Below, piece after piece: positions 1-64,000 of a stretch of DNA of 64,000 nt (within the stretch, counting starts at the first letter, position 1; every line of letters begins with the position of its first letter). Where the stretch lies: positions 25,838-89,837 of the forward strand of contig JAFYNR010000003.1 of the NCBI GenBank assembly GCA_017548045.1, read 5' to 3'. Both the position numbers and the translations under genes were made by a program. Under the pieces are notes generated by a model. That model was not told the origin of the DNA. It made no database searches and saw nothing but the letters and a program-made list of their open reading frames with translations. The stretch comes from Clostridia bacterium (GTDB taxonomy: Bacteria; Bacillota; Clostridia; Oscillospirales; Acutalibacteraceae).

Positions 1-312
1 AGCGAAATTATAAGCAATACACTCAAGAGTTGATACTCCCGCACAAGGAATATTATCGCACATTGCAAGGCCTTTAACCGCCGCAACACCGATTCTGATA
101 CCGGTAAATGAACCGGGACCTGCATTGACGCAGATTGCATCAATGTCCTTCAGGGTAAGATCAACCTGTGAAAGTGCATTTTCAACCATAGGCATAAGAG
201 TTCTGCTGTGAGTCAGTGCATTGTTGACAAAGCATTCGCTTATCAATCTGCCGTTTTCGGCAACCGCAACGCCTGCGGATTTCGCCGACGAATCAACCGC
301 CAGTATTTTCAA
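1..312 (-). CDS. tsaB: TsaB, tRNA threonylcarbamoyladenosine biosynthesis protein (partial, 3' end cut by window)
   Basis: TsaB is the inactive-ASKHA partner of TsaD in making N6-threonylcarbamoyl-A37 on ANN-decoding tRNAs in the cytoplasm. The visible N-terminal 104 codons read LKILAVDSSAKSAGVAVAEN and then contain GPGSFTGIRIG, the family hallmark of the TsaB fold. The start is taken as TTG at 312, giving a 20-nt overlap with the end of tsaE, so the two are translationally coupled. The rest of the gene lies beyond base 1. The identification is firm. The start is likely, because no ATG lies in frame between it and the conserved VDSS segment. Confidence 0.9.
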   Translation of the reverse strand, partial: MKILAVDSSAKSAGVAVAENGRLISECFVNNALTHSRTLMPMVENALSQVDLTLKDIDAICVNAGPGSFTGIRIGVAAVKGLAMCDNIPCAGVSTLECIAYNFA

Positions 313-739
313 GGAATTCAGCTCCAATTATTTCAATATTTCTTTCATCCGGATTTTCCGTTTTTGTTATGGTGACTCTGACACAGTCATCGGGCAGAAT
401 TGCCTCAATATTTTCGCTCCATTCAATAATAAGGCATCCGCCTGCATCAAGATAATCAAAATAGCCGGTGGAGTAAAGGTCATCCCAACCGGAAATACGG
501 TACATATCAAAATGATAAAGGGTTCTCTTATCGCCTCTGTATTCGTTTACCAGCGCAAACGTGGGGCTGCTTACGTCGCAGAAAATCCCCATTCCTCTCG
601 TAAAGCCTCTGGTGAAAGCCGTTTTGCCCGCACCAAGGTCGCCGAACATTGCAACAACCGAACCGTCTTTAATATTTTTGCCCAGCATTTCACCGATTTT
701 TTCGGTTTCGGCAGGGCTTTGCGTCTTAAAAATAGCCAT
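293..739 (-). CDS. tsaE: TsaE, tRNA threonylcarbamoyladenosine biosynthesis ATPase
   Basis: TsaE is the small P-loop ATPase that cycles the TsaB-TsaD complex during t6A synthesis. The protein has the Walker A sequence GDLGAGKTAF about 30 residues from the start and the family segment SSPTFALVNEY, and its 148 residues are normal for TsaE. I chose ATG at 739 because MAIFKTQ aligns with typical N-termini and has a GGTGG 5 nt upstream. An in-frame GTG at 766 has a better-looking AGGAAG 6 nt upstream and would add nine residues, so the start is not settled. The gene overlaps tsaB and follows the terminator of the upstream phosphodiesterase gene. Confidence 0.9.
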   Translation of the reverse strand: MAIFKTQSPAETEKIGEMLGKNIKDGSVVAMFGDLGAGKTAFTRGFTRGMGIFCDVSSPTFALVNEYRGDKRTLYHFDMYRISGWDDLYSTGYFDYLDAGGCLIIEWSENIEAILPDDCVRVTITKTENPDERNIEIIGAEFLENTGG

Positions 740-800
740 AGTTACCACCGTATAGGAGTATAGCACATTTATCTTCCTATTTCAACAATTATAATCAAAA

Positions 801-828
801 AATTCCCGACTCAAAAAAGCCGGGAATT
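801..828 (-). terminator. Rho-independent terminator of the glycerophosphodiesterase gene
   Basis: An AATTCCCG/CGGGAATT stem with a 12-nt loop is followed, in minus-strand reading, by a run of six T. It lies just after the stop of the phosphodiesterase gene and before tsaE. Confidence 0.75.
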
Positions 829-836
829 CACCTGTA

Positions 837-1601
837 TTATCCTTCAAATCTTTCAACAAGCGCATTTACCATCTGAGGCACGTCGGTAATAAGACCGTCA
901 ACACCCATTTTGAGGAGTTTATTGACTGTTTCGGGCTTGTTTACCGTCCACACGTTAACCTTTATACCGTGCTTATGAAGTCTCTTTACATAGATTTTTG
1001 TAACGCTTAAGAAATGGGGGTGAAGATAATCTGCTTTGATTTTCTTAGCAAATTCAACATAACCGAACAGCATCTGCTTGTAGAAATGAGTTTTATTGGG
1101 TGCGTAGAGATAACCCGTTTTGCACTGAGGGTCAACGTTTTTACACTCAATAAGCACGTTATGGTCAAAGCTCGAAATAAGAAGCTTATCGAAAAGATTA
1201 TGTGCCTTAACCGCATCAATCGTTTTTGCTACGATTTCCATATTGCCGTCACGGGGAGGCTTTATTTCGATATTCATTATTTCAATGTCAGCACTCTCGC
1301 AAAGGGTAAGGAATTCTTCGAGCGTGGGAATTTTCGTACCCGTAAACTTCTCGTGAAAATAAGCACCGAAATCGTATTTGAGAAGTTCCTCATAGGTAAG
1401 CTCGTTGATATCACCCTGACCGCTTGACGTTTCGTCAATGGTATAGTTATGACACACAACAGGCACTCCGTCTTTTGAAAGATGGATATCTGTTTCAAAG
1501 CCGTCAACACCTATTTCTATTGACTTTTCGAAGGCGGGAAGAGTATTCTGCGGCGCTTCTCTGTTGGCACCTCTGTGAGAAATAACCTTACATTTTGACA
1601 T
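837..1601 (-). CDS. Glycerophosphodiester phosphodiesterase
   Basis: This GDPD-family TIM-barrel enzyme hydrolyses glycerophosphodiesters to sn-glycerol 3-phosphate and an alcohol. There is no signal peptide, so it is probably cytosolic. Family motifs are visible: HRGANREAPQNT near residue 9 (catalytic His), ETDIHLSKDG and CHN (metal and catalytic residues), and NIEIKPP. The C-terminal GVDGLITDVP is also typical. The start is ATG 1601, with AAGGA 8 nt upstream; an upstream ATG at 1610 would sit almost on that ribosome site. The product is 254 residues, normal for UgpQ-type enzymes. A TTGCAA/TAAAAT promoter lies upstream and a hairpin terminator follows, so it appears monocistronic. Confidence 0.9.
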   Translation of the reverse strand: MSKCKVISHRGANREAPQNTLPAFEKSIEIGVDGFETDIHLSKDGVPVVCHNYTIDETSSGQGDINELTYEELLKYDFGAYFHEKFTGTKIPTLEEFLTLCESADIEIMNIEIKPPRDGNMEIVAKTIDAVKAHNLFDKLLISSFDHNVLIECKNVDPQCKTGYLYAPNKTHFYKQMLFGYVEFAKKIKADYLHPHFLSVTKIYVKRLHKHGIKVNVWTVNKPETVNKLLKMGVDGLITDVPQMVNALVERFEG

Positions 1602-1635
1602 TTCAATCATCCTTAACGTATATTTTTACCAGCCC

Positions 1636-1664
1636 ATTTTAACAGAAATAACAGTTATTTGCAA
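1636..1664 (-). promoter_or_regulatory. Promoter of the glycerophosphodiesterase gene
   Basis: In minus-strand reading, TTGCAA (1664-1659) and TAAAAT (1641-1636) are separated by 17 bp, about 35 bp upstream of the start. It is divergent from the araA promoter. Confidence 0.55.
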
Positions 1665-1690
1665 GATGGAATTTGTAACGTCAAGTTTTC

Positions 1691-1719
1691 TTGACATAAG
1701 CTGATTCAAATGTTAATAT
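1691..1719 (+). promoter_or_regulatory. Promoter of araA
   Basis: A consensus TTGACA (1691-1696) and TAATAT (1714-1719) are separated by 17 bp. This predicts a transcript start near 1726 and a short leader of about 24 nt. No cre-like or AraR-like operator was recognised by eye. Confidence 0.65.
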
Positions 1720-1749
1720 TGAACTATATTATAACAGAGGGTGATTTTT

Positions 1750-3225
1750 ATGTACATGGAAAACTATGAATTTTGGTTTGTTGTGGGAAGTCAGTTCCTT
1801 TACGGACCCGAGGTTCTTGACACCGTTGCCGAAAGAGCTGCGGAAATGGCTGAAAAAATGAACGAAAGCGGTCTGCTTCCCTGCAAGGTTGTCTATAAAG
1901 TAACCGCAAAAACATCGGAAGAAATCAGCGAAGTTGTAAAAGAAGCAAACTTCAATGACAGATGTGCAGGTATCATTACCTGGATGCACACCTTCTCCCC
2001 TTCAAAGATGTGGCTCAACGGTCTTAAAAATCTGCAGAAGCCTTACTGCCACTTTGCAACACAGTACAACAGAGATATCCCCAACGAAGAAATAGATATG
2101 GACTTTATGAACCTTAACCAGGCCGCACACGGTGACAGAGAGCACGGCTTTATTGCCGCAAGACTCCGCACCCCCCGTAAGGTTATTATGGGTTACTGGC
2201 AGGATGAAAGAGTTCTCAACGAGCTTGGCAAGTGGATGCGTTCCGCAGTAGGTGCCGCATTCTCAAAGCAGCTTAAGGTTATGCGATTCGGTGACAATAT
2301 GAGAAACGTTGCTGTTACCGAAGGCGATAAGGTAGGCGTTCAGGAAGTTCTCGGTTGGGAGGTCAACACCTGGCCCGTAGGCACACTGGTTGAATATATC
2401 AACGCCGTAACAGAAGCCGAAGTTGACGCACTTATGGCTGAATATGCTGAAAAATATGAATTTGCGACAGATAATATTGATGCTGTGCGCTATCAGGCAA
2501 AAGAAGAAATTGCAATCAAAAAGATGATGGACGAACAGGGTTGCAAGGCCTTTACAAACACTTTTGAGGACCTTTACGGAATGGAGCAGCTTCCCGGTCT
2601 TGCAAGCCAGCGTATTATGGAGCAGGGCTACGGCTACGGCGGCGAAGGCGACTGGAAGGTTTCGGCAATGACCGCAGTTATGAAGGCAATGACCGAAGGT
2701 ATGAGCGGCGGCACTGCTTTTATGGAGGATTACACTTACAACCTTGCACCCGGTGCGGAATACTCACTCGGCGCTCATATGCTTGAAGTATGCCCCACAC
2801 TTGCCGCAGATAAACCCAGAATTGAAGTTCATCCTCTCGGCATCGGCGGAAAGAGCGACCCTGCAAGACTTGTGTTTGAAGGCAAGGCAGGCAGTGCAAT
2901 CGTGGTCAGCCTTGTTGATATGGGTGGCAGACTGAGAATGATTTGCCAGGATATTGAATGTGTAAAGCCTATTCTTCCTATGCCCAATCTTCCCGTTGCA
3001 AGAGTTATGTGGCGCGCAATGCCCGACCTTTGCACAGGCGCAAAATGCTGGATTATTGCGGGCGGTGCACATCACACCGTGCTTTCATACGATGCAGATG
3101 CAGAAATGATGCGTGACTTCGCAAGAATTATGGATATTGAATTCGTTCACATAAGCAAAGACACAACTCCCGAAAAGCTTGAAAACGAGCTTTTCCTTAA
3201 CGAACTTGCAAGAAAACTCAAATAA
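1750..3225 (+). CDS. araA: L-arabinose isomerase
   Basis: AraA interconverts L-arabinose and L-ribulose in the cytoplasm and needs a divalent metal, usually Mn. The 491-residue protein matches the family from end to end: FWFVVGSQFLYG at the N-terminus, WMHTFSPSKMW, and the metal and catalytic region containing LEVCP, EVHPLGIGGK and GGAHHTVLS, which carry the conserved Glu and His ligands. The start is ATG 1750, with GAGG 9 nt upstream; ATG 1756 is possible. It has its own promoter and is followed by a weak hairpin. Neither araB nor araD is in this window, so the rest of the pathway must be elsewhere. A GH43-like enzyme and a beta-helix protein nearby could supply arabinose. Confidence 0.96.
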   Translation: MYMENYEFWFVVGSQFLYGPEVLDTVAERAAEMAEKMNESGLLPCKVVYKVTAKTSEEISEVVKEANFNDRCAGIITWMHTFSPSKMWLNGLKNLQKPYCHFATQYNRDIPNEEIDMDFMNLNQAAHGDREHGFIAARLRTPRKVIMGYWQDERVLNELGKWMRSAVGAAFSKQLKVMRFGDNMRNVAVTEGDKVGVQEVLGWEVNTWPVGTLVEYINAVTEAEVDALMAEYAEKYEFATDNIDAVRYQAKEEIAIKKMMDEQGCKAFTNTFEDLYGMEQLPGLASQRIMEQGYGYGGEGDWKVSAMTAVMKAMTEGMSGGTAFMEDYTYNLAPGAEYSLGAHMLEVCPTLAADKPRIEVHPLGIGGKSDPARLVFEGKAGSAIVVSLVDMGGRLRMICQDIECVKPILPMPNLPVARVMWRAMPDLCTGAKCWIIAGGAHHTVLSYDADAEMMRDFARIMDIEFVHISKDTTPEKLENELFLNELARKLK

Positions 3226-3230
3226 ACCAT

Positions 3231-3259
3231 AAAGAGCCTCACGTATAATGAGGCTCTTT
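3231..3259 (+). terminator. Hairpin after araA (weak terminator or processing site)
   Basis: A perfect 11-bp AAAGAGCCTCA/TGAGGCTCTTT stem with a 7-nt loop, but little T-tract beyond the stem. The next gene starts only 24 nt downstream with no visible promoter, so partial read-through from araA is likely. Confidence 0.5.
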
Positions 3260-3282
3260 GATTCAGAAATAACGGTGATCAT

Positions 3283-5442
3283 ATGGAAATGATTTTCACA
3301 AGATTAACGGCTGTATTTATGTCATTGATTACTTGGTTCAATGTTGTGTTTTTTCCTCAGAATATTGAAGGAATTTTCACAGAACCCGATGAAGAAATTG
3401 TTCAGACCCAATTTGATGAAGGCAAATTCATTATGGGGGAATTTGATATTGTCGTTGCGCCAAACGGTGACGATTCAAACCCCGGCACGCAGGAATTACC
3501 TTTAAAAACACCCGAAGGTGCAAAAGAAAAAGCAAAAGAGCTTGTCGGTGTTACTGATAATACTGTTACGGTATGGTTCAGAGAAGGCACTTATATTCTG
3601 ACCGGACCTCTCAATTTCACATCGGAAGACCTTAGCAACGTTACATACCGTTCATATCCCGACGAAGAAGTTTCGTTCACAGGCGCAAAGGAAATTTCAG
3701 GCTGGAATGAAACCGTGATAAACGGTGTCAAGGCTTTTGTGACTGATGTACCTATGGAAAACGAAAACGATTATTTTCACTCACTTTTCAAAGGAAGTAA
3801 AAGACTTTCACGCCCCAATTATCCCAAAGAGGGATTGTTACAGGTAGCCGATCCCAAAACAGACGAGGCAACGGTACCTGAAAATGAAGCGCAGTTTTTT
3901 ACAAAATCTGTTGTCTTCTATGCAAAACCCGGTGATGTTCTTGACTTTGCAAATGTTAAAGATGTTTCCGTAAGAATTATGCATTTCTGGTGCGATGAGC
4001 TTCTTCCTCTTAATTCGGTTAACCCTGAAACGGGCAGAATAGAAACAAGAAAACCCACGGCAATGACAATAAGGGTTGAAGATAATTATGTTTTTGAAAA
4101 TGTGAAAGAAGCACTTTCTCTTCCCGGCGAGTGGTATCTTGACCGCACAGAGGAAAAGCTTTACTATATTCCCGAAGACGGCGATACCGTTGATAACACC
4201 GTCCTTTACGCAGGCATTACAGAAAAACTTATGAACATTGATGGTACGGAGAACATTTCATTCCAAGGTATAAATTTTGAAAATACCGACTGGGATTATG
4301 TCGGAAAAGACGGCTCATTTTCAGGAAAGGTTTTCAACGAGTCACACCCCTTATATAAAAACATTGAGTACGGCGCAACTCATCCGCAGGCAGCGTTTGA
4401 AACTCCTTCTGCAATCAATATCACCTCTTCATCCGAAATCAACTTTACAGATTGCCGTTTTGAAAACATTTCAAACACTGCAATAAAGTTTGATAAAGCG
4501 GCAACAGACTGCAAAATTACGAGCTGCATGTTCAACGAAATCGGTGCAAACGCAGTGTTTATCCACGGCGATTTTGTTGTTCCTGCATCAACCCGTAACA
4601 TTGATGTAGTTGATTGTCATATAAGTAGCTATGGCAGAATTTTCAACAATGCAATCGGAATTCTTCTGACCCATGCAATCGATTGCGACCTTACAAATAA
4701 TGAAATTCATGACGGCTGGTACACAGGAATTTCAGTCGGCTGGAACTGGGGATATTCACCCAACTCTACCAATAACATAAAAATCTGTGATAACCTTATC
4801 TATGATATCGGTAACGGTTGGCTTTCCGATATGGGAGCGATTTACACTCTGGGAATTCAGCCGGACACGGTTATCAGCGGAAATGTTATCTACAATGTGG
4901 GCTGTGACGAAGGCAGATATGGTTACGGCGGATGGGGCATATATCTTGACGAAGGTTCAAGCGGTATGCTTGTTGAAAATAACCTTGTTTATGATTGCTC
5001 ATCCCAAACTTTCCATCAGCATTACGGCAAGGATAACGTTATCAGAAACAATATATTTGCCTTCGGCGGTGACGGCGCATTCAGAATCACCAGAAATGAA
5101 GAACATAATTCGCTTACTCTTTCGAACAACATTCTCGTTACCGACAATGCAACAATGTATGCTCTTACAACCGACCCGGATTGGTTTGTTGACGACAGCA
5201 ATCTCTACTGGGATTATAAACACGGAGGTAATGTTTATTCAGGCGATTCAATGAACTTCTTTGAAAGAAAGTCTCTTGTGATAATGACCGCAAGGGGCTA
5301 CTACAAAAACGCTGTTTTCGCTGACCCTCTGTTCAGAGATGCCCAGAGCAGAGATTTTACTCTTGCCGATAACAGCCCTGCACTTGATACAGGCTTCAAG
5401 CCCTTCAGTTACAGCGCAGGAACGTTAACAAAATTCAATTAA
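3283..5442 (+). CDS. Right-handed parallel beta-helix carbohydrate-active protein (GH141-like)
   Basis: This 719-residue protein starts with a hydrophobic segment (residues about 5-30) that looks like a signal anchor or signal peptide, so it is probably exported. Near residue 57 VVAPNGDDSNPGT opens a pectate-lyase-like fold. After a middle region with EWYLDRTEEKLYYIPEDGD come many short repeats rich in I-x-N-N and I-x-D-N steps (residues about 310-640), the pattern of stacked beta-helix coils. The layout resembles glycoside hydrolases of the GH141 type (fucosidase/xylanase), but I cannot assign a substrate or catalytic residues. It sits after araA without its own promoter, which suggests a role on arabinose- or fucose-containing plant glycans. 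Confidence 0.75.
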   Translation: MEMIFTRLTAVFMSLITWFNVVFFPQNIEGIFTEPDEEIVQTQFDEGKFIMGEFDIVVAPNGDDSNPGTQELPLKTPEGAKEKAKELVGVTDNTVTVWFREGTYILTGPLNFTSEDLSNVTYRSYPDEEVSFTGAKEISGWNETVINGVKAFVTDVPMENENDYFHSLFKGSKRLSRPNYPKEGLLQVADPKTDEATVPENEAQFFTKSVVFYAKPGDVLDFANVKDVSVRIMHFWCDELLPLNSVNPETGRIETRKPTAMTIRVEDNYVFENVKEALSLPGEWYLDRTEEKLYYIPEDGDTVDNTVLYAGITEKLMNIDGTENISFQGINFENTDWDYVGKDGSFSGKVFNESHPLYKNIEYGATHPQAAFETPSAINITSSSEINFTDCRFENISNTAIKFDKAATDCKITSCMFNEIGANAVFIHGDFVVPASTRNIDVVDCHISSYGRIFNNAIGILLTHAIDCDLTNNEIHDGWYTGISVGWNWGYSPNSTNNIKICDNLIYDIGNGWLSDMGAIYTLGIQPDTVISGNVIYNVGCDEGRYGYGGWGIYLDEGSSGMLVENNLVYDCSSQTFHQHYGKDNVIRNNIFAFGGDGAFRITRNEEHNSLTLSNNILVTDNATMYALTTDPDWFVDDSNLYWDYKHGGNVYSGDSMNFFERKSLVIMTARGYYKNAVFADPLFRDAQSRDFTLADNSPALDTGFKPFSYSAGTLTKFN

Positions 5443-5446
5443 AAAG

Positions 5447-5480
5447 AACCCCGTAAGCTTGAAGATAAGCTTACGGGGTT
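5447..5480. terminator. Bidirectional terminator between convergent genes
   Basis: A 14-bp perfect stem (AACCCCGTAAGCTT and its complement) with a 6-nt loop lies between the beta-helix gene (+) and the MFS gene (-). T-rich stretches flank it in both readings. Confidence 0.85.
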
Positions 5481-5496
5481 TGTTTTATGTTCGGTT

Positions 5497-6948
5497 TTAA
5501 TCCCACTCACTGCCGGTGACAGTATCCATATCAATTCCCTTTGTATCGTGGGTTTTACGCACAAGCGCAAAGAATGCGGCAATGAAGCCGGGAACGAGAA
5601 GCGCAAAGCTGACAACTCCCGTAACACTGTTGCCGAGTATGGTAATAAGCGGCAGACTGATAATATAAGAAATTGCAACACCGATGGCAGTAACAATAAA
5701 CTGTGCTGACATCGTTGATGAACGAAGGTTTGTAGGCGATGATTCGCCTATCATCATAATCAGAACGTCGTTTGTTGAATAGTAACTGCCTATGCAGGCA
5801 CCGCAAAGGAAGCCTACAAGATATGGATTCCAGGCCATTCTTGAGCCTATTGAGAAACCGATAAACGCAAGCAGACAGTTGATTGCCGTTGTGATTGCAG
5901 CCGCTTTTCTGCCCTTTGAATCGGAAATGAAGCCCATTATAACCTGAGAAACCGCACAACCTACCGGAAACATAAACAATGCTGTTGTTACGGAACCTAC
6001 GCTGACGAAGTTCATTACTTCATCACCCAACGAAGCAAACATACCGTTTGCTATGTAATTCTGAGCATAACCGTACGACATAATAACCTGGTAATTGATT
6101 GTTCCGATAAAGCCGAGATTTGCAAGTGCGGACGTAATATAAAGCCAGCGAAGCTGATTGTGCTTCCACGCAAATTTGAGTGCGTGGATAAGACCGCCCT
6201 GAGCATTTTCCGAGCTTTTGCGTGCTTTTTCGGCTTCGCGTTCTTCATCCGTCATTTTAAGATAACGCAGACGTGAATCGATAAATGAGTCCGTTTCTCT
6301 GGCTGTAACCAAAGCAATAAGTGCCGTAACAACACCAACAACCGCAGGCACAAAGTAAACAAGACGCCACTGGGTTGCATCCTGCATAAGAGTTCTTCTC
6401 ATAAACGGGATAAGCATAACCGCCATATTTGCAAAGAACTTTATGGATGAATATATCCTTGCTCTGTGCTTTGACGGTGAAGACTCCATAATGTAGACAA
6501 CGTGCATATCGTGAGGCACGAAAAACTGAACCAGCACGGCACCAATAAAATAAAGGAAAAGGTTATTTGAAAGGAAAATAACCAGCATTGCAAGGCTCAT
6601 TCCGAAGGTGTTTATCAAAAGGAATTTACGCCTGCCCCAACGGTCGGCAAGAGGTCGGTAAAGCAGACCCAGTGCCTGAAACGGCACAACGAGAATTGAG
6701 AGAATATCAAGCAAACCTACGGAGCTTTCACCGAAATTTGAAAACAGGTCATTGGCAATCTCTGTTTTCATAAGTGTACCTATCTGCGATGCAATTTCAT
6801 CGGTTGCATAGATAAGCGAAATAATAAGAACAAGATAAGCAAAATATGTTTTCTTTTTGGGTCTTGCCTTTTCTTTTTCCCATTTCAGAATTTCTTTTTC
6901 TCTTTTTAACTGAATTTTCCGAAGCTTTTCGGTTGTCATTTCTTTCAA
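5497..6948 (-). CDS. MFS transporter (sugar-porter-like)
   Basis: A 12-helix major facilitator membrane protein of about 483 residues. It has a Lys/Glu-rich cytoplasmic N-terminus and the MFS loop motif ADRWGRRK between helices 2 and 3; a related motif, ISDSKGRK, lies in the second half. The substrate cannot be read from the sequence. The start is uncertain: TTG 6948 has AGGTG 5 nt upstream, ATG 6939 (MTTEKL) is further from that site, and GTG 6957 overlaps it. The gene ends against a bidirectional terminator and is preceded by the terminator of the sdpI-like gene, so it is probably monocistronic. Confidence 0.85.
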   Translation of the reverse strand: MKEMTTEKLRKIQLKREKEILKWEKEKARPKKKTYFAYLVLIISLIYATDEIASQIGTLMKTEIANDLFSNFGESSVGLLDILSILVVPFQALGLLYRPLADRWGRRKFLLINTFGMSLAMLVIFLSNNLFLYFIGAVLVQFFVPHDMHVVYIMESSPSKHRARIYSSIKFFANMAVMLIPFMRRTLMQDATQWRLVYFVPAVVGVVTALIALVTARETDSFIDSRLRYLKMTDEEREAEKARKSSENAQGGLIHALKFAWKHNQLRWLYITSALANLGFIGTINYQVIMSYGYAQNYIANGMFASLGDEVMNFVSVGSVTTALFMFPVGCAVSQVIMGFISDSKGRKAAAITTAINCLLAFIGFSIGSRMAWNPYLVGFLCGACIGSYYSTNDVLIMMIGESSPTNLRSSTMSAQFIVTAIGVAISYIISLPLITILGNSVTGVVSFALLVPGFIAAFFALVRKTHDTKGIDMDTVTGSEWD

Positions 6949-6976
6949 ACCTGTCACCTCACAATGAATTTAGACA

Positions 6977-7006
6977 ATTATATCACATACCGCAACAAAA
7001 AAGCAA
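6977..7006 (-). promoter_or_regulatory. Probable promoter of the MFS gene
   Basis: In minus reading, TTGCTT (7006-7001) and TATAAT (6982-6977) are 18 bp apart. The -35 overlaps the T-tract of the preceding terminator. Confidence 0.45.
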
Positions 7007-7029
7007 CTCGGAATTAAAACTCCGAGTTG
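7004..7029 (-). terminator. Terminator of the sdpR-sdpI-like operon
   Basis: A CAACTCGGA/TCCGAGTTG stem with an 8-nt loop followed on the minus strand by six T, immediately after the sdpI-like stop codon. Confidence 0.8.
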
Positions 7030-7036
7030 TTCCTTT

Positions 7037-8134
7037 TCAATTCATTTTCCCGATTATATCGTTATATATTTCACGGGTCTTGTCATCATTCTCTCCGCCA
7101 AGAACAAGAATATTTCCGTCATCCTCAATAACGATGCAAAGCTTACTTTTGACGTAGGTATATCTTGTATATTTTCCGAATTCATCATTTGTAAAAGTTC
7201 CGAGCAAAAGTTTTGCAGAATTAAAACCGTTTGTTTTCATTCCGGATTTTACATTATCGCGAAGAACAATACTGTCAATATCTTCATATTTAACGGATAT
7301 ATCGCTCCAATAATCGGCATTTATTTCAACGGCGGTATCCCCGCAGACAATTTCAACATCTCCCGTTCTCATTAATACAAACGAAAAAATGAGTATCAGG
7401 GAAACAACTATCGCTGAAATAACTATTGCCTTTTTGCTGTATCCTCCCCACGGTGCGGTTTTTTGGGGGATAAAATCTCCGCTTGCAAGCATTTTGCGGT
7501 AAATTGAATATGAATAAACCGTAGGTACAATTGCCGCAACAGCTATTGATGTAACCATAACGGGAATTACGAACTTCAACGGCAGGAAAGCAGCAGCAAT
7601 CATGATAAGACCGCATATGAACCACACAATGCCGCCCAGACGGTGGGTTTTATTCCAGTTTTCTTCGTTTTCGAGTGTCCATTTTATTTTTATTCCCAAG
7701 GTGAAATTCTGCTTACATTTGGGAAGATAATTACCGATAACGCAAAAAAGCAAACCCAGAAGCAAAAAACACACAGTCATTACGTTTGCAACGTCAGACT
7801 CCTTTTCAAAAGAAGTAAAATACATCGAGCCGCTTAAAAGCCAGGTGATTACGGGAACAATCCAAAGCACTATTTTCTGCATCTTCGGATTTTGATTTTT
7901 ATTTCTCTTATCTCTGTCAGTTACAATAACGCAAATCCAATGAATCACAAGAAGAATAAGCGGTATTCCGAAAACTGCAAAGGCCTTTGAAGCAACACCG
8001 TTACCGGTTCCCGCAACGTTCCAATGAATTACCATTGTATCGGGCAATTTGTCCCACAGAATCACACCTGCAACAATCGGCATAAGAACTGCAATTGATG
8101 AAAGTGCCAAGGTAATCTTGTTATTTTTAATCAT
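7037..8134 (-). CDS. SdpI-like immunity/DUF1648 membrane protein
   Basis: This 365-residue integral membrane protein has about seven predicted helices. The DUF1648 signature near residue 30 (KLPDTMVIHWNVAGTGNG) is typical of the SdpI family. In Bacillus subtilis, SdpI gives immunity to the SdpC killing factor and tethers SdpR at the membrane. After the last helix (residue about 255) a soluble domain of roughly 105 residues resembles bacterial PH-like domains. The gene overlaps the upstream ArsR-type regulator by 8 nt, and its AAAGGAG ribosome site lies inside that gene. No sdpC-like toxin gene is nearby, so it may protect against a neighbour's toxin or sense membrane stress. Confidence 0.8.
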   Translation of the reverse strand: MIKNNKITLALSSIAVLMPIVAGVILWDKLPDTMVIHWNVAGTGNGVASKAFAVFGIPLILLVIHWICVIVTDRDKRNKNQNPKMQKIVLWIVPVITWLLSGSMYFTSFEKESDVANVMTVCFLLLGLLFCVIGNYLPKCKQNFTLGIKIKWTLENEENWNKTHRLGGIVWFICGLIMIAAAFLPLKFVIPVMVTSIAVAAIVPTVYSYSIYRKMLASGDFIPQKTAPWGGYSKKAIVISAIVVSLILIFSFVLMRTGDVEIVCGDTAVEINADYWSDISVKYEDIDSIVLRDNVKSGMKTNGFNSAKLLLGTFTNDEFGKYTRYTYVKSKLCIVIEDDGNILVLGGENDDKTREIYNDIIGKMN

Positions 8135-8402
8135 TATTGTTCTCTCCTTTCAGATCGGAAATCCAAAGCATAATTTCTTCAAGAACCGATGCATTAAGCT
8201 CGTAATAAATATATTTCCCCTCTCTTGTGTCGCGTATTAAATCCGCATCTTTAAGAACCGAAAGATGACGTGACACTGATGCTCCCGTGACGGGAAATTT
8301 TTCGGATATATCTCCTGCCGACATTCTGCCGCTTTTAAGCATATTGAGAATTTCACGGCGGATGGGATCGGCAAGAGCCTTGAGAGTATTATTGATTCCC
8401 AA
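8127..8402 (-). CDS. ArsR/SdpR-family winged-helix autorepressor
   Basis: A 91-residue winged-helix regulator. ALADPIRREILNMLKSG is the ArsR-family opening; GASVSRHLSVLKDADLI is the recognition helix and REGKYIYYEL the wing. It lacks the metal-binding cysteines of true ArsR, as in SdpR. The start is TTG 8402, supported by AAAGGAG with an 8-nt spacer; no ATG fits. It is the first gene of an operon with the SdpI-like protein. A perfect 13-bp inverted repeat lies just upstream, overlapping the predicted transcription start, so autorepression is very likely. By analogy the membrane partner would relieve repression by sequestering this protein, which is inference. Confidence 0.88.
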   Translation of the reverse strand: MGINNTLKALADPIRREILNMLKSGRMSAGDISEKFPVTGASVSRHLSVLKDADLIRDTREGKYIYYELNASVLEEIMLWISDLKGENNND

Positions 8403-8420
8403 GCAATCATCTCCTTTTGT

Positions 8421-8449
8421 CGCTTAACATTTAACCTAAATGTTAAGCG
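8421..8449 (-). promoter_or_regulatory. Operator: perfect 13-bp inverted repeat upstream of the sdpR-like gene
   Basis: CGCTTAACATTTA and its exact complement are separated by ACC. The site lies between the -10 element and the ribosome binding site, where a bound repressor would block transcription. Confidence 0.75.
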
Positions 8450-8450
8450 T

Positions 8451-8479
8451 ATGATATCACATTATTCATCGGTTGTCAA
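8451..8479 (-). promoter_or_regulatory. Promoter of the sdpR-sdpI-like operon
   Basis: In minus reading, consensus TTGACA (8479-8474) and TATCAT (8456-8451) are 17 bp apart, directly abutting the palindromic operator. Confidence 0.75.
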
Positions 8480-8497
8480 TACGGTTACAAAAAATTT

Positions 8498-8521
8498 ACC
8501 CCGAAGCAAAATCTTCGGGGT
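8498..8521 (-). terminator. Terminator downstream of the GH43-like gene
   Basis: ACCCCGAAG/CTTCGGGGT stem, 6-nt loop, then AAATTTTTT in minus reading. It lies about 80 nt beyond the stop of the GH43-like gene. Confidence 0.75.
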
Positions 8522-8601
8522 GGTTATCTACTGTATGCATAAGCAATTTCCAGAAACTAATTTTTGATTTATGACGTTTCACAAAAATAATTCTTGTAAT
8601 A

Positions 8602-9546
8602 TCAAGTTTTACCGAAATTATTTCGGCTGTTCAATTTTTCAAATTCTTCATCGGTAATTTCAATTACCCTGCCGTGTTTGAAGCCGTACGGGAAAGAAAA
8701 CTGCTCGGGCACACACTGAAAATTCATATCTCCTGCCGAGGATGACACAAAAGGCACGTAGCCCATTTTCTCTTTTTCACATCCGAAAAAATCCAGCATA
8801 AGGCACCATCTTCCGTCAGGTAAAGTATAAACCGTCGGACCTTCATAGGAACCGGGATTATGTACTTCCCCGTCCATATATATTTCAAATTCTTTATCGT
8901 GCTCAAAGGGTCCGTAAAGACACTCTGAGGTTGCGTGCATATTCATTGAAGGATTGTGAGCATTCTTATAAAAAAGATGGTACGTATCGCCCACCTTCTG
9001 TATATGAGAATCCAGAATCTCATTATCCTTGGTGAAGTAAAGCTCGGGCATTGAAAACATTTCAAAATCCTTGGTTCTACTGCAATAAATCGACATATGC
9101 TTATAATCCGTTTCGGCAACGGTTGAACCCCAATGAATCAGATATTCTCCGTTTTCTTCATCATAAAACACCTCAGGCGCCCACATACAGCCGAAATCAT
9201 CTCTGCCGAAATAAACCAGCTTTTCCTCGGAAAAATCAACAAGATTGTCAGTTTTCCACATTCTCAGACACTTACTTCCCGTTCTGTTGACATTGTGCCA
9301 ATCAACATTATGGTTTTCATCCATCCGATTGACAATGCACAAATCGGTTGTGACAATCATAAATCCGCCGTTGTGAAGCCTTACAACCTCTATGTCACGG
9401 CATCCCTTTTCGCCAAGCTGTGCCGTCAGTACGGGATTGCCGCCGTTAACCGCCTGCCAGTTATAACCGTCACGGCTTATTCCGAAATAAACCTGCTCGC
9501 CGTCGGGTGTAAGTTTTTCTTTGAAGTGTGCAAAAAGATAAGGCAT
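8602..9546 (-). CDS. Glycoside hydrolase family 43-like enzyme
   Basis: A 314-residue protein without a signal peptide, consistent with an intracellular five-bladed beta-propeller of the GH43/GH62/GH32 fold. Supporting segments are PYLFAHFKE, YFGISRDGYNWQAVNGG, WAPEVFYDEENGEYLIHWGS (blade 2), ILDSHIQKVGDTYHLFYK and SYEGPTVYTLPDGRW, where the Glu is in the usual position of the general acid. Such proteins often act as arabinofuranosidases or xylosidases. The substrate is not proven, though the nearby araA makes arabinose attractive. The start is ATG 9546, with AAGGAG 7 nt upstream; upstream in-frame sequence is promoter DNA. It is divergent from the radical SAM operon. Confidence 0.78.
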   Translation of the reverse strand: MPYLFAHFKEKLTPDGEQVYFGISRDGYNWQAVNGGNPVLTAQLGEKGCRDIEVVRLHNGGFMIVTTDLCIVNRMDENHNVDWHNVNRTGSKCLRMWKTDNLVDFSEEKLVYFGRDDFGCMWAPEVFYDEENGEYLIHWGSTVAETDYKHMSIYCSRTKDFEMFSMPELYFTKDNEILDSHIQKVGDTYHLFYKNAHNPSMNMHATSECLYGPFEHDKEFEIYMDGEVHNPGSYEGPTVYTLPDGRWCLMLDFFGCEKEKMGYVPFVSSSAGDMNFQCVPEQFSFPYGFKHGRVIEITDEEFEKLNSRNNFGKT

Positions 9547-9577
9547 AACAAACTCCTTGGGTTTTATTTCAACACAG

Positions 9578-9606
9578 ATTATAACCCAAAATTTTATATA
9601 ATTCAA
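9578..9606 (-). promoter_or_regulatory. Promoter of the GH43-like gene
   Basis: In minus reading, TTGAAT (9606-9601) and TATAAT (9583-9578) are separated by 17 bp, about 30 bp before the start codon. Confidence 0.6.
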
Positions 9607-9632
9607 GCATCTGTCATTGTTCTTCCGTTTTA

Positions 9633-9661
9633 TTGACAAAAAAGATTGCCGATGATATAAT
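9633..9661 (+). promoter_or_regulatory. Consensus promoter of the radical SAM operon
   Basis: TTGACA (9633-9638), 17-bp spacer, TATAAT (9656-9661): both hexamers are perfect. Predicted start near 9668 gives a leader of about 28 nt with an AGGTG ribosome site. Confidence 0.85.
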
Positions 9662-9695
9662 GTTTTAATATTTTATTGATATTTCAGGTGAAATA

Positions 9696-11624
9696 ATGAA
9701 GAAGAACATATATCTTGTTCAGGTCAGTGCGGTATACGGCGAATCAGTCAAAACCGCCTATCTTCCCTATGCATCGGGCTGCCTTGCGGCTTATGCGTGG
9801 AACGATAAAAGGATTGCTGATAACTGTAACCTGGGAAGATTCATTTTCATAAGAGAAAACATTGACCGTGCCATCGACTCATTGGAGGATCCTTTCCTCG
9901 TGGGCTTTTCTTCTTACATCTGGAATATGGAATACAACCGCGAATTTGCACGCAGACTCAAAGAAAAACATCCCGGGTGCATCGTAGTATTCGGCGGCCA
10001 TAACGTTGACCCTCACGGCAAAGACCTTGCCGATATGCCCTGGTGCGATATCGTTATTCACGGAGAGGGCGAAAAGCCCTTCAAGGAACTTTTGCTTGCT
10101 TTTATCGGCAACGGTTCACTTGCAGAAGTCAGTAATATTTCATACAGAAGCAACGATGAAATTGTCAATACCAAAAAAACACCTCCCTGCAATATTGAAG
10201 ATTTCCCATCACCCTATCTTTCGGGTTATTTTGATTCAATCATTGAGGATTCGGGAATTTCACCCTCCGTTATATGGGAAACAAACCGCGGCTGTCCCAA
10301 CCGCTGTGCATTCTGCGATTGGGGTGCACTCAAGGCAAAGGTCCGTCATTTCCCTATCGAGAGAATAAAAGCCGAGCTTGATTGGATGGTAAAAAACAAA
10401 GTCGAGTACGTTTACTGTGCCGATGCGAATTTCGGTCTTTTTCCCAGAGATACCGAGATTGCAGACCTTATCATAAAGTACCGTGATACCTACGGATATC
10501 CGCAGGTTTTCAAAACAAATTACACCAAAAACCGTGATGACGTTGTTTTTGAAATAAGCAGCAAGCTTATAAATAAAGGAATCGGCAAGTCGCCTACGCT
10601 TTCGTTTCAGAGCCTTTCTCCCATGGTGCTCAGCGCAATCGGCAGAAGCAATATGGAGCTTGAGCATTTCAAGAATCTGATGATAAAATATAACAGCGCA
10701 GGTGTACCCGTTTATTCGGAGCTTATTCTCGGTTTGCCCGAAGAAACTTACCATTCCTTTGCTGACGGAATATGCACTCTGCTTGATTGCGGTCAGCATA
10801 CCTGCATAGGCATTTATCCCTGCGAGCTTTTACCAAATTCCCTGCTTGCAGACCCTTCCTATATGGAGAAATACGGCATTAAAACAGTTCGTACACCCTT
10901 CAGTCAGTACCACTGCAAACCTGCTGCCGAAGATGTAAGCGAGCTTTCGAACATTATTGTTTCAACAAACTCAATGAGCATTGATGATTGGCGCCGTTCA
11001 TTTATCTTTTCAATCTGCGTCCAGGCATTCCACAATCTCGGTCTTACCCGTGCCGTTGCAATATATCTCAGGCATGAAAAAAATATTTCATACAAAGATT
11101 TCTATGAAAAGCTCATAGAATGGCTTGATAATCAGCCCGACGATTCAGTAAGCGGCGGTGCATATGCACATCTTAAACAGCTTACCCTGGATGTCAGCGA
11201 AGGCAGAGGTACGTTCTCGGTGCCGTACGGTGAAAACGAGATCATCACCTGGAGCTTTGAGGAGTATCTTTTCTTCCGCATTTCAAAAGAACTCAGCCGA
11301 TTTTTCGATGAGCTCACCGAATTCATTAAATTGTTCGGTATTGAAGAAAGCATTTCCGACTCACTTATTTCATACCAGAAAAGCATTATCAGACAGCCCT
11401 TTGAGAGCAGTGTGACAATCACTTCCGAATATGATTTTTACGGTTACTTCAGCCGTATTTATTCGGGCGAATATGCACCGCTCGAAAAGGAATATACAGC
11501 TGTTATTTCCGAAGGCATTGAGCTTAACGGTTGGGATGAATATGCACGAATCTGCATCTGGTACGGCAGACGCGATGACGCACAGCTCAACACAGGAAAA
11601 AAGAATACTATCAAGAGGTTATAA
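9696..11624 (+). CDS. Cobalamin-binding-domain radical SAM protein, copy 1
   Basis: A 642-residue member of the B12-binding radical SAM class. Residues about 1-170 form a Rossmann-like cobalamin-binding domain (VGFSSYIWNMEYN, CIVVFGGHNVDPHG, DIVIHGEGEKPF). It lacks the DxHxxG motif, as many class members do. The radical SAM domain follows with CPNRCAFC (C200, C204, C207) ligating a 4Fe-4S cluster, then DWG. YSELILGLPEETY is the usual late-barrel segment. The C-terminal 250 residues are not recognisable. Enzymes of this class do B12-dependent methylations or ring and chain rearrangements, and the substrate here is unknown. The stop codon overlaps the start of a full-length paralogue by 1 nt. 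Confidence 0.88.
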   Translation: MKKNIYLVQVSAVYGESVKTAYLPYASGCLAAYAWNDKRIADNCNLGRFIFIRENIDRAIDSLEDPFLVGFSSYIWNMEYNREFARRLKEKHPGCIVVFGGHNVDPHGKDLADMPWCDIVIHGEGEKPFKELLLAFIGNGSLAEVSNISYRSNDEIVNTKKTPPCNIEDFPSPYLSGYFDSIIEDSGISPSVIWETNRGCPNRCAFCDWGALKAKVRHFPIERIKAELDWMVKNKVEYVYCADANFGLFPRDTEIADLIIKYRDTYGYPQVFKTNYTKNRDDVVFEISSKLINKGIGKSPTLSFQSLSPMVLSAIGRSNMELEHFKNLMIKYNSAGVPVYSELILGLPEETYHSFADGICTLLDCGQHTCIGIYPCELLPNSLLADPSYMEKYGIKTVRTPFSQYHCKPAAEDVSELSNIIVSTNSMSIDDWRRSFIFSICVQAFHNLGLTRAVAIYLRHEKNISYKDFYEKLIEWLDNQPDDSVSGGAYAHLKQLTLDVSEGRGTFSVPYGENEIITWSFEEYLFFRISKELSRFFDELTEFIKLFGIEESISDSLISYQKSIIRQPFESSVTITSEYDFYGYFSRIYSGEYAPLEKEYTAVISEGIELNGWDEYARICIWYGRRDDAQLNTGKKNTIKRL

Positions 11625-13543
11625 TGAAGAATTTATATCTGATACAGGTTGACGTTTCTGCCTGCACGGGTGCAGAGCAGGCTTACCTGCCTTACACGGC
11701 AGGTGTACTTGCGGCAAATGCATTCCGCAGCGAAACCGTCAAGGAAAACTATTGCTTCAAGGAATTTATTTTCCTTCGTGAAGATATTGACAAGGTCATA
11801 TCGAGAATGGATAATCCTGCAGTTGCAGGCTTCTCAAATTACTGCTGGAACACAGAGTATAACAAACTTCTTGCAGAAAAAATCAAAGATAAATGGCCCG
11901 ATTGTATTATTGTTTTCGGCGGCCATAACGTTCCTGAAAACAAAAGCTTTCTCGAAGAATTTTCATACATTGACATTCTGTGTCACGGCGAAGGCGAAGA
12001 AACCTTCCGTGATGTGCTGACCGCCGCACTCAGCGGAGATTTTTCAACAGTTTCTAACATTTCATACAGAGAAGGTACTGAAATTATCAGCACCGAAAGA
12101 ACGGTTCCCGGCGAAATCGCAGACTATCCTTCACCATACGTTGAAGGATGGTTTGACGGCATTATCGAAAATCATCCCGAAATAACATTCAACGCCATTC
12201 TTGAAACAAGCAGAGGCTGCCCTCATAACTGTGCATATTGTGACTGGGGCTTACTCAAGTCAAAAACCAGACTTTTCCCTATGGAAAGAGTTCTCGGGGA
12301 AATCAGATGGATGTCGGAGCATAAAATCGCATTTGTATGGGGTGCTGATGCAAACTTCGGTCTTTTTGACCGTGACCTTGAAATTGCACAGGCTCTTGTC
12401 AACGCAAAAGAAAGCACAGGATATCCCGAGCGTATGCGAATGAACTATTCAAAAACAAATTTTGAAAACGTATTTGCAATCGTAAAGAAGTTCAAGGAAT
12501 GTGAATTTGACCGCATAGGCGCAACTCTTTCGTTCCAGAGTCTTTCGCCCGAGGTTCTTCACAACATCGGCAGAAAAAATATGTCCCTCGACTTTTTCAA
12601 AAATCTCCTCACCCGTTACAACCAGAACGGTATGAAGGCTTATTCCGAACTCATTCTCGGTCTGCCCGGTGAAACCTACGAAAGCTTCATAAGGGGTATC
12701 GGTCAGCTTTTTGAAATCGGTCAGCACTATGTTTTCGAGGTATACAGCTGCATTCTCCTCCCCAATTCAATTATGGGTCAGAGCGATTTTGTTGATCGCT
12801 TCGGGCTGAAAACCGTGCGTTCCGAAATCATCCGTCACCATTTCATAACCGAGGCATTTGCCGTGCCGGAATACAACAATATTATAGTCGAAACAGAGTC
12901 AATGTCCCGCGAAATGTGGATAAGGGCTACAACGTTTTACTATCTTGCCAAAGCGTTCCACGGCAACGGTCTTCTCAGAGCATTTGCGATATGGCTTCAT
13001 TACGAAAAAAACATTCCGTATGAAAAATTCTATGACGGAACTATCGATTACTTTGAAAACAATCCCGGTCTTTTCGTTTCGGGAATTTACCGTGAAATAA
13101 AATCTCACGCCGATGAAATTTCACAGGGCAAAACCAACAGAAAGCTCGTCTATGACCCTGCAGGCGATGCTGTATGGGATGACCATGAATATCTTGTATT
13201 GAATTATCTTTCGGATAAAAACTTGTTCTTTGAAGAAATGTTGCCTTATCTGAAAAGCTATGACATTCCCGAAGATATTTTCGAAAATCTTTTTGTATAT
13301 CAGAAAAACATTCTCCGTACCCCTTGCGATGAAAGCTCCGAAATAAAGCTGAATTATGACATTCACGGTTATCTTCAGAATGTGTACGTCAACGAATATA
13401 AGCCTCTCTGTAAGCTTTCTCACACATTAAAGCTCACCGATACGGATGTAATGCGCGATTGGCCCAGCTTCGGAAAGTTTGTTGTCTGGTACGGCAGAAT
13501 GGGCTGGAAATCATACAAAGACAAGGTTGAAATAACCGAATAA
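11624..13543 (+). CDS. Cobalamin-binding-domain radical SAM protein, copy 2
   Basis: A 639-residue protein collinear with the preceding gene along its whole length, so a tandem duplicate that has since diverged. It keeps the cobalamin-domain segments (VAGFSNYCWNTEYN, CIIVFGGHNVPENK, DILCHGEGEETF), the cluster motif CPHNCAYC (C199, C203, C206) followed by DWG, and the segment YSELILGLPGETYESF. The same unassigned C-terminal region ends in FVVWYGRMGW, matching ICIWYGRR of copy 1. Its ATG shares a base with the stop of copy 1 (TAATG), so the two are probably made in equal amounts and could form a heterodimer or act in sequence. A strong terminator follows, and no precursor peptide or methyltransferase partner is adjacent. 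Confidence 0.88.
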   Translation: MKNLYLIQVDVSACTGAEQAYLPYTAGVLAANAFRSETVKENYCFKEFIFLREDIDKVISRMDNPAVAGFSNYCWNTEYNKLLAEKIKDKWPDCIIVFGGHNVPENKSFLEEFSYIDILCHGEGEETFRDVLTAALSGDFSTVSNISYREGTEIISTERTVPGEIADYPSPYVEGWFDGIIENHPEITFNAILETSRGCPHNCAYCDWGLLKSKTRLFPMERVLGEIRWMSEHKIAFVWGADANFGLFDRDLEIAQALVNAKESTGYPERMRMNYSKTNFENVFAIVKKFKECEFDRIGATLSFQSLSPEVLHNIGRKNMSLDFFKNLLTRYNQNGMKAYSELILGLPGETYESFIRGIGQLFEIGQHYVFEVYSCILLPNSIMGQSDFVDRFGLKTVRSEIIRHHFITEAFAVPEYNNIIVETESMSREMWIRATTFYYLAKAFHGNGLLRAFAIWLHYEKNIPYEKFYDGTIDYFENNPGLFVSGIYREIKSHADEISQGKTNRKLVYDPAGDAVWDDHEYLVLNYLSDKNLFFEEMLPYLKSYDIPEDIFENLFVYQKNILRTPCDESSEIKLNYDIHGYLQNVYVNEYKPLCKLSHTLKLTDTDVMRDWPSFGKFVVWYGRMGWKSYKDKVEITE

Positions 13544-13551
13544 AAGACATA

Positions 13552-13592
13552 AAACCGTTTCCTTCGTGATGAAAGAAACGGTTTGCTTTTTT
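13552..13592 (+). terminator. Terminator of the radical SAM operon
   Basis: AAACCGTTTC/GAAACGGTTT stem, 13-nt loop, then GC and six T. Confidence 0.8.
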
Positions 13593-13624
13593 GTAAATGA
13601 TATTTGCAATAAACAGAATCGATT

Positions 13625-14008
13625 TCAGAATTCAGCTATAATTTTTCTCAGAATTTCATCATCTGCCGGGCAAAAATCATAAAGTGGTATCTCATCGGGA
13701 GTTATGCATTTTATATCGTTATGTTCAAGCATACGAGGTTCTCCCTCAACAATTTCGGCATTAAAAAGAGTCAGATGTATGCTTATATCCGGGTATTCGT
13801 GGTCAACCTCAGCAAACACGTCTCCCACCTTCACGGTGACACCGATTTCCTCACGGCACTCACGGATAAGTGCTTCTTCAAGGCTTTCACCCTTTTCTGC
13901 TTTGCCGCCCACAAACTCCCACTGATATGCTCTCGTTTTTGTTGACGGGCGTTGAAATATCATAAATTTTCTTCCGTTTCTGATTAAAGCGGCAACTACC
14001 TGTACCAT
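13625..14008 (-). CDS. Nudix hydrolase, MutT-like (8-oxo-dGTP diphosphatase type)
   Basis: A 127-residue Nudix protein. The Nudix box GGKAEKGESLEEALIRECRE, continuing EIGV, starts at about residue 34 and matches GX5EX7REUXEEXGU exactly, giving the Mg-binding Glu residues. The upstream WEFVGGK and the short size fit the MutT/NudG group, which hydrolyses oxidised or non-canonical nucleoside triphosphates, but substrate cannot be fixed from the motif. The start is ATG 14008, with GGAGGGG upstream. It has its own promoter and converges with the terminator of the radical SAM operon, so it is probably monocistronic. Confidence 0.9.
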   Translation of the reverse strand: MVQVVAALIRNGRKFMIFQRPSTKTRAYQWEFVGGKAEKGESLEEALIRECREEIGVTVKVGDVFAEVDHEYPDISIHLTLFNAEIVEGEPRMLEHNDIKCITPDEIPLYDFCPADDEILRKIIAEF

Positions 14009-14026
14009 AAAAACCCCTCCGTAACA

Positions 14027-14054
14027 AGTATAAATTTAATCCATTTTCCGTCAA
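14027..14054 (-). promoter_or_regulatory. Promoter of the Nudix gene
   Basis: In minus reading, TTGACG (14054-14049) and TATACT (14032-14027) with a 16-bp spacer. Confidence 0.55.
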
Positions 14055-14200
14055 AAGTCAACAAAATCCGCTTAAATAAAACACACAAATCCCCCTCTTT
14101 TTTCTTGTGCAAACTGCACATATAAATTTCACACATTTTTGCTTTTGTTGTACCTGTATATGATTTTTATCCGTATTTCTCCGATACCGGGGATTTTTAA

Positions 14201-14229
14201 TTGACTTTGTCCTTTCTTTTATATATAAT
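14201..14229 (+). promoter_or_regulatory. Promoter of the branched-chain 2-oxoacid/acyl-CoA operon
   Basis: TTGACT (14201-14206), 17-bp spacer, TATAAT (14224-14229). The leader of about 84 nt shows no T-box or obvious terminator hairpin, which argues against leucine attenuation. Confidence 0.75.
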
Positions 14230-14319
14230 ATAATGAACCTTATAGTGCATAAGTGTTAATCTAACGCAAAAGACGCATTATTCCGTTGGAAAATGCTGTT
14301 CAAAAAAGGAGAATTCAGT

Positions 14320-15732
14320 ATGAAAAAAATCACAATCGCAGACGCCACGCTCAGAGAGTGCGCACGAAAGGGCGATATCGCCCTCAGCTTCAAGGAGAAA
14401 ATCGAAATTGCAAAGCTTCTTGATAAGCTCAACATCGACGTTATTGAAGCTGCACCCGTCACAGACGAAAAAATTGACACACTCGTATTGCGCACTATAA
14501 GCCCTCTCCTAATGAACAGCATTCTATCCTGCCCCGTCGGCAGTACGGTTGAAGAAGCAGACAGAGCCATGAAATCAATTTCAGGTGCAAAGAAGCCCCG
14601 ACTTCTCGTTTCGCTTCCCGTGTCGGCAGTTCAGATGGAATATTTTTCACATAAAAAGCCTGCTCAGATGCTTGAGCTTATCGCAACTCTTACCGCACAC
14701 TGTGCTTCAATCTGCAGTGACGTTGAGTTTGCCGCCGTTGACGCAACAAGAGCGGACAAAGCTTATCTTTTTGAAGCCATAAAAACTGCAATTGAAAACG
14801 GTGCAAAAACAGTTACCGTATGCGACACCGCCGGAGCACTTCTCCCTTCGGAATTTGCAACGCTTATTGAAGAAATCTGCGAAGCTGTTCCCGCCGCAAA
14901 GGAGGTTAACCTCTGTGCAGAGTGCAGCAATGCGCTTGATATGGCAAATGCCTGTGTATTTGCTTGCATCGGTGCAGGTGCAACACAGATCAAAACCTGC
15001 ATCGGAAGCGAAGCGCTCCCCAATCTTGAGCACGTTATGAAGGCACTGCAGGTAAAGGGTCACACTCTTGACGTAAGTTATGGTGTGAACTCAATGGCAA
15101 TCAATCACTCTGCAAACCAGATTCTCAGAATGACAAGCGAAACTCACGGCGGCTCAGTCCTCGGCAATGCAGCTTCAACAGTTTCGGCAAACGTACTTCT
15201 TGACGATACCGCTGATATTGCAAAAGTCAGCAAAGCAATAGTCACTCTCGGCTACGAGCTTTCTGAAGACGATACATCAAAAGTGTTTGAAGCATTCAAA
15301 AACGTTTCCGCAAAGAAGCAGGTCGGCGCAAAAGAACTTGACGCTCTCATTGCTACCGTTGCACATCAGGTACCTCCCACGTACAGAGTTCAGAGTTATG
15401 TTCTCAATTCGGGAAACCTTATTTCCTCAACGGCAAACATCGTTCTTGAAAAAGGCAGCAGAACACTTAAAGCCGTAGGTATGGGTGACGGCCCCGTTGA
15501 TGCCGCTTTCCGTACAATCGAGCAGATTATAGGACATCACTACGAGCTTGATGATTTCCAGATTCAGTCTGTTACCGAGGGCCGTGAGGCTATGGGTGAG
15601 GCTCTTGTAAAGCTTCGTTCAAACGGCAAGCTTTATTCGGGCAAGGGTATTTCAACAGACATTATCGGTGCAAGCATCATCGCTTACGTAAATGCTTTGA
15701 ACAAAATCGTTTATGAGGAGGAAAACGTATGA
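14320..15732 (+). CDS. 2-Isopropylmalate-synthase-like protein with altered metal site
   Basis: This 470-residue protein has the two-part architecture of LeuA. Residues 1-280 are an HMGL-like TIM barrel (ADATLREC at 7-14, CDTAGALLP near 169). The linker has the LeuA segment KKQVGAKELDALI, and residues about 350-465 form a well-conserved LeuA dimer/allosteric domain (YRVQSYVLNSG, GDGPVDAAFRTIE, GKGISTDIIGAS). The barrel is unusual: the HxH of the HCHND metal motif is replaced by C199-A-E201, and the GIGERAGN segment by IGSEALPN. Either it catalyses something other than the normal Claisen condensation or it is a regulatory homologue. The start is ATG 14320, with AAGGAG 8 nt upstream. It is first in the operon and overlaps the next gene by 4 nt. 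Confidence 0.8.
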   Translation: MKKITIADATLRECARKGDIALSFKEKIEIAKLLDKLNIDVIEAAPVTDEKIDTLVLRTISPLLMNSILSCPVGSTVEEADRAMKSISGAKKPRLLVSLPVSAVQMEYFSHKKPAQMLELIATLTAHCASICSDVEFAAVDATRADKAYLFEAIKTAIENGAKTVTVCDTAGALLPSEFATLIEEICEAVPAAKEVNLCAECSNALDMANACVFACIGAGATQIKTCIGSEALPNLEHVMKALQVKGHTLDVSYGVNSMAINHSANQILRMTSETHGGSVLGNAASTVSANVLLDDTADIAKVSKAIVTLGYELSEDDTSKVFEAFKNVSAKKQVGAKELDALIATVAHQVPPTYRVQSYVLNSGNLISSTANIVLEKGSRTLKAVGMGDGPVDAAFRTIEQIIGHHYELDDFQIQSVTEGREAMGEALVKLRSNGKLYSGKGISTDIIGASIIAYVNALNKIVYEEENV

Positions 15733-18236
15733 AGCTCTCTTTCTCAACAAACGGCTGGCAGGAGCTTTCCTGGGCTGAATTCATAAACACCGCCAACGAC
15801 CTCGGCTTCAGCGGTATTGAAATACACAATATAACAGACGAAAGATTTACAGGCACCGATGCTCCCTTCAGCAAGGCAAATTCATCGGCAACCGTACACA
15901 AGCTTCTTGAAAATTCAATTTCAATTCCCTGTATTGACACATACTGCAACATCGCAGATGAAAAAATTGCTGACGAAGGATTTGAAGAAATCGCAACGGC
16001 AATCGAAATTGCCGCAAGAATCAGATGCCCCTACGTCAGAATTCACGCATACGCAACAGGTGCTGAAAAGAAAGCGGAGGATGCGGCGGTAATTTCGCTT
16101 ATCGGCAGACTTATTGAAAAAGCCGAGCAGGATAACGTAGCGCTTCTCGTTGAAACCGTCGGTCTTTATTCGGACACATCAAGGCTCCGCGACCTTCTCA
16201 ACATTTTTGCCTGCGACTACCTTGCGGCACTCTGGGATATCAATCATCCTTACAGAGATTTCGGTGAAGAGCCCGATACAACAATCACCAACCTGGGTGC
16301 TTACATCAAGCACGTTCATATCAAGGACTCGGCTGTTGAAGAAGGCGATATCAAATATAAACTCGTAGGCGAAGGAACACTTCCCATCGGCACAATGATC
16401 CGCGCCCTGGGCTCGGTTAACTATGACGGCTTCCTTTCATACGAGTGTCAGCCCGATAAAATGGAGGATTTCGGCATAGCCGATATCGTATTCCCCCACT
16501 TTGTCAACACAATCGCACTTTATGACAACAAGAAAAAAAGCGAAGAACTTCTTTGCACCAACAGAAGCGGCTCAGGCAAATTTGTTTGGGAAAAGTACAA
16601 GCTTATCAACAAAACATTTTCACAAGTGCTTGACACGATGGTTGAAAAGTTCCCCGATCAGCTTGCATACAAATACACCACTCTTGATTACACAAGAACA
16701 TATTCCCAGTTCCGTGACGATGTTGACACCTGCGCAAGAGCCCTTATTGCCCTCGGTGTAAAGCCCGGTGACAAGGTTGCCGTGTGGCTCACAAACCTCC
16801 CCCAATGGTTCATCACCTTCTGGGCAACCACCAAAATCGGCGCTGTTCTCGTTACAGTCAATACAGCCTATAAAATTCACGAAATCGAGTATCTTCTCAG
16901 ACAGTCCGATACACACACACTTGTCACAATTGAGTCCTGCCTCGATTCAAACTATGCTCAGTCTATCGCAGAGCTTTGTCCCGAGCTTGAAGTTGCGGTA
17001 CCCGGAAAGCCTCTCCATTGCAGAAGGCTCCCCTTCCTTCGCAATATCATCACGGTAGGCTACCGTCAGAAGGGATGCCTCACCTGGGAAGAAGCAATGG
17101 ATATGTCTGTACGTGTTCCTATTGAGGAGGTCTACCGCAGAGCGGCGGCTGTTGACTGCCATGACGTTGCAAATATGCAGTATACATCAGGTACAACAGG
17201 ATTCCCCAAGGGCGTTATGCTGACTCACTATAATATCGTTAACAACGGTAAAACAATCGGTGACAGAATGGATATGTCCACCGCAGACCGTATGATGATT
17301 CAGGTTCCTATGTTCCACTGCTTCGGCATGGTTCTTTCGATGACGTCAATGATGACTCACGGCGGCACCCTTTGCCCCCTGCCCTATTTCTCGGCAAAAT
17401 CATCGTTGGCTTGCATAAATCAAGAACACATCACCTGCTTCAACGGCGTTCCCACAATGTTCATTGCAATGTTCCAGCATGAGGATTTTGCAAAAACAGA
17501 TTTCTCGTATATGAGAACGGGTATTATGGCAGGCGCAAACTGTCCTCCCGACCTTATGAAGCGCGCCGCAGCAGAAATGAATATGACTGAAATTCTCAGT
17601 GTTTACGGCGAAACGGAAGCTTCTCCCGGCTGTACAATGGGCGAAGTCAATGAATCACTTGAAGACAGAACTGAAACCGTCGGCAGTGCATTCCCCAATG
17701 TTGAATGCAAAATCATTGATCCCGAAACCGGCGAAGATTTACCCGACGGAGAAAACGGCGAATTCGTTGCACGCGGCTACAATATCATGAAGGGTTATTA
17801 CAAAATGCCCAAGGCAACCGAGGCTGCCATTGACAAAGACGGATGGCTTCACAGCGGTGATATTGCTTGCAGAAGACCCGACGGATATTATCTTATCACC
17901 GGCAGACTTAAAGATATGATTATCCGCGGCGGTGAAAATATTTATCCCAGAGAAATTGAGGAATTCATTTTCACACACGAATACGTTCAGGACGTTCAGG
18001 TTATCGGCGTACCCGACAAGAGATACGGCGAAGAAATTATGGCTTGCGTTATCCTCAAGGAAGGCTATTCAATGACAGAGGATGAAATGAAGGATTACAT
18101 CAAATCCCATATGGCAAGACATAAGGTGCCCAGATACATCGAATTTGTTGAGGACTTCCCCAAAAATGCGGCAGGCAAAATCCTTAAATACAAAATGAGA
18201 GAAGATTTCGCAAAGAAATTGGGTCTTTCAAAATAA
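15729..18236 (+). CDS. Fusion: xylose-isomerase-like TIM barrel + AMP-dependent acyl-CoA ligase
   Basis: One uninterrupted 835-residue frame joins two enzymes. Residues about 1-265 are an AP-endonuclease-2/xylose-isomerase-like TIM barrel (LSFSTNGWQELSW, GFSGIEIHN, LVETVG, LAALWDINHPYRDFG, IKHVHIKD), with the usual Glu/Asp/His metal ligands of sugar isomerases and epimerases. After a linker with SEELLCTNRSGSGKF, residues about 295-835 are an ANL-family ligase. It has the P-loop YTSGTTGFPKG near 485, YGETEAS, the hinge region TGRLKDMIIRGGENIYP and the catalytic Lys in NAAGKILK near 817. It would activate a carboxylic acid to acyl-AMP and then acyl-CoA. The start overlaps the LeuA-like stop (ATGA). 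The fusion partner is not one I know. Confidence 0.85.
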   Translation: MKLSFSTNGWQELSWAEFINTANDLGFSGIEIHNITDERFTGTDAPFSKANSSATVHKLLENSISIPCIDTYCNIADEKIADEGFEEIATAIEIAARIRCPYVRIHAYATGAEKKAEDAAVISLIGRLIEKAEQDNVALLVETVGLYSDTSRLRDLLNIFACDYLAALWDINHPYRDFGEEPDTTITNLGAYIKHVHIKDSAVEEGDIKYKLVGEGTLPIGTMIRALGSVNYDGFLSYECQPDKMEDFGIADIVFPHFVNTIALYDNKKKSEELLCTNRSGSGKFVWEKYKLINKTFSQVLDTMVEKFPDQLAYKYTTLDYTRTYSQFRDDVDTCARALIALGVKPGDKVAVWLTNLPQWFITFWATTKIGAVLVTVNTAYKIHEIEYLLRQSDTHTLVTIESCLDSNYAQSIAELCPELEVAVPGKPLHCRRLPFLRNIITVGYRQKGCLTWEEAMDMSVRVPIEEVYRRAAAVDCHDVANMQYTSGTTGFPKGVMLTHYNIVNNGKTIGDRMDMSTADRMMIQVPMFHCFGMVLSMTSMMTHGGTLCPLPYFSAKSSLACINQEHITCFNGVPTMFIAMFQHEDFAKTDFSYMRTGIMAGANCPPDLMKRAAAEMNMTEILSVYGETEASPGCTMGEVNESLEDRTETVGSAFPNVECKIIDPETGEDLPDGENGEFVARGYNIMKGYYKMPKATEAAIDKDGWLHSGDIACRRPDGYYLITGRLKDMIIRGGENIYPREIEEFIFTHEYVQDVQVIGVPDKRYGEEIMACVILKEGYSMTEDEMKDYIKSHMARHKVPRYIEFVEDFPKNAAGKILKYKMREDFAKKLGLSK

Positions 18237-18269
18237 AACCAGATTAAATTTACCGAAAGGGTGTTATAA

Positions 18270-19334
18270 ATGTTAAACATTAAGATTGAGAGAACAACCG
18301 CTCCCAAGCAGAAGCCCGACGAAAACAATCTCGGCTTCGGCAAAATTTTCACAGACCATATGTTCATTATGAACTACACCGAGGGTCAGGGTTGGCACGA
18401 CCCCAGAATCGTTCCCTACGGCAACCTTACACTTTCACCTGCCTGTATGGTTTTCCACTACGGTCAGGAAATGTTTGAAGGTCTTAAGGCTTACAAGGGT
18501 GCTGACGGCGAAGTTCGTCTTTTCAGACCCGAAATGAACGCAAAAAGAACAAACGATACCAACAAGCGTCTTTGCATTCCCGAGCTTCCCGTTGAGGATT
18601 TTGTTCAGGCTGTAAGCGAAATTGTAAGAGTTGATAAGGATTGGATTCCCTCGGCTCCCGGCACTTCACTTTACATCCGTCCCTTCATTATTGCAACAGA
18701 CGATTTCCTTGGTGTTGCACCTTCAAAGACATATCTTTTCATCGTTATCCTTTCACCCTCAGGCGCTTACTATTCAAGCGGTCTTGCTCCCGTAGGTATC
18801 TGGATTGAGGACGACTACGTAAGAGCTGTTAAGGGCGGTATGGGCTTTGCAAAGACAGGCGGTAACTACGCAGCCAGCCTTGCAGCACAGGTAAAGGCTC
18901 ACGACGACGGCTACTCACAGGTTCTCTGGCTTGACGGTGTTGAGAGAAAGTATATTGAAGAAGTTGGCGCAATGAACATCTTCTTCAAGATCAACGGCAC
19001 AATCGTTACTCCCATGCTCAACGGCAGTATCCTTCCCGGTATCACAAGAAACTCTGTTATCGAGCTTTGCAAGAGCTGGGGTCTTCCCGTTGAAGAAAGA
19101 AAGATTTCCGTTGAAGAGCTTCTTGAAGCACAGAAGAACGGCACACTTGAGGAATGCTTCGGCACAGGTACAGCTGCTGTTATTTCACCCGTCGGCAAGC
19201 TCCGCTACAAGGATGACGTTATGACCATCAACGGCGGCAACATCGGTGAAATCAGCCAGAAACTTTACGATACCGTAACCGGTATTCAGGGCGGAACCTG
19301 CGAAGATAAATTCGGCTGGGTAACCGTACTTTAA
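18270..19334 (+). CDS. ilvE: Branched-chain amino acid aminotransferase
   Basis: A 354-residue class IV PLP aminotransferase of the BCAT2/eukaryotic-like length class. It interconverts Leu, Ile and Val with their 2-oxoacids using glutamate/2-oxoglutarate. Diagnostic segments are FHYGQEMFEGLKAYK near residue 65, LYIRPF, the PLP lysine in FAKTGGNYAASL, the phosphate-binding YIEEVGAMNIFF, and EECFGTGTAA. It is the third gene of the operon, 33 nt after the fusion gene, with GAAAGGGTG upstream of the ATG. Its place beside a 2-oxoisovalerate-type oxidoreductase shows which 2-oxoacids that complex is likely to use. Confidence 0.95.
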   Translation: MLNIKIERTTAPKQKPDENNLGFGKIFTDHMFIMNYTEGQGWHDPRIVPYGNLTLSPACMVFHYGQEMFEGLKAYKGADGEVRLFRPEMNAKRTNDTNKRLCIPELPVEDFVQAVSEIVRVDKDWIPSAPGTSLYIRPFIIATDDFLGVAPSKTYLFIVILSPSGAYYSSGLAPVGIWIEDDYVRAVKGGMGFAKTGGNYAASLAAQVKAHDDGYSQVLWLDGVERKYIEEVGAMNIFFKINGTIVTPMLNGSILPGITRNSVIELCKSWGLPVEERKISVEELLEAQKNGTLEECFGTGTAAVISPVGKLRYKDDVMTINGGNIGEISQKLYDTVTGIQGGTCEDKFGWVTVL

Positions 19335-19340
19335 TTCACT

Positions 19341-20036
19341 ATGGAAAGCAAAAGAATAACTCTTTTTGCAGGTCATTACGGCAGCGGCAAAACAAACATT
19401 GCCGTCAATTACGCACTCAGGCTCAAGGTGAAATACGACAAGGTTGTTATTGCCGACCTTGATATCGTAAACCCCTATTTCCGTTCAAAGGACAGCGAAA
19501 AACAGCTTGAAGCAAGAGGAATACATCTTATTTCGTCTGAATATGCAAACACAAACGTTGACGTGCCCGCAATGCCGTCGGAAGCATATTCAATTATTGA
19601 CGACAAATCAATCAGAGCCGTAATCGATGTGGGCGGTGATGACAGAGGCGCACTTGCAATGGGCAGATACGCCCCTGCCATTCTCAGTGAAAATGATTAC
19701 GAAATGTTGCTTGTTATCAACAAGTACAGACCTCTCACCCGTGACTGTGCTTCAACCCTTGCGGTTATGAATGAAATCGAAACCGCCTGCGGAATGAAAT
19801 TTACGGGAATTATCAACAATTCAAATCTGGGTGACGAAACAACAGCAGAAGACGTAACATCTTCTGCGGCGTATGCCGATGAGATTGCAAACGCAACAGG
19901 TCTGCCGATAAGAATGACCACTGTAAAAGAAGAATTATACGATACACTTAAAGAAAAAGTTATCAACTGCACCCCGATAAAACTTTACGTTAAGCAATCG
20001 TGGGCAAAACAGGAGGAAGATTTATGGCAAAAGTAA
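19341..20036 (+). CDS. ParA/MinD-like P-loop ATPase of unknown role
   Basis: A 231-residue SIMIBI-class ATPase. The Walker A is GHYGSGKTNIAVN at the N-terminus, followed by VVIADLDIVNPYFRS (switch I-like Asp) and AVIDVGGDDRGA (Walker B-like). It has no membrane segment and no iron-sulfur cysteine pair of the Mrp/ApbC type. It starts 6 nt after ilvE and its end overlaps the ferredoxin gene by 13 nt, so it is tightly coupled to the oxidoreductase genes. Maturation, cofactor insertion or metabolic sensing for that complex are possible roles, but this is only inferred from position. Confidence 0.75.
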   Translation: MESKRITLFAGHYGSGKTNIAVNYALRLKVKYDKVVIADLDIVNPYFRSKDSEKQLEARGIHLISSEYANTNVDVPAMPSEAYSIIDDKSIRAVIDVGGDDRGALAMGRYAPAILSENDYEMLLVINKYRPLTRDCASTLAVMNEIETACGMKFTGIINNSNLGDETTAEDVTSSAAYADEIANATGLPIRMTTVKEELYDTLKEKVINCTPIKLYVKQSWAKQEEDLWQK

Positions 20037-20230
20037 CTTTTAACACCGACCTTTGCAAGGGCTGCGGTCTTTGCGTCGGCGCTTGCCCCAAGAAAATTGT
20101 GGCACTGCTTAAAGATGAAATTAACGCCAAGGGATATCATCCCGCAGGCATCACAGACCAGTCCGCTTGCATCGGCTGTGCATTCTGCGCAACAATGTGC
20201 CCCGACTGTGTTATCACTGTTGAAAAGTAA
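20024..20230 (+). CDS. Ferredoxin (2x 4Fe-4S), delta subunit of the 2-oxoacid oxidoreductase
   Basis: A 68-residue bacterial ferredoxin with two cluster motifs, CKGCGLCVGACP (about residues 10-21) and CIGCAFCATMCP (about 47-58). It passes electrons from the TPP enzyme to free ferredoxin. The start is ATG 20024, supported by AGGAGG with a 7-nt spacer inside the end of the ATPase gene; the in-frame ATG at 20000 lacks such support. It lies 11 nt before the alpha-subunit gene, the usual order in four-subunit VOR/KOR enzymes. Confidence 0.93.
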   Translation: MAKVTFNTDLCKGCGLCVGACPKKIVALLKDEINAKGYHPAGITDQSACIGCAFCATMCPDCVITVEK

Positions 20231-20241
20231 GGAGAAGAATT

Positions 20242-21312
20242 ATGGCTGAAAAAGTTTTGATGAAAGGTAACGAAGCCCTTGCGGAAGCTGCTATAATGGC
20301 AGGTTGCCGTCATTACTTCGGATACCCCATTACCCCTCAGACTGAAATTGCCGCATATATGGCAAAAAGAATGCCCGTTATCGGCGGAACCTTCCTTCAG
20401 GCTGAAAGCGAGGTTGCCGCAATCAATATGATTTACGGTGCAGCTGCGGCAGGCAAAAGAGCAATGACCTCAAGCTCAAGCCCCGGAATTGCACTTAAGA
20501 GCGAAGGTATTTCATACCTTGCAGGTTCAGACCTTCCCGCACTTATCATCAACGTTCAGAGAGGCGGTCCCGGACTCGGCGGTATCCAGCCCTCACAGTC
20601 AGACTACTTCCAGGCAACAAAGAGTGCAGGCCACGGCGACTTCAAGCTCATCGTTCTTGCACCCGCATCGGTTCAGGAAATGGTTGACCTTACATTCAAA
20701 GGCTTTGACCTTGCCGATAAATACAGAATGCCCGCAATGCTTCTTTCAGACGGCACAATGGGTCAGATGATGGAGCCCGTTTCACTTGATATGGGTGAAG
20801 TTAAAGAATATGACAAGTCTTCATGGGCAGCTTGCGGCACAAAGTGCGAGCGTGAACACAACGTTGTTAACTCTCTGTTCATTCAGCCCGAAGAGCTTGA
20901 AAAATATAACTTTGAGCGTTACGAGCGTTACGCACAGATTGAAGCAAACGAAGTTATGTATGATGAATATAAAATGGAAGATGCTGAAATCTGTATCGTA
21001 GCATACGGCGTTGCTGCCCGTGTTTCACAGAATGCTATTGACAAGGCACGTGAGCAGGGCATCAAGGTTGGTATGATAAGACCCATCACACTCTGGCCCT
21101 TCCCCAAGGCTGTTCTCAATGCCGCCGCAGATAAGGTTAAGGCATTTATCAGCGTTGAGCTTTCAATGGGTCAGATGATTGAAGACGTTGAGCTTTCAAT
21201 CCGTTGCAAAAAGCCCGTTCTTCTCTGCAACCGCGTAGGCGGTATGATTCCCACCACAGAGGACGTACTTAATTCTATCAACAAAGCAAATTCAGTTGGA
21301 GGTGACAAATAA
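20242..21312 (+). CDS. vorB: 3-Methyl-2-oxobutanoate:ferredoxin oxidoreductase, alpha subunit (VorB type)
   Basis: A 356-residue pyruvate-ferredoxin-oxidoreductase-type subunit carrying the pyrimidine-binding and transketolase C-terminal-like domains. GNEALAEAAIMAGCRHYFGY and PITPQTEIAAYM open the domain. SEVAAINMIYGAAAAGKRAMT and SSSPGIALKSEGISYLAGSD match VorB/KorA, and the C-terminal half begins near AEICIVAYGVAARV. The complex oxidatively decarboxylates branched 2-oxoacids to acyl-CoA and CO2 with ferredoxin, and it is reversible with low-potential ferredoxin. VorB rather than KorA is preferred because of the adjacent ilvE and acyl-CoA ligases. Substrate range is not proven by sequence. 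GGAG lies upstream, and it overlaps the beta gene by 1 nt. Confidence 0.92.
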   Translation: MAEKVLMKGNEALAEAAIMAGCRHYFGYPITPQTEIAAYMAKRMPVIGGTFLQAESEVAAINMIYGAAAAGKRAMTSSSSPGIALKSEGISYLAGSDLPALIINVQRGGPGLGGIQPSQSDYFQATKSAGHGDFKLIVLAPASVQEMVDLTFKGFDLADKYRMPAMLLSDGTMGQMMEPVSLDMGEVKEYDKSSWAACGTKCEREHNVVNSLFIQPEELEKYNFERYERYAQIEANEVMYDEYKMEDAEICIVAYGVAARVSQNAIDKAREQGIKVGMIRPITLWPFPKAVLNAAADKVKAFISVELSMGQMIEDVELSIRCKKPVLLCNRVGGMIPTTEDVLNSINKANSVGGDK

Positions 21313-22064
21313 TGATAGTTTTTGAAAAACCCAAGGCACTTGCAGACGTGCCCCTTCATTATTGCCCCGGCTGCACACACGGCATTATTCACCGCCTTGT
21401 TGCCGAAGTTATTGATGAGCTCGGCATTGAAGGCAGAACAGTAGGTGTTGCTCCCGTAGGCTGTTCGGTATTTGCATATAACTATTTTAACTGCGATATG
21501 ATTGAAGCAGCTCACGGCAGAGCTCCCGCAGTTGCAACAGGCGTTAAGCGTTCACTCCCCGAAAACATTGTTTTCACATATCAGGGTGACGGCGACCTTG
21601 CCGCTATCGGTACTGCCGAAACAGTCCACTCAGCTGCAAGAGGTGAAAACATCACAATCATTTTTGTTAACAACGCCATTTACGGTATGACAGGCGGTCA
21701 GATGGCTCCCACTACCCTGCCCGGCCAGATTACACAGACCTCACCCTATGGCAGAAACCCTGAGCAGGTAGGTCTTCCCGTTAAGGTTTGCGAGCTTCTT
21801 TCAAATGTTGACGGCGCAACATACCTTGAAAGAGTTGCAGTCAACAATGTAAAAAATGTAAAGAACGCAAAGAAGGCAATCAAGAAGGCTTTCCAGAATC
21901 AGCTTGAAGGTAAAGGCTTCTCTCTTGTTGAAGTTCTTTCAACCTGTCCCACAAACTGGGGTCTCAAACCCGATAAAGCACTTGAATGGCTTGAAGAAAA
22001 TATGATTCCTTATTACCCCCTTGGTGTTTATAAGGATAATACAGCAGAAAAGGAGGCCGAATAA
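21312..22064 (+). CDS. 2-Oxoacid:ferredoxin oxidoreductase, beta (TPP-binding) subunit
   Basis: A 250-residue TPP-binding subunit. HYCPGCTHGIIHRL near residue 14 holds the conserved Cys pair motif, APVGCSVFAYNYF follows, and the thiamine-diphosphate/Mg motif is GDGDLAAIG with NNAIYGMTGGQ. It forms the active site with the VorB-type subunit. The start overlaps its stop (TAATG) and the gamma gene begins 2 nt after its own stop, so the subunits are co-translated in order. It probably acts on 3-methyl-2-oxobutanoate and related branched 2-oxoacids, by context. Confidence 0.93.
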   Translation: MIVFEKPKALADVPLHYCPGCTHGIIHRLVAEVIDELGIEGRTVGVAPVGCSVFAYNYFNCDMIEAAHGRAPAVATGVKRSLPENIVFTYQGDGDLAAIGTAETVHSAARGENITIIFVNNAIYGMTGGQMAPTTLPGQITQTSPYGRNPEQVGLPVKVCELLSNVDGATYLERVAVNNVKNVKNAKKAIKKAFQNQLEGKGFSLVEVLSTCPTNWGLKPDKALEWLEENMIPYYPLGVYKDNTAEKEAE

Positions 22065-22066
22065 TT

Positions 22067-22597
22067 ATGACACATGAAATACTTCTTGCAGGCTTCGGCG
22101 GTCAGGGCATCCTTTTCTCCGGCAAATTCCTTGCTTATGACGGTCTTCTTGAAGACCGTGAAGTAAGCTGGCTCCCCTCATACGGCCCCGAAATGAGAGG
22201 CGGTACATGTAACTGCTCAATCATTCTCAGCGATACAAAAATCGGCTCACCCATTGTTTCAAACCCCAACGTTCTTGTTGCAATGAATCTGCCTTCACTT
22301 GACAAATTTGAAGGCGCAGCAGTTCCCGGCGCAAAAATCTTTGTTGACAGTTCACTTGTTGAGCGCAAGGTTGAAAGGGATGACGTTGAAGTGTATTACA
22401 TTCCCGCAACAAAACTTGCTTCAGATGAAAATCTTCCCGGTCTTGCAAATATGATTATGATCGGTCACGTTATCGCAAAGGCAGGCGTTATGCCCTACGA
22501 AAACGTTGAAACAACAATGAAGAAGCTTGTTCCTGCCAAAAAGCAGAATCTTATTGAGCTTAACATCAAAGCGGTTGAGCTTGGCTACAAATATTAA
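22067..22597 (+). CDS. 2-Oxoacid:ferredoxin oxidoreductase, gamma subunit
   Basis: A 176-residue pyruvate/ketoisovalerate oxidoreductase catalytic-domain protein. ILLAGFGGQGILFSGKFLAY at the N-terminus and SWLPSYGPEMRGGTCNCSI are signatures of the gamma domain, which helps bind CoA. With the ferredoxin, alpha and beta genes it completes a four-subunit enzyme of normal composition. The next gene, a regulator, follows after 24 nt with its own ribosome site and no terminator, so transcription continues. Confidence 0.93.
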   Translation: MTHEILLAGFGGQGILFSGKFLAYDGLLEDREVSWLPSYGPEMRGGTCNCSIILSDTKIGSPIVSNPNVLVAMNLPSLDKFEGAAVPGAKIFVDSSLVERKVERDDVEVYYIPATKLASDENLPGLANMIMIGHVIAKAGVMPYENVETTMKKLVPAKKQNLIELNIKAVELGYKY

Positions 22598-22621
22598 TTA
22601 AAACAGTTAGGAGAAACCCAC

Positions 22622-23170
22622 ATGCTTGAATTAAAAGAAATTGGCCTGCGAGTTGCTTCCCTGCGTGATACCTGCGGTCTTACATCCGCAGAAATGGCTG
22701 AAAAGCTTGAAATTTCCGAGGAAAACTACATTGCTTTTGAGCATGGTGAGTATGACTTTGCCATAAGCACACTTAACAATATTGCACTTATCCTCGGCGT
22801 TGATATCCTTGATATTATCAGCGGTGAATCCCCCAGACTCACATCCTGCACAGTTGTTAAAAAAGGCAGAGGTTATGTTGTTAACAGAAACCCCGGCTAT
22901 GAATTTTCACACCTTGCATATACCTTCCGCAACAAGAAGGCTGAGCCCTTCCTTGTTACAATCGACCCTTCGGGCAATCCTCCCGTAATGGACGAGCACG
23001 AAGGTCAGGAATTTGACTATGTTCTTTCAGGCAGCCTTCACCTTTATATCGGTGATATCTGTTATGAACTCAATGAGGGTGACAGCGCATATTTCGATTC
23101 CACAATTCCTCATGCTCACAAAAACGTGGGCGACACTCAGGCGCAGTTCATTGCACTTGTGCTTAAATAA
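22622..23170 (+). CDS. XRE-family helix-turn-helix/cupin regulator
   Basis: A 182-residue two-domain regulator. Residues 7-62 are a lambda-repressor-like HTH (GLTSAEMAEKLEISEENYIAFEHGE). Residues about 100-182 are a cupin barrel with EGQEFDYVLSGSLHLYIGD, YELNEGDSAYFDSTIPHA and a final His; these supply the usual ligand pocket. Proteins of this build often sense small metabolites and control neighbouring genes. Here it lies between the oxidoreductase genes and an acyl-CoA ligase, so a branched acid or acyl-CoA is a reasonable effector, but none is shown. AGGAG lies 8 nt before the ATG. Confidence 0.88.
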   Translation: MLELKEIGLRVASLRDTCGLTSAEMAEKLEISEENYIAFEHGEYDFAISTLNNIALILGVDILDIISGESPRLTSCTVVKKGRGYVVNRNPGYEFSHLAYTFRNKKAEPFLVTIDPSGNPPVMDEHEGQEFDYVLSGSLHLYIGDICYELNEGDSAYFDSTIPHAHKNVGDTQAQFIALVLK

Positions 23171-23199
23171 GGATAACTAAAAAATCAGGAGTCGGAATA

Positions 23200-24882
23200 A
23201 TGGCTATTTATGAAAAATTTATAGGCAGATCAAGAGATTCATTTGTTTCTCTTAAAGACTGTCAGGAAAACTTTAAGATTACATATGAGCAGAACTTTAA
23301 TTTTGCTTATGATGTAATAGATGTGCTCGGTACAGAAAAGCCCGATAAGCTTGCTCTCCTCTATGTTTCAAACGAACAGGAAGAAAAGCGATTCACATTC
23401 GGCGATATGAAGCGTCTTTCAGATAAGGCAGCTAACTATTTTGTGTCGCAGGGTGTAAAGAAGGGCGACCCCGTACTTCTCATCCTCAAAAGAAGCTATC
23501 TTTTCTGGGTTATCACTCTTGCGCTGAACAAAATCGGTGCAATTATGGTACCCGCTTCAAATATGCTCAAGGGCAAAGATTACGTTTACCGCTGTAACAA
23601 GGCTAAGATAAAATATGCTGTTATTACGGGTGACGATAACTGCACAGAGTATTTCGACGACAGAAAAGACGAATACGAAACCATCGAAAAGAAGTTTGTT
23701 ACAAAGCACAAGTCTGTTGAGGGCTGGATTGACTTTGAAGAAGGCTTTGAAAGCGCAAGCGAGAATTGGACAAGACCTACGGGCGATGCCGACACAACGG
23801 TTGATGACACAATGATTATCAACTTCTCATCGGGCACAACCGGTTACCCTAAAATCATTGCACACGATTTCAAGTATCCCCTCGGTCATATTATGACGGG
23901 TGTTTTCTGGCACAGAGTTGTTGACGGCGGAATGCATTTCACCGTTTCGGATTCTGGCTGGGCAAAATCACTCTGGGGTAAATACTACGGTCAGTGGATG
24001 GGCGAAACTGCAAACTTCGTTTATGATTTTGACAAGTTTGACGGTGCGGATATTCTTTCAAAGCTTGAAAAGTACCGCATCACCACCTTCTGCGTTCCTC
24101 CCACGATGTACCGCCTTATGCTTCAGAATGATGTAAGCAAATATGACCTTTCATCAATCACGCACTGCTGTACCGCAGGTGAAGCACTCAATGCGGATAT
24201 CTTCAACAAATGGAAGGAAGCAACGGGTCTTGAAATTCACGAAGGCTTCGGTATGAGCGAAACTCCCGTAAGCATCTGCACGCTTTATCCCTGGACAAAG
24301 CCCGTACCCGGCGCAATCGGTTTCCCCGCACCCGGCCTTAAGGTTCATATAATTGACGAAGAAGGCAACCACTGCCAGAGAGGTACAATCGGCGAAATCT
24401 GCATCAAGGCAGAATCACCTGAGGCACATCCCTGCGGTGTTGTTGCAAGCTATAATTTCAGCGATGAAGATACCGCAGAGGCATACAGAGGCGGCTTCTT
24501 CCACACAGGCGACCTTGCATACAGAGATGAGCAGGGAAGATTTGTTTACTTCGGCAGAAACGACGATGTTATCAAATCATCAGGCTACAGAATCGGACCC
24601 TTTGAAATTGAAAGTGTTATGCTTGAGCATCCTTCTGTTCTTGAAGTTGCGGTTACGGGTGTCCCCGACCCCGTAAGAGGCTTCGTTGTTAAGGCAACGG
24701 TTGTTCTTCGACCCGGATTTGAAGGCTCACCCGAGCTTATCAAGGAGCTTCAGACATATGTCAAGACTAACACTGCGCCTTACAAATACCCCAGAATTAT
24801 TGAGTTTGTGGACGAGCTTCCCAAAACCTTCAGCGGTAAAGTAAGACGAGTTGAAATCCGTCAGAACGATTCAAATAAATAA
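23200..24882 (+). CDS. AMP-dependent acyl-CoA synthetase (medium/short-chain type)
   Basis: A 560-residue ANL-superfamily ligase similar to ACSM-type and acetyl-CoA-synthetase-like enzymes. The P-loop is INFSSGTTGYPKIIAH near residue 207; other motifs are HEGFGMSETPVSI, the hinge FGRNDDVIKSSGYRIGPFEIE and the catalytic Lys in KTFSGKVRRVE near the C-terminus. It would convert a short, medium or branched carboxylic acid to its CoA thioester with ATP to AMP. Last gene of the operon, 29 nt after the regulator, with a strong terminator just after the stop. With the fused ligase upstream, the operon encodes two acid-activating enzymes, perhaps of different specificity. Confidence 0.9.
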   Translation: MAIYEKFIGRSRDSFVSLKDCQENFKITYEQNFNFAYDVIDVLGTEKPDKLALLYVSNEQEEKRFTFGDMKRLSDKAANYFVSQGVKKGDPVLLILKRSYLFWVITLALNKIGAIMVPASNMLKGKDYVYRCNKAKIKYAVITGDDNCTEYFDDRKDEYETIEKKFVTKHKSVEGWIDFEEGFESASENWTRPTGDADTTVDDTMIINFSSGTTGYPKIIAHDFKYPLGHIMTGVFWHRVVDGGMHFTVSDSGWAKSLWGKYYGQWMGETANFVYDFDKFDGADILSKLEKYRITTFCVPPTMYRLMLQNDVSKYDLSSITHCCTAGEALNADIFNKWKEATGLEIHEGFGMSETPVSICTLYPWTKPVPGAIGFPAPGLKVHIIDEEGNHCQRGTIGEICIKAESPEAHPCGVVASYNFSDEDTAEAYRGGFFHTGDLAYRDEQGRFVYFGRNDDVIKSSGYRIGPFEIESVMLEHPSVLEVAVTGVPDPVRGFVVKATVVLRPGFEGSPELIKELQTYVKTNTAPYKYPRIIEFVDELPKTFSGKVRRVEIRQNDSNK

Positions 24883-24918
24883 AAACAGAGGCTATTCAGT
24901 ACGAATAGCCTCTGTTTT
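24882..24918. terminator. Bidirectional terminator between the branched-chain operon and glnN
   Basis: A 15-bp perfect stem AAAACAGAGGCTATT/AATAGCCTCTGTTTT with a 7-nt loop and T-rich flanks on both strands. Confidence 0.85.
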
Positions 24919-24922
24919 ATTG

Positions 24923-27010
24923 TTATCTTATTCCAAAAAGCAAGTCTGCGTATGAGGGGTAGGGCCAATACTCGGATGACATTGCCCTTTCCGCTTCGTC
25001 AACAGCTTTTCTTATTTCATTCATAAGAGGAATGATTGAATCCCTGAACATATTTGCTTCCTCAACGGTATTTGCCGCTGATTTAACCGAAGCGAGAATC
25101 CTTTCAAGCTCATTTGTTTTATTGTAGATAAAAGCTGAAAGTTCCGAAAGCTCTTTGATAATATCTTCCTCATATGAACAGTCTGCCGCAAAGAGCTTCT
25201 TTCTTTCACCTGTTTTACAAAGCTTTCCTACATACTTGCTGATTGCAGGAAGGATATCCTTATTAACCATATCAAGAACGGTGAGCGCTTCAATGTTGAG
25301 AGTTTTGCAGTAGCCCTCAAAATATATTTCGTGGCGTGCTTCAAGCTCTTCTCTTGTGAACACCTTATGCTCCTCAAAGAGCTTTACGTTCTTTTCGGAA
25401 ATCATATAGGGAAGGCAGTCGGGAGTTGTGGGCAGATTATAAAGCCCTCTTCTTTCAGCTTCTTTAATCCACTCGTCATCATAACCGTTGCCGTTGAATA
25501 TAATGCGCTTATGATCTTTGATGGTCTTTTTGATAAGCTCGTGAAGTGCATCTTCAAAGCTATTTACATTTTCAAGTCTGTCTGCATAGGATTTCAGAGA
25601 TTCAGCAACGGCAGTGTTAAGAACGATATTTGCACTTGCTATCGACTTTGCCGAGCCAAGCATTCTGAATTCAAACTTATTACCGGTAAATGCAAAAGGT
25701 GAAGTTCTGTTTCTGTCGGTTGCATCCTTTGCAAATCTGGGAAGAACGTGAACACCGACTCTGAGCTGAACCTTCTCCTTTGCATCGTATGCACTGTCGT
25801 TTACGATTGATTCAAGGATTTCGTCAAGCTCATCACCGAGGAACATTGAAATAACCGCAGGAGGTGCTTCGCCTGCACCCAGACGGTGATCATTGCCTGC
25901 ACTGGCAACAGAAACACGGAGCAGATCCTGATAATCGTCAACAGCCTTGATAACAGCACAAAGGAAAAGCAGAAACTGTGCGTTATCATAAGGTGTTTCA
26001 CCGGGTTCAAGAAGATTTGCGCCCTTATTTGTGGTAATTGACCAGTTGTTATGTTTGCCGCTGCCGTTAACACCTTCAAAAGGCTTTTCATGAAGCAGGC
26101 AGATCATATTATGTCTTTTTGCAACCTTCTGCATAATCTCCATAGTAAGCTGATTATGATCGGTTGCAATATTTGTTGTTGTGAATATTGGTGCAAGCTC
26201 GTGCTGAGCAGGTGCCGCCTCGTTATGCTCTGTTTTTGCAAGAATTCCGAGCTTCCAGAGTTCTTCATCAAGATCCTTCATATAGGCGGCAACACGTGAT
26301 TTGATTGAACCGAAATAGTGGTCATCAAGCTCCTGTGTTTTGGGAGGCTTTGCACCGAAAAGAGTTCTTCCCGTAAATATAAGGTCTTTTCTCTTTGCAT
26401 ACATATCGGCATCAACAAGAAAATATTCCTGCTCTGCGCCGACGGTTGTTTTGACGCTTGTGATATCGTTCTGACCGAAAAGACTGAGAATTCTTTTTGC
26501 CTGCTTGCTGATTGCCTCCATTGAACGGAGCAAGGGAGTTTTCATATCGAGCGCTTCGCCGCCGTATGAGCAAAAAACAGTAGGAATACAAAGCACGTCT
26601 TCTTTGATAAACGCATATGAGGTGGGGTCCCATGCGGTATATCCCCTTGCCTCAAAGGTCGAACGGATACCGCCCGAAGGGAAGCTTGAAGCATCGGATT
26701 CGCCCTTTACAAGCTCCTTACCCGAAAACTCCATAATAACAGCACCCTCGCCGCTGGGCGAAATAAAGCTGTCGTGCTTTTCGGCAGTGATACCCGTCAT
26801 AGGCTGGAACCAATGAGTATAATGGGTTGCACCGTTTTCAACAGCCCAATCCTTCATAGCATTTGCAACAACGTTTGCAAGCGCAATGTCAAGGCGCTTT
26901 CCGTCCTGAATAGTCTTTTTCATTGCCTTGTAAGTTTCTTTGGGCAATCTTGACTTCATAGCCTTATCGTCAAAGACCATACAGCCGAAATATTCGGGAA
27001 CACTTCTCAT
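24923..27010 (-). CDS. glnN: Glutamine synthetase type III
   Basis: A 695-residue GSIII, the large class typical of Bacteroides, ruminococci and cyanobacteria. It makes glutamine from glutamate, ammonia and ATP in the cytoplasm. Signatures are [30 protein letters not shown] (metal-binding Glu), [16 protein letters not shown], and [16 protein letters not shown] (ATP-binding and catalytic). The start is ATG 27010 (MRSVPEYFG), because AGGAG lies 8 nt upstream; two earlier in-frame candidates (GTG 27019, ATG 27016) are too close to that site. It has a TTGACT/TATACT promoter and ends at a shared terminator. No regulator or leader structure was found between promoter and start. Confidence 0.95.
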
Positions 27011-27039
27011 ACTCATCACTCCTAATTTTAAGACAATTC

Positions 27040-27068
27040 AGTATACTATTTTCATTTTTCAAAGTCAA
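27040..27068 (-). promoter_or_regulatory. Promoter of glnN
   Basis: In minus reading, TTGACT (27068-27063), 17-bp spacer, TATACT (27045-27040). Predicted start near 27033. Confidence 0.7.
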
Positions 27069-27099
27069 GGTGAAGATTGTATAATAATAGCGAAAAAAA

Positions 27100-27123
27100 G
27101 CACCCTCCATATATGGAGAGTGC
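27100..27123 (-). terminator. Orphan minus-strand terminator upstream of the glnN promoter
   Basis: A perfect CTCCATATATGGAG core is extended by GCAC/GTGC. In minus reading it carries a G-U pair and is followed by seven T. No gene lies upstream of it on that strand before the symporter start, so it may end a short RNA. Confidence 0.6.
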
Positions 27124-27167
27124 CTTAGTTACAAAATTACAAGACCGGTTATTGCTTATTTTTTCTA

Positions 27168-27196
27168 TTGCGTTTCAACAGAATATGTTATATAAT
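27168..27196 (+). promoter_or_regulatory. Promoter of the GPH symporter gene
   Basis: TTGCGT (27168-27173), 17-bp spacer, TATAAT (27191-27196). The weak -35 would fit activator control by the AraC-type regulator encoded downstream. Confidence 0.5.
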
Positions 27197-27235
27197 ATTT
27201 TAAAGACTTCAAAATAACCGCAGGGAGATGAAAAA

Positions 27236-28642
27236 ATGAACAACGCAAAGAGTTCCGTTCGTCCTTTCGGATGGCGCGACAAATTAGGCTATTCAATGGG
27301 TGATATGGGCTGTAACTTTTCATTTCAGCTTGTATCAACGTTTATGCAACTTTTCTATATGCAGTATATCGGCATATCAGAAGAAGCCTACGCAGTAATT
27401 ATCCTTATCTCAAAAATCTTTGATGCAATCAACGACATCGTTATCGGTAACCTTGTTGATACAAAGAGAATAGGCAAAAAGAGCAAGTATATGCCCTGGA
27501 TACTTCTCGGCGGTGTCACTCTTGTTATCTTTAACGTTATGCTTTTTGCTCCTGTTAAAGATTTTTCCGAATGGGGTAAATATGCATGGTGCCTTATCGC
27601 ATACTGCCTCTGGTCTATTGCCTACACAATGGTAAATGTTCCTTACGGCTCGCTTCATTCGGTTATAACGGATGACCCTCAGGAAAAGGTTTCACTTTCA
27701 ACCTTCCGCAGCATCGGTGCAGCCCTTCCCGCTATCATTGTTATGATTGTTCTTCCCGGCATTGTTTACAGCAATACAACCAACAGCGCAGGCGAAGAAG
27801 TTCAGATTCTTAAGGGTGAAACCCTGCTTCCTGTTGCGCTTGTTCTTTCGGCTGTTGCCCTTGTTGTTCTTTGGGGAACAACAAAGCTTGTCAAAGAGCG
27901 TGTTGACCACACTTCTACGGAAAATGCAGTTGGCTTCAAGGCTATGATTTCATCTGCAAAATCATTCTTCACCAACAGAGCTATGGTCGGCGCAACAATC
28001 GCTTCAGTTGCTTCCGTTGCACTTTTCAACTCAACAATGGCTCTCAACAATATGGTTTTCCAGTATTTCTTCAAAGATACGGGCAAAATCGGCATCGCGA
28101 TGATAGGCAGTTACGCTCCGATGATTATCTTTATGGCGCTTATCGGTAAACTTACAAAGAAATTCGGTAAAAAGAACGTTATCGTAACCGCTATGTTTAT
28201 CGGCGCAGTTTCCGGAATAATCTCTCTTTTTGCACCAATCACACCGGATTCAAAGGGTATGATTATATACGTGCTTTGCCTTATGGGTCTTAACCTTGGT
28301 AATGCTGTTTTCCAGATTTCCGTTTGGGCAATCGTAGCCGACTGTATTGAAGTCAGTTACAGACAGACCGGCAAAAGCGAAGAAGGTACGCTTTATGCAA
28401 TCTATTCATTCTTCAGAAAACTTGCTCAGGGTATAGGTCAGGCGGTTGTTTCGCTCGGTCTTTCAGCCATCGGCTTTATTGAAGGTGCCGACGCCATTCA
28501 GCCCGCAACGTTCGGTGAAGACGTTATGTCGCTTTATTTCGTAGTGCTTGCAATCGGCTCACTCACCGCATTCCTTTCAATGAAATTTATTTATAATATC
28601 GGTCAGAAGGAAGAAAAGGAATTTGCACAGACCGCACAATAA
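27236..28642 (+). CDS. GPH-family sugar:cation symporter
   Basis: A 468-residue 12-helix membrane protein of the glycoside-pentoside-hexuronide:cation symporter family (MFS_2). FGWRDKLGYSMGDMGCNFSF at the N-terminus, FDAINDIVIGNLVDTKRIGKKSKYMPWIL (helix 2-3 loop) and YGSLHSVITDDPQEKVSLSTFRS are classic family segments. It imports a sugar or glycoside with Na or H; the substrate cannot be read. AGGGAG precedes the ATG. A terminator follows, then an AraC regulator on the same strand, so the pair resembles YicJ/XynP-type loci. Confidence 0.92.
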   Translation: MNNAKSSVRPFGWRDKLGYSMGDMGCNFSFQLVSTFMQLFYMQYIGISEEAYAVIILISKIFDAINDIVIGNLVDTKRIGKKSKYMPWILLGGVTLVIFNVMLFAPVKDFSEWGKYAWCLIAYCLWSIAYTMVNVPYGSLHSVITDDPQEKVSLSTFRSIGAALPAIIVMIVLPGIVYSNTTNSAGEEVQILKGETLLPVALVLSAVALVVLWGTTKLVKERVDHTSTENAVGFKAMISSAKSFFTNRAMVGATIASVASVALFNSTMALNNMVFQYFFKDTGKIGIAMIGSYAPMIIFMALIGKLTKKFGKKNVIVTAMFIGAVSGIISLFAPITPDSKGMIIYVLCLMGLNLGNAVFQISVWAIVADCIEVSYRQTGKSEEGTLYAIYSFFRKLAQGIGQAVVSLGLSAIGFIEGADAIQPATFGEDVMSLYFVVLAIGSLTAFLSMKFIYNIGQKEEKEFAQTAQ

Positions 28643-28649
28643 AGAAAGC

Positions 28650-28681
28650 TGCCTCACGATTGGTTTCGTGAGGCATTTTTT
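28650..28681 (+). terminator. Terminator of the symporter gene
   Basis: TGCCTCACGA/TCGTGAGGCA stem, 6-nt loop, six T. Confidence 0.85.
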
Positions 28682-28797
28682 GCAGACACTATTGCAGCTT
28701 TATGTAATTTTTTTATTTTCCTCTTGAAATTTTCCAAAAATTATACAATAATAGAATTAAGCAATCTCACAACTATGATAAAAAGGAGTTTATTGCC

Positions 28798-30018
28798 GTG
28801 TTTTACAGTTCAGAGCTTGCATTTTTCCGCCGTGTACTGGCTAATCAGCACATTGATTCATACCTGATTTCGGAAAACTCTCCCTTGCCCGACAATATAG
28901 ATAAAGGACTCCGCAATTTTTTTGAACTGAACGAAAATTATAATAAAATATTTTCTGAACCGTGGAAAAGAATGAAGCCCAATACCGTATACAGAGCAAC
29001 AGATAAATTCTTTTGCTCCTACGTTTCATTTCTCCTTCCCGATGCACTTAATACCGTTCTGATTGCAGGACCGTATACAGCCTTTGAAATTACAAGAACG
29101 ATGATACTTGAAGCTGCGGAACAAAATTCATTTCCCGCACAAACCGTATCGCAGATAACAAAATATTACGGCAACATTCCTGTCATAAATGACGAAAGCC
29201 ATCTCTATGCGCTTCTCAACAGCCTCGCCGAAGTTATGTGGGGCAGCAGTACAAATTATTCTGTGGAAACAATTACGGATCAATTCGACGAAACCTTCTC
29301 TGCGGATTCTTTGCATGCATTCAAAGCAAAGTCGGATGATGCATTGCTTTCGATTCAACTTCTTGAAGAACGCTACGATGCGGAAAGAAAAATGATGCAG
29401 GCAGTGTCGCAGGGTAAGGCTCACATTGTTGAGCAGATATTCAGCCACGCTTCAATGAATTCACTTGAGAAAAGAACCGATGACCCTATCAGAAACCTGA
29501 AAAACTATCTGATTATAAGTAATACTCTTCTCAGAAAAAGTGCTGAAATGGGTTCTGTTCATCCTTTTTATATCGACAGTGTATCAACGGAATTTGCCCA
29601 GAGAATCGAAACCGTTCGTTCACAGCACGACTCTATCGAGCTTATAAAGGAAATGGTCCGCAAATATTGCAAGCTCGTTAAAAAACATTCATCAAAGGAT
29701 TATTCTCTGCTTGTTCAGAAGGTTATCACTATTATAGACGCTGACCTGACAGCAGATTTAAGCCTGAAAAGATTTTCCTCTCTCCTCAACGTAAATGCAA
29801 GCTATCTTTCATCGCTTTTCAAAAAGGAAACAGGCAAGAATCTGACGGAATACGTTGCAGAAAAACGAATAAAAAATGCCGCCTATCTTCTTACTTCAAC
29901 CAATCTTCAGATTCAGACAATTGCCCAGCACTGCGGAATTTACGACGTTAATTATTTTGCAAAAACCTTCAAGAAGATAACAGGCAAGACCCCTAAGGAA
30001 TACAGAAAAGCATTATAA
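28798..30018 (+). CDS. AraC/XylS-family transcriptional regulator
   Basis: A 406-residue regulator. The C-terminal 100 residues hold two helix-turn-helix units: LSLKRFSSLLNVNASYLSSL, then LQIQTIAQHCGIYDVNYFAK and FKKITGKTPKEYRK, the AraC signature. The N-terminal 300 residues have no recognised fold or membrane segment and presumably bind the inducer. GTG 28798 is the start, with AAGGAG 9 nt upstream. It follows the sugar symporter gene after a terminator, so it is transcribed separately and likely controls that gene. Confidence 0.9.
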   Translation: MFYSSELAFFRRVLANQHIDSYLISENSPLPDNIDKGLRNFFELNENYNKIFSEPWKRMKPNTVYRATDKFFCSYVSFLLPDALNTVLIAGPYTAFEITRTMILEAAEQNSFPAQTVSQITKYYGNIPVINDESHLYALLNSLAEVMWGSSTNYSVETITDQFDETFSADSLHAFKAKSDDALLSIQLLEERYDAERKMMQAVSQGKAHIVEQIFSHASMNSLEKRTDDPIRNLKNYLIISNTLLRKSAEMGSVHPFYIDSVSTEFAQRIETVRSQHDSIELIKEMVRKYCKLVKKHSSKDYSLLVQKVITIIDADLTADLSLKRFSSLLNVNASYLSSLFKKETGKNLTEYVAEKRIKNAAYLLTSTNLQIQTIAQHCGIYDVNYFAKTFKKITGKTPKEYRKAL

Positions 30019-30024
30019 AAAATT

Positions 30025-30052
30025 GCCTCACGGAATTTTTACTCCGTGAGGC
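30025..30052. terminator. Bidirectional terminator between araC-like and GH13 genes
   Basis: GCCTCACGGA/TCCGTGAGGC stem with an 8-nt loop, and T-runs on both sides. Confidence 0.85.
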
Positions 30053-30061
30053 TTTTTATTT

Positions 30062-31747
30062 TTAGTCAAAAAGGTATACTCTCGTTTCGTAGGGCTTCGT
30101 TTCAAAGGTGTTGAGGGTTTTATCCTGCTCAACATCATAGTTTGAAAGCATCAGCTTGCCCTTTGCCAAATCAAAACCTGCAGGTGCGGTAAAATGAACA
30201 GGCTTATCCGTAAACGAGTTTATAACAAGCATACGCTTACCCTCGTAGTTACGCTCATATACGAAAAGATTGCGGCTGTTCTTATAATGAAGCTTGAAAT
30301 CACCGTAAATGCATATTTCATTTTCCTTACGGAATTTAAGAAGCCTACGGTAATAGTTGAGAATTGAATTTTCATCCTTTTCTGCCGCTTCAACATTTAT
30401 TTCGGTATAGTTGGGATTAACCTTAAACCAGGCTTCATCCGCAGTTGTAAAGCCCGCATTTTTCTCTGCACTCCACTGAACGGGAGTTCTTGCATTATCA
30501 CGGGATGCACGGTTTGAAACCTTAAGGAACATTTTATCCGTAAAACCGAGTTTTTTGAAAAGCTGATACGTGCTCTTTACCTGGGTATCGGTGTAATCAT
30601 CAACACTGTTCATCTTAATGTTTACCATACCGATTTCCTGACCTTGATAGATAAAGGGTGTACCGCTCTGGCAGATATACATTGTTGCAAGCATTTTACC
30701 GCTTTCTGCTCTGTAATTCACATCGCCGTAACGGCTGATAATTCTGGGCTGGTCGTGATTTTCAATATAGTTGGCATTCCAGGCAATGCCGTAAAGCTTA
30801 TTCTGCCATCTGTTATATGCATTCTTAAGTTTTTTAAGGCTGAAGGGCATAGGAACCCAGCTTACCATAAATGAATCTGCTTCCATATGCTGGAAGTTGA
30901 ACATCATATTGAGGGTCTGATTTGCACCTTCTTTGATAAAACGGAGCGCAAGCTTCGGAGTCATCATAGGCGCTTCGCCTACGGTCATACAGTCATATTC
31001 ATCCGTAACTGCTCTGAATTCTTTCAGATATTCGTCAAGATGGGGACCGCATTTGTAATGCTCCATACCGCAGGCAACGGGAATAGGGAAGCCGTTGGGA
31101 AGCCCCTCCTTCTTTGAAATGAAAGTAATAACATCCTCACGGAAGCCGTCAACACCCATATCAAGCCAGAAACGGATAATATCCTTGATTTCTTCGCGAA
31201 CCTTGGGGTTATCCATATTAAGGTCAGGCTGTTCCTTTGCAAAAAGGGTGAGATACCATTCGTCAAGGTTTTCATTATAGTGCCAACCGGGACCTGCAAA
31301 GGTTGAAAGCCAGTTGTTGGGAGGCATTTTGCCGCCGCTTTTTTTGCCCTTACGCCAGAAATAATAGTCATGATAAGGATTATCGTGACCCTTCTGACTT
31401 TCCTTGAACCATTCGTGTTCATCGGAAGTGTGATTGATTACAAGGTCCATTATAACTCTCAGACCCTTGCTGTGCGCCGCATCAAGAAGCTCTTTGAATT
31501 CTTCAAGAGTGCCGTATTCGGGCGCTATTGACTTATAATCGGCAATATCGTAGCCGTAGTCGTGCTGAGGTGATTTATAGAGAGGTGAAAACCAGATTGC
31601 GTCAACACCGATGCTTTTGATGTAATCAAGCTTTTCCATAACGCCCTTGATATCACCTATACCATCGCCGTTGCCATCCTTAAAGCTTCGGGGCCATATC
31701 TGATAGACCGCCATTTCCTTATACCAATGCTTTTTTATTTCTGCCAT
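30062..31747 (-). CDS. Alpha-glucosidase, GH13 (oligo-1,6-glucosidase-like)
   Basis: A 561-residue intracellular GH13 enzyme, likely subfamily 31, that cleaves terminal alpha-glucosidic bonds in short oligosaccharides. It has AVYQIWPRSFKDGNGDGIGD, SPLYKSPQHDYGYDI, DLVINHTSDEHEWF, the nucleophile region GVDGFREDVI, the acid/base GEA near residue 258, and the third Asp in NYIENHDQPR. ARTPVQWSAEKNAGFTT is also typical. The start is ATG 31747, with AAGGAG 9 nt upstream inside the end of the protease gene. Only one base separates the two genes, so translation is coupled. The pairing with a secreted protease is odd for a cytosolic glucosidase. Confidence 0.92.
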   Translation of the reverse strand: MAEIKKHWYKEMAVYQIWPRSFKDGNGDGIGDIKGVMEKLDYIKSIGVDAIWFSPLYKSPQHDYGYDIADYKSIAPEYGTLEEFKELLDAAHSKGLRVIMDLVINHTSDEHEWFKESQKGHDNPYHDYYFWRKGKKSGGKMPPNNWLSTFAGPGWHYNENLDEWYLTLFAKEQPDLNMDNPKVREEIKDIIRFWLDMGVDGFREDVITFISKKEGLPNGFPIPVACGMEHYKCGPHLDEYLKEFRAVTDEYDCMTVGEAPMMTPKLALRFIKEGANQTLNMMFNFQHMEADSFMVSWVPMPFSLKKLKNAYNRWQNKLYGIAWNANYIENHDQPRIISRYGDVNYRAESGKMLATMYICQSGTPFIYQGQEIGMVNIKMNSVDDYTDTQVKSTYQLFKKLGFTDKMFLKVSNRASRDNARTPVQWSAEKNAGFTTADEAWFKVNPNYTEINVEAAEKDENSILNYYRRLLKFRKENEICIYGDFKLHYKNSRNLFVYERNYEGKRMLVINSFTDKPVHFTAPAGFDLAKGKLMLSNYDVEQDKTLNTFETKPYETRVYLFD

Positions 31748-31748
31748 A

Positions 31749-33497
31749 TCACATTTCTCCTTCAGGAACATCTTCAGTTTCAATAATAAAATCTTCAACA
31801 GTAGCAGTCTGACCTGCAATAACAATTATCTCAGTTGTTCCTGCAAGGCTTCCGTCTGCAGAATAGATTTCCGCCATATACACACCTTCAGGTGCAACAA
31901 AAGAATATGTACCGTCTGAAAATACCGTATGAGAAACTCCGTCAACCGAAATTTCCGCCGCATCACCCGTGATTCTACCGGTAACCGTACCTACGGTTGA
32001 ATCGGTTCGTCTTATCGCTTCTTCAACAGCAAGCTTTGCATTTACCATAGGATATTCGAGGGTTTCAACGTCATACCAATAATCCCATTCGGTAAACACC
32101 TGTGCAACTCTGTTTGTGGATAAGCACAGTATTTCTTTGATCTGAGGACCTGTAAATGAAGGATTTACCGACCAGACAAGTGAAGCAATTCCTGTAACAA
32201 CAGGTGCGGACATTGACGTGCCCGACATATATTCATAGCCGCCGTCAAGGCTGCTGCTGTAAATGTTTTCACCGGGTGCCGCAAGGGTAACACTTCTGCC
32301 AACGTTGGTAAAGCTCGACTGAGTGAAGGTGCCGTCACCGTTGTTGGTTGCACTTGCTACAACAAAAATTCTGTCAAGAATATCGGATGCGGAAACGTTC
32401 TTTGAGCCTACGAATATGTTATCTTCGTTCAGTGCACAGAATCTGCCGTTGTTTCTTGCATCAACAGGGTCGCCCAGAAAATCTCCGTTACCTGCTGACT
32501 GAACAACCACAAAATCGTAGCCTTTCGATAAAAGAGACGCCATCATATACGAGGTTGCTGCAGTTTCAAACACAGCCTCAAAAAGCCCCATACTGTTGCT
32601 TGTTTTCGAGCCGGATGTACCGAGAGAAAGGTTGATTACCTTTGCACCCGATTTTACAAGGGTTGAAAAGCCGAAGAAAATTGAAATATCCGTGCTCCAT
32701 AACTGAAGTGTATCGGGCATCCAGTCAATGCATATAAGGTTTGCATTATCGCATATACCTGCAACACCCTGACCGTTGTGGTTTGCGGAAACTATACCTG
32801 CAACGTGAGTACCGTGATTATCAGGTATGTTTCTGCCTGCCTGCTTACTGTCGGGAAAAACAATTTTACCTGCAAGCTCAGGATGGTCTGTTTCAAATCC
32901 TGAATCGAGAATTCCTACGTTGATTTTTGAAAAATATTCGGAATAATCCCATGCCTGCCTTGCATCAACAGCCTCAAGCCACCAATTGCTTCCCGAGGGA
33001 ACAAGCTCATTCCAATCAAAATCCGGCTCATTTGCAATATCAAAGCTGTCTGACGGTGTAACGTTAAGTTGGGTTTTTGATGCCATTACGGGAATGGCAA
33101 GTTCAACACCGTTGAGTCTTTCGAGCTTTTCACACCTTGAAACAGCCTGCTCATAGGTCATAACGGGATATGATATTACGAAGAGATCCGCAGGCATACA
33201 CCAGCCCGAAACAACACCTCCGCAGGTGCCGATAAGGCTGACCTTATCCGAAAACTTCATATCGGAACTTACAAAAACTGCAAGCTTATCTCTGATAAAG
33301 CCTTTTTCTTCATTGATTGCAACCACGTCGCCGTCATCAATTTCACTGAAAAAATCATATTTGATTGCCTGTGTGGTATACGGTAAGCCGTAAATGAATT
33401 CCGAAACCGTATCAATAACACTGTTAAAAGAAGTATACACAAAGCTTGCTGCTGCCATAACGGCAGACATAATTAACGAAACGATTTTGACAAACAC
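31749..33497 (-). CDS. Secreted subtilisin-like serine protease (S8)
   Basis: A 582-residue S8 protease with an N-terminal signal-like helix (residues 5-25), so exported or membrane-anchored. After a propeptide-like region of about 150 residues come the catalytic Asp (GILDSGFETDHPEL), His (DNHGTHVAGIV), the oxyanion Asn (SAGN) and Ser (GTSMSAPVVTG). The C-terminal 70 residues look like a carboxypeptidase-regulatory beta-sandwich (GTVTGRITG, GTYSFVAPEGVYMAEI), often found on surface proteins. The start is GTG 33497 with GGGGG upstream. It lies 15 nt after the permease and 1 nt before the glucosidase, with no promoter seen between them. Confidence 0.9.
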   Translation of the reverse strand: MFVKIVSLIMSAVMAAASFVYTSFNSVIDTVSEFIYGLPYTTQAIKYDFFSEIDDGDVVAINEEKGFIRDKLAVFVSSDMKFSDKVSLIGTCGGVVSGWCMPADLFVISYPVMTYEQAVSRCEKLERLNGVELAIPVMASKTQLNVTPSDSFDIANEPDFDWNELVPSGSNWWLEAVDARQAWDYSEYFSKINVGILDSGFETDHPELAGKIVFPDSKQAGRNIPDNHGTHVAGIVSANHNGQGVAGICDNANLICIDWMPDTLQLWSTDISIFFGFSTLVKSGAKVINLSLGTSGSKTSNSMGLFEAVFETAATSYMMASLLSKGYDFVVVQSAGNGDFLGDPVDARNNGRFCALNEDNIFVGSKNVSASDILDRIFVVASATNNGDGTFTQSSFTNVGRSVTLAAPGENIYSSSLDGGYEYMSGTSMSAPVVTGIASLVWSVNPSFTGPQIKEILCLSTNRVAQVFTEWDYWYDVETLEYPMVNAKLAVEEAIRRTDSTVGTVTGRITGDAAEISVDGVSHTVFSDGTYSFVAPEGVYMAEIYSADGSLAGTTEIIVIAGQTATVEDFIIETEDVPEGEM

Positions 33498-33512
33498 CGT
33501 TAATCCCCCTTT

Positions 33513-34448
33513 TTATTTTGCTTTTTGCTTAAAAGGTTTCAGAAAAATTTCTGTGGGAATCTGAGTAAACAGAATTGCAACGAACATTATCACACAACCG
33601 ATAAGCTCTCTTGATGAAAGAGCCTGATTGAGGAGAATCCAGCCGAAAAGCACGGCAAAAACCGATTCAAGACAAAGAAGCAGTGCCGCAACGGTGGGAT
33701 TGGAATACTTCTGACCGAAAATCTGTGCAGTAAAGGCAACACCGCAGCTCATAACACCTGCGTAAGCGATTTCAACGCCTGCACCCTTAATTGCTTCAAG
33801 ACTCGGGTCTTCAAAAACAAACATAAAGATTGCAGACACAACACCTGCAATAAGATATTGAACGCAGGATAACGCAATGTTGTTGACCTTCTTGCAGAAA
33901 TGGTCAATTACAAGAATGTGCGCCGCAAAAGCAAAGGCACCGCATATTGTTATAAGTTCACCCGAACCGATTGAAAATCCGCCCGCAGGAACACTGATTA
34001 TGTATAATCCGATTACTCCGAGAACAACACCGATCCAGATGTTGAAACGAAGCTTCTGCTTGAGAAAAATACCTGCAATGGGAACAAGCACCATATAAAG
34101 TGCGGTTATAAACCCTACTTTACCTGCCTCAAGTCCGAGAAAAAAAGCGTGCTGCTGAAGATTACAGCCGATAAAGAAAGGAATTGCACAGCACAGGCTT
34201 CCGAAAAGTATTTCCTTTACAGGAATCTTTTTTGCTTCAGTATCGGGCAGTTTCTTTTTATCGTTCAGAACACTGATGAACGCAAAGGGAATAAGAACAA
34301 TTCCACCCAGAAGCATTCTTAAAGCATTGAACGTAAACGTGCCTATCTGTGCACCTTCACTTTGCGCAACAAATGAAAGTCCCCATACAACCGCTGCAAG
34401 CAGGCAGAAAAAAGGACCGAGAATCTTTTCTTTTTTTATACGTATCAC
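33513..34448 (-). CDS. DMT-superfamily permease (EamA type)
   Basis: A 10-helix drug/metabolite transporter with two EamA repeats: FFCLLAAVVWGLSFVAQ with ALRMLLGG in the first half, and ICGAFAFAAHILVIDH with LLCLESVFAVLFGWILLNQ in the second. The substrate is unknown. The start is unclear. The frame is open to an ATG at 34487, but the first codons from there coincide with a strong terminator hairpin of the preceding gene, and no ribosome site precedes that ATG. GTG 34448 is used here; the site GGAG would also suit the non-canonical ATA at 34439. It begins the permease-protease-glucosidase run. Confidence 0.85.
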   Translation of the reverse strand: MIRIKKEKILGPFFCLLAAVVWGLSFVAQSEGAQIGTFTFNALRMLLGGIVLIPFAFISVLNDKKKLPDTEAKKIPVKEILFGSLCCAIPFFIGCNLQQHAFFLGLEAGKVGFITALYMVLVPIAGIFLKQKLRFNIWIGVVLGVIGLYIISVPAGGFSIGSGELITICGAFAFAAHILVIDHFCKKVNNIALSCVQYLIAGVVSAIFMFVFEDPSLEAIKGAGVEIAYAGVMSCGVAFTAQIFGQKYSNPTVAALLLCLESVFAVLFGWILLNQALSSRELIGCVIMFVAILFTQIPTEIFLKPFKQKAK

Positions 34449-34459
34449 TCCAAAAACAA

Positions 34460-34484
34460 CCGCCCACAGAAAAACTGCGGGCGG
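34460..34484 (-). terminator. Terminator after ispH-rpsA
   Basis: In minus reading, CCGCCCGCAG, five-base loop, CTGTGGGCGG, then TTGTTTTT; one G-U pair marks this strand. It lies 15 nt beyond the stop and within the 5' open extension of the permease frame. Confidence 0.75.
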
Positions 34485-34498
34485 CATATAATCAAATA

Positions 34499-36538
34499 TT
34501 ATTCAGCTGCTTCCTCAGCGGGAGCTTCTTCAACTGCTGCCACTTCTTCAACTGCTTCTTCTGCTGCTTCCTCAGCGGGCTCGATGAGAGCACGGATTGA
34601 AAGGCTTACGCGCTTCTTGTCGTAATCGATAGCGGTAATCTTACAGGTTACTGTTTCGCCAACCTTAAGAACATCCTGAGGCTTGCTGATGTGACGGTCA
34701 GCAATCTGTGAAATGTGGATAAGGCCGTCAATACCGGGAATAATTCTTGCAAAAGCACCGAATGTTGTCATACCAACAACTTCTGCTTCAACAACCGAAC
34801 CTTCGGGATAGTTCTTCTTGAGAATCTCCCAGGGATTGTCTTCGTCTTTTCTGTATCCGAGAGAAATCTTCTTCTTCTCAGCATCGAGTGACTTAATGTA
34901 AACAACAACTTCCTGACCGATTTCAAAAATCTCTGCAGGGTTCTTGATACGCTTCCATGACATTTCTGAAATGTGAACCATACCGTCAACGCCGCCGATA
35001 TCAACGAATGCGCCGTATGTTGTCATTGACTTAACAGTACCTGTATACTGCTGACCTTCAGCTGCCTGTGCCCAGAAAGCTTCTGAAGCTTCCTTCTTTG
35101 CATCCTTGAGAACTGAACGGATTGAACCGACTGCTCTTCTGCGCTGCTTATTTACTTCAATGATGCGGAACTTAACTGTTGTTTTGAGAAGATCTTCAAG
35201 ATTTTCATCTCTGCGCTCTGTTGCATGTGAAGCGGGAACAAATACGCGTACGCCGTTTGATACAACTCTTACGCCGCCTTTAACAACTTCTGCAACCGTG
35301 CCTTCAAGAATTCTGCCGTCTTCTTCAGCGGCAATTATCTCAGTCCAGGCATTCTGTGCGTCAAAACGTCTCTTTGAAAGCATAACGGTTCCTTCGGCAT
35401 CGTTTGTCTTCATAATAATAAGATCGATTTCGTCACCGATTTTGAGTTCTTTGGCTGCATTTGCATTGGGGTCTGCGCTGTACTCATCCATAGGAACATA
35501 GCCGGCATGCTTTCTGCCGATATCAACCTGGATTTCTGTGGGTGTGATACCCATAACAACGCCCTTGACTTTCTGGTCTGTGCTCATGCTGCTCAGAGAA
35601 GCTTCAAGTGCTTCGGAAAAATCCATATCGTCTGTTATAACTGCTGCTTCAGAAGGCACCTCCTCTACCTGCATATTTGTGGTTTCGTTTACGATTTCGG
35701 ACATTTCTAAAAGTACCTCCTTAATTATTGCGGAAGGGGTTGACGCCCCTGCCGTCACGCCGATTTCGGCGATTTGGGAAAAATCTATGGTCCTGAGCTC
35801 GTCGGCTCTTTCCACCAAATGTGTTTCGCAGTTTTCACTGCACACCGCTTTAAGCTTTACGGTGTTTGAACTGTGCCGCCCTCCGATGACAATCATCATA
35901 TCATTTTGCTTTGACAGCTCGGCAGCTTCATCCTGCCTTTTTCGGGTTGCACTGCATATTGTATCAAAAATTTTTGGGTTTGTACAGTATATTTTTATTT
36001 TTTCTTTACATTTTTTCCATTCTTTTTGCGAAAAAGTTGTCTGTGAAACTGCTATTATTCCTTTTTCGCACAAAAAACGATTTTTGAGAAGAAAACCCTC
36101 AAGCTCATCGGCACTGTTAAAGACATAGGCATCACCGTTACTGTGCCCTCTTATGCCCATAACCTCAGGATGATTCGGGTCACCTGCAATAAAAACAGGC
36201 ACCTCATCCGATGAATTTTCGGCAACTATATCGTGGATTTTCTTTACAAAAGGACAGGTAGCATCACATATGTTTGCTCCCGCTTTTTCAAGCTCATCAT
36301 AAACCTGTCTGCTTACACCGTGAGCACGGATAATAACCGTTTCCCCCTCTTGCGATTGAGAAGGATTTTCAATCATCCTTACGCCCTTGCTTTCAAGCTC
36401 GGAAGTAACCGAATTGTTATGTATAAGCTCGCCCAGAGTTGCAGCAGGAACATTTTTTGAAGCAAGGTCATACGCCATATTCACCGCACGGTCCACACCG
36501 AAGCAGAAGCCGGCTGTTTTGGCAAGGGTTATTCGCAA
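34499..36538 (-). CDS. ispH-rpsA: Fusion: 4-hydroxy-3-methylbut-2-enyl diphosphate reductase (IspH) + ribosomal protein S1
   Basis: A 679-residue bifunctional protein of a kind known in Clostridia. Residues 1-278 are IspH, the last MEP-pathway enzyme, making IPP and DMAPP. The three cluster cysteines are C12 (GFCFG), C95 (DATCPFV) and C195 (ICSATRKRQ). After a short linker, residues about 322-645 hold four S1 RNA-binding domains; the third and fourth are the most typical (TYGAFVDIGGVDGMVHISEM, TFGAFARIIPGIDGLIHISQ). The tail is Ala/Glu-rich. A perfect ribosome site and ATG lie exactly at the junction, so free S1 could also be made. The start overlaps plsC by 10 nt. Confidence 0.95.
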   Translation of the reverse strand: MRITLAKTAGFCFGVDRAVNMAYDLASKNVPAATLGELIHNNSVTSELESKGVRMIENPSQSQEGETVIIRAHGVSRQVYDELEKAGANICDATCPFVKKIHDIVAENSSDEVPVFIAGDPNHPEVMGIRGHSNGDAYVFNSADELEGFLLKNRFLCEKGIIAVSQTTFSQKEWKKCKEKIKIYCTNPKIFDTICSATRKRQDEAAELSKQNDMMIVIGGRHSSNTVKLKAVCSENCETHLVERADELRTIDFSQIAEIGVTAGASTPSAIIKEVLLEMSEIVNETTNMQVEEVPSEAAVITDDMDFSEALEASLSSMSTDQKVKGVVMGITPTEIQVDIGRKHAGYVPMDEYSADPNANAAKELKIGDEIDLIIMKTNDAEGTVMLSKRRFDAQNAWTEIIAAEEDGRILEGTVAEVVKGGVRVVSNGVRVFVPASHATERRDENLEDLLKTTVKFRIIEVNKQRRRAVGSIRSVLKDAKKEASEAFWAQAAEGQQYTGTVKSMTTYGAFVDIGGVDGMVHISEMSWKRIKNPAEIFEIGQEVVVYIKSLDAEKKKISLGYRKDEDNPWEILKKNYPEGSVVEAEVVGMTTFGAFARIIPGIDGLIHISQIADRHISKPQDVLKVGETVTCKITAIDYDKKRVSLSIRALIEPAEEAAEEAVEEVAAVEEAPAEEAAE
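35704..35722 (-). promoter_or_regulatory. Internal ribosome binding site at the IspH/S1 junction
   Basis: In minus reading, AAGGAGG (35722-35716) lies 11 nt before the in-frame ATG at 35704 (Met279). Translation from it would give a 401-residue S1 without IspH. Confidence 0.5.
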
Positions 36539-37173
36539 TGTCCCATCCCCCAGAGTTCGACTATCTTATCCATAACAAGCTTTGCACAGCTTTTAACTTC
36601 TTCTCTTGAACCTGCTTCTGTAAAACCGAGTTCCTCGTAAGGAATAATCTCACCGAATCTTATGGTAAGTCTTGAGCCTTTTTTCATCTCATCGCAGTTG
36701 TAAATCGAAACAGGAAGAATATTTGCCTTTGCTTCTCTTGCTATAAGGCCGATGCCGGACTTGGCTCTTGAAGGCTTATAATCCTTTGAACGTGTGCCCT
36801 CGGGAAAAATGCCGAGAATGTGACCTTCCTTGACTACTCTGATTGCATAATCTACCGCTTCTTTATCTGCCCTGCCTCTTGCAACCGGGAAACCGTTTGC
36901 TTTCTTAAAAAGAGTGCCTATAACAGGCTTGCTGAAAAGCTCCTGCTTACCCATAAAATAAATCTGACGCTTTTCAATGCCCAGGGCAATGTACAGAGGG
37001 TCAAGCGCTCTGAGATGGTTTGATGCAATGATAAAGCCGCCGTCCTCGGGGATATTCTCCACACCGATATAATCTACCTTGTAGCACATCTTTGTAATTT
37101 TCTGACCGAGAGGACGGAGTTTATCGTAAAGCTCCTCTTCCTCTTTGACCTTTGAGTAATCGAAACCTCTCAT
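36529..37173 (-). CDS. plsC: 1-Acylglycerol-3-phosphate acyltransferase (PlsC family)
   Basis: A 214-residue lysophosphatidate acyltransferase of membrane phospholipid synthesis. The catalytic NHxxxxD appears as SNHLRALDP near residue 52, and the substrate-binding FPEGTRS near 123. There is no clear transmembrane helix, so it is likely a peripheral membrane protein. It overlaps cmk by 1 nt and ispH-rpsA by 10 nt, the conserved cmk-plsC-ispH order of Clostridia. It is one of four PlsC-type proteins in this window and, by context, the best candidate for the housekeeping enzyme. Confidence 0.93.
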   Translation of the reverse strand: MRGFDYSKVKEEEELYDKLRPLGQKITKMCYKVDYIGVENIPEDGGFIIASNHLRALDPLYIALGIEKRQIYFMGKQELFSKPVIGTLFKKANGFPVARGRADKEAVDYAIRVVKEGHILGIFPEGTRSKDYKPSRAKSGIGLIAREAKANILPVSIYNCDEMKKGSRLTIRFGEIIPYEELGFTEAGSREEVKSCAKLVMDKIVELWGMGHCE

Positions 37174-37844
37174 TATATATTCTCCTTAATGATCTTGATG
37201 ATTGAATTAACCGAATCCTCAAGCGAAAGACCTGTTGTGTCAAGAATCACGCCGTCTTCCGCAGGCTTGAGAGGAGCAATTTCGCGGTGGGAATCGTTAT
37301 AATCCCTTTCAATAAGCTCGGAAAGAACGTCTTCATACTTAACGTCCGTACCTTTTTCGATAAGCTCCTTGTAACGTCTTGTTGCTCTTTCCTCGGGTGA
37401 CGCGGTGAGAAAAATCTTAACCTTTGCATCGGGAAGAACAACGGTACCTATATCTCTGCCGTCCATAATACAGCTGTTTCTTTTAGCGATATCTCTCTGC
37501 AGATCAAAAAGGAACGCACGGACCTCGGGCACCGCGGATACGTCTGAAGCAGCCATTGATGCAGGAGGAGTTCTTATTTCGACAGAAACGTTTTCACCGT
37601 TAAGCAAAACCTTCTGTTCTCCGTTTTCAAACACAAGGTCAACACTTATATCGGAAAGACTTGCGGCTACCGCAGGCTTATCTTTTGTGTCAATACCCTT
37701 TCTGAGAGCATTAACGCCTACCGCACGGTAAAGTGCACCGGTGTCAACATAGATAAAACCTATTTCTTTTGCCGCCGCACGTGCAACGGTGCTTTTACCT
37801 GCACCGGCAGGACCGTCTATGGCAACATTAATAACATTATTCAT
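37173..37844 (-). CDS. cmk: Cytidylate kinase
   Basis: A 223-residue CMP/dCMP kinase that phosphorylates CMP to CDP with ATP. Its P-loop is IDGPAGAGKSTVARA near residue 10. Further markers are GFIYVDTGALYRAVG, the NMP-binding insert EIRTPPASMAASDVSAVPEV, IMDGRDIGTVVLPDAKVKIFLTAS and ERDYNDSHREIAPLKPA. All are standard for bacterial Cmk. It overlaps the flavoprotein gene by 8 nt and plsC by 1 nt in one operon. Confidence 0.97.
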   Translation of the reverse strand: MNNVINVAIDGPAGAGKSTVARAAAKEIGFIYVDTGALYRAVGVNALRKGIDTKDKPAVAASLSDISVDLVFENGEQKVLLNGENVSVEIRTPPASMAASDVSAVPEVRAFLFDLQRDIAKRNSCIMDGRDIGTVVLPDAKVKIFLTASPEERATRRYKELIEKGTDVKYEDVLSELIERDYNDSHREIAPLKPAEDGVILDTTGLSLEDSVNSIIKIIKENI

Positions 37845-39105
37845 AGCTGTACTCCCTGTTTTCTTTTATTTTTTCAGCAGCACTGAGTGCCGCAAGACGC
37901 GCCGTTGAAAAAGCAATCTGCAGATTGAAGCCTCCCGTATACGCATCGGCATCTATAACTTCTCCCGCAAAATAAAGCCCTTCGGCAAGCTTTGATTCCA
38001 TTGTTTTGGGATTAATCTGAGATACATCAACGCCGCCCGATGTGATAATTGCCTCCGCAACAGGTCTGAATCCCGTAACGGTTATACACATTCCTTTGAG
38101 AAGCTGAACAAGATTCTGCCTCTGCTCCTTGGTAATCTGATTAACCTTGGTTGAAAGAGGTATTTTGCTGAGCTTTACAATAACAGGAACAAGCTTTTTG
38201 GGAAGCAATGAATTAAGCGCATTAATAAAATTTCTGTTTATGTTTTCAGAAAAATCACGGAGTATTCTTGCGTCAAGCTGTTCAGGCGTCAATGCAGGTT
38301 TAAGGTCAATATAAATCTTATATTTTCCGCTTTTCATATTTCTCATATGTGCCGATGCACTGAGAATCATAGGACCCGACACACCGAAATGAGTGAAAAG
38401 CATTTCACCGAAATCCGTATAAACCGTTTTACCATTATCGGCATCAACAACCTTTATTGCGGTATTACGGAGCGAAAGTCCCATAAGGTCGGTGCAGAAT
38501 CCTTCGTGAATTTCAAGGGGCACAAGAGAAGGAACAAGGTCAGTTATATTATGACCTGCCTGCCTTGCAAGCTCATAACCGTCACCGGTTGAACCAGTAC
38601 CCGGATAGGAAAGACCGCCAGTTGCAACAATAATGCTCTCGGCATAAATCTCGTTACCGTCATCGGTTTTCACGCCAATAACCTTGTCGCCGTCTTTTAT
38701 GAGTTCAACAGCCCTGCCCTGCATTATTCTTGCTCTGGTTTTTGCATAGGAATGAAGCGCATCAACAATATCCGCCGCATTATCCGAAACCGGGAACACT
38801 CTGTTTCCTCGCTCGGTTTTCAGTTCCACTCCTCTGCCTTCAAAAAAATCGATCACATCGGCAGGCATAAACCTCGAAAATGCACCGTACAAAAATCTTC
38901 CGTTTCTCGGAACGTTCGAAATGAGCTCCTGAAGGGAATTACAGTTGTTTGTAACGTTGCATCTGCCCTTACCCGTAATCATCAGCTTTCGCGCAGGCCG
39001 TTCGTTACGTTCAAGTATAAGGGTTTCAACTCCCTCGTTAGCGGCAGTGCCTGCCGCCATAAGGCCGGCTGCACCTGCGCCTATAACAAGCAGGGTTGTT
39101 TTCAT
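37837..39105 (-). CDS. HI0933/BaiN-family NAD(P)/FAD-dependent oxidoreductase
   Basis: A 422-residue flavoprotein. The FAD-binding GAGAAGLMAAGTAAN is at the N-terminus, followed by the family signature RKLMITGKGRCNVTN, IVATGGLSYPGTGSTGDGYELA, and a C-terminal GGVDVSQINPKTMES with LYFAGEVIDADAYTGGFNLQIA. The family has no agreed housekeeping function; BaiN of Clostridium scindens was proposed in bile-acid dehydroxylation. No other bai genes are here and the gene's position before cmk is common in Clostridia, so a bile-acid role should not be assumed. It overlaps the rpiR-like gene by 4 nt and cmk by 8 nt. Confidence 0.88.
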   Translation of the reverse strand: MKTTLLVIGAGAAGLMAAGTAANEGVETLILERNERPARKLMITGKGRCNVTNNCNSLQELISNVPRNGRFLYGAFSRFMPADVIDFFEGRGVELKTERGNRVFPVSDNAADIVDALHSYAKTRARIMQGRAVELIKDGDKVIGVKTDDGNEIYAESIIVATGGLSYPGTGSTGDGYELARQAGHNITDLVPSLVPLEIHEGFCTDLMGLSLRNTAIKVVDADNGKTVYTDFGEMLFTHFGVSGPMILSASAHMRNMKSGKYKIYIDLKPALTPEQLDARILRDFSENINRNFINALNSLLPKKLVPVIVKLSKIPLSTKVNQITKEQRQNLVQLLKGMCITVTGFRPVAEAIITSGGVDVSQINPKTMESKLAEGLYFAGEVIDADAYTGGFNLQIAFSTARLAALSAAEKIKENREYSYE

Positions 39106-39974
39106 TTCTTTTCCTCCCCGCCCGTACGGTAAACGTGGTATTCATCCCATATTTCTTCAAGTGCTCTGAAATAACTGTAAACATCGTCGCTCTTCTTCCT
39201 TGCACATGCCGCAATAAGCGCGTTTATAAGGCTCAGCGGAGCAACAAGTGAATCAACGAATGACACCATATTGCTCTTTGCAACCAGAAGATGTGTTGCA
39301 TAAGGCGCAATGGGTGACATTTCACCGTCTGTTATTGAAATAATGGTCGCTCCCCTGTCTTTTGCAAACGAAAGGGCTTTTACCGTCTGCGTTGAATATC
39401 TTGGGAAGCTTATGGCAACGCAGACGTCCTCACTACTTATTCGGAACATCTGCTCAAAAAGCTCACTGGACGATGAAGTATCAATAAGAACCACATTTTC
39501 GCTGAGGTATCTGAAATAGAATGCGGCAAAGCTTGCAATGGCCGCCGAGCTTCTCACACCGAGAATATAAATTTTTCTTGCGTTATTAATGGTTTCAACG
39601 CTCTTTTCAAAGGCTTCTCTCGAAACGCCCTCTCTTGTTGCTTTTATCATTTCGATATCGGCCGCAAAAGCGTTTCCGATAAGGTCATCGCCCTCAAATC
39701 TGCTTGCGGAAACCTCCATACGCTGAACACTCGTAAGGTGGCTTTTAACCATTTCCTGCAAGTGCTTCTGCAATTCGGGATAGCCGTCAAAGCCTATATT
39801 TGATGCGAAACGCACAACCGTCGATTCGCTGACACCTACCGCCTTGCCCAGACTTGCCGCCGTCATAAACGAAGCCTTTTCATAATTTGTCGTTATGTAA
39901 TCGGCAATTTTTTTGTGTCCCTTTGAAAGACTGCCGTATACTTCTTCCAACTTAGCCTGAAAATTCTCTGACAT
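39102..39974 (-). CDS. MurR/RpiR-family transcriptional regulator
   Basis: A 290-residue regulator. Residues about 1-78 form the HTH_6 domain ([44 protein letters not shown]), and residues about 120-250 a SIS sugar-phosphate-binding domain ([46 protein letters not shown]). It probably senses a phosphorylated sugar. It heads the minus operon and is divergent from the GH95 fucosidase, with the two promoters in about 70 bp, so control of the fucosidase is plausible but inferred. Confidence 0.92.
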
Positions 39975-40008
39975 AATAATACCTCATTTAACACTTCATA
40001 CAGAATAT

Positions 40009-40037
40009 ATTTTACAACACCAAATAATAAAATGCAA
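40009..40037 (-). promoter_or_regulatory. Promoter of the rpiR-like gene and following operon
   Basis: In minus reading, TTGCAT (40037-40032), 17-bp spacer, TAAAAT (40014-40009). Confidence 0.55.
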
Positions 40038-40080
40038 GAAGAAAATACTGTTTTTGCAGGATTTCTTTCATTTTTATTGA

Positions 40081-40109
40081 TTGACTACATTAAAACGATA
40101 TTGTATAAT
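40081..40109 (+). promoter_or_regulatory. Promoter of the GH95 fucosidase gene
   Basis: TTGACT (40081-40086), 17-bp spacer, TATAAT (40104-40109), start near 40116. Confidence 0.75.
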
Positions 40110-40142
40110 AAATCCAAATCACTGAAAAAAGGAGATTTCCTT

Positions 40143-42434
40143 ATGTCATCATCAACAACGTTATGGTACAACGCACCCGCAAAAGCCTGGACCCAAAGCC
40201 TGCCCATAGGCAACGGCACACTGGGTGCTATGATTTACGGAACAACATCAAAAGAAACGCTCTGCCTCAATCATGACCAGCTCTGGAACGGCAGACCCAA
40301 AAATACAGTTAAAGACGGCGCACCCGAATCTTTCAAAAAAGCCCGTGATCTTGCTCTTGCAGGCAGACTTCACGAAGCTGAAAAAGAAATTGAAACAAAC
40401 TTTCAGAGCACATGGAGCCAGGCTTATATGCCCCTGGGCAATCTTGAAATTGAGTTTGAAGCTAAAGGCAGAATAAAGGATTACAGAAGATACCTTGACC
40501 TTGAAAATGCCGTTGCAGGCGTTGAATACACAAGAGGTGGAATCAGATACACAAGAGAGTATTTTGCTTCATATCCTTCAAAAGTTATTGCCGCAAAGCT
40601 TAAAGCAGAAGGTGGAAAGATGAGCTTCACCTTCGGCCTCACCTCAAAGCTCCGCAGTAACAGCGTTGCAGAAGGAAACACCGTTATACTCGACGGTGAA
40701 TGTCACGGCGAAAACAATATTGATAACGAAGCAAGCAACAAAAAATATTTTGATGAACCCGAAATGAGAGGTATGCGTTTCAGAGCTGCCGTGAAGGTTG
40801 TTACCGACGGTACGGTCAAAACAGTCGAAAACCGTATAAGCGTTACCGACGCAACCGAAGCAGTGCTTTTCTTCGCAAGTGAAACAAGCTTCAACGGTTG
40901 GAACAAGCATCCCTTCCTTGAAGGCAAGGAATATATGAAGCCCTGCCTTGAAACACTTGCTGCGGTCAATGATTACAACGAAGAAAAAGCTCGCCATATT
41001 GCTGATTACACAGAGCTTTACGGCAGAGTCAAGCTTGACATAGGCGAAGGCAGAGGCGATCTTCCCACAGACAAGCGTCTGAACGCATTCAAAAAGGATA
41101 AAAATGACCTTTCGCTTATCACTCTTGTTTATAATTACGGCAGATACCTTGCAATTTCATCTTCAAGAATCGGCTCACAGCCTTCAACACTTCAAGGTAT
41201 CTGGAACGACAGACTCACTCCTCCCTGGCACTCAAACTATACCGTTAACATAAACACAGAAATGAACTACTGGCCCGTACTTATGTGCCGTATGCCTGAA
41301 ATAAACTATCCTCTTATAGAGATGGTAAAGGAACTCAGCATAAGCGGTGAGAATGCCGCAAAGGGTCAGTACGGTGCAAAGGGCTGGACTTCTCACCACA
41401 ACGTTGACCTGTGGCGCCTTTCAACCCCCGTTGCGGGCAGTGCACAGTGGGCATTCTGGCACGGCTCATCAGGTTGGCTCTGTGAGCATCTTTTCGAGCA
41501 TTATGAATATACGAACGACGTTGAGTATCTCAGAGAGACCGCATATCCCGTAATGAAGAAAGCTGCCGAATTCTATCTAGACATTATGACGGAATACGAG
41601 GGCAAGCTTGTTCTTGCGCCCGGCACATCACCCGAAAACACTTTTGAATATGAAGGCAAGCCCTGCTGCGTTGCAAAGTATTCAACAATGTCAATGTCCA
41701 TAGCACGAGAGCTTTTTGAAAACTGCATAAAGGCTTGTGATATTCTCGGCATTGACGGCGATTTTGCCGAAGAACTTAAAAATACAGTTGCACATATGGC
41801 TGATTTCAAACTGGGCAGTGACGGTCAGCTTCTGGAATTTGACGACGATTACCCCGAGGTTGAAATCCATCACAGACACGTTTCGCATCTTTATGCACTT
41901 CATCCTGCACGCCTTATTACCGTTGACGGTACACCCGAGCTTGCAAAGGCCTGCCGCAGAACTCTTGAACGCAGAGGCGACAACGGCACCGGTTGGAGCC
42001 TTGGCTGGAAAATAAACTTCTGGGCAAGACTTTTTGACGGCGATCACGCTCTCAAACTTATCGAAATGCAGCTTCGCCCCGTAAAGAGTGTAGGCATCAA
42101 TTACACCAAAGGCGGCGGCACATACGAAAACCTTTTCGATGCACATCCCCCCTTCCAGATTGACGGTAACTTCGGCTTTGTAAGCGGCATCACCGAAATG
42201 CTTATGCAGAGTTATAACGGCAGAATTTATATCCTTCCTGCACTGCCCTCAAAGTGGGAAAACGGTAAGGTAAGCGGTCTGCTTGCAAAGGGCAACGTTA
42301 TTGTTGATATCGAATGGAAAAACGGCAAGGTATCAAGTTATAACCTTGAAGGCAAGGGCAAGTTTACCGTTATCGTTGACAGCAAAGAAAAAGAGGTTGA
42401 ACTTGACGGCAAAAAGGTGACCTTCAATGCCTGA
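40143..42434 (+). CDS. Alpha-L-fucosidase, GH95 family
   Basis: A 763-residue protein matching GH95 from end to end, the inverting alpha-1,2-L-fucosidase/alpha-L-galactosidase family. [27 protein letters not shown] opens the N-terminal beta domain. [29 protein letters not shown] is the helical-barrel signature, and [18 protein letters not shown] and QIDGNFG contain the usual catalytic Asn and Asp positions. No signal peptide is present, so it acts on imported oligosaccharides such as fucosylated mucin or xyloglucan fragments. The start is ATG 40143, with AAGGAG upstream; the in-frame extension above it spans the promoter. It overlaps the next gene by 8 nt. Confidence 0.93.
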
Positions 42435-43023
42435 AAAATTTGACCTTTACGATTTTGACAAAACGGTTTATCCTTGGGATTCGGAAACGGTGTTTCTTTT
42501 TTACTGTATCCTCCGCAGACCCTATCTGATTATTCTCGCCCCCTGGCTGTTACTTAATCTGTTGCTTTTCTTTCTCGGCTTCGGTGATAAATTCAAGGGC
42601 AGGTGCTTTTCGTTTCTTCCTTTCATAAACGGAGAAAAAATGGCTCGGAAATTCTGGGAGAAACAACAGAAAAATATTTACCCCATTTTCAATCCCGAAA
42701 ACAGAGAAAGACCGGTTGTTGTGTGCTCGGCATCACCCGAATTTTTTCTTAAGCCCATCTGTGAAAAGTACGGTGTGCATACACTGATTGCAACAAGAAT
42801 GAATCCGAAAACAGGTAAAATATACGGCTTCAACTGCAAGGATAAGCAAAAGCCCGTAAGGCTTGCCGAGGCACTGCCCAACGCAGAATTCATCAATGTT
42901 TACTCCGATTCATTAAAGAACGACATCCATATTTTTGAATTGGGTCAGAAATGCTTTCACGCACAAAAAGGTACTCTCACCGAAATGAGCATTGAAGAAA
43001 TCCGCAGAAAAGTAAGTAAATAA
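42427..43023 (+). CDS. HAD-IB family phosphatase
   Basis: A 198-residue haloacid-dehalogenase-superfamily protein, phosphoserine-phosphatase-like. Motif I is YDFDKTVY (nucleophile Asp near residue 9), motif [11 protein letters not shown] and motif [16 protein letters not shown] hydrophobic stretch of about 20 residues near 33-53 lies in the cap region and may associate with the membrane. The natural substrate is unknown. The start overlaps the end of the fucosidase gene by 8 nt, so it is co-translated and might act on a sugar phosphate from that pathway, which is only an inference. Confidence 0.85.
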
Positions 43024-43027
43024 AAGC

Positions 43028-43067
43028 ATCACCCGTCGGTTAAAATAACCAACGGGTGATTTTTTTG
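43028..43067 (+). terminator. Hairpin terminator after the HAD gene, overlapping the plsY start
   Basis: ATCACCCGTCGGTT, 5-nt loop, AACCAACGGGTGAT, then seven T. The plsY ribosome site (GGGTGA) lies in the 3' arm, so folding would also hide plsY translation. Confidence 0.8.
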
Positions 43068-43673
43068 AAATTTGTAATATTGAGTTCCGTTTTATCATAC
43101 CTCATCGGCAGTATCAGCTTTGCGGTAATTCTTTCGAAAAAACTGACCGGCAAGGATGTCCGCACCGCAGGCAGCGGAAACGCAGGTGCAACAAACGTAT
43201 TGAGAACCTCGGGCAAAAAAGCTGCGTCAGCCGTTTTTCTTCTTGATTTTCTGAAAGGATTCATTGCGGTAATCATTGCAAAATGCTTCATTCTGTTTTT
43301 GGAAGCACCGTACGAATGTATTTACCTTGCAGGCTTTTCAGCCCAGCTTGGACACTGCTTTCCTGTTTTTTTCGGTTTCAAGGGCGGCAAGGGTGTTGCA
43401 ACCGCCGCAGGCGCCGCCACCGCAATTATGCCCGTTACAGCCTCCGTACTGATTGCGGTTTTTGCTGCTGTTGCACTCATAACAAAAACCGCTTCCATAG
43501 CATCCTGCACCTGTGCCGTGCTTTATCCTCTGCTTGCATATTTTATGACCGACTCCAAAGACATTTTCAACTTTGTTTTTGCCGCATCCTGTTCCGTACT
43601 GATAATCATTATGCACGGAGCAAATATCGCACGCCTTCTTGACGGTGAAGAAAAATCCGTTTCCTCCAAATAA
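43065..43673 (+). CDS. plsY: Acyl-phosphate:glycerol-3-phosphate acyltransferase
   Basis: A 202-residue, five-helix membrane enzyme that makes lysophosphatidate from acyl-phosphate and glycerol 3-phosphate. The three PlsY motifs are present: SYLIGSISFAVI with TGKDVRTAGSGNAGATNVLRT, then GHCFPVFFGFKGGKGVATAAG. The start is uncertain: TTG 43065 fits the family N-terminal length and has GGGTG upstream, while GTG 43056 lies in the hairpin stem. No independent promoter is seen, so expression may depend on read-through of the preceding terminator. Confidence 0.92.
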   Translation: MKFVILSSVLSYLIGSISFAVILSKKLTGKDVRTAGSGNAGATNVLRTSGKKAASAVFLLDFLKGFIAVIIAKCFILFLEAPYECIYLAGFSAQLGHCFPVFFGFKGGKGVATAAGAATAIMPVTASVLIAVFAAVALITKTASIASCTCAVLYPLLAYFMTDSKDIFNFVFAASCSVLIIIMHGANIARLLDGEEKSVSSK

Positions 43674-43781
43674 TTCAAGGTATGTAAATATTTAAGCAGA
43701 TATCCGTCCGTTTTAACAAAAATTCATTTTCTGTCTATAAAATGTTTTACCCCCGTTCATACAAAGTTAACAGCGGAATAA

Positions 43782-43810
43782 TTGAATATAAAAAGCAGAA
43801 AAGCTATAAT
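43782..43810 (+). promoter_or_regulatory. Promoter of the surface B-repeat protein gene
   Basis: TTGAAT (43782-43787), 17-bp spacer, TATAAT (43805-43810), start near 43817. Confidence 0.6.
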
Positions 43811-43824
43811 TTTTATCGCAATCT

Positions 43825-43862
43825 GAAAGTGTGCGGAGGGGGACACCGCAGAAAGCACTTTC
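43825..43862 (+). promoter_or_regulatory. Structured 5' leader of the surface protein mRNA
   Basis: An outer 7-bp stem GAAAGTG/CACTTTC encloses an inner TGCGG/CCGCA stem with a 9-nt purine-rich loop. It begins about 8 nt from the predicted transcript start. No known riboswitch consensus was recognised; mRNA 5'-end stabilisation is a simple explanation. Confidence 0.45.
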
Positions 43863-43893
43863 AATGTATATTAATATAAAACGGAGGAAAAAA

Positions 43894-45114
43894 ATGAAAA
43901 GAATCAAAAGCTTTTTAGCGGTGCTTCTTGCATTCGCATTCATTCTGACCGCAACTCCCCTGTCGGGCTTTGCGGCAGAGGTGGCAGATAACGGCGAAAC
44001 AACCGTTACTCAGCCCGAAGCAAACGAAAACGAAACTCCCGAAGCAGAGGAGTCTGCCAAGGAATATACCGTTACCTATTATTCAAACGGAAAAAAATAC
44101 GGCGATATTCAGACCTACAAAGCAGGCGAAACCATTCAGCCTCCTCAGGCACCCGAAGCGGAGGAAGGTCACATTTTTAATGGGTGGGTTATTAATGAAA
44201 ACCAGGATAAGCTTCCCGAAACAATGCCCGAAAACAACCTCGAAGCATCTGCATCGTGGAAACTCAAAGACGTGAACATTACTTTTGTATCAGACGGTAC
44301 GGAGGTAAAAAAGGCAACTGTACCCTTCGGTTCAAGCGTTGAGGAAACCGTACCCGTTGACCCCGAAAAGGAGGGCTACAAATTTGCAGGCTGGTTTGAT
44401 GAAAACGGCAAGAATGTTTACGAATACAAAACCGTACCTTCATCCGACCTTTCCTTTACTGCAAAGTGGCTTAAGAATGCCAACGTAACCTATATGATGA
44501 GCAAGGATAAATCCTATGCCGCATACGAGGTAACCGAAGGCGATAAAATTCCCGTACCCGAAAAGAATCCGGAAAAATTCGCACATAAATTTGTTGGCTG
44601 GAGCCCCGAAATTCCCGATGTAATGCCTGCCGAAGATCTTGTATTTGAAGCTCAGTATGAGGTTGACAAGGACTTTGTCACCGTACTCATCGGTGGTGTG
44701 CTTATCGCGGGCGGTGCAATCGGTCTTACCGCCGCGGCAATTACAGGTCTTTCAATAGTAGGCGGCATCATTGCGGTTATCGGTCTTTCATCAATAGTCG
44801 GCAATATCACAAAAACCTATAAAGTAACCTTTAAGGTTGACGGCTCGGTTTACAAAATCTACAACGTTGAAGCAGGCAAGAAAATAACCGTACCCGATGA
44901 CCCCGAAAAAGAAGGCTATGATTTTGCAGGCTGGACACCCGATATCCCCGATGAAATGCCCAAGAATGACCTGACTTTTGAAGCAAAATGGTCCTCAAAG
45001 GATACAGATATCCCCGATACGGGCTCTTCTGCGGCAGGTCTTGCGGCATTTGCTGCCCTCACCGTTTCTGCGGCTGCAGCTGTGCTTCTTATAAAGAAAA
45101 AGAAGGATAAATAA
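43894..45114 (+). CDS. Sortase-anchored surface protein with InlB-type B-repeats
   Basis: A 406-residue exported protein. Residues 1-27 are a signal peptide (KRIKSFLAVLLAFAF...GFAAE), followed by an acidic Pro/Glu linker. Four Listeria-Bacteroides (B-repeat) units each end in a FAGW/FNGW/FVGW core and an EAKW-like strand. Units 3 and 4 are split by an unusual Gly/Ala-rich hydrophobic stretch of about 45 residues (VTVLIGGVLIAGGAIGLTAA and onward). The C-terminus is a wall-sorting signal: IPDTG, a hydrophobic helix, then KKKKDK. The start is ATG 43894 behind GGAGG. It is its own transcription unit with a promoter and terminator. Confidence 0.85.
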   Translation: MKRIKSFLAVLLAFAFILTATPLSGFAAEVADNGETTVTQPEANENETPEAEESAKEYTVTYYSNGKKYGDIQTYKAGETIQPPQAPEAEEGHIFNGWVINENQDKLPETMPENNLEASASWKLKDVNITFVSDGTEVKKATVPFGSSVEETVPVDPEKEGYKFAGWFDENGKNVYEYKTVPSSDLSFTAKWLKNANVTYMMSKDKSYAAYEVTEGDKIPVPEKNPEKFAHKFVGWSPEIPDVMPAEDLVFEAQYEVDKDFVTVLIGGVLIAGGAIGLTAAAITGLSIVGGIIAVIGLSSIVGNITKTYKVTFKVDGSVYKIYNVEAGKKITVPDDPEKEGYDFAGWTPDIPDEMPKNDLTFEAKWSSKDTDIPDTGSSAAGLAAFAALTVSAAAAVLLIKKKKDK

Positions 45115-45125
45115 ACAAACTTAAC

Positions 45126-45165
45126 ACAAACCGCAGGCTCTTTGTCCCGTGAGTCTGCGGTTTGT
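45126..45165 (+). terminator. Terminator of the surface protein gene
   Basis: ACAAACCGCAG/CTGCGGTTTGT stem with an 18-nt partly paired loop, then ATGTTTTT. Confidence 0.75.
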
Positions 45166-45226
45166 ATGTTTTTCACCAAAAAGAATATCTTCGTTTATGC
45201 AATGTTACAAATATCGCTCCGAGGTA

Positions 45227-45255
45227 TTGACAAACGAGGTTTGTAATTATAAACT
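45227..45255 (+). promoter_or_regulatory. Promoter of the blaI-blaR1-like operon
   Basis: TTGACA (45227-45232), 17-bp spacer, TAAACT (45250-45255). The -10 lies inside the first operator palindrome. Confidence 0.6.
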
Positions 45256-45281
45256 TTAATTGAGGTTTGCAATTACAAACC
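45238..45281 (+). promoter_or_regulatory. Two palindromic operators for the BlaI-type repressor
   Basis: GGTTTGTAATTATAAACT (45238-45255) and GGTTTGCAATTACAAACC (45264-45281) are near-perfect 18-bp dyads 26 bp apart. They cover the -10 region and transcript start, like paired BlaI/MecI dimer sites. Confidence 0.75.
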
Positions 45282-45308
45282 ATTACATTTATGAAACGGG
45301 GAGATACT

Positions 45309-45671
45309 ATGAGTGACCTTGCATTATGGGACAGTGAATATAAGTTTATGTGTGTTGTGTGGGACAGTGCACCGATAAATTCAGGCAAGCTTGTTGAGCT
45401 TTGCGACGAAAGGCTGGGCTGGAAAAAATCCACCACCTACAATGCAATCCGCAAAATGTGCGAAAAAGGACTTATTATGAATGAAAATGCCGTCGTTACC
45501 GTGCTTGTACCGAAGGAAAGCGTGCAGGCAAACGAAAGCGAAAGCTTTGTGGAGCGTACCTTTGACGGCTCACTGCCTTCATTTCTTGCGTCTTTTCTCG
45601 GCGGCAAAAAACTGAGTGAAAAGGAGGCTCTTCGTCTTACAGAGCTTATCAACTCACACAAGGAGGAATAA
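45309..45671 (+). CDS. BlaI/MecI-family winged-helix repressor
   Basis: A 120-residue repressor. LALWDSEYKFMCVVWDSAPI is the typical opening, WKKSTTYNAIRKMCEKGLI the recognition helix, and the C-terminal LRLTELINSHKEE part of the dimer region. In the classic system the partner protease signals cleavage of this repressor. The start is ATG 45309 behind GGGGAG. It is 2 nt upstream of the M56 sensor gene. Two matching palindromes cover its own promoter, so autorepression is very likely. Confidence 0.93.
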   Translation: MSDLALWDSEYKFMCVVWDSAPINSGKLVELCDERLGWKKSTTYNAIRKMCEKGLIMNENAVVTVLVPKESVQANESESFVERTFDGSLPSFLASFLGGKKLSEKEALRLTELINSHKEE

Positions 45672-45673
45672 GT

Positions 45674-48600
45674 ATGAATATACCTTTTGAAGATATTTTT
45701 ATTACAGTCCTCAATATGAGCATTACGGGAAGCTACATAATTGCCGCCATATTGCTTCTGCGCCTGCTGTTAAAAAAAGCTCCCAAAGTTTTTTCATACA
45801 GCTTGTGGGCAATAGCAGGTCTAAGGCTTTTATGCCCGTTTTCATTTTCATCAGTAATCAGTATATTCAACCTTATTGCACCGCCTTCCGCAGAATCATC
45901 CTTAGTCGGTGCCACCGCAAACGGTTACATACCTCAGGATATAAGCATAATGCTTATTCCCGAAGTCAATACGGGCATACCTGCCGCAGATACGGTTATT
46001 AACACCGTACTGCCTTCCGCGCAGCCCACAGCAAGCGTAAATCCTATGCAGATTATATTGAGCGTTGCCGGTGCTGTATGGGGTATAGGCATTCTTGCGA
46101 TGTGTGTTTACGGTATCGTTTCCGTAATCGACGTCAAAAAGAAGATTAAATTCGCCACAAAACTCAGAGATAACATTTTTGAATGTGATTGCATACCCTC
46201 GCCTTTTGTTTTCGGCATAATCAAGCCCAAGATATATCTGCCATGCGGTATGAGTGAGAATCAGCTTGAATACGTGCTTATGCACGAAAAAAATCACATC
46301 CGCCGTTTTGACCATATCACAAGAACAATCGCCTTTATCGTCCTTATTCTGCACTGGTTCAATCCCTTCGTATGGATAGGCTATACACTGGCAATTCACG
46401 ATATGGAAATGAGTTGTGATGAAAGCGTACTCAAAAAACTGGGCACGGAAGCAAAAAAAGCATACAGCTTCACTTTAGTAAGCGTGGGTGCCGACAAAAA
46501 GCTTTCCTTCCGCACTCCCCTTTCCTTCGGTGAAAACGGCGTTGAAAAAAGAGTTAAAAATATTCTCGGCTTCAAAAAGCCGAAGGTTATTGCGGTTATC
46601 GTGTGCGTTGTTCTTTGCGTTGTTGCCGCCGCAGTATGTCTTACAAACGGTATTTCGGAAAAAGACAAAAACAGCGAAGCCGTTATGAACGATATGCAGT
46701 CTCAGATTGAAGCCCGTCTTGAGGAAATGTTCTCGGCAGAGGCTTATCAATACGGAACCAACAATTATGAAATTTACACCGCAGGCGCAAAAATAGCCGT
46801 AACAGAAGATGAACCAGACGGCACAACAACGGTTTACGGCAGAAAAAGAATATTCAGCTTTGATATAAGCTACGAACACCTTATCAGGTACGAAGAAGAA
46901 TATCTGTATCCCACGGAAATACCACCCACAAGCACTTTCAAAGCAAGTTTTGATAATGAGGGCAAACTTATATCCGTAGAAGACGTTGAGGGAAAAATAC
47001 CGCAGCTTCCCGAAACAGTACGGTATGATTTTGACGAGCGTGACAGAGCGTACAGACGTGCGGAAAAGCAACTCAAAGCTCAATATTCAAAAATAAAAAT
47101 ATACACCAAGGGTATTTTTGAATCTTATTTCAGCGGCACCGCACTTGACGGTTTTGAAGCGCAGAGTTTTGAACTTGCGGGCGACTGCTTCGGAAACCCC
47201 GTTGCGGCAATCAGTTTTTCCTGCGTTCAGTCTGAAAAGCAATACAGAATAAGCGATTATTATGAGCTTACCAAAATTGTTGACGGCGAACGAATCCCGC
47301 TTGAATCAAAAACACTTTCCGATTCGGATACGGTATTGGTTCCCACAGGCAAGCACGCAGGCAGAGAAGTGCTTTACTTTGCCTACCTTTCAAAGTATAT
47401 TGATGCACTTGAAAAATGCGAATATGAAATCAAGTTTTTCGTTCAGACGGAAGGCAATAATGCTTACGAGGAATACTTTGTAAAATTCAAGGTTGACGAC
47501 CTTTCACCCTCAAAATTCACAAAACCGTCACTGACATACGATACCCTTAACAAAGGTTATAACCCCGGATTATTTGAAGTAACAAGAGAAGAATTTGTTT
47601 CCGGTGAAATATATCCCTGCAACTCAGCACTGAACAAAGTAACTCTCAGCGAAAAAAATCTGAAACAAATCAAAAAGCTTCTGGATAAAGCCGTGTTTAC
47701 TTATGACAAAAAAGAAATGAGCTATCCCGAATATCTTGAAGCATACACTGTTGAGCTTACGGATGAAAAAGGCAGGAACTATAATTTTACCGTTTACGGC
47801 AATTTAATCAACGACAGCAATGCGGAATACACCCAGCACCCCTATATTGAGCTTAATTCAGATGAGCTTTTTAATTATATAAACGAAACCTATCCTGCCG
47901 CTATGAGCAATATGATTGAATCCGGCTATGAAACCTCAACGAATATTTTTGCTAAAAATCCCTATCCGCTGACAACTCAAACTGATACGAATAAAAATAT
48001 TGACCCGACTTCCGTAACCGAATATATCGTAAGCAACATCAAATTCACCTCCCCTGCCGACGGTCTGAAGCTTATAGGCTTTGATGTTTCCCGCAGTTTC
48101 ATCAATATCAGTTTTCTGAATGAAGGTACCGAAACAGTAGGATATTCGGAAGATTACACTATGGATAAGCTTGTTGACGGTCAGTGGCAGAGCGTTGAGC
48201 AAATCAAAAAATACCAAGCCCTTGATGCGTGGTTTACTGAACCTGGCGGTACAAGCCCCGCACAGCTCTGCACAGATAAATTCTATCTGAATTTGGAAGG
48301 CGGAACATACCGTATTCACCTGCCCGTTATCAGCGAAACCAAAGGTAACATTACCGTTGAGTTTACCGTAAAGGCTTATATGATAACGGAGCACGATGCT
48401 TTCGGTTTTGAAGGCACGCCCGTTCAGATTGATGTCAGACCAAAGGACAATGATAATTTCTTCTGTACCGATTTCACCTATGACGAAATGCTCGAAATTG
48501 CAGAGCTTTACGGCAAGGGCGGTTTTGAAGAAGAAAAGCCCACGGGTATTCTTAAAGAAAAAGCCGCAAGAGTAACCGTTATCGACAATAAGGGCTTCAA

Positions 48601-48718
48601 ATACAGCTTCATAATTTACGACGACGGTGTTATCAATATCGACGGAAGAAATTATGCAAACAACAACGGTAAAGAAATTTATGAATTGTTGACAGCAGAA
48701 ATATACGACAGGCTGTAA
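45674..48718 (+). CDS. BlaR1-like M56 membrane metalloprotease with non-penicillin-binding sensor
   Basis: A 1014-residue sensor-protease. Residues 1-330 carry about five membrane helices and the M56 zinc motif H204-EKN-H208, with the later ligand region DMEMSCDESVLKK, as in BlaR1/MecR1. The 690-residue extracytoplasmic part is not a transpeptidase-like domain: no SxxK/KTG set was found. It contains an alpha/beta module near 690-740 (YTVELTDEKGRNYNF), a bacterial Ig-like domain near 786-900 (YTMDKLVDGQW), and a second copy of the first module at the C-terminus (VTVIDNKGFKYSF). It should cleave or trigger loss of the BlaI-type repressor on sensing an unknown signal. Confidence 0.88.
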   Translation: MNIPFEDIFITVLNMSITGSYIIAAILLLRLLLKKAPKVFSYSLWAIAGLRLLCPFSFSSVISIFNLIAPPSAESSLVGATANGYIPQDISIMLIPEVNTGIPAADTVINTVLPSAQPTASVNPMQIILSVAGAVWGIGILAMCVYGIVSVIDVKKKIKFATKLRDNIFECDCIPSPFVFGIIKPKIYLPCGMSENQLEYVLMHEKNHIRRFDHITRTIAFIVLILHWFNPFVWIGYTLAIHDMEMSCDESVLKKLGTEAKKAYSFTLVSVGADKKLSFRTPLSFGENGVEKRVKNILGFKKPKVIAVIVCVVLCVVAAAVCLTNGISEKDKNSEAVMNDMQSQIEARLEEMFSAEAYQYGTNNYEIYTAGAKIAVTEDEPDGTTTVYGRKRIFSFDISYEHLIRYEEEYLYPTEIPPTSTFKASFDNEGKLISVEDVEGKIPQLPETVRYDFDERDRAYRRAEKQLKAQYSKIKIYTKGIFESYFSGTALDGFEAQSFELAGDCFGNPVAAISFSCVQSEKQYRISDYYELTKIVDGERIPLESKTLSDSDTVLVPTGKHAGREVLYFAYLSKYIDALEKCEYEIKFFVQTEGNNAYEEYFVKFKVDDLSPSKFTKPSLTYDTLNKGYNPGLFEVTREEFVSGEIYPCNSALNKVTLSEKNLKQIKKLLDKAVFTYDKKEMSYPEYLEAYTVELTDEKGRNYNFTVYGNLINDSNAEYTQHPYIELNSDELFNYINETYPAAMSNMIESGYETSTNIFAKNPYPLTTQTDTNKNIDPTSVTEYIVSNIKFTSPADGLKLIGFDVSRSFINISFLNEGTETVGYSEDYTMDKLVDGQWQSVEQIKKYQALDAWFTEPGGTSPAQLCTDKFYLNLEGGTYRIHLPVISETKGNITVEFTVKAYMITEHDAFGFEGTPVQIDVRPKDNDNFFCTDFTYDEMLEIAELYGKGGFEEEKPTGILKEKAARVTVIDNKGFKYSFIIYDDGVINIDGRNYANNNGKEIYELLTAEIYDRL

Positions 48719-48735
48719 ACTGAAAGGGACAAAAG

Positions 48736-49830
48736 ATGAACGTATTCAAAAATTTTATATGTATTTTTCTCGTATTTATTATCTGTTTTTCCATCTGTGC
48801 CTGCACAAAGGATTTTGGCGAATTGCCCGTAACATTCTCTGAAAGCGATGAATCACAGATGGAAACTGCAGATATATCGAAACCTGCATCAAAGGTAAAT
48901 TCATCGGCAAGCACGGGTGGAACCTCTGCTGAAAGCAAATCTGATAAAGAAGATTCTTCAACAAAAAATCAGTATTTAAAACCCACCGCAGGCACAACAA
49001 AAACCAAGCCTGCTCCTACGTATGCATCGGATATCAGCGGTTACGTCACCAAACCCGACAAGCAGATTACACCGCCCGATACCGAACCGAAAACAGTATA
49101 CGTGCTCTCTGATGTAAAGAGCAACGTAAAGGGCTGTCTTGAAATTGCGGGAATTGAGCTTACGGTTTCATCCTATTCGGGTACAATGCTTTACGTCAAC
49201 TATACATATACACCCGATGAAATCTTTTATATGAGCAGTGATTTTACGCTTCAGAAGCAGGTTGACGGTCAATGGACGGATATGGTACAGATAAGAACCG
49301 TCAATCCCGGTAAAACCGCCACTCTGAATTATGATGCAAAACACAGTATTCCCGAGTATTATCACCTTGATAAATATATGAATAACCCCGAAAACGGCAG
49401 GTACAGGCTCAAGCCTTTTATCGGCAAAAATTTTGAATTAACCGAATTGTCCGGGTTCGAAATAGAATTCACCGTCACAAAGCAAACGGTGAAAAAAGCA
49501 AGCCTTCTGCAAAAGGTTGAAAACCCTGTTGCCGCAAATTTCGGCTTTGCGTCATACAGTACAAACTACACCTATTCCCTTCTCGACAGCCGTCAACTTG
49601 CGAGAATTGCAACCCTTTACAACAACCTCAGATTTACACCCATTGCGATACCCGAAACGGTTTATACGGATTATACCCTCACAATAATTGATGGCAACGG
49701 ATATGAACATTCACTTGTTCTTTGCAACAAGGGCATCGTGGCACTTCAAACCGGAACGGGCAATTATTACTTTGTTGAAAACGGTGAGGAGCTGTATGAA
49801 TATTTTGACAGTATTTTGCTGAACGAATAA
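48736..49830 (+). CDS. Lipoprotein sharing sensor modules with the BlaR1-like protein
   Basis: A 364-residue predicted lipoprotein. The signal helix ends in ICAC, giving a lipidated Cys at about residue 23. A Ser/Thr/Lys/Pro-rich linker runs to about residue 120. Residues about 135-250 match the Ig-like domain of the preceding sensor (DFTLQKQVDGQW against DYTMDKLVDGQW). Residues about 310-364 match its terminal module (YTLTIIDGNGYEHSLVL against VTVIDNKGFKYSFII). It begins 18 nt after the sensor gene with AAAGGG upstream, so it belongs to the operon. It may be a ligand-binding partner, decoy or target of the sensor; its function is unknown. Confidence 0.8.
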   Translation: MNVFKNFICIFLVFIICFSICACTKDFGELPVTFSESDESQMETADISKPASKVNSSASTGGTSAESKSDKEDSSTKNQYLKPTAGTTKTKPAPTYASDISGYVTKPDKQITPPDTEPKTVYVLSDVKSNVKGCLEIAGIELTVSSYSGTMLYVNYTYTPDEIFYMSSDFTLQKQVDGQWTDMVQIRTVNPGKTATLNYDAKHSIPEYYHLDKYMNNPENGRYRLKPFIGKNFELTELSGFEIEFTVTKQTVKKASLLQKVENPVAANFGFASYSTNYTYSLLDSRQLARIATLYNNLRFTPIAIPETVYTDYTLTIIDGNGYEHSLVLCNKGIVALQTGTGNYYFVENGEELYEYFDSILLNE

Positions 49831-49908
49831 GTGGTTTTGCATAATTTTGTGTAAAAAACATCACTTTGAATCATAAATCCCCTTGAACGGTAGTGCAAAA
49901 CAACAAAT

Positions 49909-49940
49909 TTTTGCAAGTTTCTAAAATAACACTTGCAAAA
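49909..49940 (+). repeat. 10-bp inverted repeat at the -35 region of the aminotransferase promoter
   Basis: TTTTGCAAGT and ACTTGCAAAA are exact complements 12 nt apart, so the half-sites are two helical turns apart. The right arm contains the -35, which suggests a repressor site. Confidence 0.45.
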
Positions 49941-49961
49941 TCACATCATATAATATACAAT
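49933..49961 (+). promoter_or_regulatory. Probable promoter of the class I aminotransferase gene
   Basis: TTGCAA (49933-49938), 17-bp spacer, TACAAT (49956-49961). Confidence 0.45.
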
Positions 49962-49997
49962 ATATGACATTGAGCCAAATCGTTCGGAGGTTTTATG

Positions 49998-51263
49998 ATG
50001 AACATTCAGAATTTATCCCGTGAGCAGCTTGCGGAAAGACTTGCGGTTCTCACAAAAGAATATAACTCATATAAAGAAATGGGTCTTACACTTGATATGT
50101 CAAGAGGCAAGCCCGGCGCAGACCAGCTTGAGCTTACAAACGAAATGCTTGATCCCTCACTCCTCGGCAATTTCAAGGCATCAAACGGCTTTGACGTGCG
50201 TAATTACGGTATTCTCGACGGCATCCCCGAGTGCAAAAAGATTTTTGCGGATATCCTCGGTGTAAAGCCCGAAAATACAATCGTTTTCGGCAATGCAAGC
50301 CTCACAATTATGTATGACTACATTGCACAGTGTATGCTTTTCGGTTGCGGTGCAGAGCCCTGGTCAAAGCAGGGCGCAATCAAATTCCTTTGCCCCGTAC
50401 CCGGCTATGACAGACACTTTTCAATCCTTGAGCATTTCGGAATTGAAATGATCAATATTCCCACAGATGAAAACGGCCCCGATATGAATATGATCGACAG
50501 CCTTATCACCGATGAAAAGGTTAAAGGCATCATATGCGTACCTATGTATTCAAATCCGTCGGGCAACACGTATTCCGATGAAACCGTACGCCGCTTTGCC
50601 GCACTCAAGCCTGCCGCAAAGGATTTCAGAGTTATCTGGGATAATGCATACTGCGTTCATCACGTCAACGATGAACACGACAGCCTTATGAATATTTTCG
50701 ATGCCGCAAAAGAATACGGCAGTGAGGATATGTTCATTGAAGTAACGTCGACATCAAAAATCACCTTCCCCGGTGCAGGTGTTTCCGCACTTGCCGCTTC
50801 AGACGCAAACATTGCAGCAATCAAAGGCAGAATGACCGTGCAGACAATCGGCTACGACAAAATCAATCAGCTCCGCCACGCAAATTATCTTAAGGATTTT
50901 GCAGGCGTTGAGGCTCATATGAAGCGTCACGCAGAAATTCTCAAGCCCAAATTCAATGCCGTGCTCGACGCATTTGATGAAAAGCTTGCAGGCAAGGGAA
51001 TTGCACAGTGGACAAAGCCTAACGGCGGTTATTTCATCAGTCTTGATGTATATGAAGGCTGTGCAAAAAGAACTGTTGCCCTTTGCAAGGAAGCAGGCGT
51101 TACGCTCACAGGTGCAGGCGCAACCTTCCCCTACGGTAAAGACCCCGAAGATAAAAACATCCGCATTGCCCCCACCTTCCCGTCAAGGGACGAACTCTGC
51201 AAGGCGGTTGAGATTCTTTGCCTTTGCGTTGAAATCAGCGCAATCGAAAAGATTCTCGGTTAA
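49998..51263 (+). CDS. Aspartate aminotransferase-like PLP enzyme (class Ic, MocR-type fold)
   Basis: A 421-residue fold-type I aminotransferase. LDMSRGKPGADQLELTNEML and NYGILDGIPECKKIFADIL are typical of the Ic/YtfP-like aspartate aminotransferases described in Firmicutes. VPMYSNPSGNTYSDET with VIWDNAYCVHH binds PLP, and the Schiff-base Lys is in STSKITFPGAG. It probably makes aspartate from oxaloacetate and glutamate, but the substrate is inferred from the family. ATG 49998 is preferred over ATG 49995 because GGAGG then has a 7-nt spacer. Its terminator lies inside the convergent deacetylase gene. Confidence 0.88.
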   Translation: MNIQNLSREQLAERLAVLTKEYNSYKEMGLTLDMSRGKPGADQLELTNEMLDPSLLGNFKASNGFDVRNYGILDGIPECKKIFADILGVKPENTIVFGNASLTIMYDYIAQCMLFGCGAEPWSKQGAIKFLCPVPGYDRHFSILEHFGIEMINIPTDENGPDMNMIDSLITDEKVKGIICVPMYSNPSGNTYSDETVRRFAALKPAAKDFRVIWDNAYCVHHVNDEHDSLMNIFDAAKEYGSEDMFIEVTSTSKITFPGAGVSALAASDANIAAIKGRMTVQTIGYDKINQLRHANYLKDFAGVEAHMKRHAEILKPKFNAVLDAFDEKLAGKGIAQWTKPNGGYFISLDVYEGCAKRTVALCKEAGVTLTGAGATFPYGKDPEDKNIRIAPTFPSRDELCKAVEILCLCVEISAIEKILG

Positions 51264-51274
51264 TCGAGTAACCA

Positions 51275-52132
51275 CTATTCCCATTTTTTAAAGAAGCTCT
51301 CTGAGCTTACACCCTCGGGTCTGTTATATCTGCCGAGTCCGAAAAGCCAATCGGACTCGGCTTTTTTTATTATGTTCACCTTTTCTTCACAGGTAAAGGT
51401 TGCTTTAATTCCGCATTTTTTCAGTATATCTGCACTTTCCTTACTGAAACTGCCGAAGGGATAGGCTATGGCAACAGGTGCGGCACCCGTATTTTCAATC
51501 ATCTTCTCTTTAATTTTTAACGCATCCGCCGTCAAAAATTCATCGTATTGCTCAAAAGTTTCACTTTTTAGTTTTTTTATTCCGTTTCTGCCTTTTGTGT
51601 TGCTGTGCAAATCATAGGTGTGGCTCTGAATATCGATTACACCGCCCTTGCAAAGTTCTGTCACTTCATCCCAATCAAGACCCGAATACGCAAGATTATG
51701 GTCGTTTATTCCGCTGTATTTATCCGTAACCGAACCTATGATAAAGCAAATTGCCGTAAAGCCGTATTTTTTAAGAAGAGGCAATGCGTATGCATAAACG
51801 GTTTCGCAACCGTCGTCAAAAGTTATCATAACCGGCTTCTCGGGTATACTCCTCTTACCCTGAGAATAATCAAAAAGCTGATTGAGCGTAACGGAAGAAT
51901 AGCCGTTTTCTTTGAGATAAATCAAATCCTTTTCAAACTGTTCAACAGTCAGAACATATTTGCCTGCCTTTGATTTATCTGTTGTAAGCTGATGATACAT
52001 AACAACAGGCAGCCTTTCTCCGCCCTGTACAGACAGCACGGACACCGTATTCAGACCCGCACCGACAAAGGATAGCACACAAAACAATGCAACGCAGAAA
52101 ACAGCAAAGCTCTTTTTTATTCTGATAACCAT
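51275..52132 (-). CDS. Polysaccharide deacetylase, CE4 family
   Basis: A 285-residue exported NodB-type deacetylase. An N-terminal signal helix (residues 5-28) is followed by VVMYHQLT, the catalytic and metal Asp pair in MITFDDGCETVYAYALPLL, the His pair in DIQSHTYDLHSN, and AIAYPFGSFS. Such proteins remove N-acetyl groups from peptidoglycan or surface glycans. The start is ATG 52132, with GAGAG 8 nt upstream; GTG 52141 overlaps that site. It is divergent from the DUF4430 lipoprotein and ends 11 nt from the aminotransferase stop. Its 3' coding part carries a strong terminator for the opposite strand. Confidence 0.9.
   Translation of the reverse strand: MVIRIKKSFAVFCVALFCVLSFVGAGLNTVSVLSVQGGERLPVVMYHQLTTDKSKAGKYVLTVEQFEKDLIYLKENGYSSVTLNQLFDYSQGKRSIPEKPVMITFDDGCETVYAYALPLLKKYGFTAICFIIGSVTDKYSGINDHNLAYSGLDWDEVTELCKGGVIDIQSHTYDLHSNTKGRNGIKKLKSETFEQYDEFLTADALKIKEKMIENTGAAPVAIAYPFGSFSKESADILKKCGIKATFTCEEKVNIIKKAESDWLFGLGRYNRPEGVSSESFFKKWE
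51332..51368 (+). terminator. Plus-strand terminator embedded in the deacetylase coding sequence
   Basis: GCCGAGTCCGA, 8-nt loop, TCGGACTCGGC, then seven T, about 70 nt after the aminotransferase stop. The same bases encode AESDWLFGLG of the deacetylase on the other strand. Confidence 0.85.
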
Positions 52133-52181
52133 AAAACTCACTCTCTTTCAGTAAATAATATTCCTGCTGAAATAATTTATG

Positions 52182-52210
52182 TTGCATTTAACCTGAACGG
52201 GTTGTATAAT
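52182..52210 (+). promoter_or_regulatory. Promoter of the DUF4430 lipoprotein gene
   Basis: TTGCAT (52182-52187), 17-bp spacer, TATAAT (52205-52210). Confidence 0.65.
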
Positions 52211-52232
52211 TACCACGAAAGGATGTGCAATT

Positions 52233-52658
52233 ATGAAAAAAACAATATCTGTTCTTATAGCAATGCTTCTTATGCTTCTTATGTGTGCCTGCGACGCAAA
52301 TAACAGCCCCGATGAAGATAAGGTTCTTTATCCCGAGGCGGCACAATCGGTTGTTGAACTGGGAAGCGGTAACAAGCAGTTCAATTTCACCGCCGTTGAC
52401 GGCGAGGGAACCGGATATAAATTCAGCATAAGCACCGATAAAACATACGTAGGCGAAGCACTTGAGGAATTGGGTCTGCTTGAAGGCAGCGAGGGCGAAT
52501 TCGGATTATACGTAAACAAAGTCAATGGTATCTATGCACAGTATGAGGTCACCGGCACCTATTGGGCGTTTTACGTTGACGGCGTATACGCCTCATTGGG
52601 TATTGATATGACTGAAATCACCGATAATGCAACATACGAAATGAAAATTGAAAAATAA
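52233..52658 (+). CDS. DUF4430-domain lipoprotein
   Basis: A 141-residue lipoprotein. The signal helix ends in the lipobox MCAC (Cys near residue 19). Residues about 60-141 resemble DUF4430, the ubiquitin-like fold also found at the C-terminus of transcobalamin-type proteins: TYVGEALEELGLLEGSEGEF, YVNKVNGIYAQYE and YWAFYVDGVYASLGIDM. In anaerobes this domain occurs alone or in cobalamin- or heme-binding surface proteins. A cobalamin role would fit the B12 enzymes in this window but is only a guess. AAAGGA lies upstream of the ATG. It is a single gene ending at a shared terminator. Confidence 0.8.
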   Translation: MKKTISVLIAMLLMLLMCACDANNSPDEDKVLYPEAAQSVVELGSGNKQFNFTAVDGEGTGYKFSISTDKTYVGEALEELGLLEGSEGEFGLYVNKVNGIYAQYEVTGTYWAFYVDGVYASLGIDMTEITDNATYEMKIEK

Positions 52659-52669
52659 AGCAAAAAACT

Positions 52670-52702
52670 CCCCGGATATCACATCAAAACGGATATCCGG
52701 GG
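52670..52702. terminator. Terminator between the DUF4430 and dehydratase-related genes
   Basis: CCCCGGATATC/GATATCCGGGG stem. The minus-strand reading is followed by GAGTTTTTT, the plus-strand reading only by a weaker AT-rich tail. Confidence 0.8.
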
Positions 52703-52718
52703 AATATTTATGTGTACC

Positions 52719-54011
52719 TTACTTATGACAGGCTCCGCAGGTGTCGCAACCTGAACAGCCTGTATTTTCTTTTGCAATGGCAAGCATCAGCTTGATTCTG
52801 TTTTCCTGGTTAACCTGAGTTGCACCCGGGTCATAGTCAATGGGAACAATATTTGACTGGGGATACATTTCCTTCAGTTTTCTTATCATACCCTTACCTA
52901 CGATATGGTTAGGCAGGCAGCCGAAGGGCTGTGCGCAGACGATATTGCCGTATCCGCTTTCGATAAGCTCCATCATTTCAGCCGTGAGAAGCCAGCCCTC
53001 ACCCATTTTACAGCCGGGTCCGATAATCTTGGTGCACATTTCCTTGATATGTGCATAAGGTGCAGGCACGGTGAAATCGCCGTATGCCTTGGCAGCAGTA
53101 ATAAGATTGTTTTCAACCTTTGAAAGATACCACATTGCAATTCTCATTGCAATTTTCTTGAACGGGTTGCCGCCGTAGAGCTTTATGTCTTCAAGACGGT
53201 TATCAACCTTGAAGTTGATGAAGCCCAGAAGTCCCGGCACCATAACCTCGCAATCCTGACCGAAAAGAAATTCTTCAAGATGGTTGTTGGCAAGCGGTGA
53301 ATACTTAACGTAAATTTCACCGACGATACCAACCTTAGTCTTTTCGACCTTCTTAACAGGGATTTCCGCAAAGGATTTTGTAATTTCCGGAAGTCTTTTC
53401 TTCATTGCGAAATACGAATATCCCCTGCCCTTCTTCATTTCGGCACTGAGACTGTCAATCCACTTCTGAACAAGTCTTTCAGAATCGCCTTTGTTGACTT
53501 CGTAAGGCTCAATCTGATTTTTAAGAAGTGTGATAAGGTCACCGTAGATTGAAGCTGAAAGCATTTTGAGTGCCATTGAAAGTCTGATTTTGAAGCCGCT
53601 GTTCTTTTCAAGACCCGAAAGGTTGAGTGAGATAACGGGCACCTGGGGATAGCCTGCTTTTTTAAGGGCTTTTCTGAGAAGGTGGATATAGTTTGATGCT
53701 CTGCATCCGCCGCCCGACTGTGTAATGAGAAGTGCGGTTTTATCGGGATTGTATTTGCCCGAATTGAGCGCATCGATAAGCTGTCCGATAACAAGCAGTG
53801 CGGGGTAGCAGGTATCGTTATGAACGTATTTCAAGCCTTCGTCAACAACCGCTCTGCCGTAATTCTGCAGAAGCTCGGTTTTGTAGCCGTACTGACCGAA
53901 AATGTTGATGAAAAGTCTGAAGGTAATATCAAGCATATTGGGTGCAAGGATAGTGTAATCCATCATATCTTTGGTAAATTCCACTCTGTCCGTAATAACT
54001 TTTTTGCTCAT
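52719..54011 (-). CDS. 2-Hydroxyacyl-CoA dehydratase-related protein with C-terminal four-Cys cluster motif
   Basis: A 430-residue protein related to the C-terminal part of the large clostridial activase/dehydratase fusions (COG3581-like). It has KYVHNDTCYPALLVIGQLIDAL, TQSGGGCRASNYIHLLRKAL, GFINFKVDNRLEDIKLYGGNP and CAQPFGCLPNHIVGKGM, with several conserved Cys. It ends with CSGCDTCGACHK, a CxxCxxCxxC pattern that could bind a 4Fe-4S cluster. It starts 12 nt after the activase gene. In many relatives these parts form one chain; here they are two genes. It is probably the electron-accepting partner of the activase; its substrate is unknown. Confidence 0.8.
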   Translation of the reverse strand: MSKKVITDRVEFTKDMMDYTILAPNMLDITFRLFINIFGQYGYKTELLQNYGRAVVDEGLKYVHNDTCYPALLVIGQLIDALNSGKYNPDKTALLITQSGGGCRASNYIHLLRKALKKAGYPQVPVISLNLSGLEKNSGFKIRLSMALKMLSASIYGDLITLLKNQIEPYEVNKGDSERLVQKWIDSLSAEMKKGRGYSYFAMKKRLPEITKSFAEIPVKKVEKTKVGIVGEIYVKYSPLANNHLEEFLFGQDCEVMVPGLLGFINFKVDNRLEDIKLYGGNPFKKIAMRIAMWYLSKVENNLITAAKAYGDFTVPAPYAHIKEMCTKIIGPGCKMGEGWLLTAEMMELIESGYGNIVCAQPFGCLPNHIVGKGMIRKLKEMYPQSNIVPIDYDPGATQVNQENRIKLMLAIAKENTGCSGCDTCGACHK

Positions 54012-54023
54012 TTCCGCACCTCC

Positions 54024-56927
54024 TTATCTGCCTGTTGCGGCAAACAGGCTTCTGAGTCTGATTTTAACCGCACCGGGGTTTGAAATTTCGTCTATCTTGA
54101 TCTGTGTGTAAATCTTACCGTCTTTTTCAAGAATGGTTCTCATTTCGTCGGTTGTGATAGCATCAACACCGCATCCGAATGAAACAAGCTGAACAACATT
54201 AAGGTCCTTATCGTTTGCCTTGGCAACGTATTTTGCCGCCGCATAAAGACGCGAATGATACGTCCACTGGTTAAGTACGGTTGTGGGGAATTTCTCAACA
54301 AGAGGGCTGACGCTGTCTTCTGTTATAACCGTTGCACCGCACTCACAGATAAGCTTGTCTATACCGTGATTAATTTCTTCATCAAGATGGTATGGTCTGC
54401 CGCAAAGAACGATTACGGGCATATCCTTCCTCTTTGCATCTGCAAGGTATTCCATGCCCTTCTTATGAATCTTATCCATAAATGAATAGTATTCGGCATA
54501 TGCTTTTTCGGCAGCATTTTTAACTTCTTTAAGACTTAATCCGTCAAATTTTGCAGAGAGAATTTCAAAAATCTTCTTTGAGAAATCCTTGGGTCTGTGA
54601 AGGCCAACGTAATCTGACATAAAATTAAGTTTTTTAAGGTCGCCCACGTTTGAACGGATAACCTCGGGATAATATGCAACAACCGGGCAGTTATAATTAT
54701 TATCTCCCAGGTTTTCGTCAAGGTTATAACTCATACAGGGATAGAAAATATCCTTAACACCCTGTTCCATAAGAGATTCGATATGACCGTGAAGAAGCTT
54801 TGCAGGGTAACAAACAGTATCCGAAGGAATTGTGTGCTGACCCTTTACGTAAAGATCTCTGGATGACTTCTCTGAAAGTGCAATACCGAAGCCCAGTTCG
54901 GTAAAGAATTTGTGCCAGAAAGGAAGAAGCTCAAACATATTCAGACCCATGGGCAGACCGATTGTGGGCTTGGTACCCTTGACGGGCTGATACTTTGAAA
55001 GAAGCTCGCGCTTGTAATCAAACATATTCTCGCCCTTGATTGCATTTGTCTTTGCAATGGGCTTACTGCAACGGTTGCCGCCGATAAAGCTTCTGCCGTT
55101 TGAGAAGGTGTTTACGGTGAGGCGGCAGTTGTTGCTGCACTTACCGCAGGTAACGGCTTTAACTTTATGTTCAAAGGCTTTCAGCTCGTCGGGTGTGATA
55201 ATTGTGCTCTTTTCAGGCTTTCTTTCCATTGAATAGAGAGCCGCACCGTATGCACCCATAAGACCTGAAATTGTGGGTCTTACAACATTTCTGCCGATTT
55301 CCTGCTCAAAGGCGCGGAGAACCGCATCGTTAAGGAAAGTACCGCCCTGAACAACGATATTCCTGCCGAGTTCATCTGCGCTTGCGGCACGGATAACCTT
55401 GTAAATAGCGTTCTTTACAACACTTATTGAAAGACCGGCCGAAATATTTTCAATCGATGCGCCGTCCTTCTGTGCCTGCTTTACGGATGAATTCATAAAC
55501 ACCGTACAGCGTGAACCCAGGTCAACGGGCTTATCTGCATAAATGCCGAGCTTAGAGAATTTTTCAATATCGTATCCCCATGCGGCGGCAAAGGTCTGCA
55601 AAAATGAACCGCAGCCCGATGAGCAAGCCTCATTGAGGAAAATATTATCGATTGCATTGTTGCGGATTTTAAAGCACTTGATATCCTGACCGCCGATATC
55701 GATTATGAAATCAACGTCGGGCTTGAATTTCTTTGCGGCAGTGAAATGAGCAACGGTTTCAACAAGACCGATGTCAATACCGAAGGCATTCTTGATAATA
55801 TCTTCACCGTAACCTGTAACCGCACTTGACGCAACAACCGCATTGGGATAATCATTATAGAAATCAACAAGGAAATCTCTGATAAGCGATACGGGATCGC
55901 CGTTATTTGACATATAGCGGCTCATTACGATTCTGCCGTCCTTGTTAATGACGGTTGCCTTAACCGTTGTTGAACCTGCGTCAATACCTATGTAAACGTT
56001 TTCACCGTCTGCAAGAGGACAGTTTTCTTCAACCGAATTCTTTGCGTGTCTTTCGGAGAATTCTTTGTATTCCACCTCATTGATGAAAAGGGGCTTTGCG
56101 CTGATATATTCTCCGCTTTCCTTGGCGTTCTTGATTTTTTCGGTTACTTCCTCCATATCAAGAATTTCTCCGTTCGCCGAATATGCGGCACCCAGAGCAA
56201 CGAAATAAAGTCCGTTTTCAGGGCAAACACCCGTCACTCCGAGACCCTTATCAAATGCCTTGCGAAGCTCCGAAAGGAAGTAAAGAGGTCCGCCGAGATA
56301 AACAACGTTACCCTCTATTCTTCTGCCCTGCGAAAGACCCGAAACGGTCTGGTTAACAACGGCCGTGAAAATACTTGCGGCAACATCGTTTTTCCTTGCA
56401 CCCTGATTAAGAAGAGGCTGAATATCTGATTTTGCAAAAACACCGCATCTTGATGCGATTGAGTAAATCTTTTCATGTGTTTCGGCAAGAGTGTTCATTT
56501 CAAGAGGTTCAACACCGAGAAGAGATGCCATCTGATCGATGAATGCGCCTGTACCGCCGGCACAGGAACCGTTCATACGTACCTCAACACCGTTGGTAAA
56601 GAAAAGTATTTTTGCATCCTCTCCTCCGAGCTCGATAACTGCATCCGTACCGGGGAGAAGTTTCGAAACACTGACTCTGGTTGCATAAACCTCCTGTATG
56701 AAGTCAAGACCAAGGGCATTGGCAAAGCCCATACCCGCCGAACCCGAAACAGTAAGGCTTGCCTTCTTGAATTCGGGGTTTTCGGTAATTATCTGCGAAA
56801 GCATTTTCGAGCTTTTTTCCGCAATTTTGGAATAGTGGCGCTCGTATGCTTTGTAAACTATATTATTATCATTATCGATTGCAACGCACTTGAGAGTGGT
56901 TGAACCGACATCCATACCTATTCTCAT
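54024..56927 (-). CDS. Double-domain acyl-CoA dehydratase activase (BcrAD/BadFG/HgdC type) with DUF2229
   Basis: A 967-residue cytosolic protein with two ASKHA ATPase repeats and a third domain. Repeat 1 (residues 1-265) has GMDVGSTTLKCVAID, ELGGEDAKI, C122 and C161. Repeat 2 (310-565) has GIDAGSTTVKATVI, DIGGQDIKCF, C435, C439 and C474. The Cys after each repeat's core should hold the bridging 4Fe-4S cluster of HgdC-like proteins, though usually across a homodimer. Then come a Cys-rich linker (CGKCSNNC near 594) and a DUF2229 domain (PTIGLPMGLNMFELLPFWHKFF). It would use ATP to push low-potential electrons to its partner, encoded 12 nt downstream. Operon with two plsC genes. Confidence 0.88.
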   Translation of the reverse strand: MRIGMDVGSTTLKCVAIDNDNNIVYKAYERHYSKIAEKSSKMLSQIITENPEFKKASLTVSGSAGMGFANALGLDFIQEVYATRVSVSKLLPGTDAVIELGGEDAKILFFTNGVEVRMNGSCAGGTGAFIDQMASLLGVEPLEMNTLAETHEKIYSIASRCGVFAKSDIQPLLNQGARKNDVAASIFTAVVNQTVSGLSQGRRIEGNVVYLGGPLYFLSELRKAFDKGLGVTGVCPENGLYFVALGAAYSANGEILDMEEVTEKIKNAKESGEYISAKPLFINEVEYKEFSERHAKNSVEENCPLADGENVYIGIDAGSTTVKATVINKDGRIVMSRYMSNNGDPVSLIRDFLVDFYNDYPNAVVASSAVTGYGEDIIKNAFGIDIGLVETVAHFTAAKKFKPDVDFIIDIGGQDIKCFKIRNNAIDNIFLNEACSSGCGSFLQTFAAAWGYDIEKFSKLGIYADKPVDLGSRCTVFMNSSVKQAQKDGASIENISAGLSISVVKNAIYKVIRAASADELGRNIVVQGGTFLNDAVLRAFEQEIGRNVVRPTISGLMGAYGAALYSMERKPEKSTIITPDELKAFEHKVKAVTCGKCSNNCRLTVNTFSNGRSFIGGNRCSKPIAKTNAIKGENMFDYKRELLSKYQPVKGTKPTIGLPMGLNMFELLPFWHKFFTELGFGIALSEKSSRDLYVKGQHTIPSDTVCYPAKLLHGHIESLMEQGVKDIFYPCMSYNLDENLGDNNYNCPVVAYYPEVIRSNVGDLKKLNFMSDYVGLHRPKDFSKKIFEILSAKFDGLSLKEVKNAAEKAYAEYYSFMDKIHKKGMEYLADAKRKDMPVIVLCGRPYHLDEEINHGIDKLICECGATVITEDSVSPLVEKFPTTVLNQWTYHSRLYAAAKYVAKANDKDLNVVQLVSFGCGVDAITTDEMRTILEKDGKIYTQIKIDEISNPGAVKIRLRSLFAATGR

Positions 56928-56942
56928 TTTTCTCTCCCGATT

Positions 56943-57563
56943 TTATGCTGATTTTTCTTCAGCAAGATTTTCGCGCATAAGGCGCTCAACTTCGTCATAA
57001 AGCTTTTTGTTAGCCTCTTCAACAGTCATATCGTCAACCTTAAAGGGCTCGCCGTAACGCACCGTCAGATTCTTACTGCGGAATTTATAATCACCCGTAA
57101 GTCCGAAAGGAACTATGTACGCATCTGTCTTTTTTGCCATAGATACGGCACCGGTCTTGAAGCGGAGAAGAAAATCATCCGTTTTATTACGTGTACCCTC
57201 GGGGAAAATTCCGATTGCACCGCCTTCCTTGAGAACTCTCAGTGCAGACATTGCACTTGAGAAATCCTTTCTTGAGCGGTCAACGGGGATGCAGCCTACC
57301 GCCTTGAAGAAAGGAGCAAGCTTTCCCTCAAAATATTCTTTTTTAGCCATATAGTGAATAACTCTTTTGGTTGCCATAATGGTGAGGCACTGGTCATAAA
57401 CGTGCTTATGATTGCCTGCGATTACAATTGCTGAATCACTGGGAATCTTTTCTGCACCGATGATTTTGGGTGAATAGAAAAATTTGAAAAGAGGACGCAT
57501 AAGCGGTGTTAAAAACTTATAACCAAGCTCTCTGTCCTCAGGTTTTTTTACATTCTTGCTCAT
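56943..57563 (-). CDS. PlsC-family acyltransferase, paralogue 2
   Basis: A 206-residue lysophospholipid acyltransferase-like protein. The catalytic motif is GNHKHVYDQ near residue 52 and FPEGTRNK is near residue 120. The active-site His and Asp are kept. It overlaps the upstream plsC paralogue by 4 nt (ATGA), has AAGGAG upstream, and lies 15 nt before the dehydratase activase gene. The acyl chain and acceptor are unknown. Residues after the FPEG motif (FLLRFKTGAVSMAKKTDAYIVPF) resemble the other two plsC copies nearby, so they arose by local duplication. Confidence 0.88.
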   Translation of the reverse strand: MSKNVKKPEDRELGYKFLTPLMRPLFKFFYSPKIIGAEKIPSDSAIVIAGNHKHVYDQCLTIMATKRVIHYMAKKEYFEGKLAPFFKAVGCIPVDRSRKDFSSAMSALRVLKEGGAIGIFPEGTRNKTDDFLLRFKTGAVSMAKKTDAYIVPFGLTGDYKFRSKNLTVRYGEPFKVDDMTVEEANKKLYDEVERLMRENLAEEKSA

Positions 57564-58144
57564 TTATTTTCTCCTTCTCTTACAATCTCGTTTTTAACCG
57601 TGTTCATAAGCTCATTGTTTGCGTCTTCAAGATTTTCGCCAACTGTCATAGGTTCAAAAAATCTGATTTTCACGCTTTTCTTAAAGGGCTTGTACTTTCC
57701 CGTAATCACAAAAGGAATAACGGGCGTTTCGGTATCTTTAGCCATTTTAACCGCACCGAACTTGAACGGCATTATGATGTCGTCCGTTCTGTTGATTGTG
57801 CCTTCAGGGAAAATACCGATAAGTTTTTCATCTCTGAGATAAGCTTCAGCCGTTTCAAGCGCAGCCTTATCCTTCTGTCTGCGGTTAACGGGAATTATAC
57901 CCAGACTTCCGAAGATAAGCTTGAGAGGTCCTTTCATAAGCTCATCTTTGGCAAGGTAGTGAACACAGCGCTTTGTTGCGCTTGCCACAAGCAGGCAATC
58001 AAAATAATTGGTGTGATTGCCGGCAAGAATAACCCTCCCACTTTCGGGTATGTTTTCTTTACCCGTTACCGACGGCTTGTAAACTGCTTTGAAGCAAGCC
58101 GTAAGCGGTCCCCTGACCGCACGGTAAAATAATGGTTCTTTCAT
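57560..58144 (-). CDS. PlsC-family acyltransferase, paralogue 3
   Basis: A 194-residue acyltransferase with NHTNYFD near residue 43 and FPEGTINRT near 111, so the NHxxxxD catalytic pair is intact. It is very similar in layout and wording to the copy at 59061-59651 (RCVHYLAKDELMK against RCVHFLAKSELMK, and IPFVITGKYK against VPFVITGKYK), which marks them as recent duplicates separated by a sigma-factor unit. It is first of the four-gene minus operon with paralogue 2, the activase and its partner. GGAGG lies 10 nt before the ATG. Confidence 0.88.
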   Translation of the reverse strand: MKEPLFYRAVRGPLTACFKAVYKPSVTGKENIPESGRVILAGNHTNYFDCLLVASATKRCVHYLAKDELMKGPLKLIFGSLGIIPVNRRQKDKAALETAEAYLRDEKLIGIFPEGTINRTDDIIMPFKFGAVKMAKDTETPVIPFVITGKYKPFKKSVKIRFFEPMTVGENLEDANNELMNTVKNEIVREGENK

Positions 58145-58180
58145 TTTCTTTTGTCCTCCGTAAATATAAAATTATTGTAA

Positions 58181-58209
58181 AATATAATGCTTTTGGTAAT
58201 ATTGCACAA
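58181..58209 (-). promoter_or_regulatory. Possible promoter of the plsC-activase operon
   Basis: In minus reading, TTGTGC (58209-58204), 17-bp spacer, TATATT (58186-58181). A short ACAAATTTGT palindrome (58206-58215) overlaps the -35. Confidence 0.4.
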
Positions 58210-58254
58210 ATTTGTCGCTTGCTTTTTGACATCAAAGACTTTCACCGTAAAAAT

Positions 58255-58276
58255 GGCGAAGCTGCAAAGCCTCGCC
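58255..58276 (-). terminator. Terminator after the sigma factor unit
   Basis: In minus reading, GGCGAGGC, 6-nt loop, GCTTCGCC, then ATTTTT; one G-U pair again marks the minus strand. Confidence 0.65.
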
Positions 58277-58291
58277 GCAATCGGTATTCAC

Positions 58292-58471
58292 TTAAATGTT
58301 TTCTGCCGTCTGTTCTTTTTTTACAGCGGTAAGCTTACACTTACCGACCTTAATTTTTTTGAGTGTGCCGTAGCGTGCACAATTACGGATGATTTGCTGC
58401 TTTACCGACTCTTCAACATCAACTTTCCCCATTACCCGGATGTATTCACTGCGGTAATTGCTGTTTTTCAC
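58292..58471 (-). CDS. 59-residue protein coupled to the ECF sigma factor
   Basis: A short frame begins at GTG 58471, sharing one base with the sigma stop codon (TAGTG), and runs 59 codons to TAA. It opens MKNSNYRSEYIRVMGKVDVE and continues ESVKQQIIRNCARYGTLKKI, ending basic and hydrophilic. It has no membrane helix. The coupling and a terminator just after it argue that it is real. The N-terminal half resembles the short helical start of clostridial anti-sigma factors by eye, so it may be a cytosolic or truncated anti-sigma protein. That is an inference, and the family is not recognised. Confidence 0.6.
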   Translation of the reverse strand: MKNSNYRSEYIRVMGKVDVEESVKQQIIRNCARYGTLKKIKVGKCKLTAVKKEQTAENI

Positions 58472-58965
58472 TACAAATCATTCCTTTCCAATTCATATTT
58501 CAACATTTTACGCCCGTATTGGAGACGCTTTCTGACCGTTACGGGAGACGTATTTGTGATTTGAGCTATTTCGTTTGCCTTGTAGCCCTCAATATAAAAG
58601 AGATCGAGAACGATTTTATACTTGGCAGGCAGACGCATTATAAGCTCAAAAATTTCTCTGTCACTGTCGCTTATACCGACTTCCTTCAACTCGTCAAGAT
58701 TTTCAACTGCATGACGGCTGTTGAAACGGCACATATTCTTGCTTATATTGGTTGCAACCTTTATAAGCCACGCTTTTTCGTGATTATCATCTCTGAAAAG
58801 CGGAGCCTTTGTCATATATTTCAAGAAGGTTTCCTGCAATGCATCTTCTGCATCGTGTTTGTTGCAAAGAATACTGTAACATATTCTGAAAAGCATACGG
58901 CTGTATTTTTCAACAGCGTACTCGATATGCCGAAGTTCATCATTATATTGGGGAGTTACTGCCAC
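58471..58965 (-). CDS. ECF-type RNA polymerase sigma factor
   Basis: A 164-residue sigma-70-family protein of ECF build. Region 2 is near residues 18-85 (EKYSRMLFRICYSILCNKHD, DALQETFLKYMTKA, HEKAWLIKVATNISKN). Region 4 is at 110-160 (IFELIMRLPAKYKIVLDLFY, EGYKANEIAQITNTSPVTVRKRLQYGRKML). I start it at GTG 58965, because AAAGGAG lies 7 nt upstream; a longer frame to GTG 59013 has no ribosome site and spans a 6-bp hairpin (58981-58998). The stop overlaps a 59-residue ORF. It lies between plsC paralogues, whose expression it may control. Confidence 0.9.
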   Translation of the reverse strand: MAVTPQYNDELRHIEYAVEKYSRMLFRICYSILCNKHDAEDALQETFLKYMTKAPLFRDDNHEKAWLIKVATNISKNMCRFNSRHAVENLDELKEVGISDSDREIFELIMRLPAKYKIVLDLFYIEGYKANEIAQITNTSPVTVRKRLQYGRKMLKYELERNDL

Positions 58966-59060
58966 AACGGTACTCCTTTCGGAAGGCACAAACCTTCCTA
59001 TATTTAAAAACACCGAAAAATGTCGAAATGTGATATTTGTTTTATGAACAATTTGTAAAC

Positions 59061-59651
59061 TTATTTATCCAACAGCTTGATTTCTCTCTGCAGATTATCA
59101 TTGATAACGTTCCAGAGCATATTGTTGGCTTCTTCAAGATTTTCTCCCACGGTTACGGGCTCAAAGAATTTGATGTGTATCTTCTTTCTAAAGAACTTAT
59201 ATTTGCCGGTAATGACAAAAGGAACAATCCTTGAATTTGTTACACTTGCCATTTTGACCGCACCGAATTTGAGAGGAAGAAGCGTACCTGTTTCATTGTT
59301 CACTTTACCCTCGGGAAAAATTCCTATAACCTTGTCATCCTCAAGCACCTCAATGGCACTCTGAAGTGCGGCCTTATCCTTCTGACCTCTGTGAACGGGG
59401 ATAATACCGAAGGGGGCAAAAAACCACTTGAGAGGCGGTTTCATCAGCTCTGATTTGGCAAGGAAATGAACGCATCTCTTTGTTGCCGCGGCAACGGAAA
59501 TGCAATCCATAAAATGAGTGTGATTGCCTGCAAGAATAATTCTTCCGTCCTCCGGAATATTTTCGGCACCTTCTATTGTCGGTCTGAAAAGAACTCTGAA
59601 AAGAAAATCAAGTGTTCCTCTCATAACCTTGTATGTTTTCGGTTCTTTCAT
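59061..59651 (-). CDS. PlsC-family acyltransferase, paralogue 4
   Basis: A 196-residue acyltransferase. NHTHFMD near residue 42 and FPEGKVNNET near 110 keep the catalytic residues, with Lys in place of the usual Thr after FPEG. Close sister of the gene at 57560. The start is ATG 59651 (MKEPKTY), with GAGGG 8 nt upstream; GTG 59660 lies on that site. It has a TTGTAA/TAAAAT promoter and is 95 nt upstream of the sigma factor, with no terminator seen between them, so the two may be co-transcribed. Confidence 0.88.
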   Translation of the reverse strand: MKEPKTYKVMRGTLDFLFRVLFRPTIEGAENIPEDGRIILAGNHTHFMDCISVAAATKRCVHFLAKSELMKPPLKWFFAPFGIIPVHRGQKDKAALQSAIEVLEDDKVIGIFPEGKVNNETGTLLPLKFGAVKMASVTNSRIVPFVITGKYKFFRKKIHIKFFEPVTVGENLEEANNMLWNVINDNLQREIKLLDK

Positions 59652-59696
59652 TATATACACCCTCTGTCAGATGATCGGATTAAACTCCGGTTAATT

Positions 59697-59725
59697 ATTT
59701 TATCACAAAAGAATAAAAGTTACAA
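59697..59725 (-). promoter_or_regulatory. Promoter of plsC paralogue 4
   Basis: In minus reading, TTGTAA (59725-59720), 17-bp spacer, TAAAAT (59702-59697). Confidence 0.55.
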
Positions 59726-59742
59726 GAGTTTTTTATTTTCTG

Positions 59743-59771
59743 TTGAAACTGCACATTTTTTGTGGTATAAT
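59743..59771 (+). promoter_or_regulatory. Promoter of nanE, directly abutting the start codon
   Basis: TTGAAA (59743-59748), 17-bp spacer, TATAAT (59766-59771). Only 7 nt separate the -10 from the ATG at 59779, so the mRNA should start at or next to the first codon. Confidence 0.7.
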
Positions 59772-59778
59772 CATCCGT

Positions 59779-60483
59779 ATGGAAAAGAAAACTAACAAAC
59801 AAATTTTGGATCAGATCAAAGGCGGACTTATTGTTTCCTGCCAAGCCCTGTCAACAGAGCCGTTATATGACAGCTACATAATGAGCAAAATGGCTTATGC
59901 CGCATACCTTGGCGGTGCCGTAGGTATAAGAGCAAATACTGTTGTTGACATTCTGGCTATCAGGGAAAGAGTCGACCTTCCGATCATCGGCATTATCAAA
60001 GAAGAATATCCCGACAGCGACGTTTACATCACGCCCACAATGAAAGAGGTTGATGCTCTTGTTGAAATCGGCTGTGATATCATCGCTGTTGACGCCACAA
60101 ACAGAACAAGACCCGGCGGTGTGACTTTTGAGGAGTTCTTCAAAGAAGTCCGTGCAAAGTATCCCGACCAGCTTTTTATGGCGGATACCTCCTGCTTCGA
60201 AGAAGGCAAGCTTGCGCTTGAGCTCGGCTTTGACCTTATCGGAACAACAATGAGCGGATATACGCCCTACACAAAAGGCACTCCCCTGCCCGATTTTACT
60301 CTGATGAAGCGCTATAAGGAGGAACTGGGCGCAACGGTTATTGCCGAAGGCGGTATCTGGGCACCCGATGAGCTTGTAAAAGCCTTTGAAAGCGGAGCGT
60401 ACGCCGCTGTTGTAGGCACCGCAATCACAAGACCTATGGATATCACAAAGCGTTTCGTAAAAGCCTTGGAGGAAAGCAAATGA
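59779..60483 (+). CDS. nanE: N-acetylmannosamine-6-phosphate 2-epimerase
   Basis: A 234-residue TIM-barrel epimerase converting ManNAc-6-phosphate to GlcNAc-6-phosphate in sialic acid use. KGGLIVSCQALSTEPLYDSYIMSKMAYAA, GGAVGIRANTV, PIIGIIKEEYPDSDVYITPT (catalytic Lys), DIIAVDATNRTRPGG and IAEGGIWAPDEL match NanE. The start is ATG 59779: the frame above it contains the promoter. No Shine-Dalgarno sequence precedes it, and the predicted transcript begins at the start codon. It overlaps the ROK kinase gene by 4 nt. A lyase (NanA) and a sialic acid transporter are not in the window. Confidence 0.95.
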   Translation: MEKKTNKQILDQIKGGLIVSCQALSTEPLYDSYIMSKMAYAAYLGGAVGIRANTVVDILAIRERVDLPIIGIIKEEYPDSDVYITPTMKEVDALVEIGCDIIAVDATNRTRPGGVTFEEFFKEVRAKYPDQLFMADTSCFEEGKLALELGFDLIGTTMSGYTPYTKGTPLPDFTLMKRYKEELGATVIAEGGIWAPDELVKAFESGAYAAVVGTAITRPMDITKRFVKALEESK

Positions 60484-61358
60484 AAATCCTTTCATTTGAC
60501 ATCGGCGGCACTGAAATAAAATATGCCTTTTGCGACGAAAATTTTAATCTGACCGAAAAGAAGTCTGTTCCCACAAATGCACACGAAGGCGGCGCAAGGA
60601 TAATTGAACGGATTATGAAAATCATCAAAGGCTGTGAAAATATTGACAGAATAGGCATTTCCACAGCAGGTCAGGTTGACAGCGTAAAGGGCGAAATTAT
60701 TTTTGCTACCGACAGTATTCCTGGCTATACGGGCACAAAGATAAAAGAAATCATCGAATCCGAAACAGGTATCCCCACTGCAGTTGAAAACGACGTAAAT
60801 TCCGCCGCCATAGGCGAGGCCGTTTTCGGTGCCGCAAAAGGCTTTGACAGCTTTATCTGTCTTACCTACGGCACAGGCATCGGCGGTGCGATTTTCATTG
60901 ACGGTAAGCTTTTTACGGGCTGTTCGTTTTCGGCAGGCGAATTCGGTCACATAGTTTCTCACGCAGGCGGCAAAGGCTGCACCTGTGGCGGTTTCGGCTG
61001 TTATGAAGCCTATGCATCCGCAAGTGCTTTGGTCAATGCAGTCAAAGAGAAAACGGGCAAATCAATGAACGGCAGAGAAATTTTTGAAAACTTTGAAAAC
61101 CCCCAAATAAAAAATGTGATTGACTGCTGGATTGATGAAATTGTTATCGGATTAAAAAGTCTTGTTTACATCTTCAATCCGAAGATTATCGTTGCGGGCG
61201 GCGGTATAATGAACGAACAATACATCACCGATGAAATCAATATACGACTGCAAAAAGAACTTATGCCAAGCTTCAGAAAAGTCCGTGTCGTTAAAGCACT
61301 TATGGGCAACGATGCAAACAAACTGGGCGCGGCATACCTTGCGTCAAAAATCAATTAA
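60480..61358 (+). CDS. ROK-family sugar kinase, probable N-acetylmannosamine kinase
   Basis: A 292-residue ROK kinase. DIGGTEIKYAFCD is the ATP-binding loop. GTGIGGAIFIDGK and EFGHIVSHAGGKGCTCGGFG, continuing CYEAYAS, give the substrate His/Glu and the zinc-binding CxCGxxGCxE set. NPKIIVAGGGIM is the second nucleotide-binding segment. Coupling to nanE through an ATGA overlap argues for NanK activity (ManNAc to ManNAc-6-phosphate), but ROK kinases vary and glucose- or allose-type substrates cannot be excluded by motif alone. A strong terminator follows. Confidence 0.88.
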   Translation: MKILSFDIGGTEIKYAFCDENFNLTEKKSVPTNAHEGGARIIERIMKIIKGCENIDRIGISTAGQVDSVKGEIIFATDSIPGYTGTKIKEIIESETGIPTAVENDVNSAAIGEAVFGAAKGFDSFICLTYGTGIGGAIFIDGKLFTGCSFSAGEFGHIVSHAGGKGCTCGGFGCYEAYASASALVNAVKEKTGKSMNGREIFENFENPQIKNVIDCWIDEIVIGLKSLVYIFNPKIIVAGGGIMNEQYITDEINIRLQKELMPSFRKVRVVKALMGNDANKLGAAYLASKIN

Positions 61359-61360
61359 AA

Positions 61361-61392
61361 AAACGGAACAGTCAATATCGGCTGTTCCGTTT
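61361..61392 (+). terminator. Terminator of the nanE-kinase operon
   Basis: AAACGGAACAG/CTGTTCCGTTT stem, 10-nt loop, then TTC after the stem's own T run. Confidence 0.8.
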
Positions 61393-61457
61393 TTCGATAA
61401 GGAAAAATAATACAAAAGTATTTTTTGTATAAAGGCGAATAATATTCATATTTACTA

Positions 61458-61486
61458 TTGATTTCTGCTTTTTGCAGTGATAAAAT
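61458..61486 (+). promoter_or_regulatory. Promoter of the CofE-like gene
   Basis: TTGATT (61458-61463), 17-bp spacer, TAAAAT (61481-61486). Confidence 0.55.
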
Positions 61487-61537
61487 ACAGAATGTGAAAT
61501 TATTCTTAAAATCCGAAACTCATTAGGGGGTTTATTA

Positions 61538-62731
61538 ATGGAAAGAAAAACAGGCACAATTTCAAGAGGCATTCGTTGCCCCATCATCCGCGAAGGTGAC
61601 GACCTTGCAAAAATTGTTTGCGACAGTGTCATAGAAGCCGCAAAATGCGACGGCTTTGAACTTCGTGACAAGGATGTTGTTGCAATAACCGAATCAATCG
61701 TTGCAAGAAGTCAGGGTAACTACGCAAGCGTTGAGGCAATTGCCAAAGATGTTAAAGCTAAGCTCGGCGGCGAAACAATCGGTGTTATCTTCCCCATCCT
61801 TTCAAGAAACCGTTTTGCAATCTGCCTCAAAGGTATTGCAATGGGTGCAAAAAAAGTTGTTCTTATGCTCAGCTATCCCAGTGACGAAGTGGGTAACCAC
61901 CTTCTCACTTACGACCAGCTTGATGATGCAGGTGTTAACCCTTACAGCGATGTACTCACTCTTGAAAAATACCGTGAGCTTTTCGGTGCAAACGTTCATG
62001 AATTCACAGGCGTTGACTATGTTGATTATTATGCACAGATTATCAAAGATGCAGGTGCCGAATGCGAAATCATCTTTGCAAATCAGGCAAAAAGCATTCT
62101 TTCTTATGCGGACTGCATACTGACTTGCGATATTCATACAAGAACAAGAACAAAGCGTTTACTCAAAGCCGCAGGTGCAAAAATCGTTTGCGGTCTTGAC
62201 GATATTCTCACTGCTCCCGTTGACGGCAGCGGCTGCAACGAGGCTTTCGGTCTTCTCGGCTCAAACAAATCAACCGAAGATACTATCAAGCTCTTCCCCA
62301 GAGATTGCTTCCCCTTTGTCAAGAGAACTCAGGAACTTCTTTCCGAAGCAAGCGGCAAACACATTGAAGTTATGGTTTACGGCGACGGTGCATTCAAGGA
62401 TCCTCAGGGTAAGATCTGGGAGCTTGCAGACCCCTGCGTATCACCCGCTTACACCGAAGGTCTGAAAGGTACTCCCAACGAACTCAAACTCAAATATCTT
62501 GCCGACAACGATTTCAAAGACCTCAGCGGCGATGCTCTTAAAGAAGCTATCTCAAAGAAAATCGAAGCTAAAGACGGCAGCAGCCTTGTAGGCGATATGT
62601 CCTCCCAGGGCACAACACCCAGACAGTTTACCGACCTTATCGGTTCACTTTGCGACCTTACAAGCGGCTCAGGCGACAAGGGCACACCTGTTGTTCTTGT
62701 TCAGGGCTACTTTGATAACTATACAAACTGA
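61538..62731 (+). CDS. Coenzyme F420-0:L-glutamate ligase-like protein (CofE family)
   Basis: A 397-residue protein with a CofE/FbiB ligase domain: GIRCPIIREGDDLAKIVCDS, DKDVVAITESIVARSQGN, FPILSRNRFAICLKGIAMGA and DIHTRTRTKRLLKAAGAK. True CofE adds glutamates to F420-0 using GTP and is about 250 residues long; here about 150 further residues (ELLSEASGKHIEVMVYGDGA onward) are attached. No F420 synthesis genes are visible and gut Clostridia generally lack F420, so a different gamma-glutamyl or amide ligation is likely. AGGGGG precedes the ATG. The next gene begins 21 nt after its stop. Confidence 0.82.
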   Translation: MERKTGTISRGIRCPIIREGDDLAKIVCDSVIEAAKCDGFELRDKDVVAITESIVARSQGNYASVEAIAKDVKAKLGGETIGVIFPILSRNRFAICLKGIAMGAKKVVLMLSYPSDEVGNHLLTYDQLDDAGVNPYSDVLTLEKYRELFGANVHEFTGVDYVDYYAQIIKDAGAECEIIFANQAKSILSYADCILTCDIHTRTRTKRLLKAAGAKIVCGLDDILTAPVDGSGCNEAFGLLGSNKSTEDTIKLFPRDCFPFVKRTQELLSEASGKHIEVMVYGDGAFKDPQGKIWELADPCVSPAYTEGLKGTPNELKLKYLADNDFKDLSGDALKEAISKKIEAKDGSSLVGDMSSQGTTPRQFTDLIGSLCDLTSGSGDKGTPVVLVQGYFDNYTN

Positions 62732-62752
62732 TTATTGAACGGAGGATGTAAA

Positions 62753-63733
62753 ATGAGCACAAATGTAAGACCCGAAACCATGGAACGCATCACCACTCCC
62801 GAACTTGCCAAGGCATTCATTGACGAACAGGTTGCTGAGGTAAGAGCTCAGGTTGGCGATAAAAAAGTACTTCTCGCTCTTTCAGGCGGCGTAGATTCAT
62901 CTGTTGTAGCCGCTCTTCTCATCAAAGCCATCGGCAAACAGCTCGTTTGCGTTCACGTTAACCACGGACTTATGCGCAAGGGCGAAAGCGAAAACGTAAT
63001 TGAAGTTTTCGGAAAAGAGCTTGACGCAAACCTTGTTTATATTGATGCAACGGACCGTTTTCTTGACCTTCTTGCAGGCGTTGACGAACCTGAAAAGAAG
63101 CGTAAGATTATAGGCAATGAATTCATCGAAGTATTCAACGAAGAAGCAAAGAAGCTTGAAGGTATCGCTTTCCTTGCTCAGGGTACAATTTATCCCGATA
63201 TTCTTGAATCAGACGGCGTTAAGGCTCACCACAACGTAGGCGGTCTTCCTGAAGATATGAAGCTTGAACTTGTTGAGCCTGTTAAACTTCTTTATAAAGA
63301 CGAAGTAAGAGTAGTCGGTGAAGCTCTCGGTCTTCCTCACGCTATGGTTTACCGTCAGCCGTTCCCCGGTCCCGGTCTCGGCGTACGCTGCCTCGGCGCA
63401 ATCACACGCGACAGACTCCACGCACTTCGCGAAGCAGACGCCATTCTCCGTGAAGAATTTGACAACTGCGGTCTCGCTGAAAAAGTATGGCAGTATTTCA
63501 TCGCTATTCCTGATGTAAAGAGTGTTGGTGTAAGAAACGATAAACGTTATGAAGGCTGGCCCGCAATCATCAGAGCAGTCAATACAAAAGATGCTATGAC
63601 TGCAACAATCGAAGAAATCCCCTACCCCATTCTTCACAAAATCACCGACAGAATTACTCACGAGGTTGAAGGCATCAACCGTGTCCTCCTCGACCTCACC
63701 CCGAAGCCCATAGGAACAATAGAGTGGGAGTGA
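62753..63733 (+). CDS. guaA: GMP synthase, ATP-pyrophosphatase subunit only
   Basis: A 326-residue protein holding just the synthetase half of GuaA, which adenylates XMP and aminates it to GMP. VLLALSGGVDSSVVAALL is the PP-loop, then VHVNHGLMRKGE, LAQGTIYPDILES, RQPFPGPGLGVRCLGAIT, and the dimer domain ending HEVEGINRVLLDLTPKPIGT, with IEWE. The class I glutaminase domain (about 190 residues) found at the N-terminus of most bacterial GuaA is missing. No separate glutaminase is nearby, so it uses ammonia or a partner encoded elsewhere. The start is ATG 62753, with GGAGG 7 nt upstream. Confidence 0.92.
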   Translation: MSTNVRPETMERITTPELAKAFIDEQVAEVRAQVGDKKVLLALSGGVDSSVVAALLIKAIGKQLVCVHVNHGLMRKGESENVIEVFGKELDANLVYIDATDRFLDLLAGVDEPEKKRKIIGNEFIEVFNEEAKKLEGIAFLAQGTIYPDILESDGVKAHHNVGGLPEDMKLELVEPVKLLYKDEVRVVGEALGLPHAMVYRQPFPGPGLGVRCLGAITRDRLHALREADAILREEFDNCGLAEKVWQYFIAIPDVKSVGVRNDKRYEGWPAIIRAVNTKDAMTATIEEIPYPILHKITDRITHEVEGINRVLLDLTPKPIGTIEWE

Positions 63734-63807
63734 GTTGAAAGCTAAAAAGCATTGTGACCTAATGTTTTCAAGCGTTTCAGTCATAAATTCGCAAAATAAA
63801 TACGACG

Positions 63808-63843
63808 AAAAGAGCTAACTGTTTTCTGTCAGTTAGCTCTTTT
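63808..63843. terminator. Terminator between guaA and the gene at the right edge
   Basis: A 14-bp AAAAGAGCTAACTG/CAGTTAGCTCTTTT stem with an 8-nt loop and a long T-rich tract on the plus strand. Confidence 0.85.
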
Positions 63844-63885
63844 TATTTTTTTGATTCAGTTTCCGTTTGCTGTTCAGCTCAAGTC

Positions 63886-64000
63886 TTATTCAGATTCTAC
63901 AATCACTTTAACATTGTCGGTTTCGGTTTTTAACTCAATCTCAACATTTTCGGTGCTTTCTTCCGATTTTTGAATAACGATCTTACCGACATCTTCCATA
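63886..64000 (-). CDS. C-terminal fragment of an unidentified protein (cut by window edge)
   Basis: A minus-strand frame runs in from the right edge and stops at 63886. The visible 37 codons read EDVGKIVIQKSEESTENVEI and then an acidic end, NVKVIVESE. This may be the end of a longer protein; a Met codon at 63999 could also make it a short ORF. The bias for Glu, Val and Lys looks like genuine coding. No family can be named from so little. Confidence 0.5.
   Translation of the reverse strand, partial: MEDVGKIVIQKSEESTENVEIELKTETDNVKVIVESE

Follow-up and report, generated by a model that had tools for sequence, protein, structure and literature searches.

LeuX, a 470-aa protein encoded in the window (the whole stretch of 64,000 nucleotides that was analysed), is a catalytically degenerate homologue of 2-isopropylmalate synthase (LeuA) that has lost both metal-site histidines and has kept a highly conserved leucine-binding-type domain. 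Its name was coined in the present analysis. The protein is probably a pseudo-LeuA that acts as the leucine-sensing regulatory subunit of TIM-ACS, the product of the following gene, in a host with a branched-acid route to leucine. LeuX represents an apparently undescribed protein family which, within the samples searched, is concentrated in the window's order. Pseudoenzyme regulatory subunits are already known; a LeuA-derived example linked to an acyl-CoA synthetase seems to be new.

Table 1. LeuX, its sequence landmarks and the genes of its unit, in window positions
Feature	Positions	Strand	Basis
Sigma-70-like promoter candidate before the operon, TTGACT-17-TATAAT, 11 of 12	14201..14229	+	consensus match only
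Ribosome-binding site GGAG, 5' of the LeuX ATG at 14320	14308..14311	+	sequence
LeuX, catalytically degenerate LeuA homologue, 470 aa	14320..15732	+	ORF, Pfam, NCBIfam, alignment
DATLRECAR at the place of DTTLRDGEQ, LeuX residues 8-16; Asp8, Thr10, Leu11 and Arg12 retained in the window copy	14341..14367	+	alignment
Lys113, in 117/117 LeuX; the 19 LeuA have Thr (11), Ser (4), Lys (2) or Glu (2)	14656..14658	+	alignment
ECSNA at the place of the HxHND metal motif, LeuX residues 201-205	14920..14934	+	alignment
Place of the missing GxGERxGN segment, LeuX residues 229-233	15004..15018	+	alignment
LeuA_dimer (leucine-binding-type allosteric) domain, LeuX residues 335-463, most conserved part	15322..15708	+	Pfam, alignment
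TIM-ACS, 835-aa fusion of a xylose-isomerase-like TIM barrel with an acyl-CoA synthetase; start codon overlapping the stop of LeuX (ATGA)	15729..18236	+	
IlvE, branched-chain aminotransferase	18270..19334	+	NF009897, 506.8 bits, cut-off 307
231-aa protein, P-loop-like GHYGSGKT, recurrent beside Vor genes	19341..20036	+	sequence
VorB, alpha-type subunit, 2-ketoisovalerate:ferredoxin oxidoreductase family	20242..21312	+	NF005507, 548.8 bits, cut-off 399
VorA, TPP-binding beta-type subunit	21312..22064	+	below all NCBIfam cut-offs
VorC, gamma-type subunit	22067..22597	+	below all NCBIfam cut-offs
HTH-cupin protein; in many relatives fused to the synthetase type that follows	22622..23170	+	
Second acyl-CoA synthetase	23200..24882	+	best NCBIfam match MbcS, 424.6 of 850 bits, below cut-off
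Terminator-like hairpin at the unit's end, by consensus match only, 16-17 pairs, both strands	24882..24918	.	sequence

Loss of the catalytic site and conservation of the dimer domain

The LeuX reading frame is a real gene. Its product matches the Pfam families HMGL-like (residues 4-247, 103.5 bits, cut-off 29) and LeuA_dimer (residues 335-463, 105.6 bits, cut-off 24.9). The nearest NCBIfam models are those of LeuA, yet LeuX lies far under every cut-off and fails the equivalog tests of TIGR00973 (leuA_bact; 261.2 bits against 598.7) and NF002086 (294 bits against 532). The closest solved structures are isopropylmalate synthases, 3ewb first, followed by 3rmj, 3eeg and 6e1j. For residue comparisons, 121 LeuX proteins were reduced to 117 distinct ones by duplicate removal and set beside 19 catalytic-type LeuA chosen among hits of the same order; the 120 LeuX loci counted below include some contigs under two ids.

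The earlier note had aligned the HCHND metal motif of LeuA with CAECS in LeuX. This register is two residues off, the true counterpart being ECSNA, and the conclusion drawn from it stands because both metal-site histidines are missing despite the shift. In the window copy the two positions are E201 and S203. The HxH pair is intact in none of the 117 distinct LeuX: both histidines are missing in 116, and one protein (L044) has the second alone, whereas both metal histidines and the GER residues are present in 19/19 LeuA. Fourteen residue types, never His, occupy the first position across the family; fifteen occupy the second, with Ser in 81 proteins and His once, in L044. No replacement residue is common to the whole family at the metal site. 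It is very unlikely that LeuX is still an isopropylmalate synthase, or a related synthase, drawing metal ligands from elsewhere: its homology to LeuA in both domains is what such a protein would display, but the HxH pair is missing in 117/117, an H.H[ND] pattern occurs nowhere in the sequences of the 117 LeuX, the leuA_bact score is less than half its cut-off (261 against 598.7 bits), and leuB exceeds its cut-off in only two of 42 LeuX genomes.

The GxGERxGN segment had also been reported as lost, and the family bears this out. The GER columns, as well as the GIHQHG columns, are gaps in 117/117 LeuX; the window copy has a short deletion and reads CIGSEALPN, and the HxSGIHQHG segment has no counterpart in LeuX. 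Within the DTTLRDGEQ motif, D and T are each kept in 113/117 proteins and R in 50/117, the other positions being variable. Several acidic or basic residues are retained, namely D141 and D169 (117/117 each), R144 (116/117), E43 (114/117) and D8 (113/117); since all five are equally fixed in LeuA, they may be structural. Together with Lys113, found in 117/117 LeuX against 2/19 LeuA, the retained acidic residues could alternatively equip a metal-free enzyme to carry out new chemistry on the acyl-CoA made by TIM-ACS. This is unlikely, as Lys113 also occurs in those two LeuA and the barrel has gained little of its own: among its 21 positions fixed in LeuX (>=95%), F24 and P100 are the only ones missing from all 19 LeuA, while 13 of the 59 positions fixed in LeuA (>=95%) are retained at >=90% in LeuX. 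Moreover, conservation in LeuX is weaker in the barrel than in the dimer domain, the opposite of LeuA. New chemistry, one of the options raised before, is accordingly weakened by the varied residues at the histidine sites and by F24 and P100 alone being LeuX-specific, and is left standing by K113, D8, E43, D141, R144 and D169.

Conservation is inverted relative to LeuA, with a relaxed barrel and a tightened leucine-binding-type domain. For the barrel, column entropy averages 1.88 bits in LeuX and 1.04 in LeuA; for the dimer domain it averages 1.00 and 1.49 bits, respectively. Subsampling LeuX to 19 random rows gives 1.63 for the barrel and 0.87 for the dimer domain. Across ten pairs of close LeuX relatives, dN/dS is 0.057-0.138 in the barrel and 0.013-0.062 in the C-terminal domain. 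The window LeuX and four close relatives give barrel ratios of 0.063-0.135 and dimer-domain ratios of 0.013-0.062, which are approximate at dS values of 0.84-1.59. LeuX is under purifying selection, strongest in the dimer domain, and the strong C-terminal conservation first noticed in the single sequence is confirmed by both measures. A functionless, degenerating relic would account for the relaxed barrel and linker and is hardly credible on the other counts: dN/dS reaches at most 0.24 in any domain (ten pairs, all comparisons with an estimable dS; two for the linker were saturated), frames are full-length in 40 of the 42 LeuX genomes of the order, and the partner gene is fixed. Chance, assembly error or decay as the source of the site loss is ruled out by the pattern in the 117-member family together with dN/dS.

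Among solved structures, the LeuX regulatory domain weakly matches entries from Mycobacterium (E 0.0012-0.0013) and Leptospira (2.8e-6), whose ligands we take to be leucine and isoleucine, respectively. PMC11057210 and PMC10464499 place the binding of leucine by LeuA in the C-terminal domain.

In a tree of 52 proteins, which took in 21 LeuX rows (16 drawn at random), LeuX forms a single clade (100/100) inside short-form LeuA. Its stem is long, at 1.1 changes per column, and its exact position within LeuA is weakly supported (82/68). LeuX shares the two-domain architecture of short-form LeuA (PRK00915/TIGR00973 type), the group inside which it branches. It differs in lacking the HxH pair, DTTLRDGEQ, GxGERxGN and HxSGIHQHG, in its more conserved dimer domain and less conserved barrel, and in being almost confined to LeuA-less genomes. 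CimA and long-form LeuA belong to the common superfamily and have a related C-terminal domain; unlike LeuX, both are catalytic by annotation. With midpoint rooting, under which these two long branches meet and the program issues a warning, they fall outside the part of the tree that holds LeuX and short-form LeuA.

The TIM-ACS partner and the nine-gene unit

LeuX and TIM-ACS head a nine-gene run on the + strand that extends from 14320 to 24882, with a largest gap of 205 bases, before VorB. The overlap between the LeuX stop and the TIM-ACS start (ATGA) suggests translational coupling. TIM-ACS is the next gene on the same strand in 117/120 LeuX loci, at spacings from an overlap of 142 bases to a separation of 361. 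Two of the remaining three loci lie on contigs that end within 213 bases, and in the third (L136) the frames overlap more deeply; TIM-ACS is directly downstream of LeuX in 118/118 testable loci. The synthetase part lies in the same frame as the TIM barrel in 113 of 117 loci, and no single-frame fusion of LeuX with TIM-ACS was found in 140 loci.

To the TIM barrel of TIM-ACS we assign, presumptively and by resemblance to sugar epimerases, a metal site made up of E142, D170, H197 and E239. After removal of duplicates and of frames <780 aa, 105 LeuX-linked TIM-ACS could be compared with 20 LeuX-less ones (a selection from 41 LeuX-less TIM-ACS genomes). This putative site is complete in 20/20 LeuX-less proteins against 42/105 LeuX-linked ones; the lost residues have many different replacements, and the window copy is intact. 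The synthetase, on the other hand, retains motif A3 in 125/125 and A8 in 124/125, and its lysine K817 is present in 103/105 LeuX-linked (two gaps) and 20/20 LeuX-less proteins, or 123/125 overall. The A10 pattern is matched in 6/125, most having Met at the pattern's Lys. Only three near-fixed differences, all conservative, separate the synthetase domains of LeuX-linked and LeuX-less fusions, and there is thus no mark of isovalerate specificity in the former. The closest solved relatives of this domain are fatty-acyl, feruloyl and malonyl synthetases.

Evolutionary distances tie the two barrels together. Over 100 loci, r is 0.73 between the LeuX barrel and the TIM domain, compared with 0.57 for the dimer domain of LeuX itself and 0.62 for the first half of the synthetase; the gap between the TIM and dimer-domain correlations is 0.09-0.23 (central 95% of 200 subsamples of 60%). 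In the 42 loci with all genes, the corresponding values are 0.75 for the TIM domain and 0.35 for VorB. This co-divergence points to, and does not prove, a contact between the two barrels; such correlations can also reflect shared inheritance of adjacent fast-evolving domains.

The other neighbours of LeuX vary. Strict VorB is found in 45/120 loci, VorA in 44/120 and the P-loop protein in 50/120, in a set in which many loci end early at contig ends; broader Vor neighbour counts include weak matches to large pyruvate-oxidoreductase-like frames. The 231-aa P-loop-like protein itself matches nothing in Pfam or NCBIfam at E 0.001. The window's unit and many of its relatives also contain VorBAC, IlvE and HTH-cupin genes, and LeuX could in principle be a leucine-responsive regulator of another target, such as Vor, or could act on transcription by way of the HTH-cupin protein. 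It is improbable that the target lies there: TIM-ACS alone is fixed (118/118), against the 45/120 loci with strict VorB (some of them cut short), and VorB, VorA and the P-loop protein co-diverge as a block of their own (r 0.88-0.92) that correlates more weakly with LeuX (0.35-0.54; 42 loci). As for control signals in the DNA, promoter-like sites number 18 against 17.5 expected in shuffles, i.e., there is no excess, and an Rfam scan of the window for structured RNA leaders (T-box, riboswitch) gave nothing over threshold.

LeuX and leucine pathway genes across genomes

LeuX occurs in 42/197 genomes of the same order, full-length in 40 and as fragments only in two; one genome (G192) has two copies, and full-length proteins share 41-49% identity with the window LeuX. 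In this search catalytic LeuA was mostly split into two partial hits. Named bacterial and archaeal genomes, scanned with a pattern, yielded at least 588 relatives of the LeuX query, LeuA possibly among them, and all 80 of the best 80 of these match LeuX. By their record labels, LeuX hosts are mostly gut or rumen Clostridia; others are labelled Bacteroidetes or Salinivirgaceae (L138, L139, L149) or Bittarella massiliensis (L164). Among 398 genomes drawn from the whole phylum, some of them of the window's order, three proteins pass E 1e-45: the window's LeuX, another LeuX (G249) and an ordinary LeuA (G574). A full-length 29% match from outside the order (L194) was rejected as LeuX, as it has normal LeuA motifs.

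The 42 LeuX genomes are poor in leucine pathway genes. Any LeuA is present in one (G089), leuB over cut-off in two and ilvC in four, with VorB over cut-off in 37 and TIM-ACS in 42. The 155 LeuX-less genomes have LeuA in 130, leuB in 111, ilvC in 87, VorB in 86 and TIM-ACS in 41; one of them (G171) has an N-terminal LeuX-like fragment on its VorB contig. LeuA was tallied as 55 short-form proteins over cut-off, one full-length protein just under it (G073), four fragments and 72 long-form proteins, the last counted with a separate model (NF002991). TIM-ACS was scored as present when the frame with the match was about 430 aa or longer, which omits shorter frames such as that of G073. LeuC is uninformative here, its model TIGR00170 giving weak matches in 175 and a score over cut-off in 0/197 genomes.

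LeuX and LeuA coexist in 1/42 genomes against 18.3 expected from shuffling labels within families, and 0 of 20,000 shuffles gave so low a value. This is a fairer test than Fisher p-values, which ignore kinship. Ten of the 13 LeuX-bearing families also include LeuA genomes, and LeuA is found in one of the 16 LeuX genomes that are >=95% complete. A canonical leuA elsewhere in the genome, a check proposed in the earlier note, did not turn up in the window's genome, which is 85.7% complete; the same holds for 40 of the 41 further LeuX genomes. The window's genome further has no leuB at E 1e-60, no ilvC at 1e-20, no ilvD at 0.001 and no ilvB over cut-off. An ilvB-type match of 212.6 bits in this genome may be another TPP enzyme. 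Other candidate LeuA were rejected. The only other HMGL-like hit in the window's genome (L002) is of the oxaloacetate-decarboxylase/pyruvate-carboxylase-B type (NF006761, 682.5 bits, cut-off 402), and the second full-length superfamily proteins of G016, G025, G061 and G087 (TIGR00973, 242-255 bits) are citramalate synthases over the TIGR00977 cut-off. The latter four genomes may retain part of another isoleucine route.

VorB accompanies TIM-ACS in 76/83 genomes, compared with 47/114 of those without TIM-ACS. The association extends to TIM-ACS genomes without LeuX, 39/41 of which have VorB against the same 47/114. VorB is under cut-off or missing in 5/42 LeuX genomes, among them a 98% complete one (G060) and one with VorB fragments (G106). 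Of the 83 TIM-ACS genomes, 78 carry either LeuX or LeuA but not both, one carries both and four neither.

Proposed control of a branched-acid route to leucine

Leucine can form by carboxylation and amination of isovalerate, according to a passage of PMC7356843 that cites Allison (1962, 1966); by the same citations, leucine formation from isovalerate in rumen bacteria has been on record since the 1960s. An acyl-CoA synthetase, a Vor-type oxidoreductase and a branched-chain transaminase all lie within the window's unit, and this gene set fits that old route. The likeness extends to the hosts, which are mostly gut or rumen Clostridia and nearly all without LeuA and leuB, and whose LeuX neighbours include an acid-activating enzyme, a ketoacid:ferredoxin oxidoreductase and a transaminase. 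The window's host apparently does without the isopropylmalate pathway; branched short-chain acids are the most likely starting material for its leucine, valine and isoleucine. In this model, TIM-ACS and the MbcS-like synthetase would convert the acid, presumably isovalerate among others, to its acyl-CoA; VorBAC would then form the branched keto acid by reductive carboxylation, and IlvE would convert it to the amino acid.

LeuX itself is derived from a short-form 2-isopropylmalate synthase and has most likely lost the ability to condense ketoisovalerate with acetyl-CoA. Its dimer domain corresponds to the part in which LeuA binds leucine, and leucine is its likely ligand. When leucine is plentiful, LeuX may bind it and inhibit TIM-ACS or stop activating it, probably through contact of the dead barrel with the TIM domain. 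LeuX combines lost catalytic residues, an effector-type domain under selection and one fixed partner, the last as a genetic association. The idea of a regulator or leucine sensor, raised in the initial reading of the sequence, gains indirect support from the dead barrel, the hyper-conserved leucine-type domain, the fixed partner and the near absence of LeuA from the same genomes.

A more specific arrangement is a tentative possibility. LeuX and TIM-ACS might form a heteromer in which the sugar-isomerase-like barrel serves as docking site for the dead LeuA barrel and leucine gates the synthetase, the second barrel having been freed to lose its own active site. The ancestral LeuA would already have sensed leucine for TIM-ACS, a role retained after loss of the isopropylmalate pathway. 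The 78/83 TIM-ACS genomes with exactly one of LeuX or LeuA support this arrangement; if it is true, a double pseudo-barrel controls one live acyl-CoA synthetase.

HisZ is a relative of histidyl-tRNA synthetase. In the ATP phosphoribosyltransferase HisZ/HisG(S), catalytically silent HisZ regulates a separate catalytic subunit, as stated in a passage of PMC9734150. The likeness to LeuX, as proposed here, lies in a non-catalytic protein that bears the feedback site for an amino acid and controls a catalytic subunit distinct from itself in the supply of amino acids. The folds and the partner are different, and complex and ligand are established for HisZ, whereas for LeuX both are inferred. In open-licence full texts, searches for a LeuA pseudoenzyme, for LeuA_dimer, or for LeuA leucine binding with citramalate synthase gave no match. 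Titles and abstract starts of open-licence papers on how LeuA is allosterically controlled, on the isovalerate route and on dead regulatory paralogues contained nothing on LeuX; nor did they describe feedback control of the isovalerate route, by a LeuA-derived protein or otherwise.

Similarity-based annotation could label LeuX as 2-isopropylmalate synthase and thereby attribute to its hosts a leucine pathway that is missing from them. The presence of LeuX beside an acyl-CoA synthetase in more than 100 of the genomes examined makes feedback control of the isovalerate route directly testable. If the proposed function is true, LeuX would clearly exemplify feedback control that has outlasted its parent enzyme.

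Neighbours of LeuX within and beside the unit

The fusion of a TIM barrel with an acyl-CoA synthetase (TIM-ACS), whose barrel is sugar-isomerase-like, is found in 41 more genomes of the order that lack LeuX, the LeuA homologue without a metal site, besides those where the two are linked. VorB, the alpha-type subunit of the ketoacid:ferredoxin oxidoreductase (Vor), accompanies it in 39 of these 41 genomes.

The P-loop-like protein recurs in many LeuX loci, and searches of Pfam and NCBIfam with the window's copy returned no match at E 0.001. The HTH-cupin protein and acyl-CoA synthetase form a single fused frame of 631-868 aa in 46 of the 140 loci examined, often present as two tandem copies. 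An amidohydrolase-like protein lies near TIM-ACS in 26 LeuX loci. For both radical SAM proteins, the closest NCBIfam model is a KedN5-type C-methyltransferase, whose 700-bit cut-off neither reaches (they score 270 and 237 bits). The glutamine synthetase is convergent with the LeuX operon, and the hairpin between them is common to both.

Features of the window and of related loci
Feature	Location	Strand	Remark
Two B12-binding radical SAM proteins	window 9696-13543		in tandem
TIM-ACS fusion	window 15729-18236		LeuX-less examples, L173-L192
P-loop-like protein, 231 aa	window 19341-20036		adjoins Vor genes
HTH-cupin protein and acyl-CoA synthetase	window 22622-24882		two separate genes in window
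Type III glutamine synthetase	window 24926-27019	-	
Amidohydrolase-like protein, ~270 aa	locus L047, 3718-4533	-	judged by eye

LeuX genomes with unusual gene content

Four LeuX genomes (G016, G025, G061 and G087) encode a citramalate synthase above cut-off (L205-L208), and leuB reached its cut-off in none of the four. Genome G192 carries two LeuX loci on separate contigs (C34 and C107; L042 and L043), each with Vor genes; these possibly represent two strains, because contamination is estimated at 4%.

In G060, a LeuX genome that is 98% complete, VorB was not found above cut-off and ilvC is present. Near its LeuX (contig C20, locus L035) lies a 1172-aa frame with weak similarity to VorB (25%). 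This genome provides a test case against the link between LeuX and Vor.
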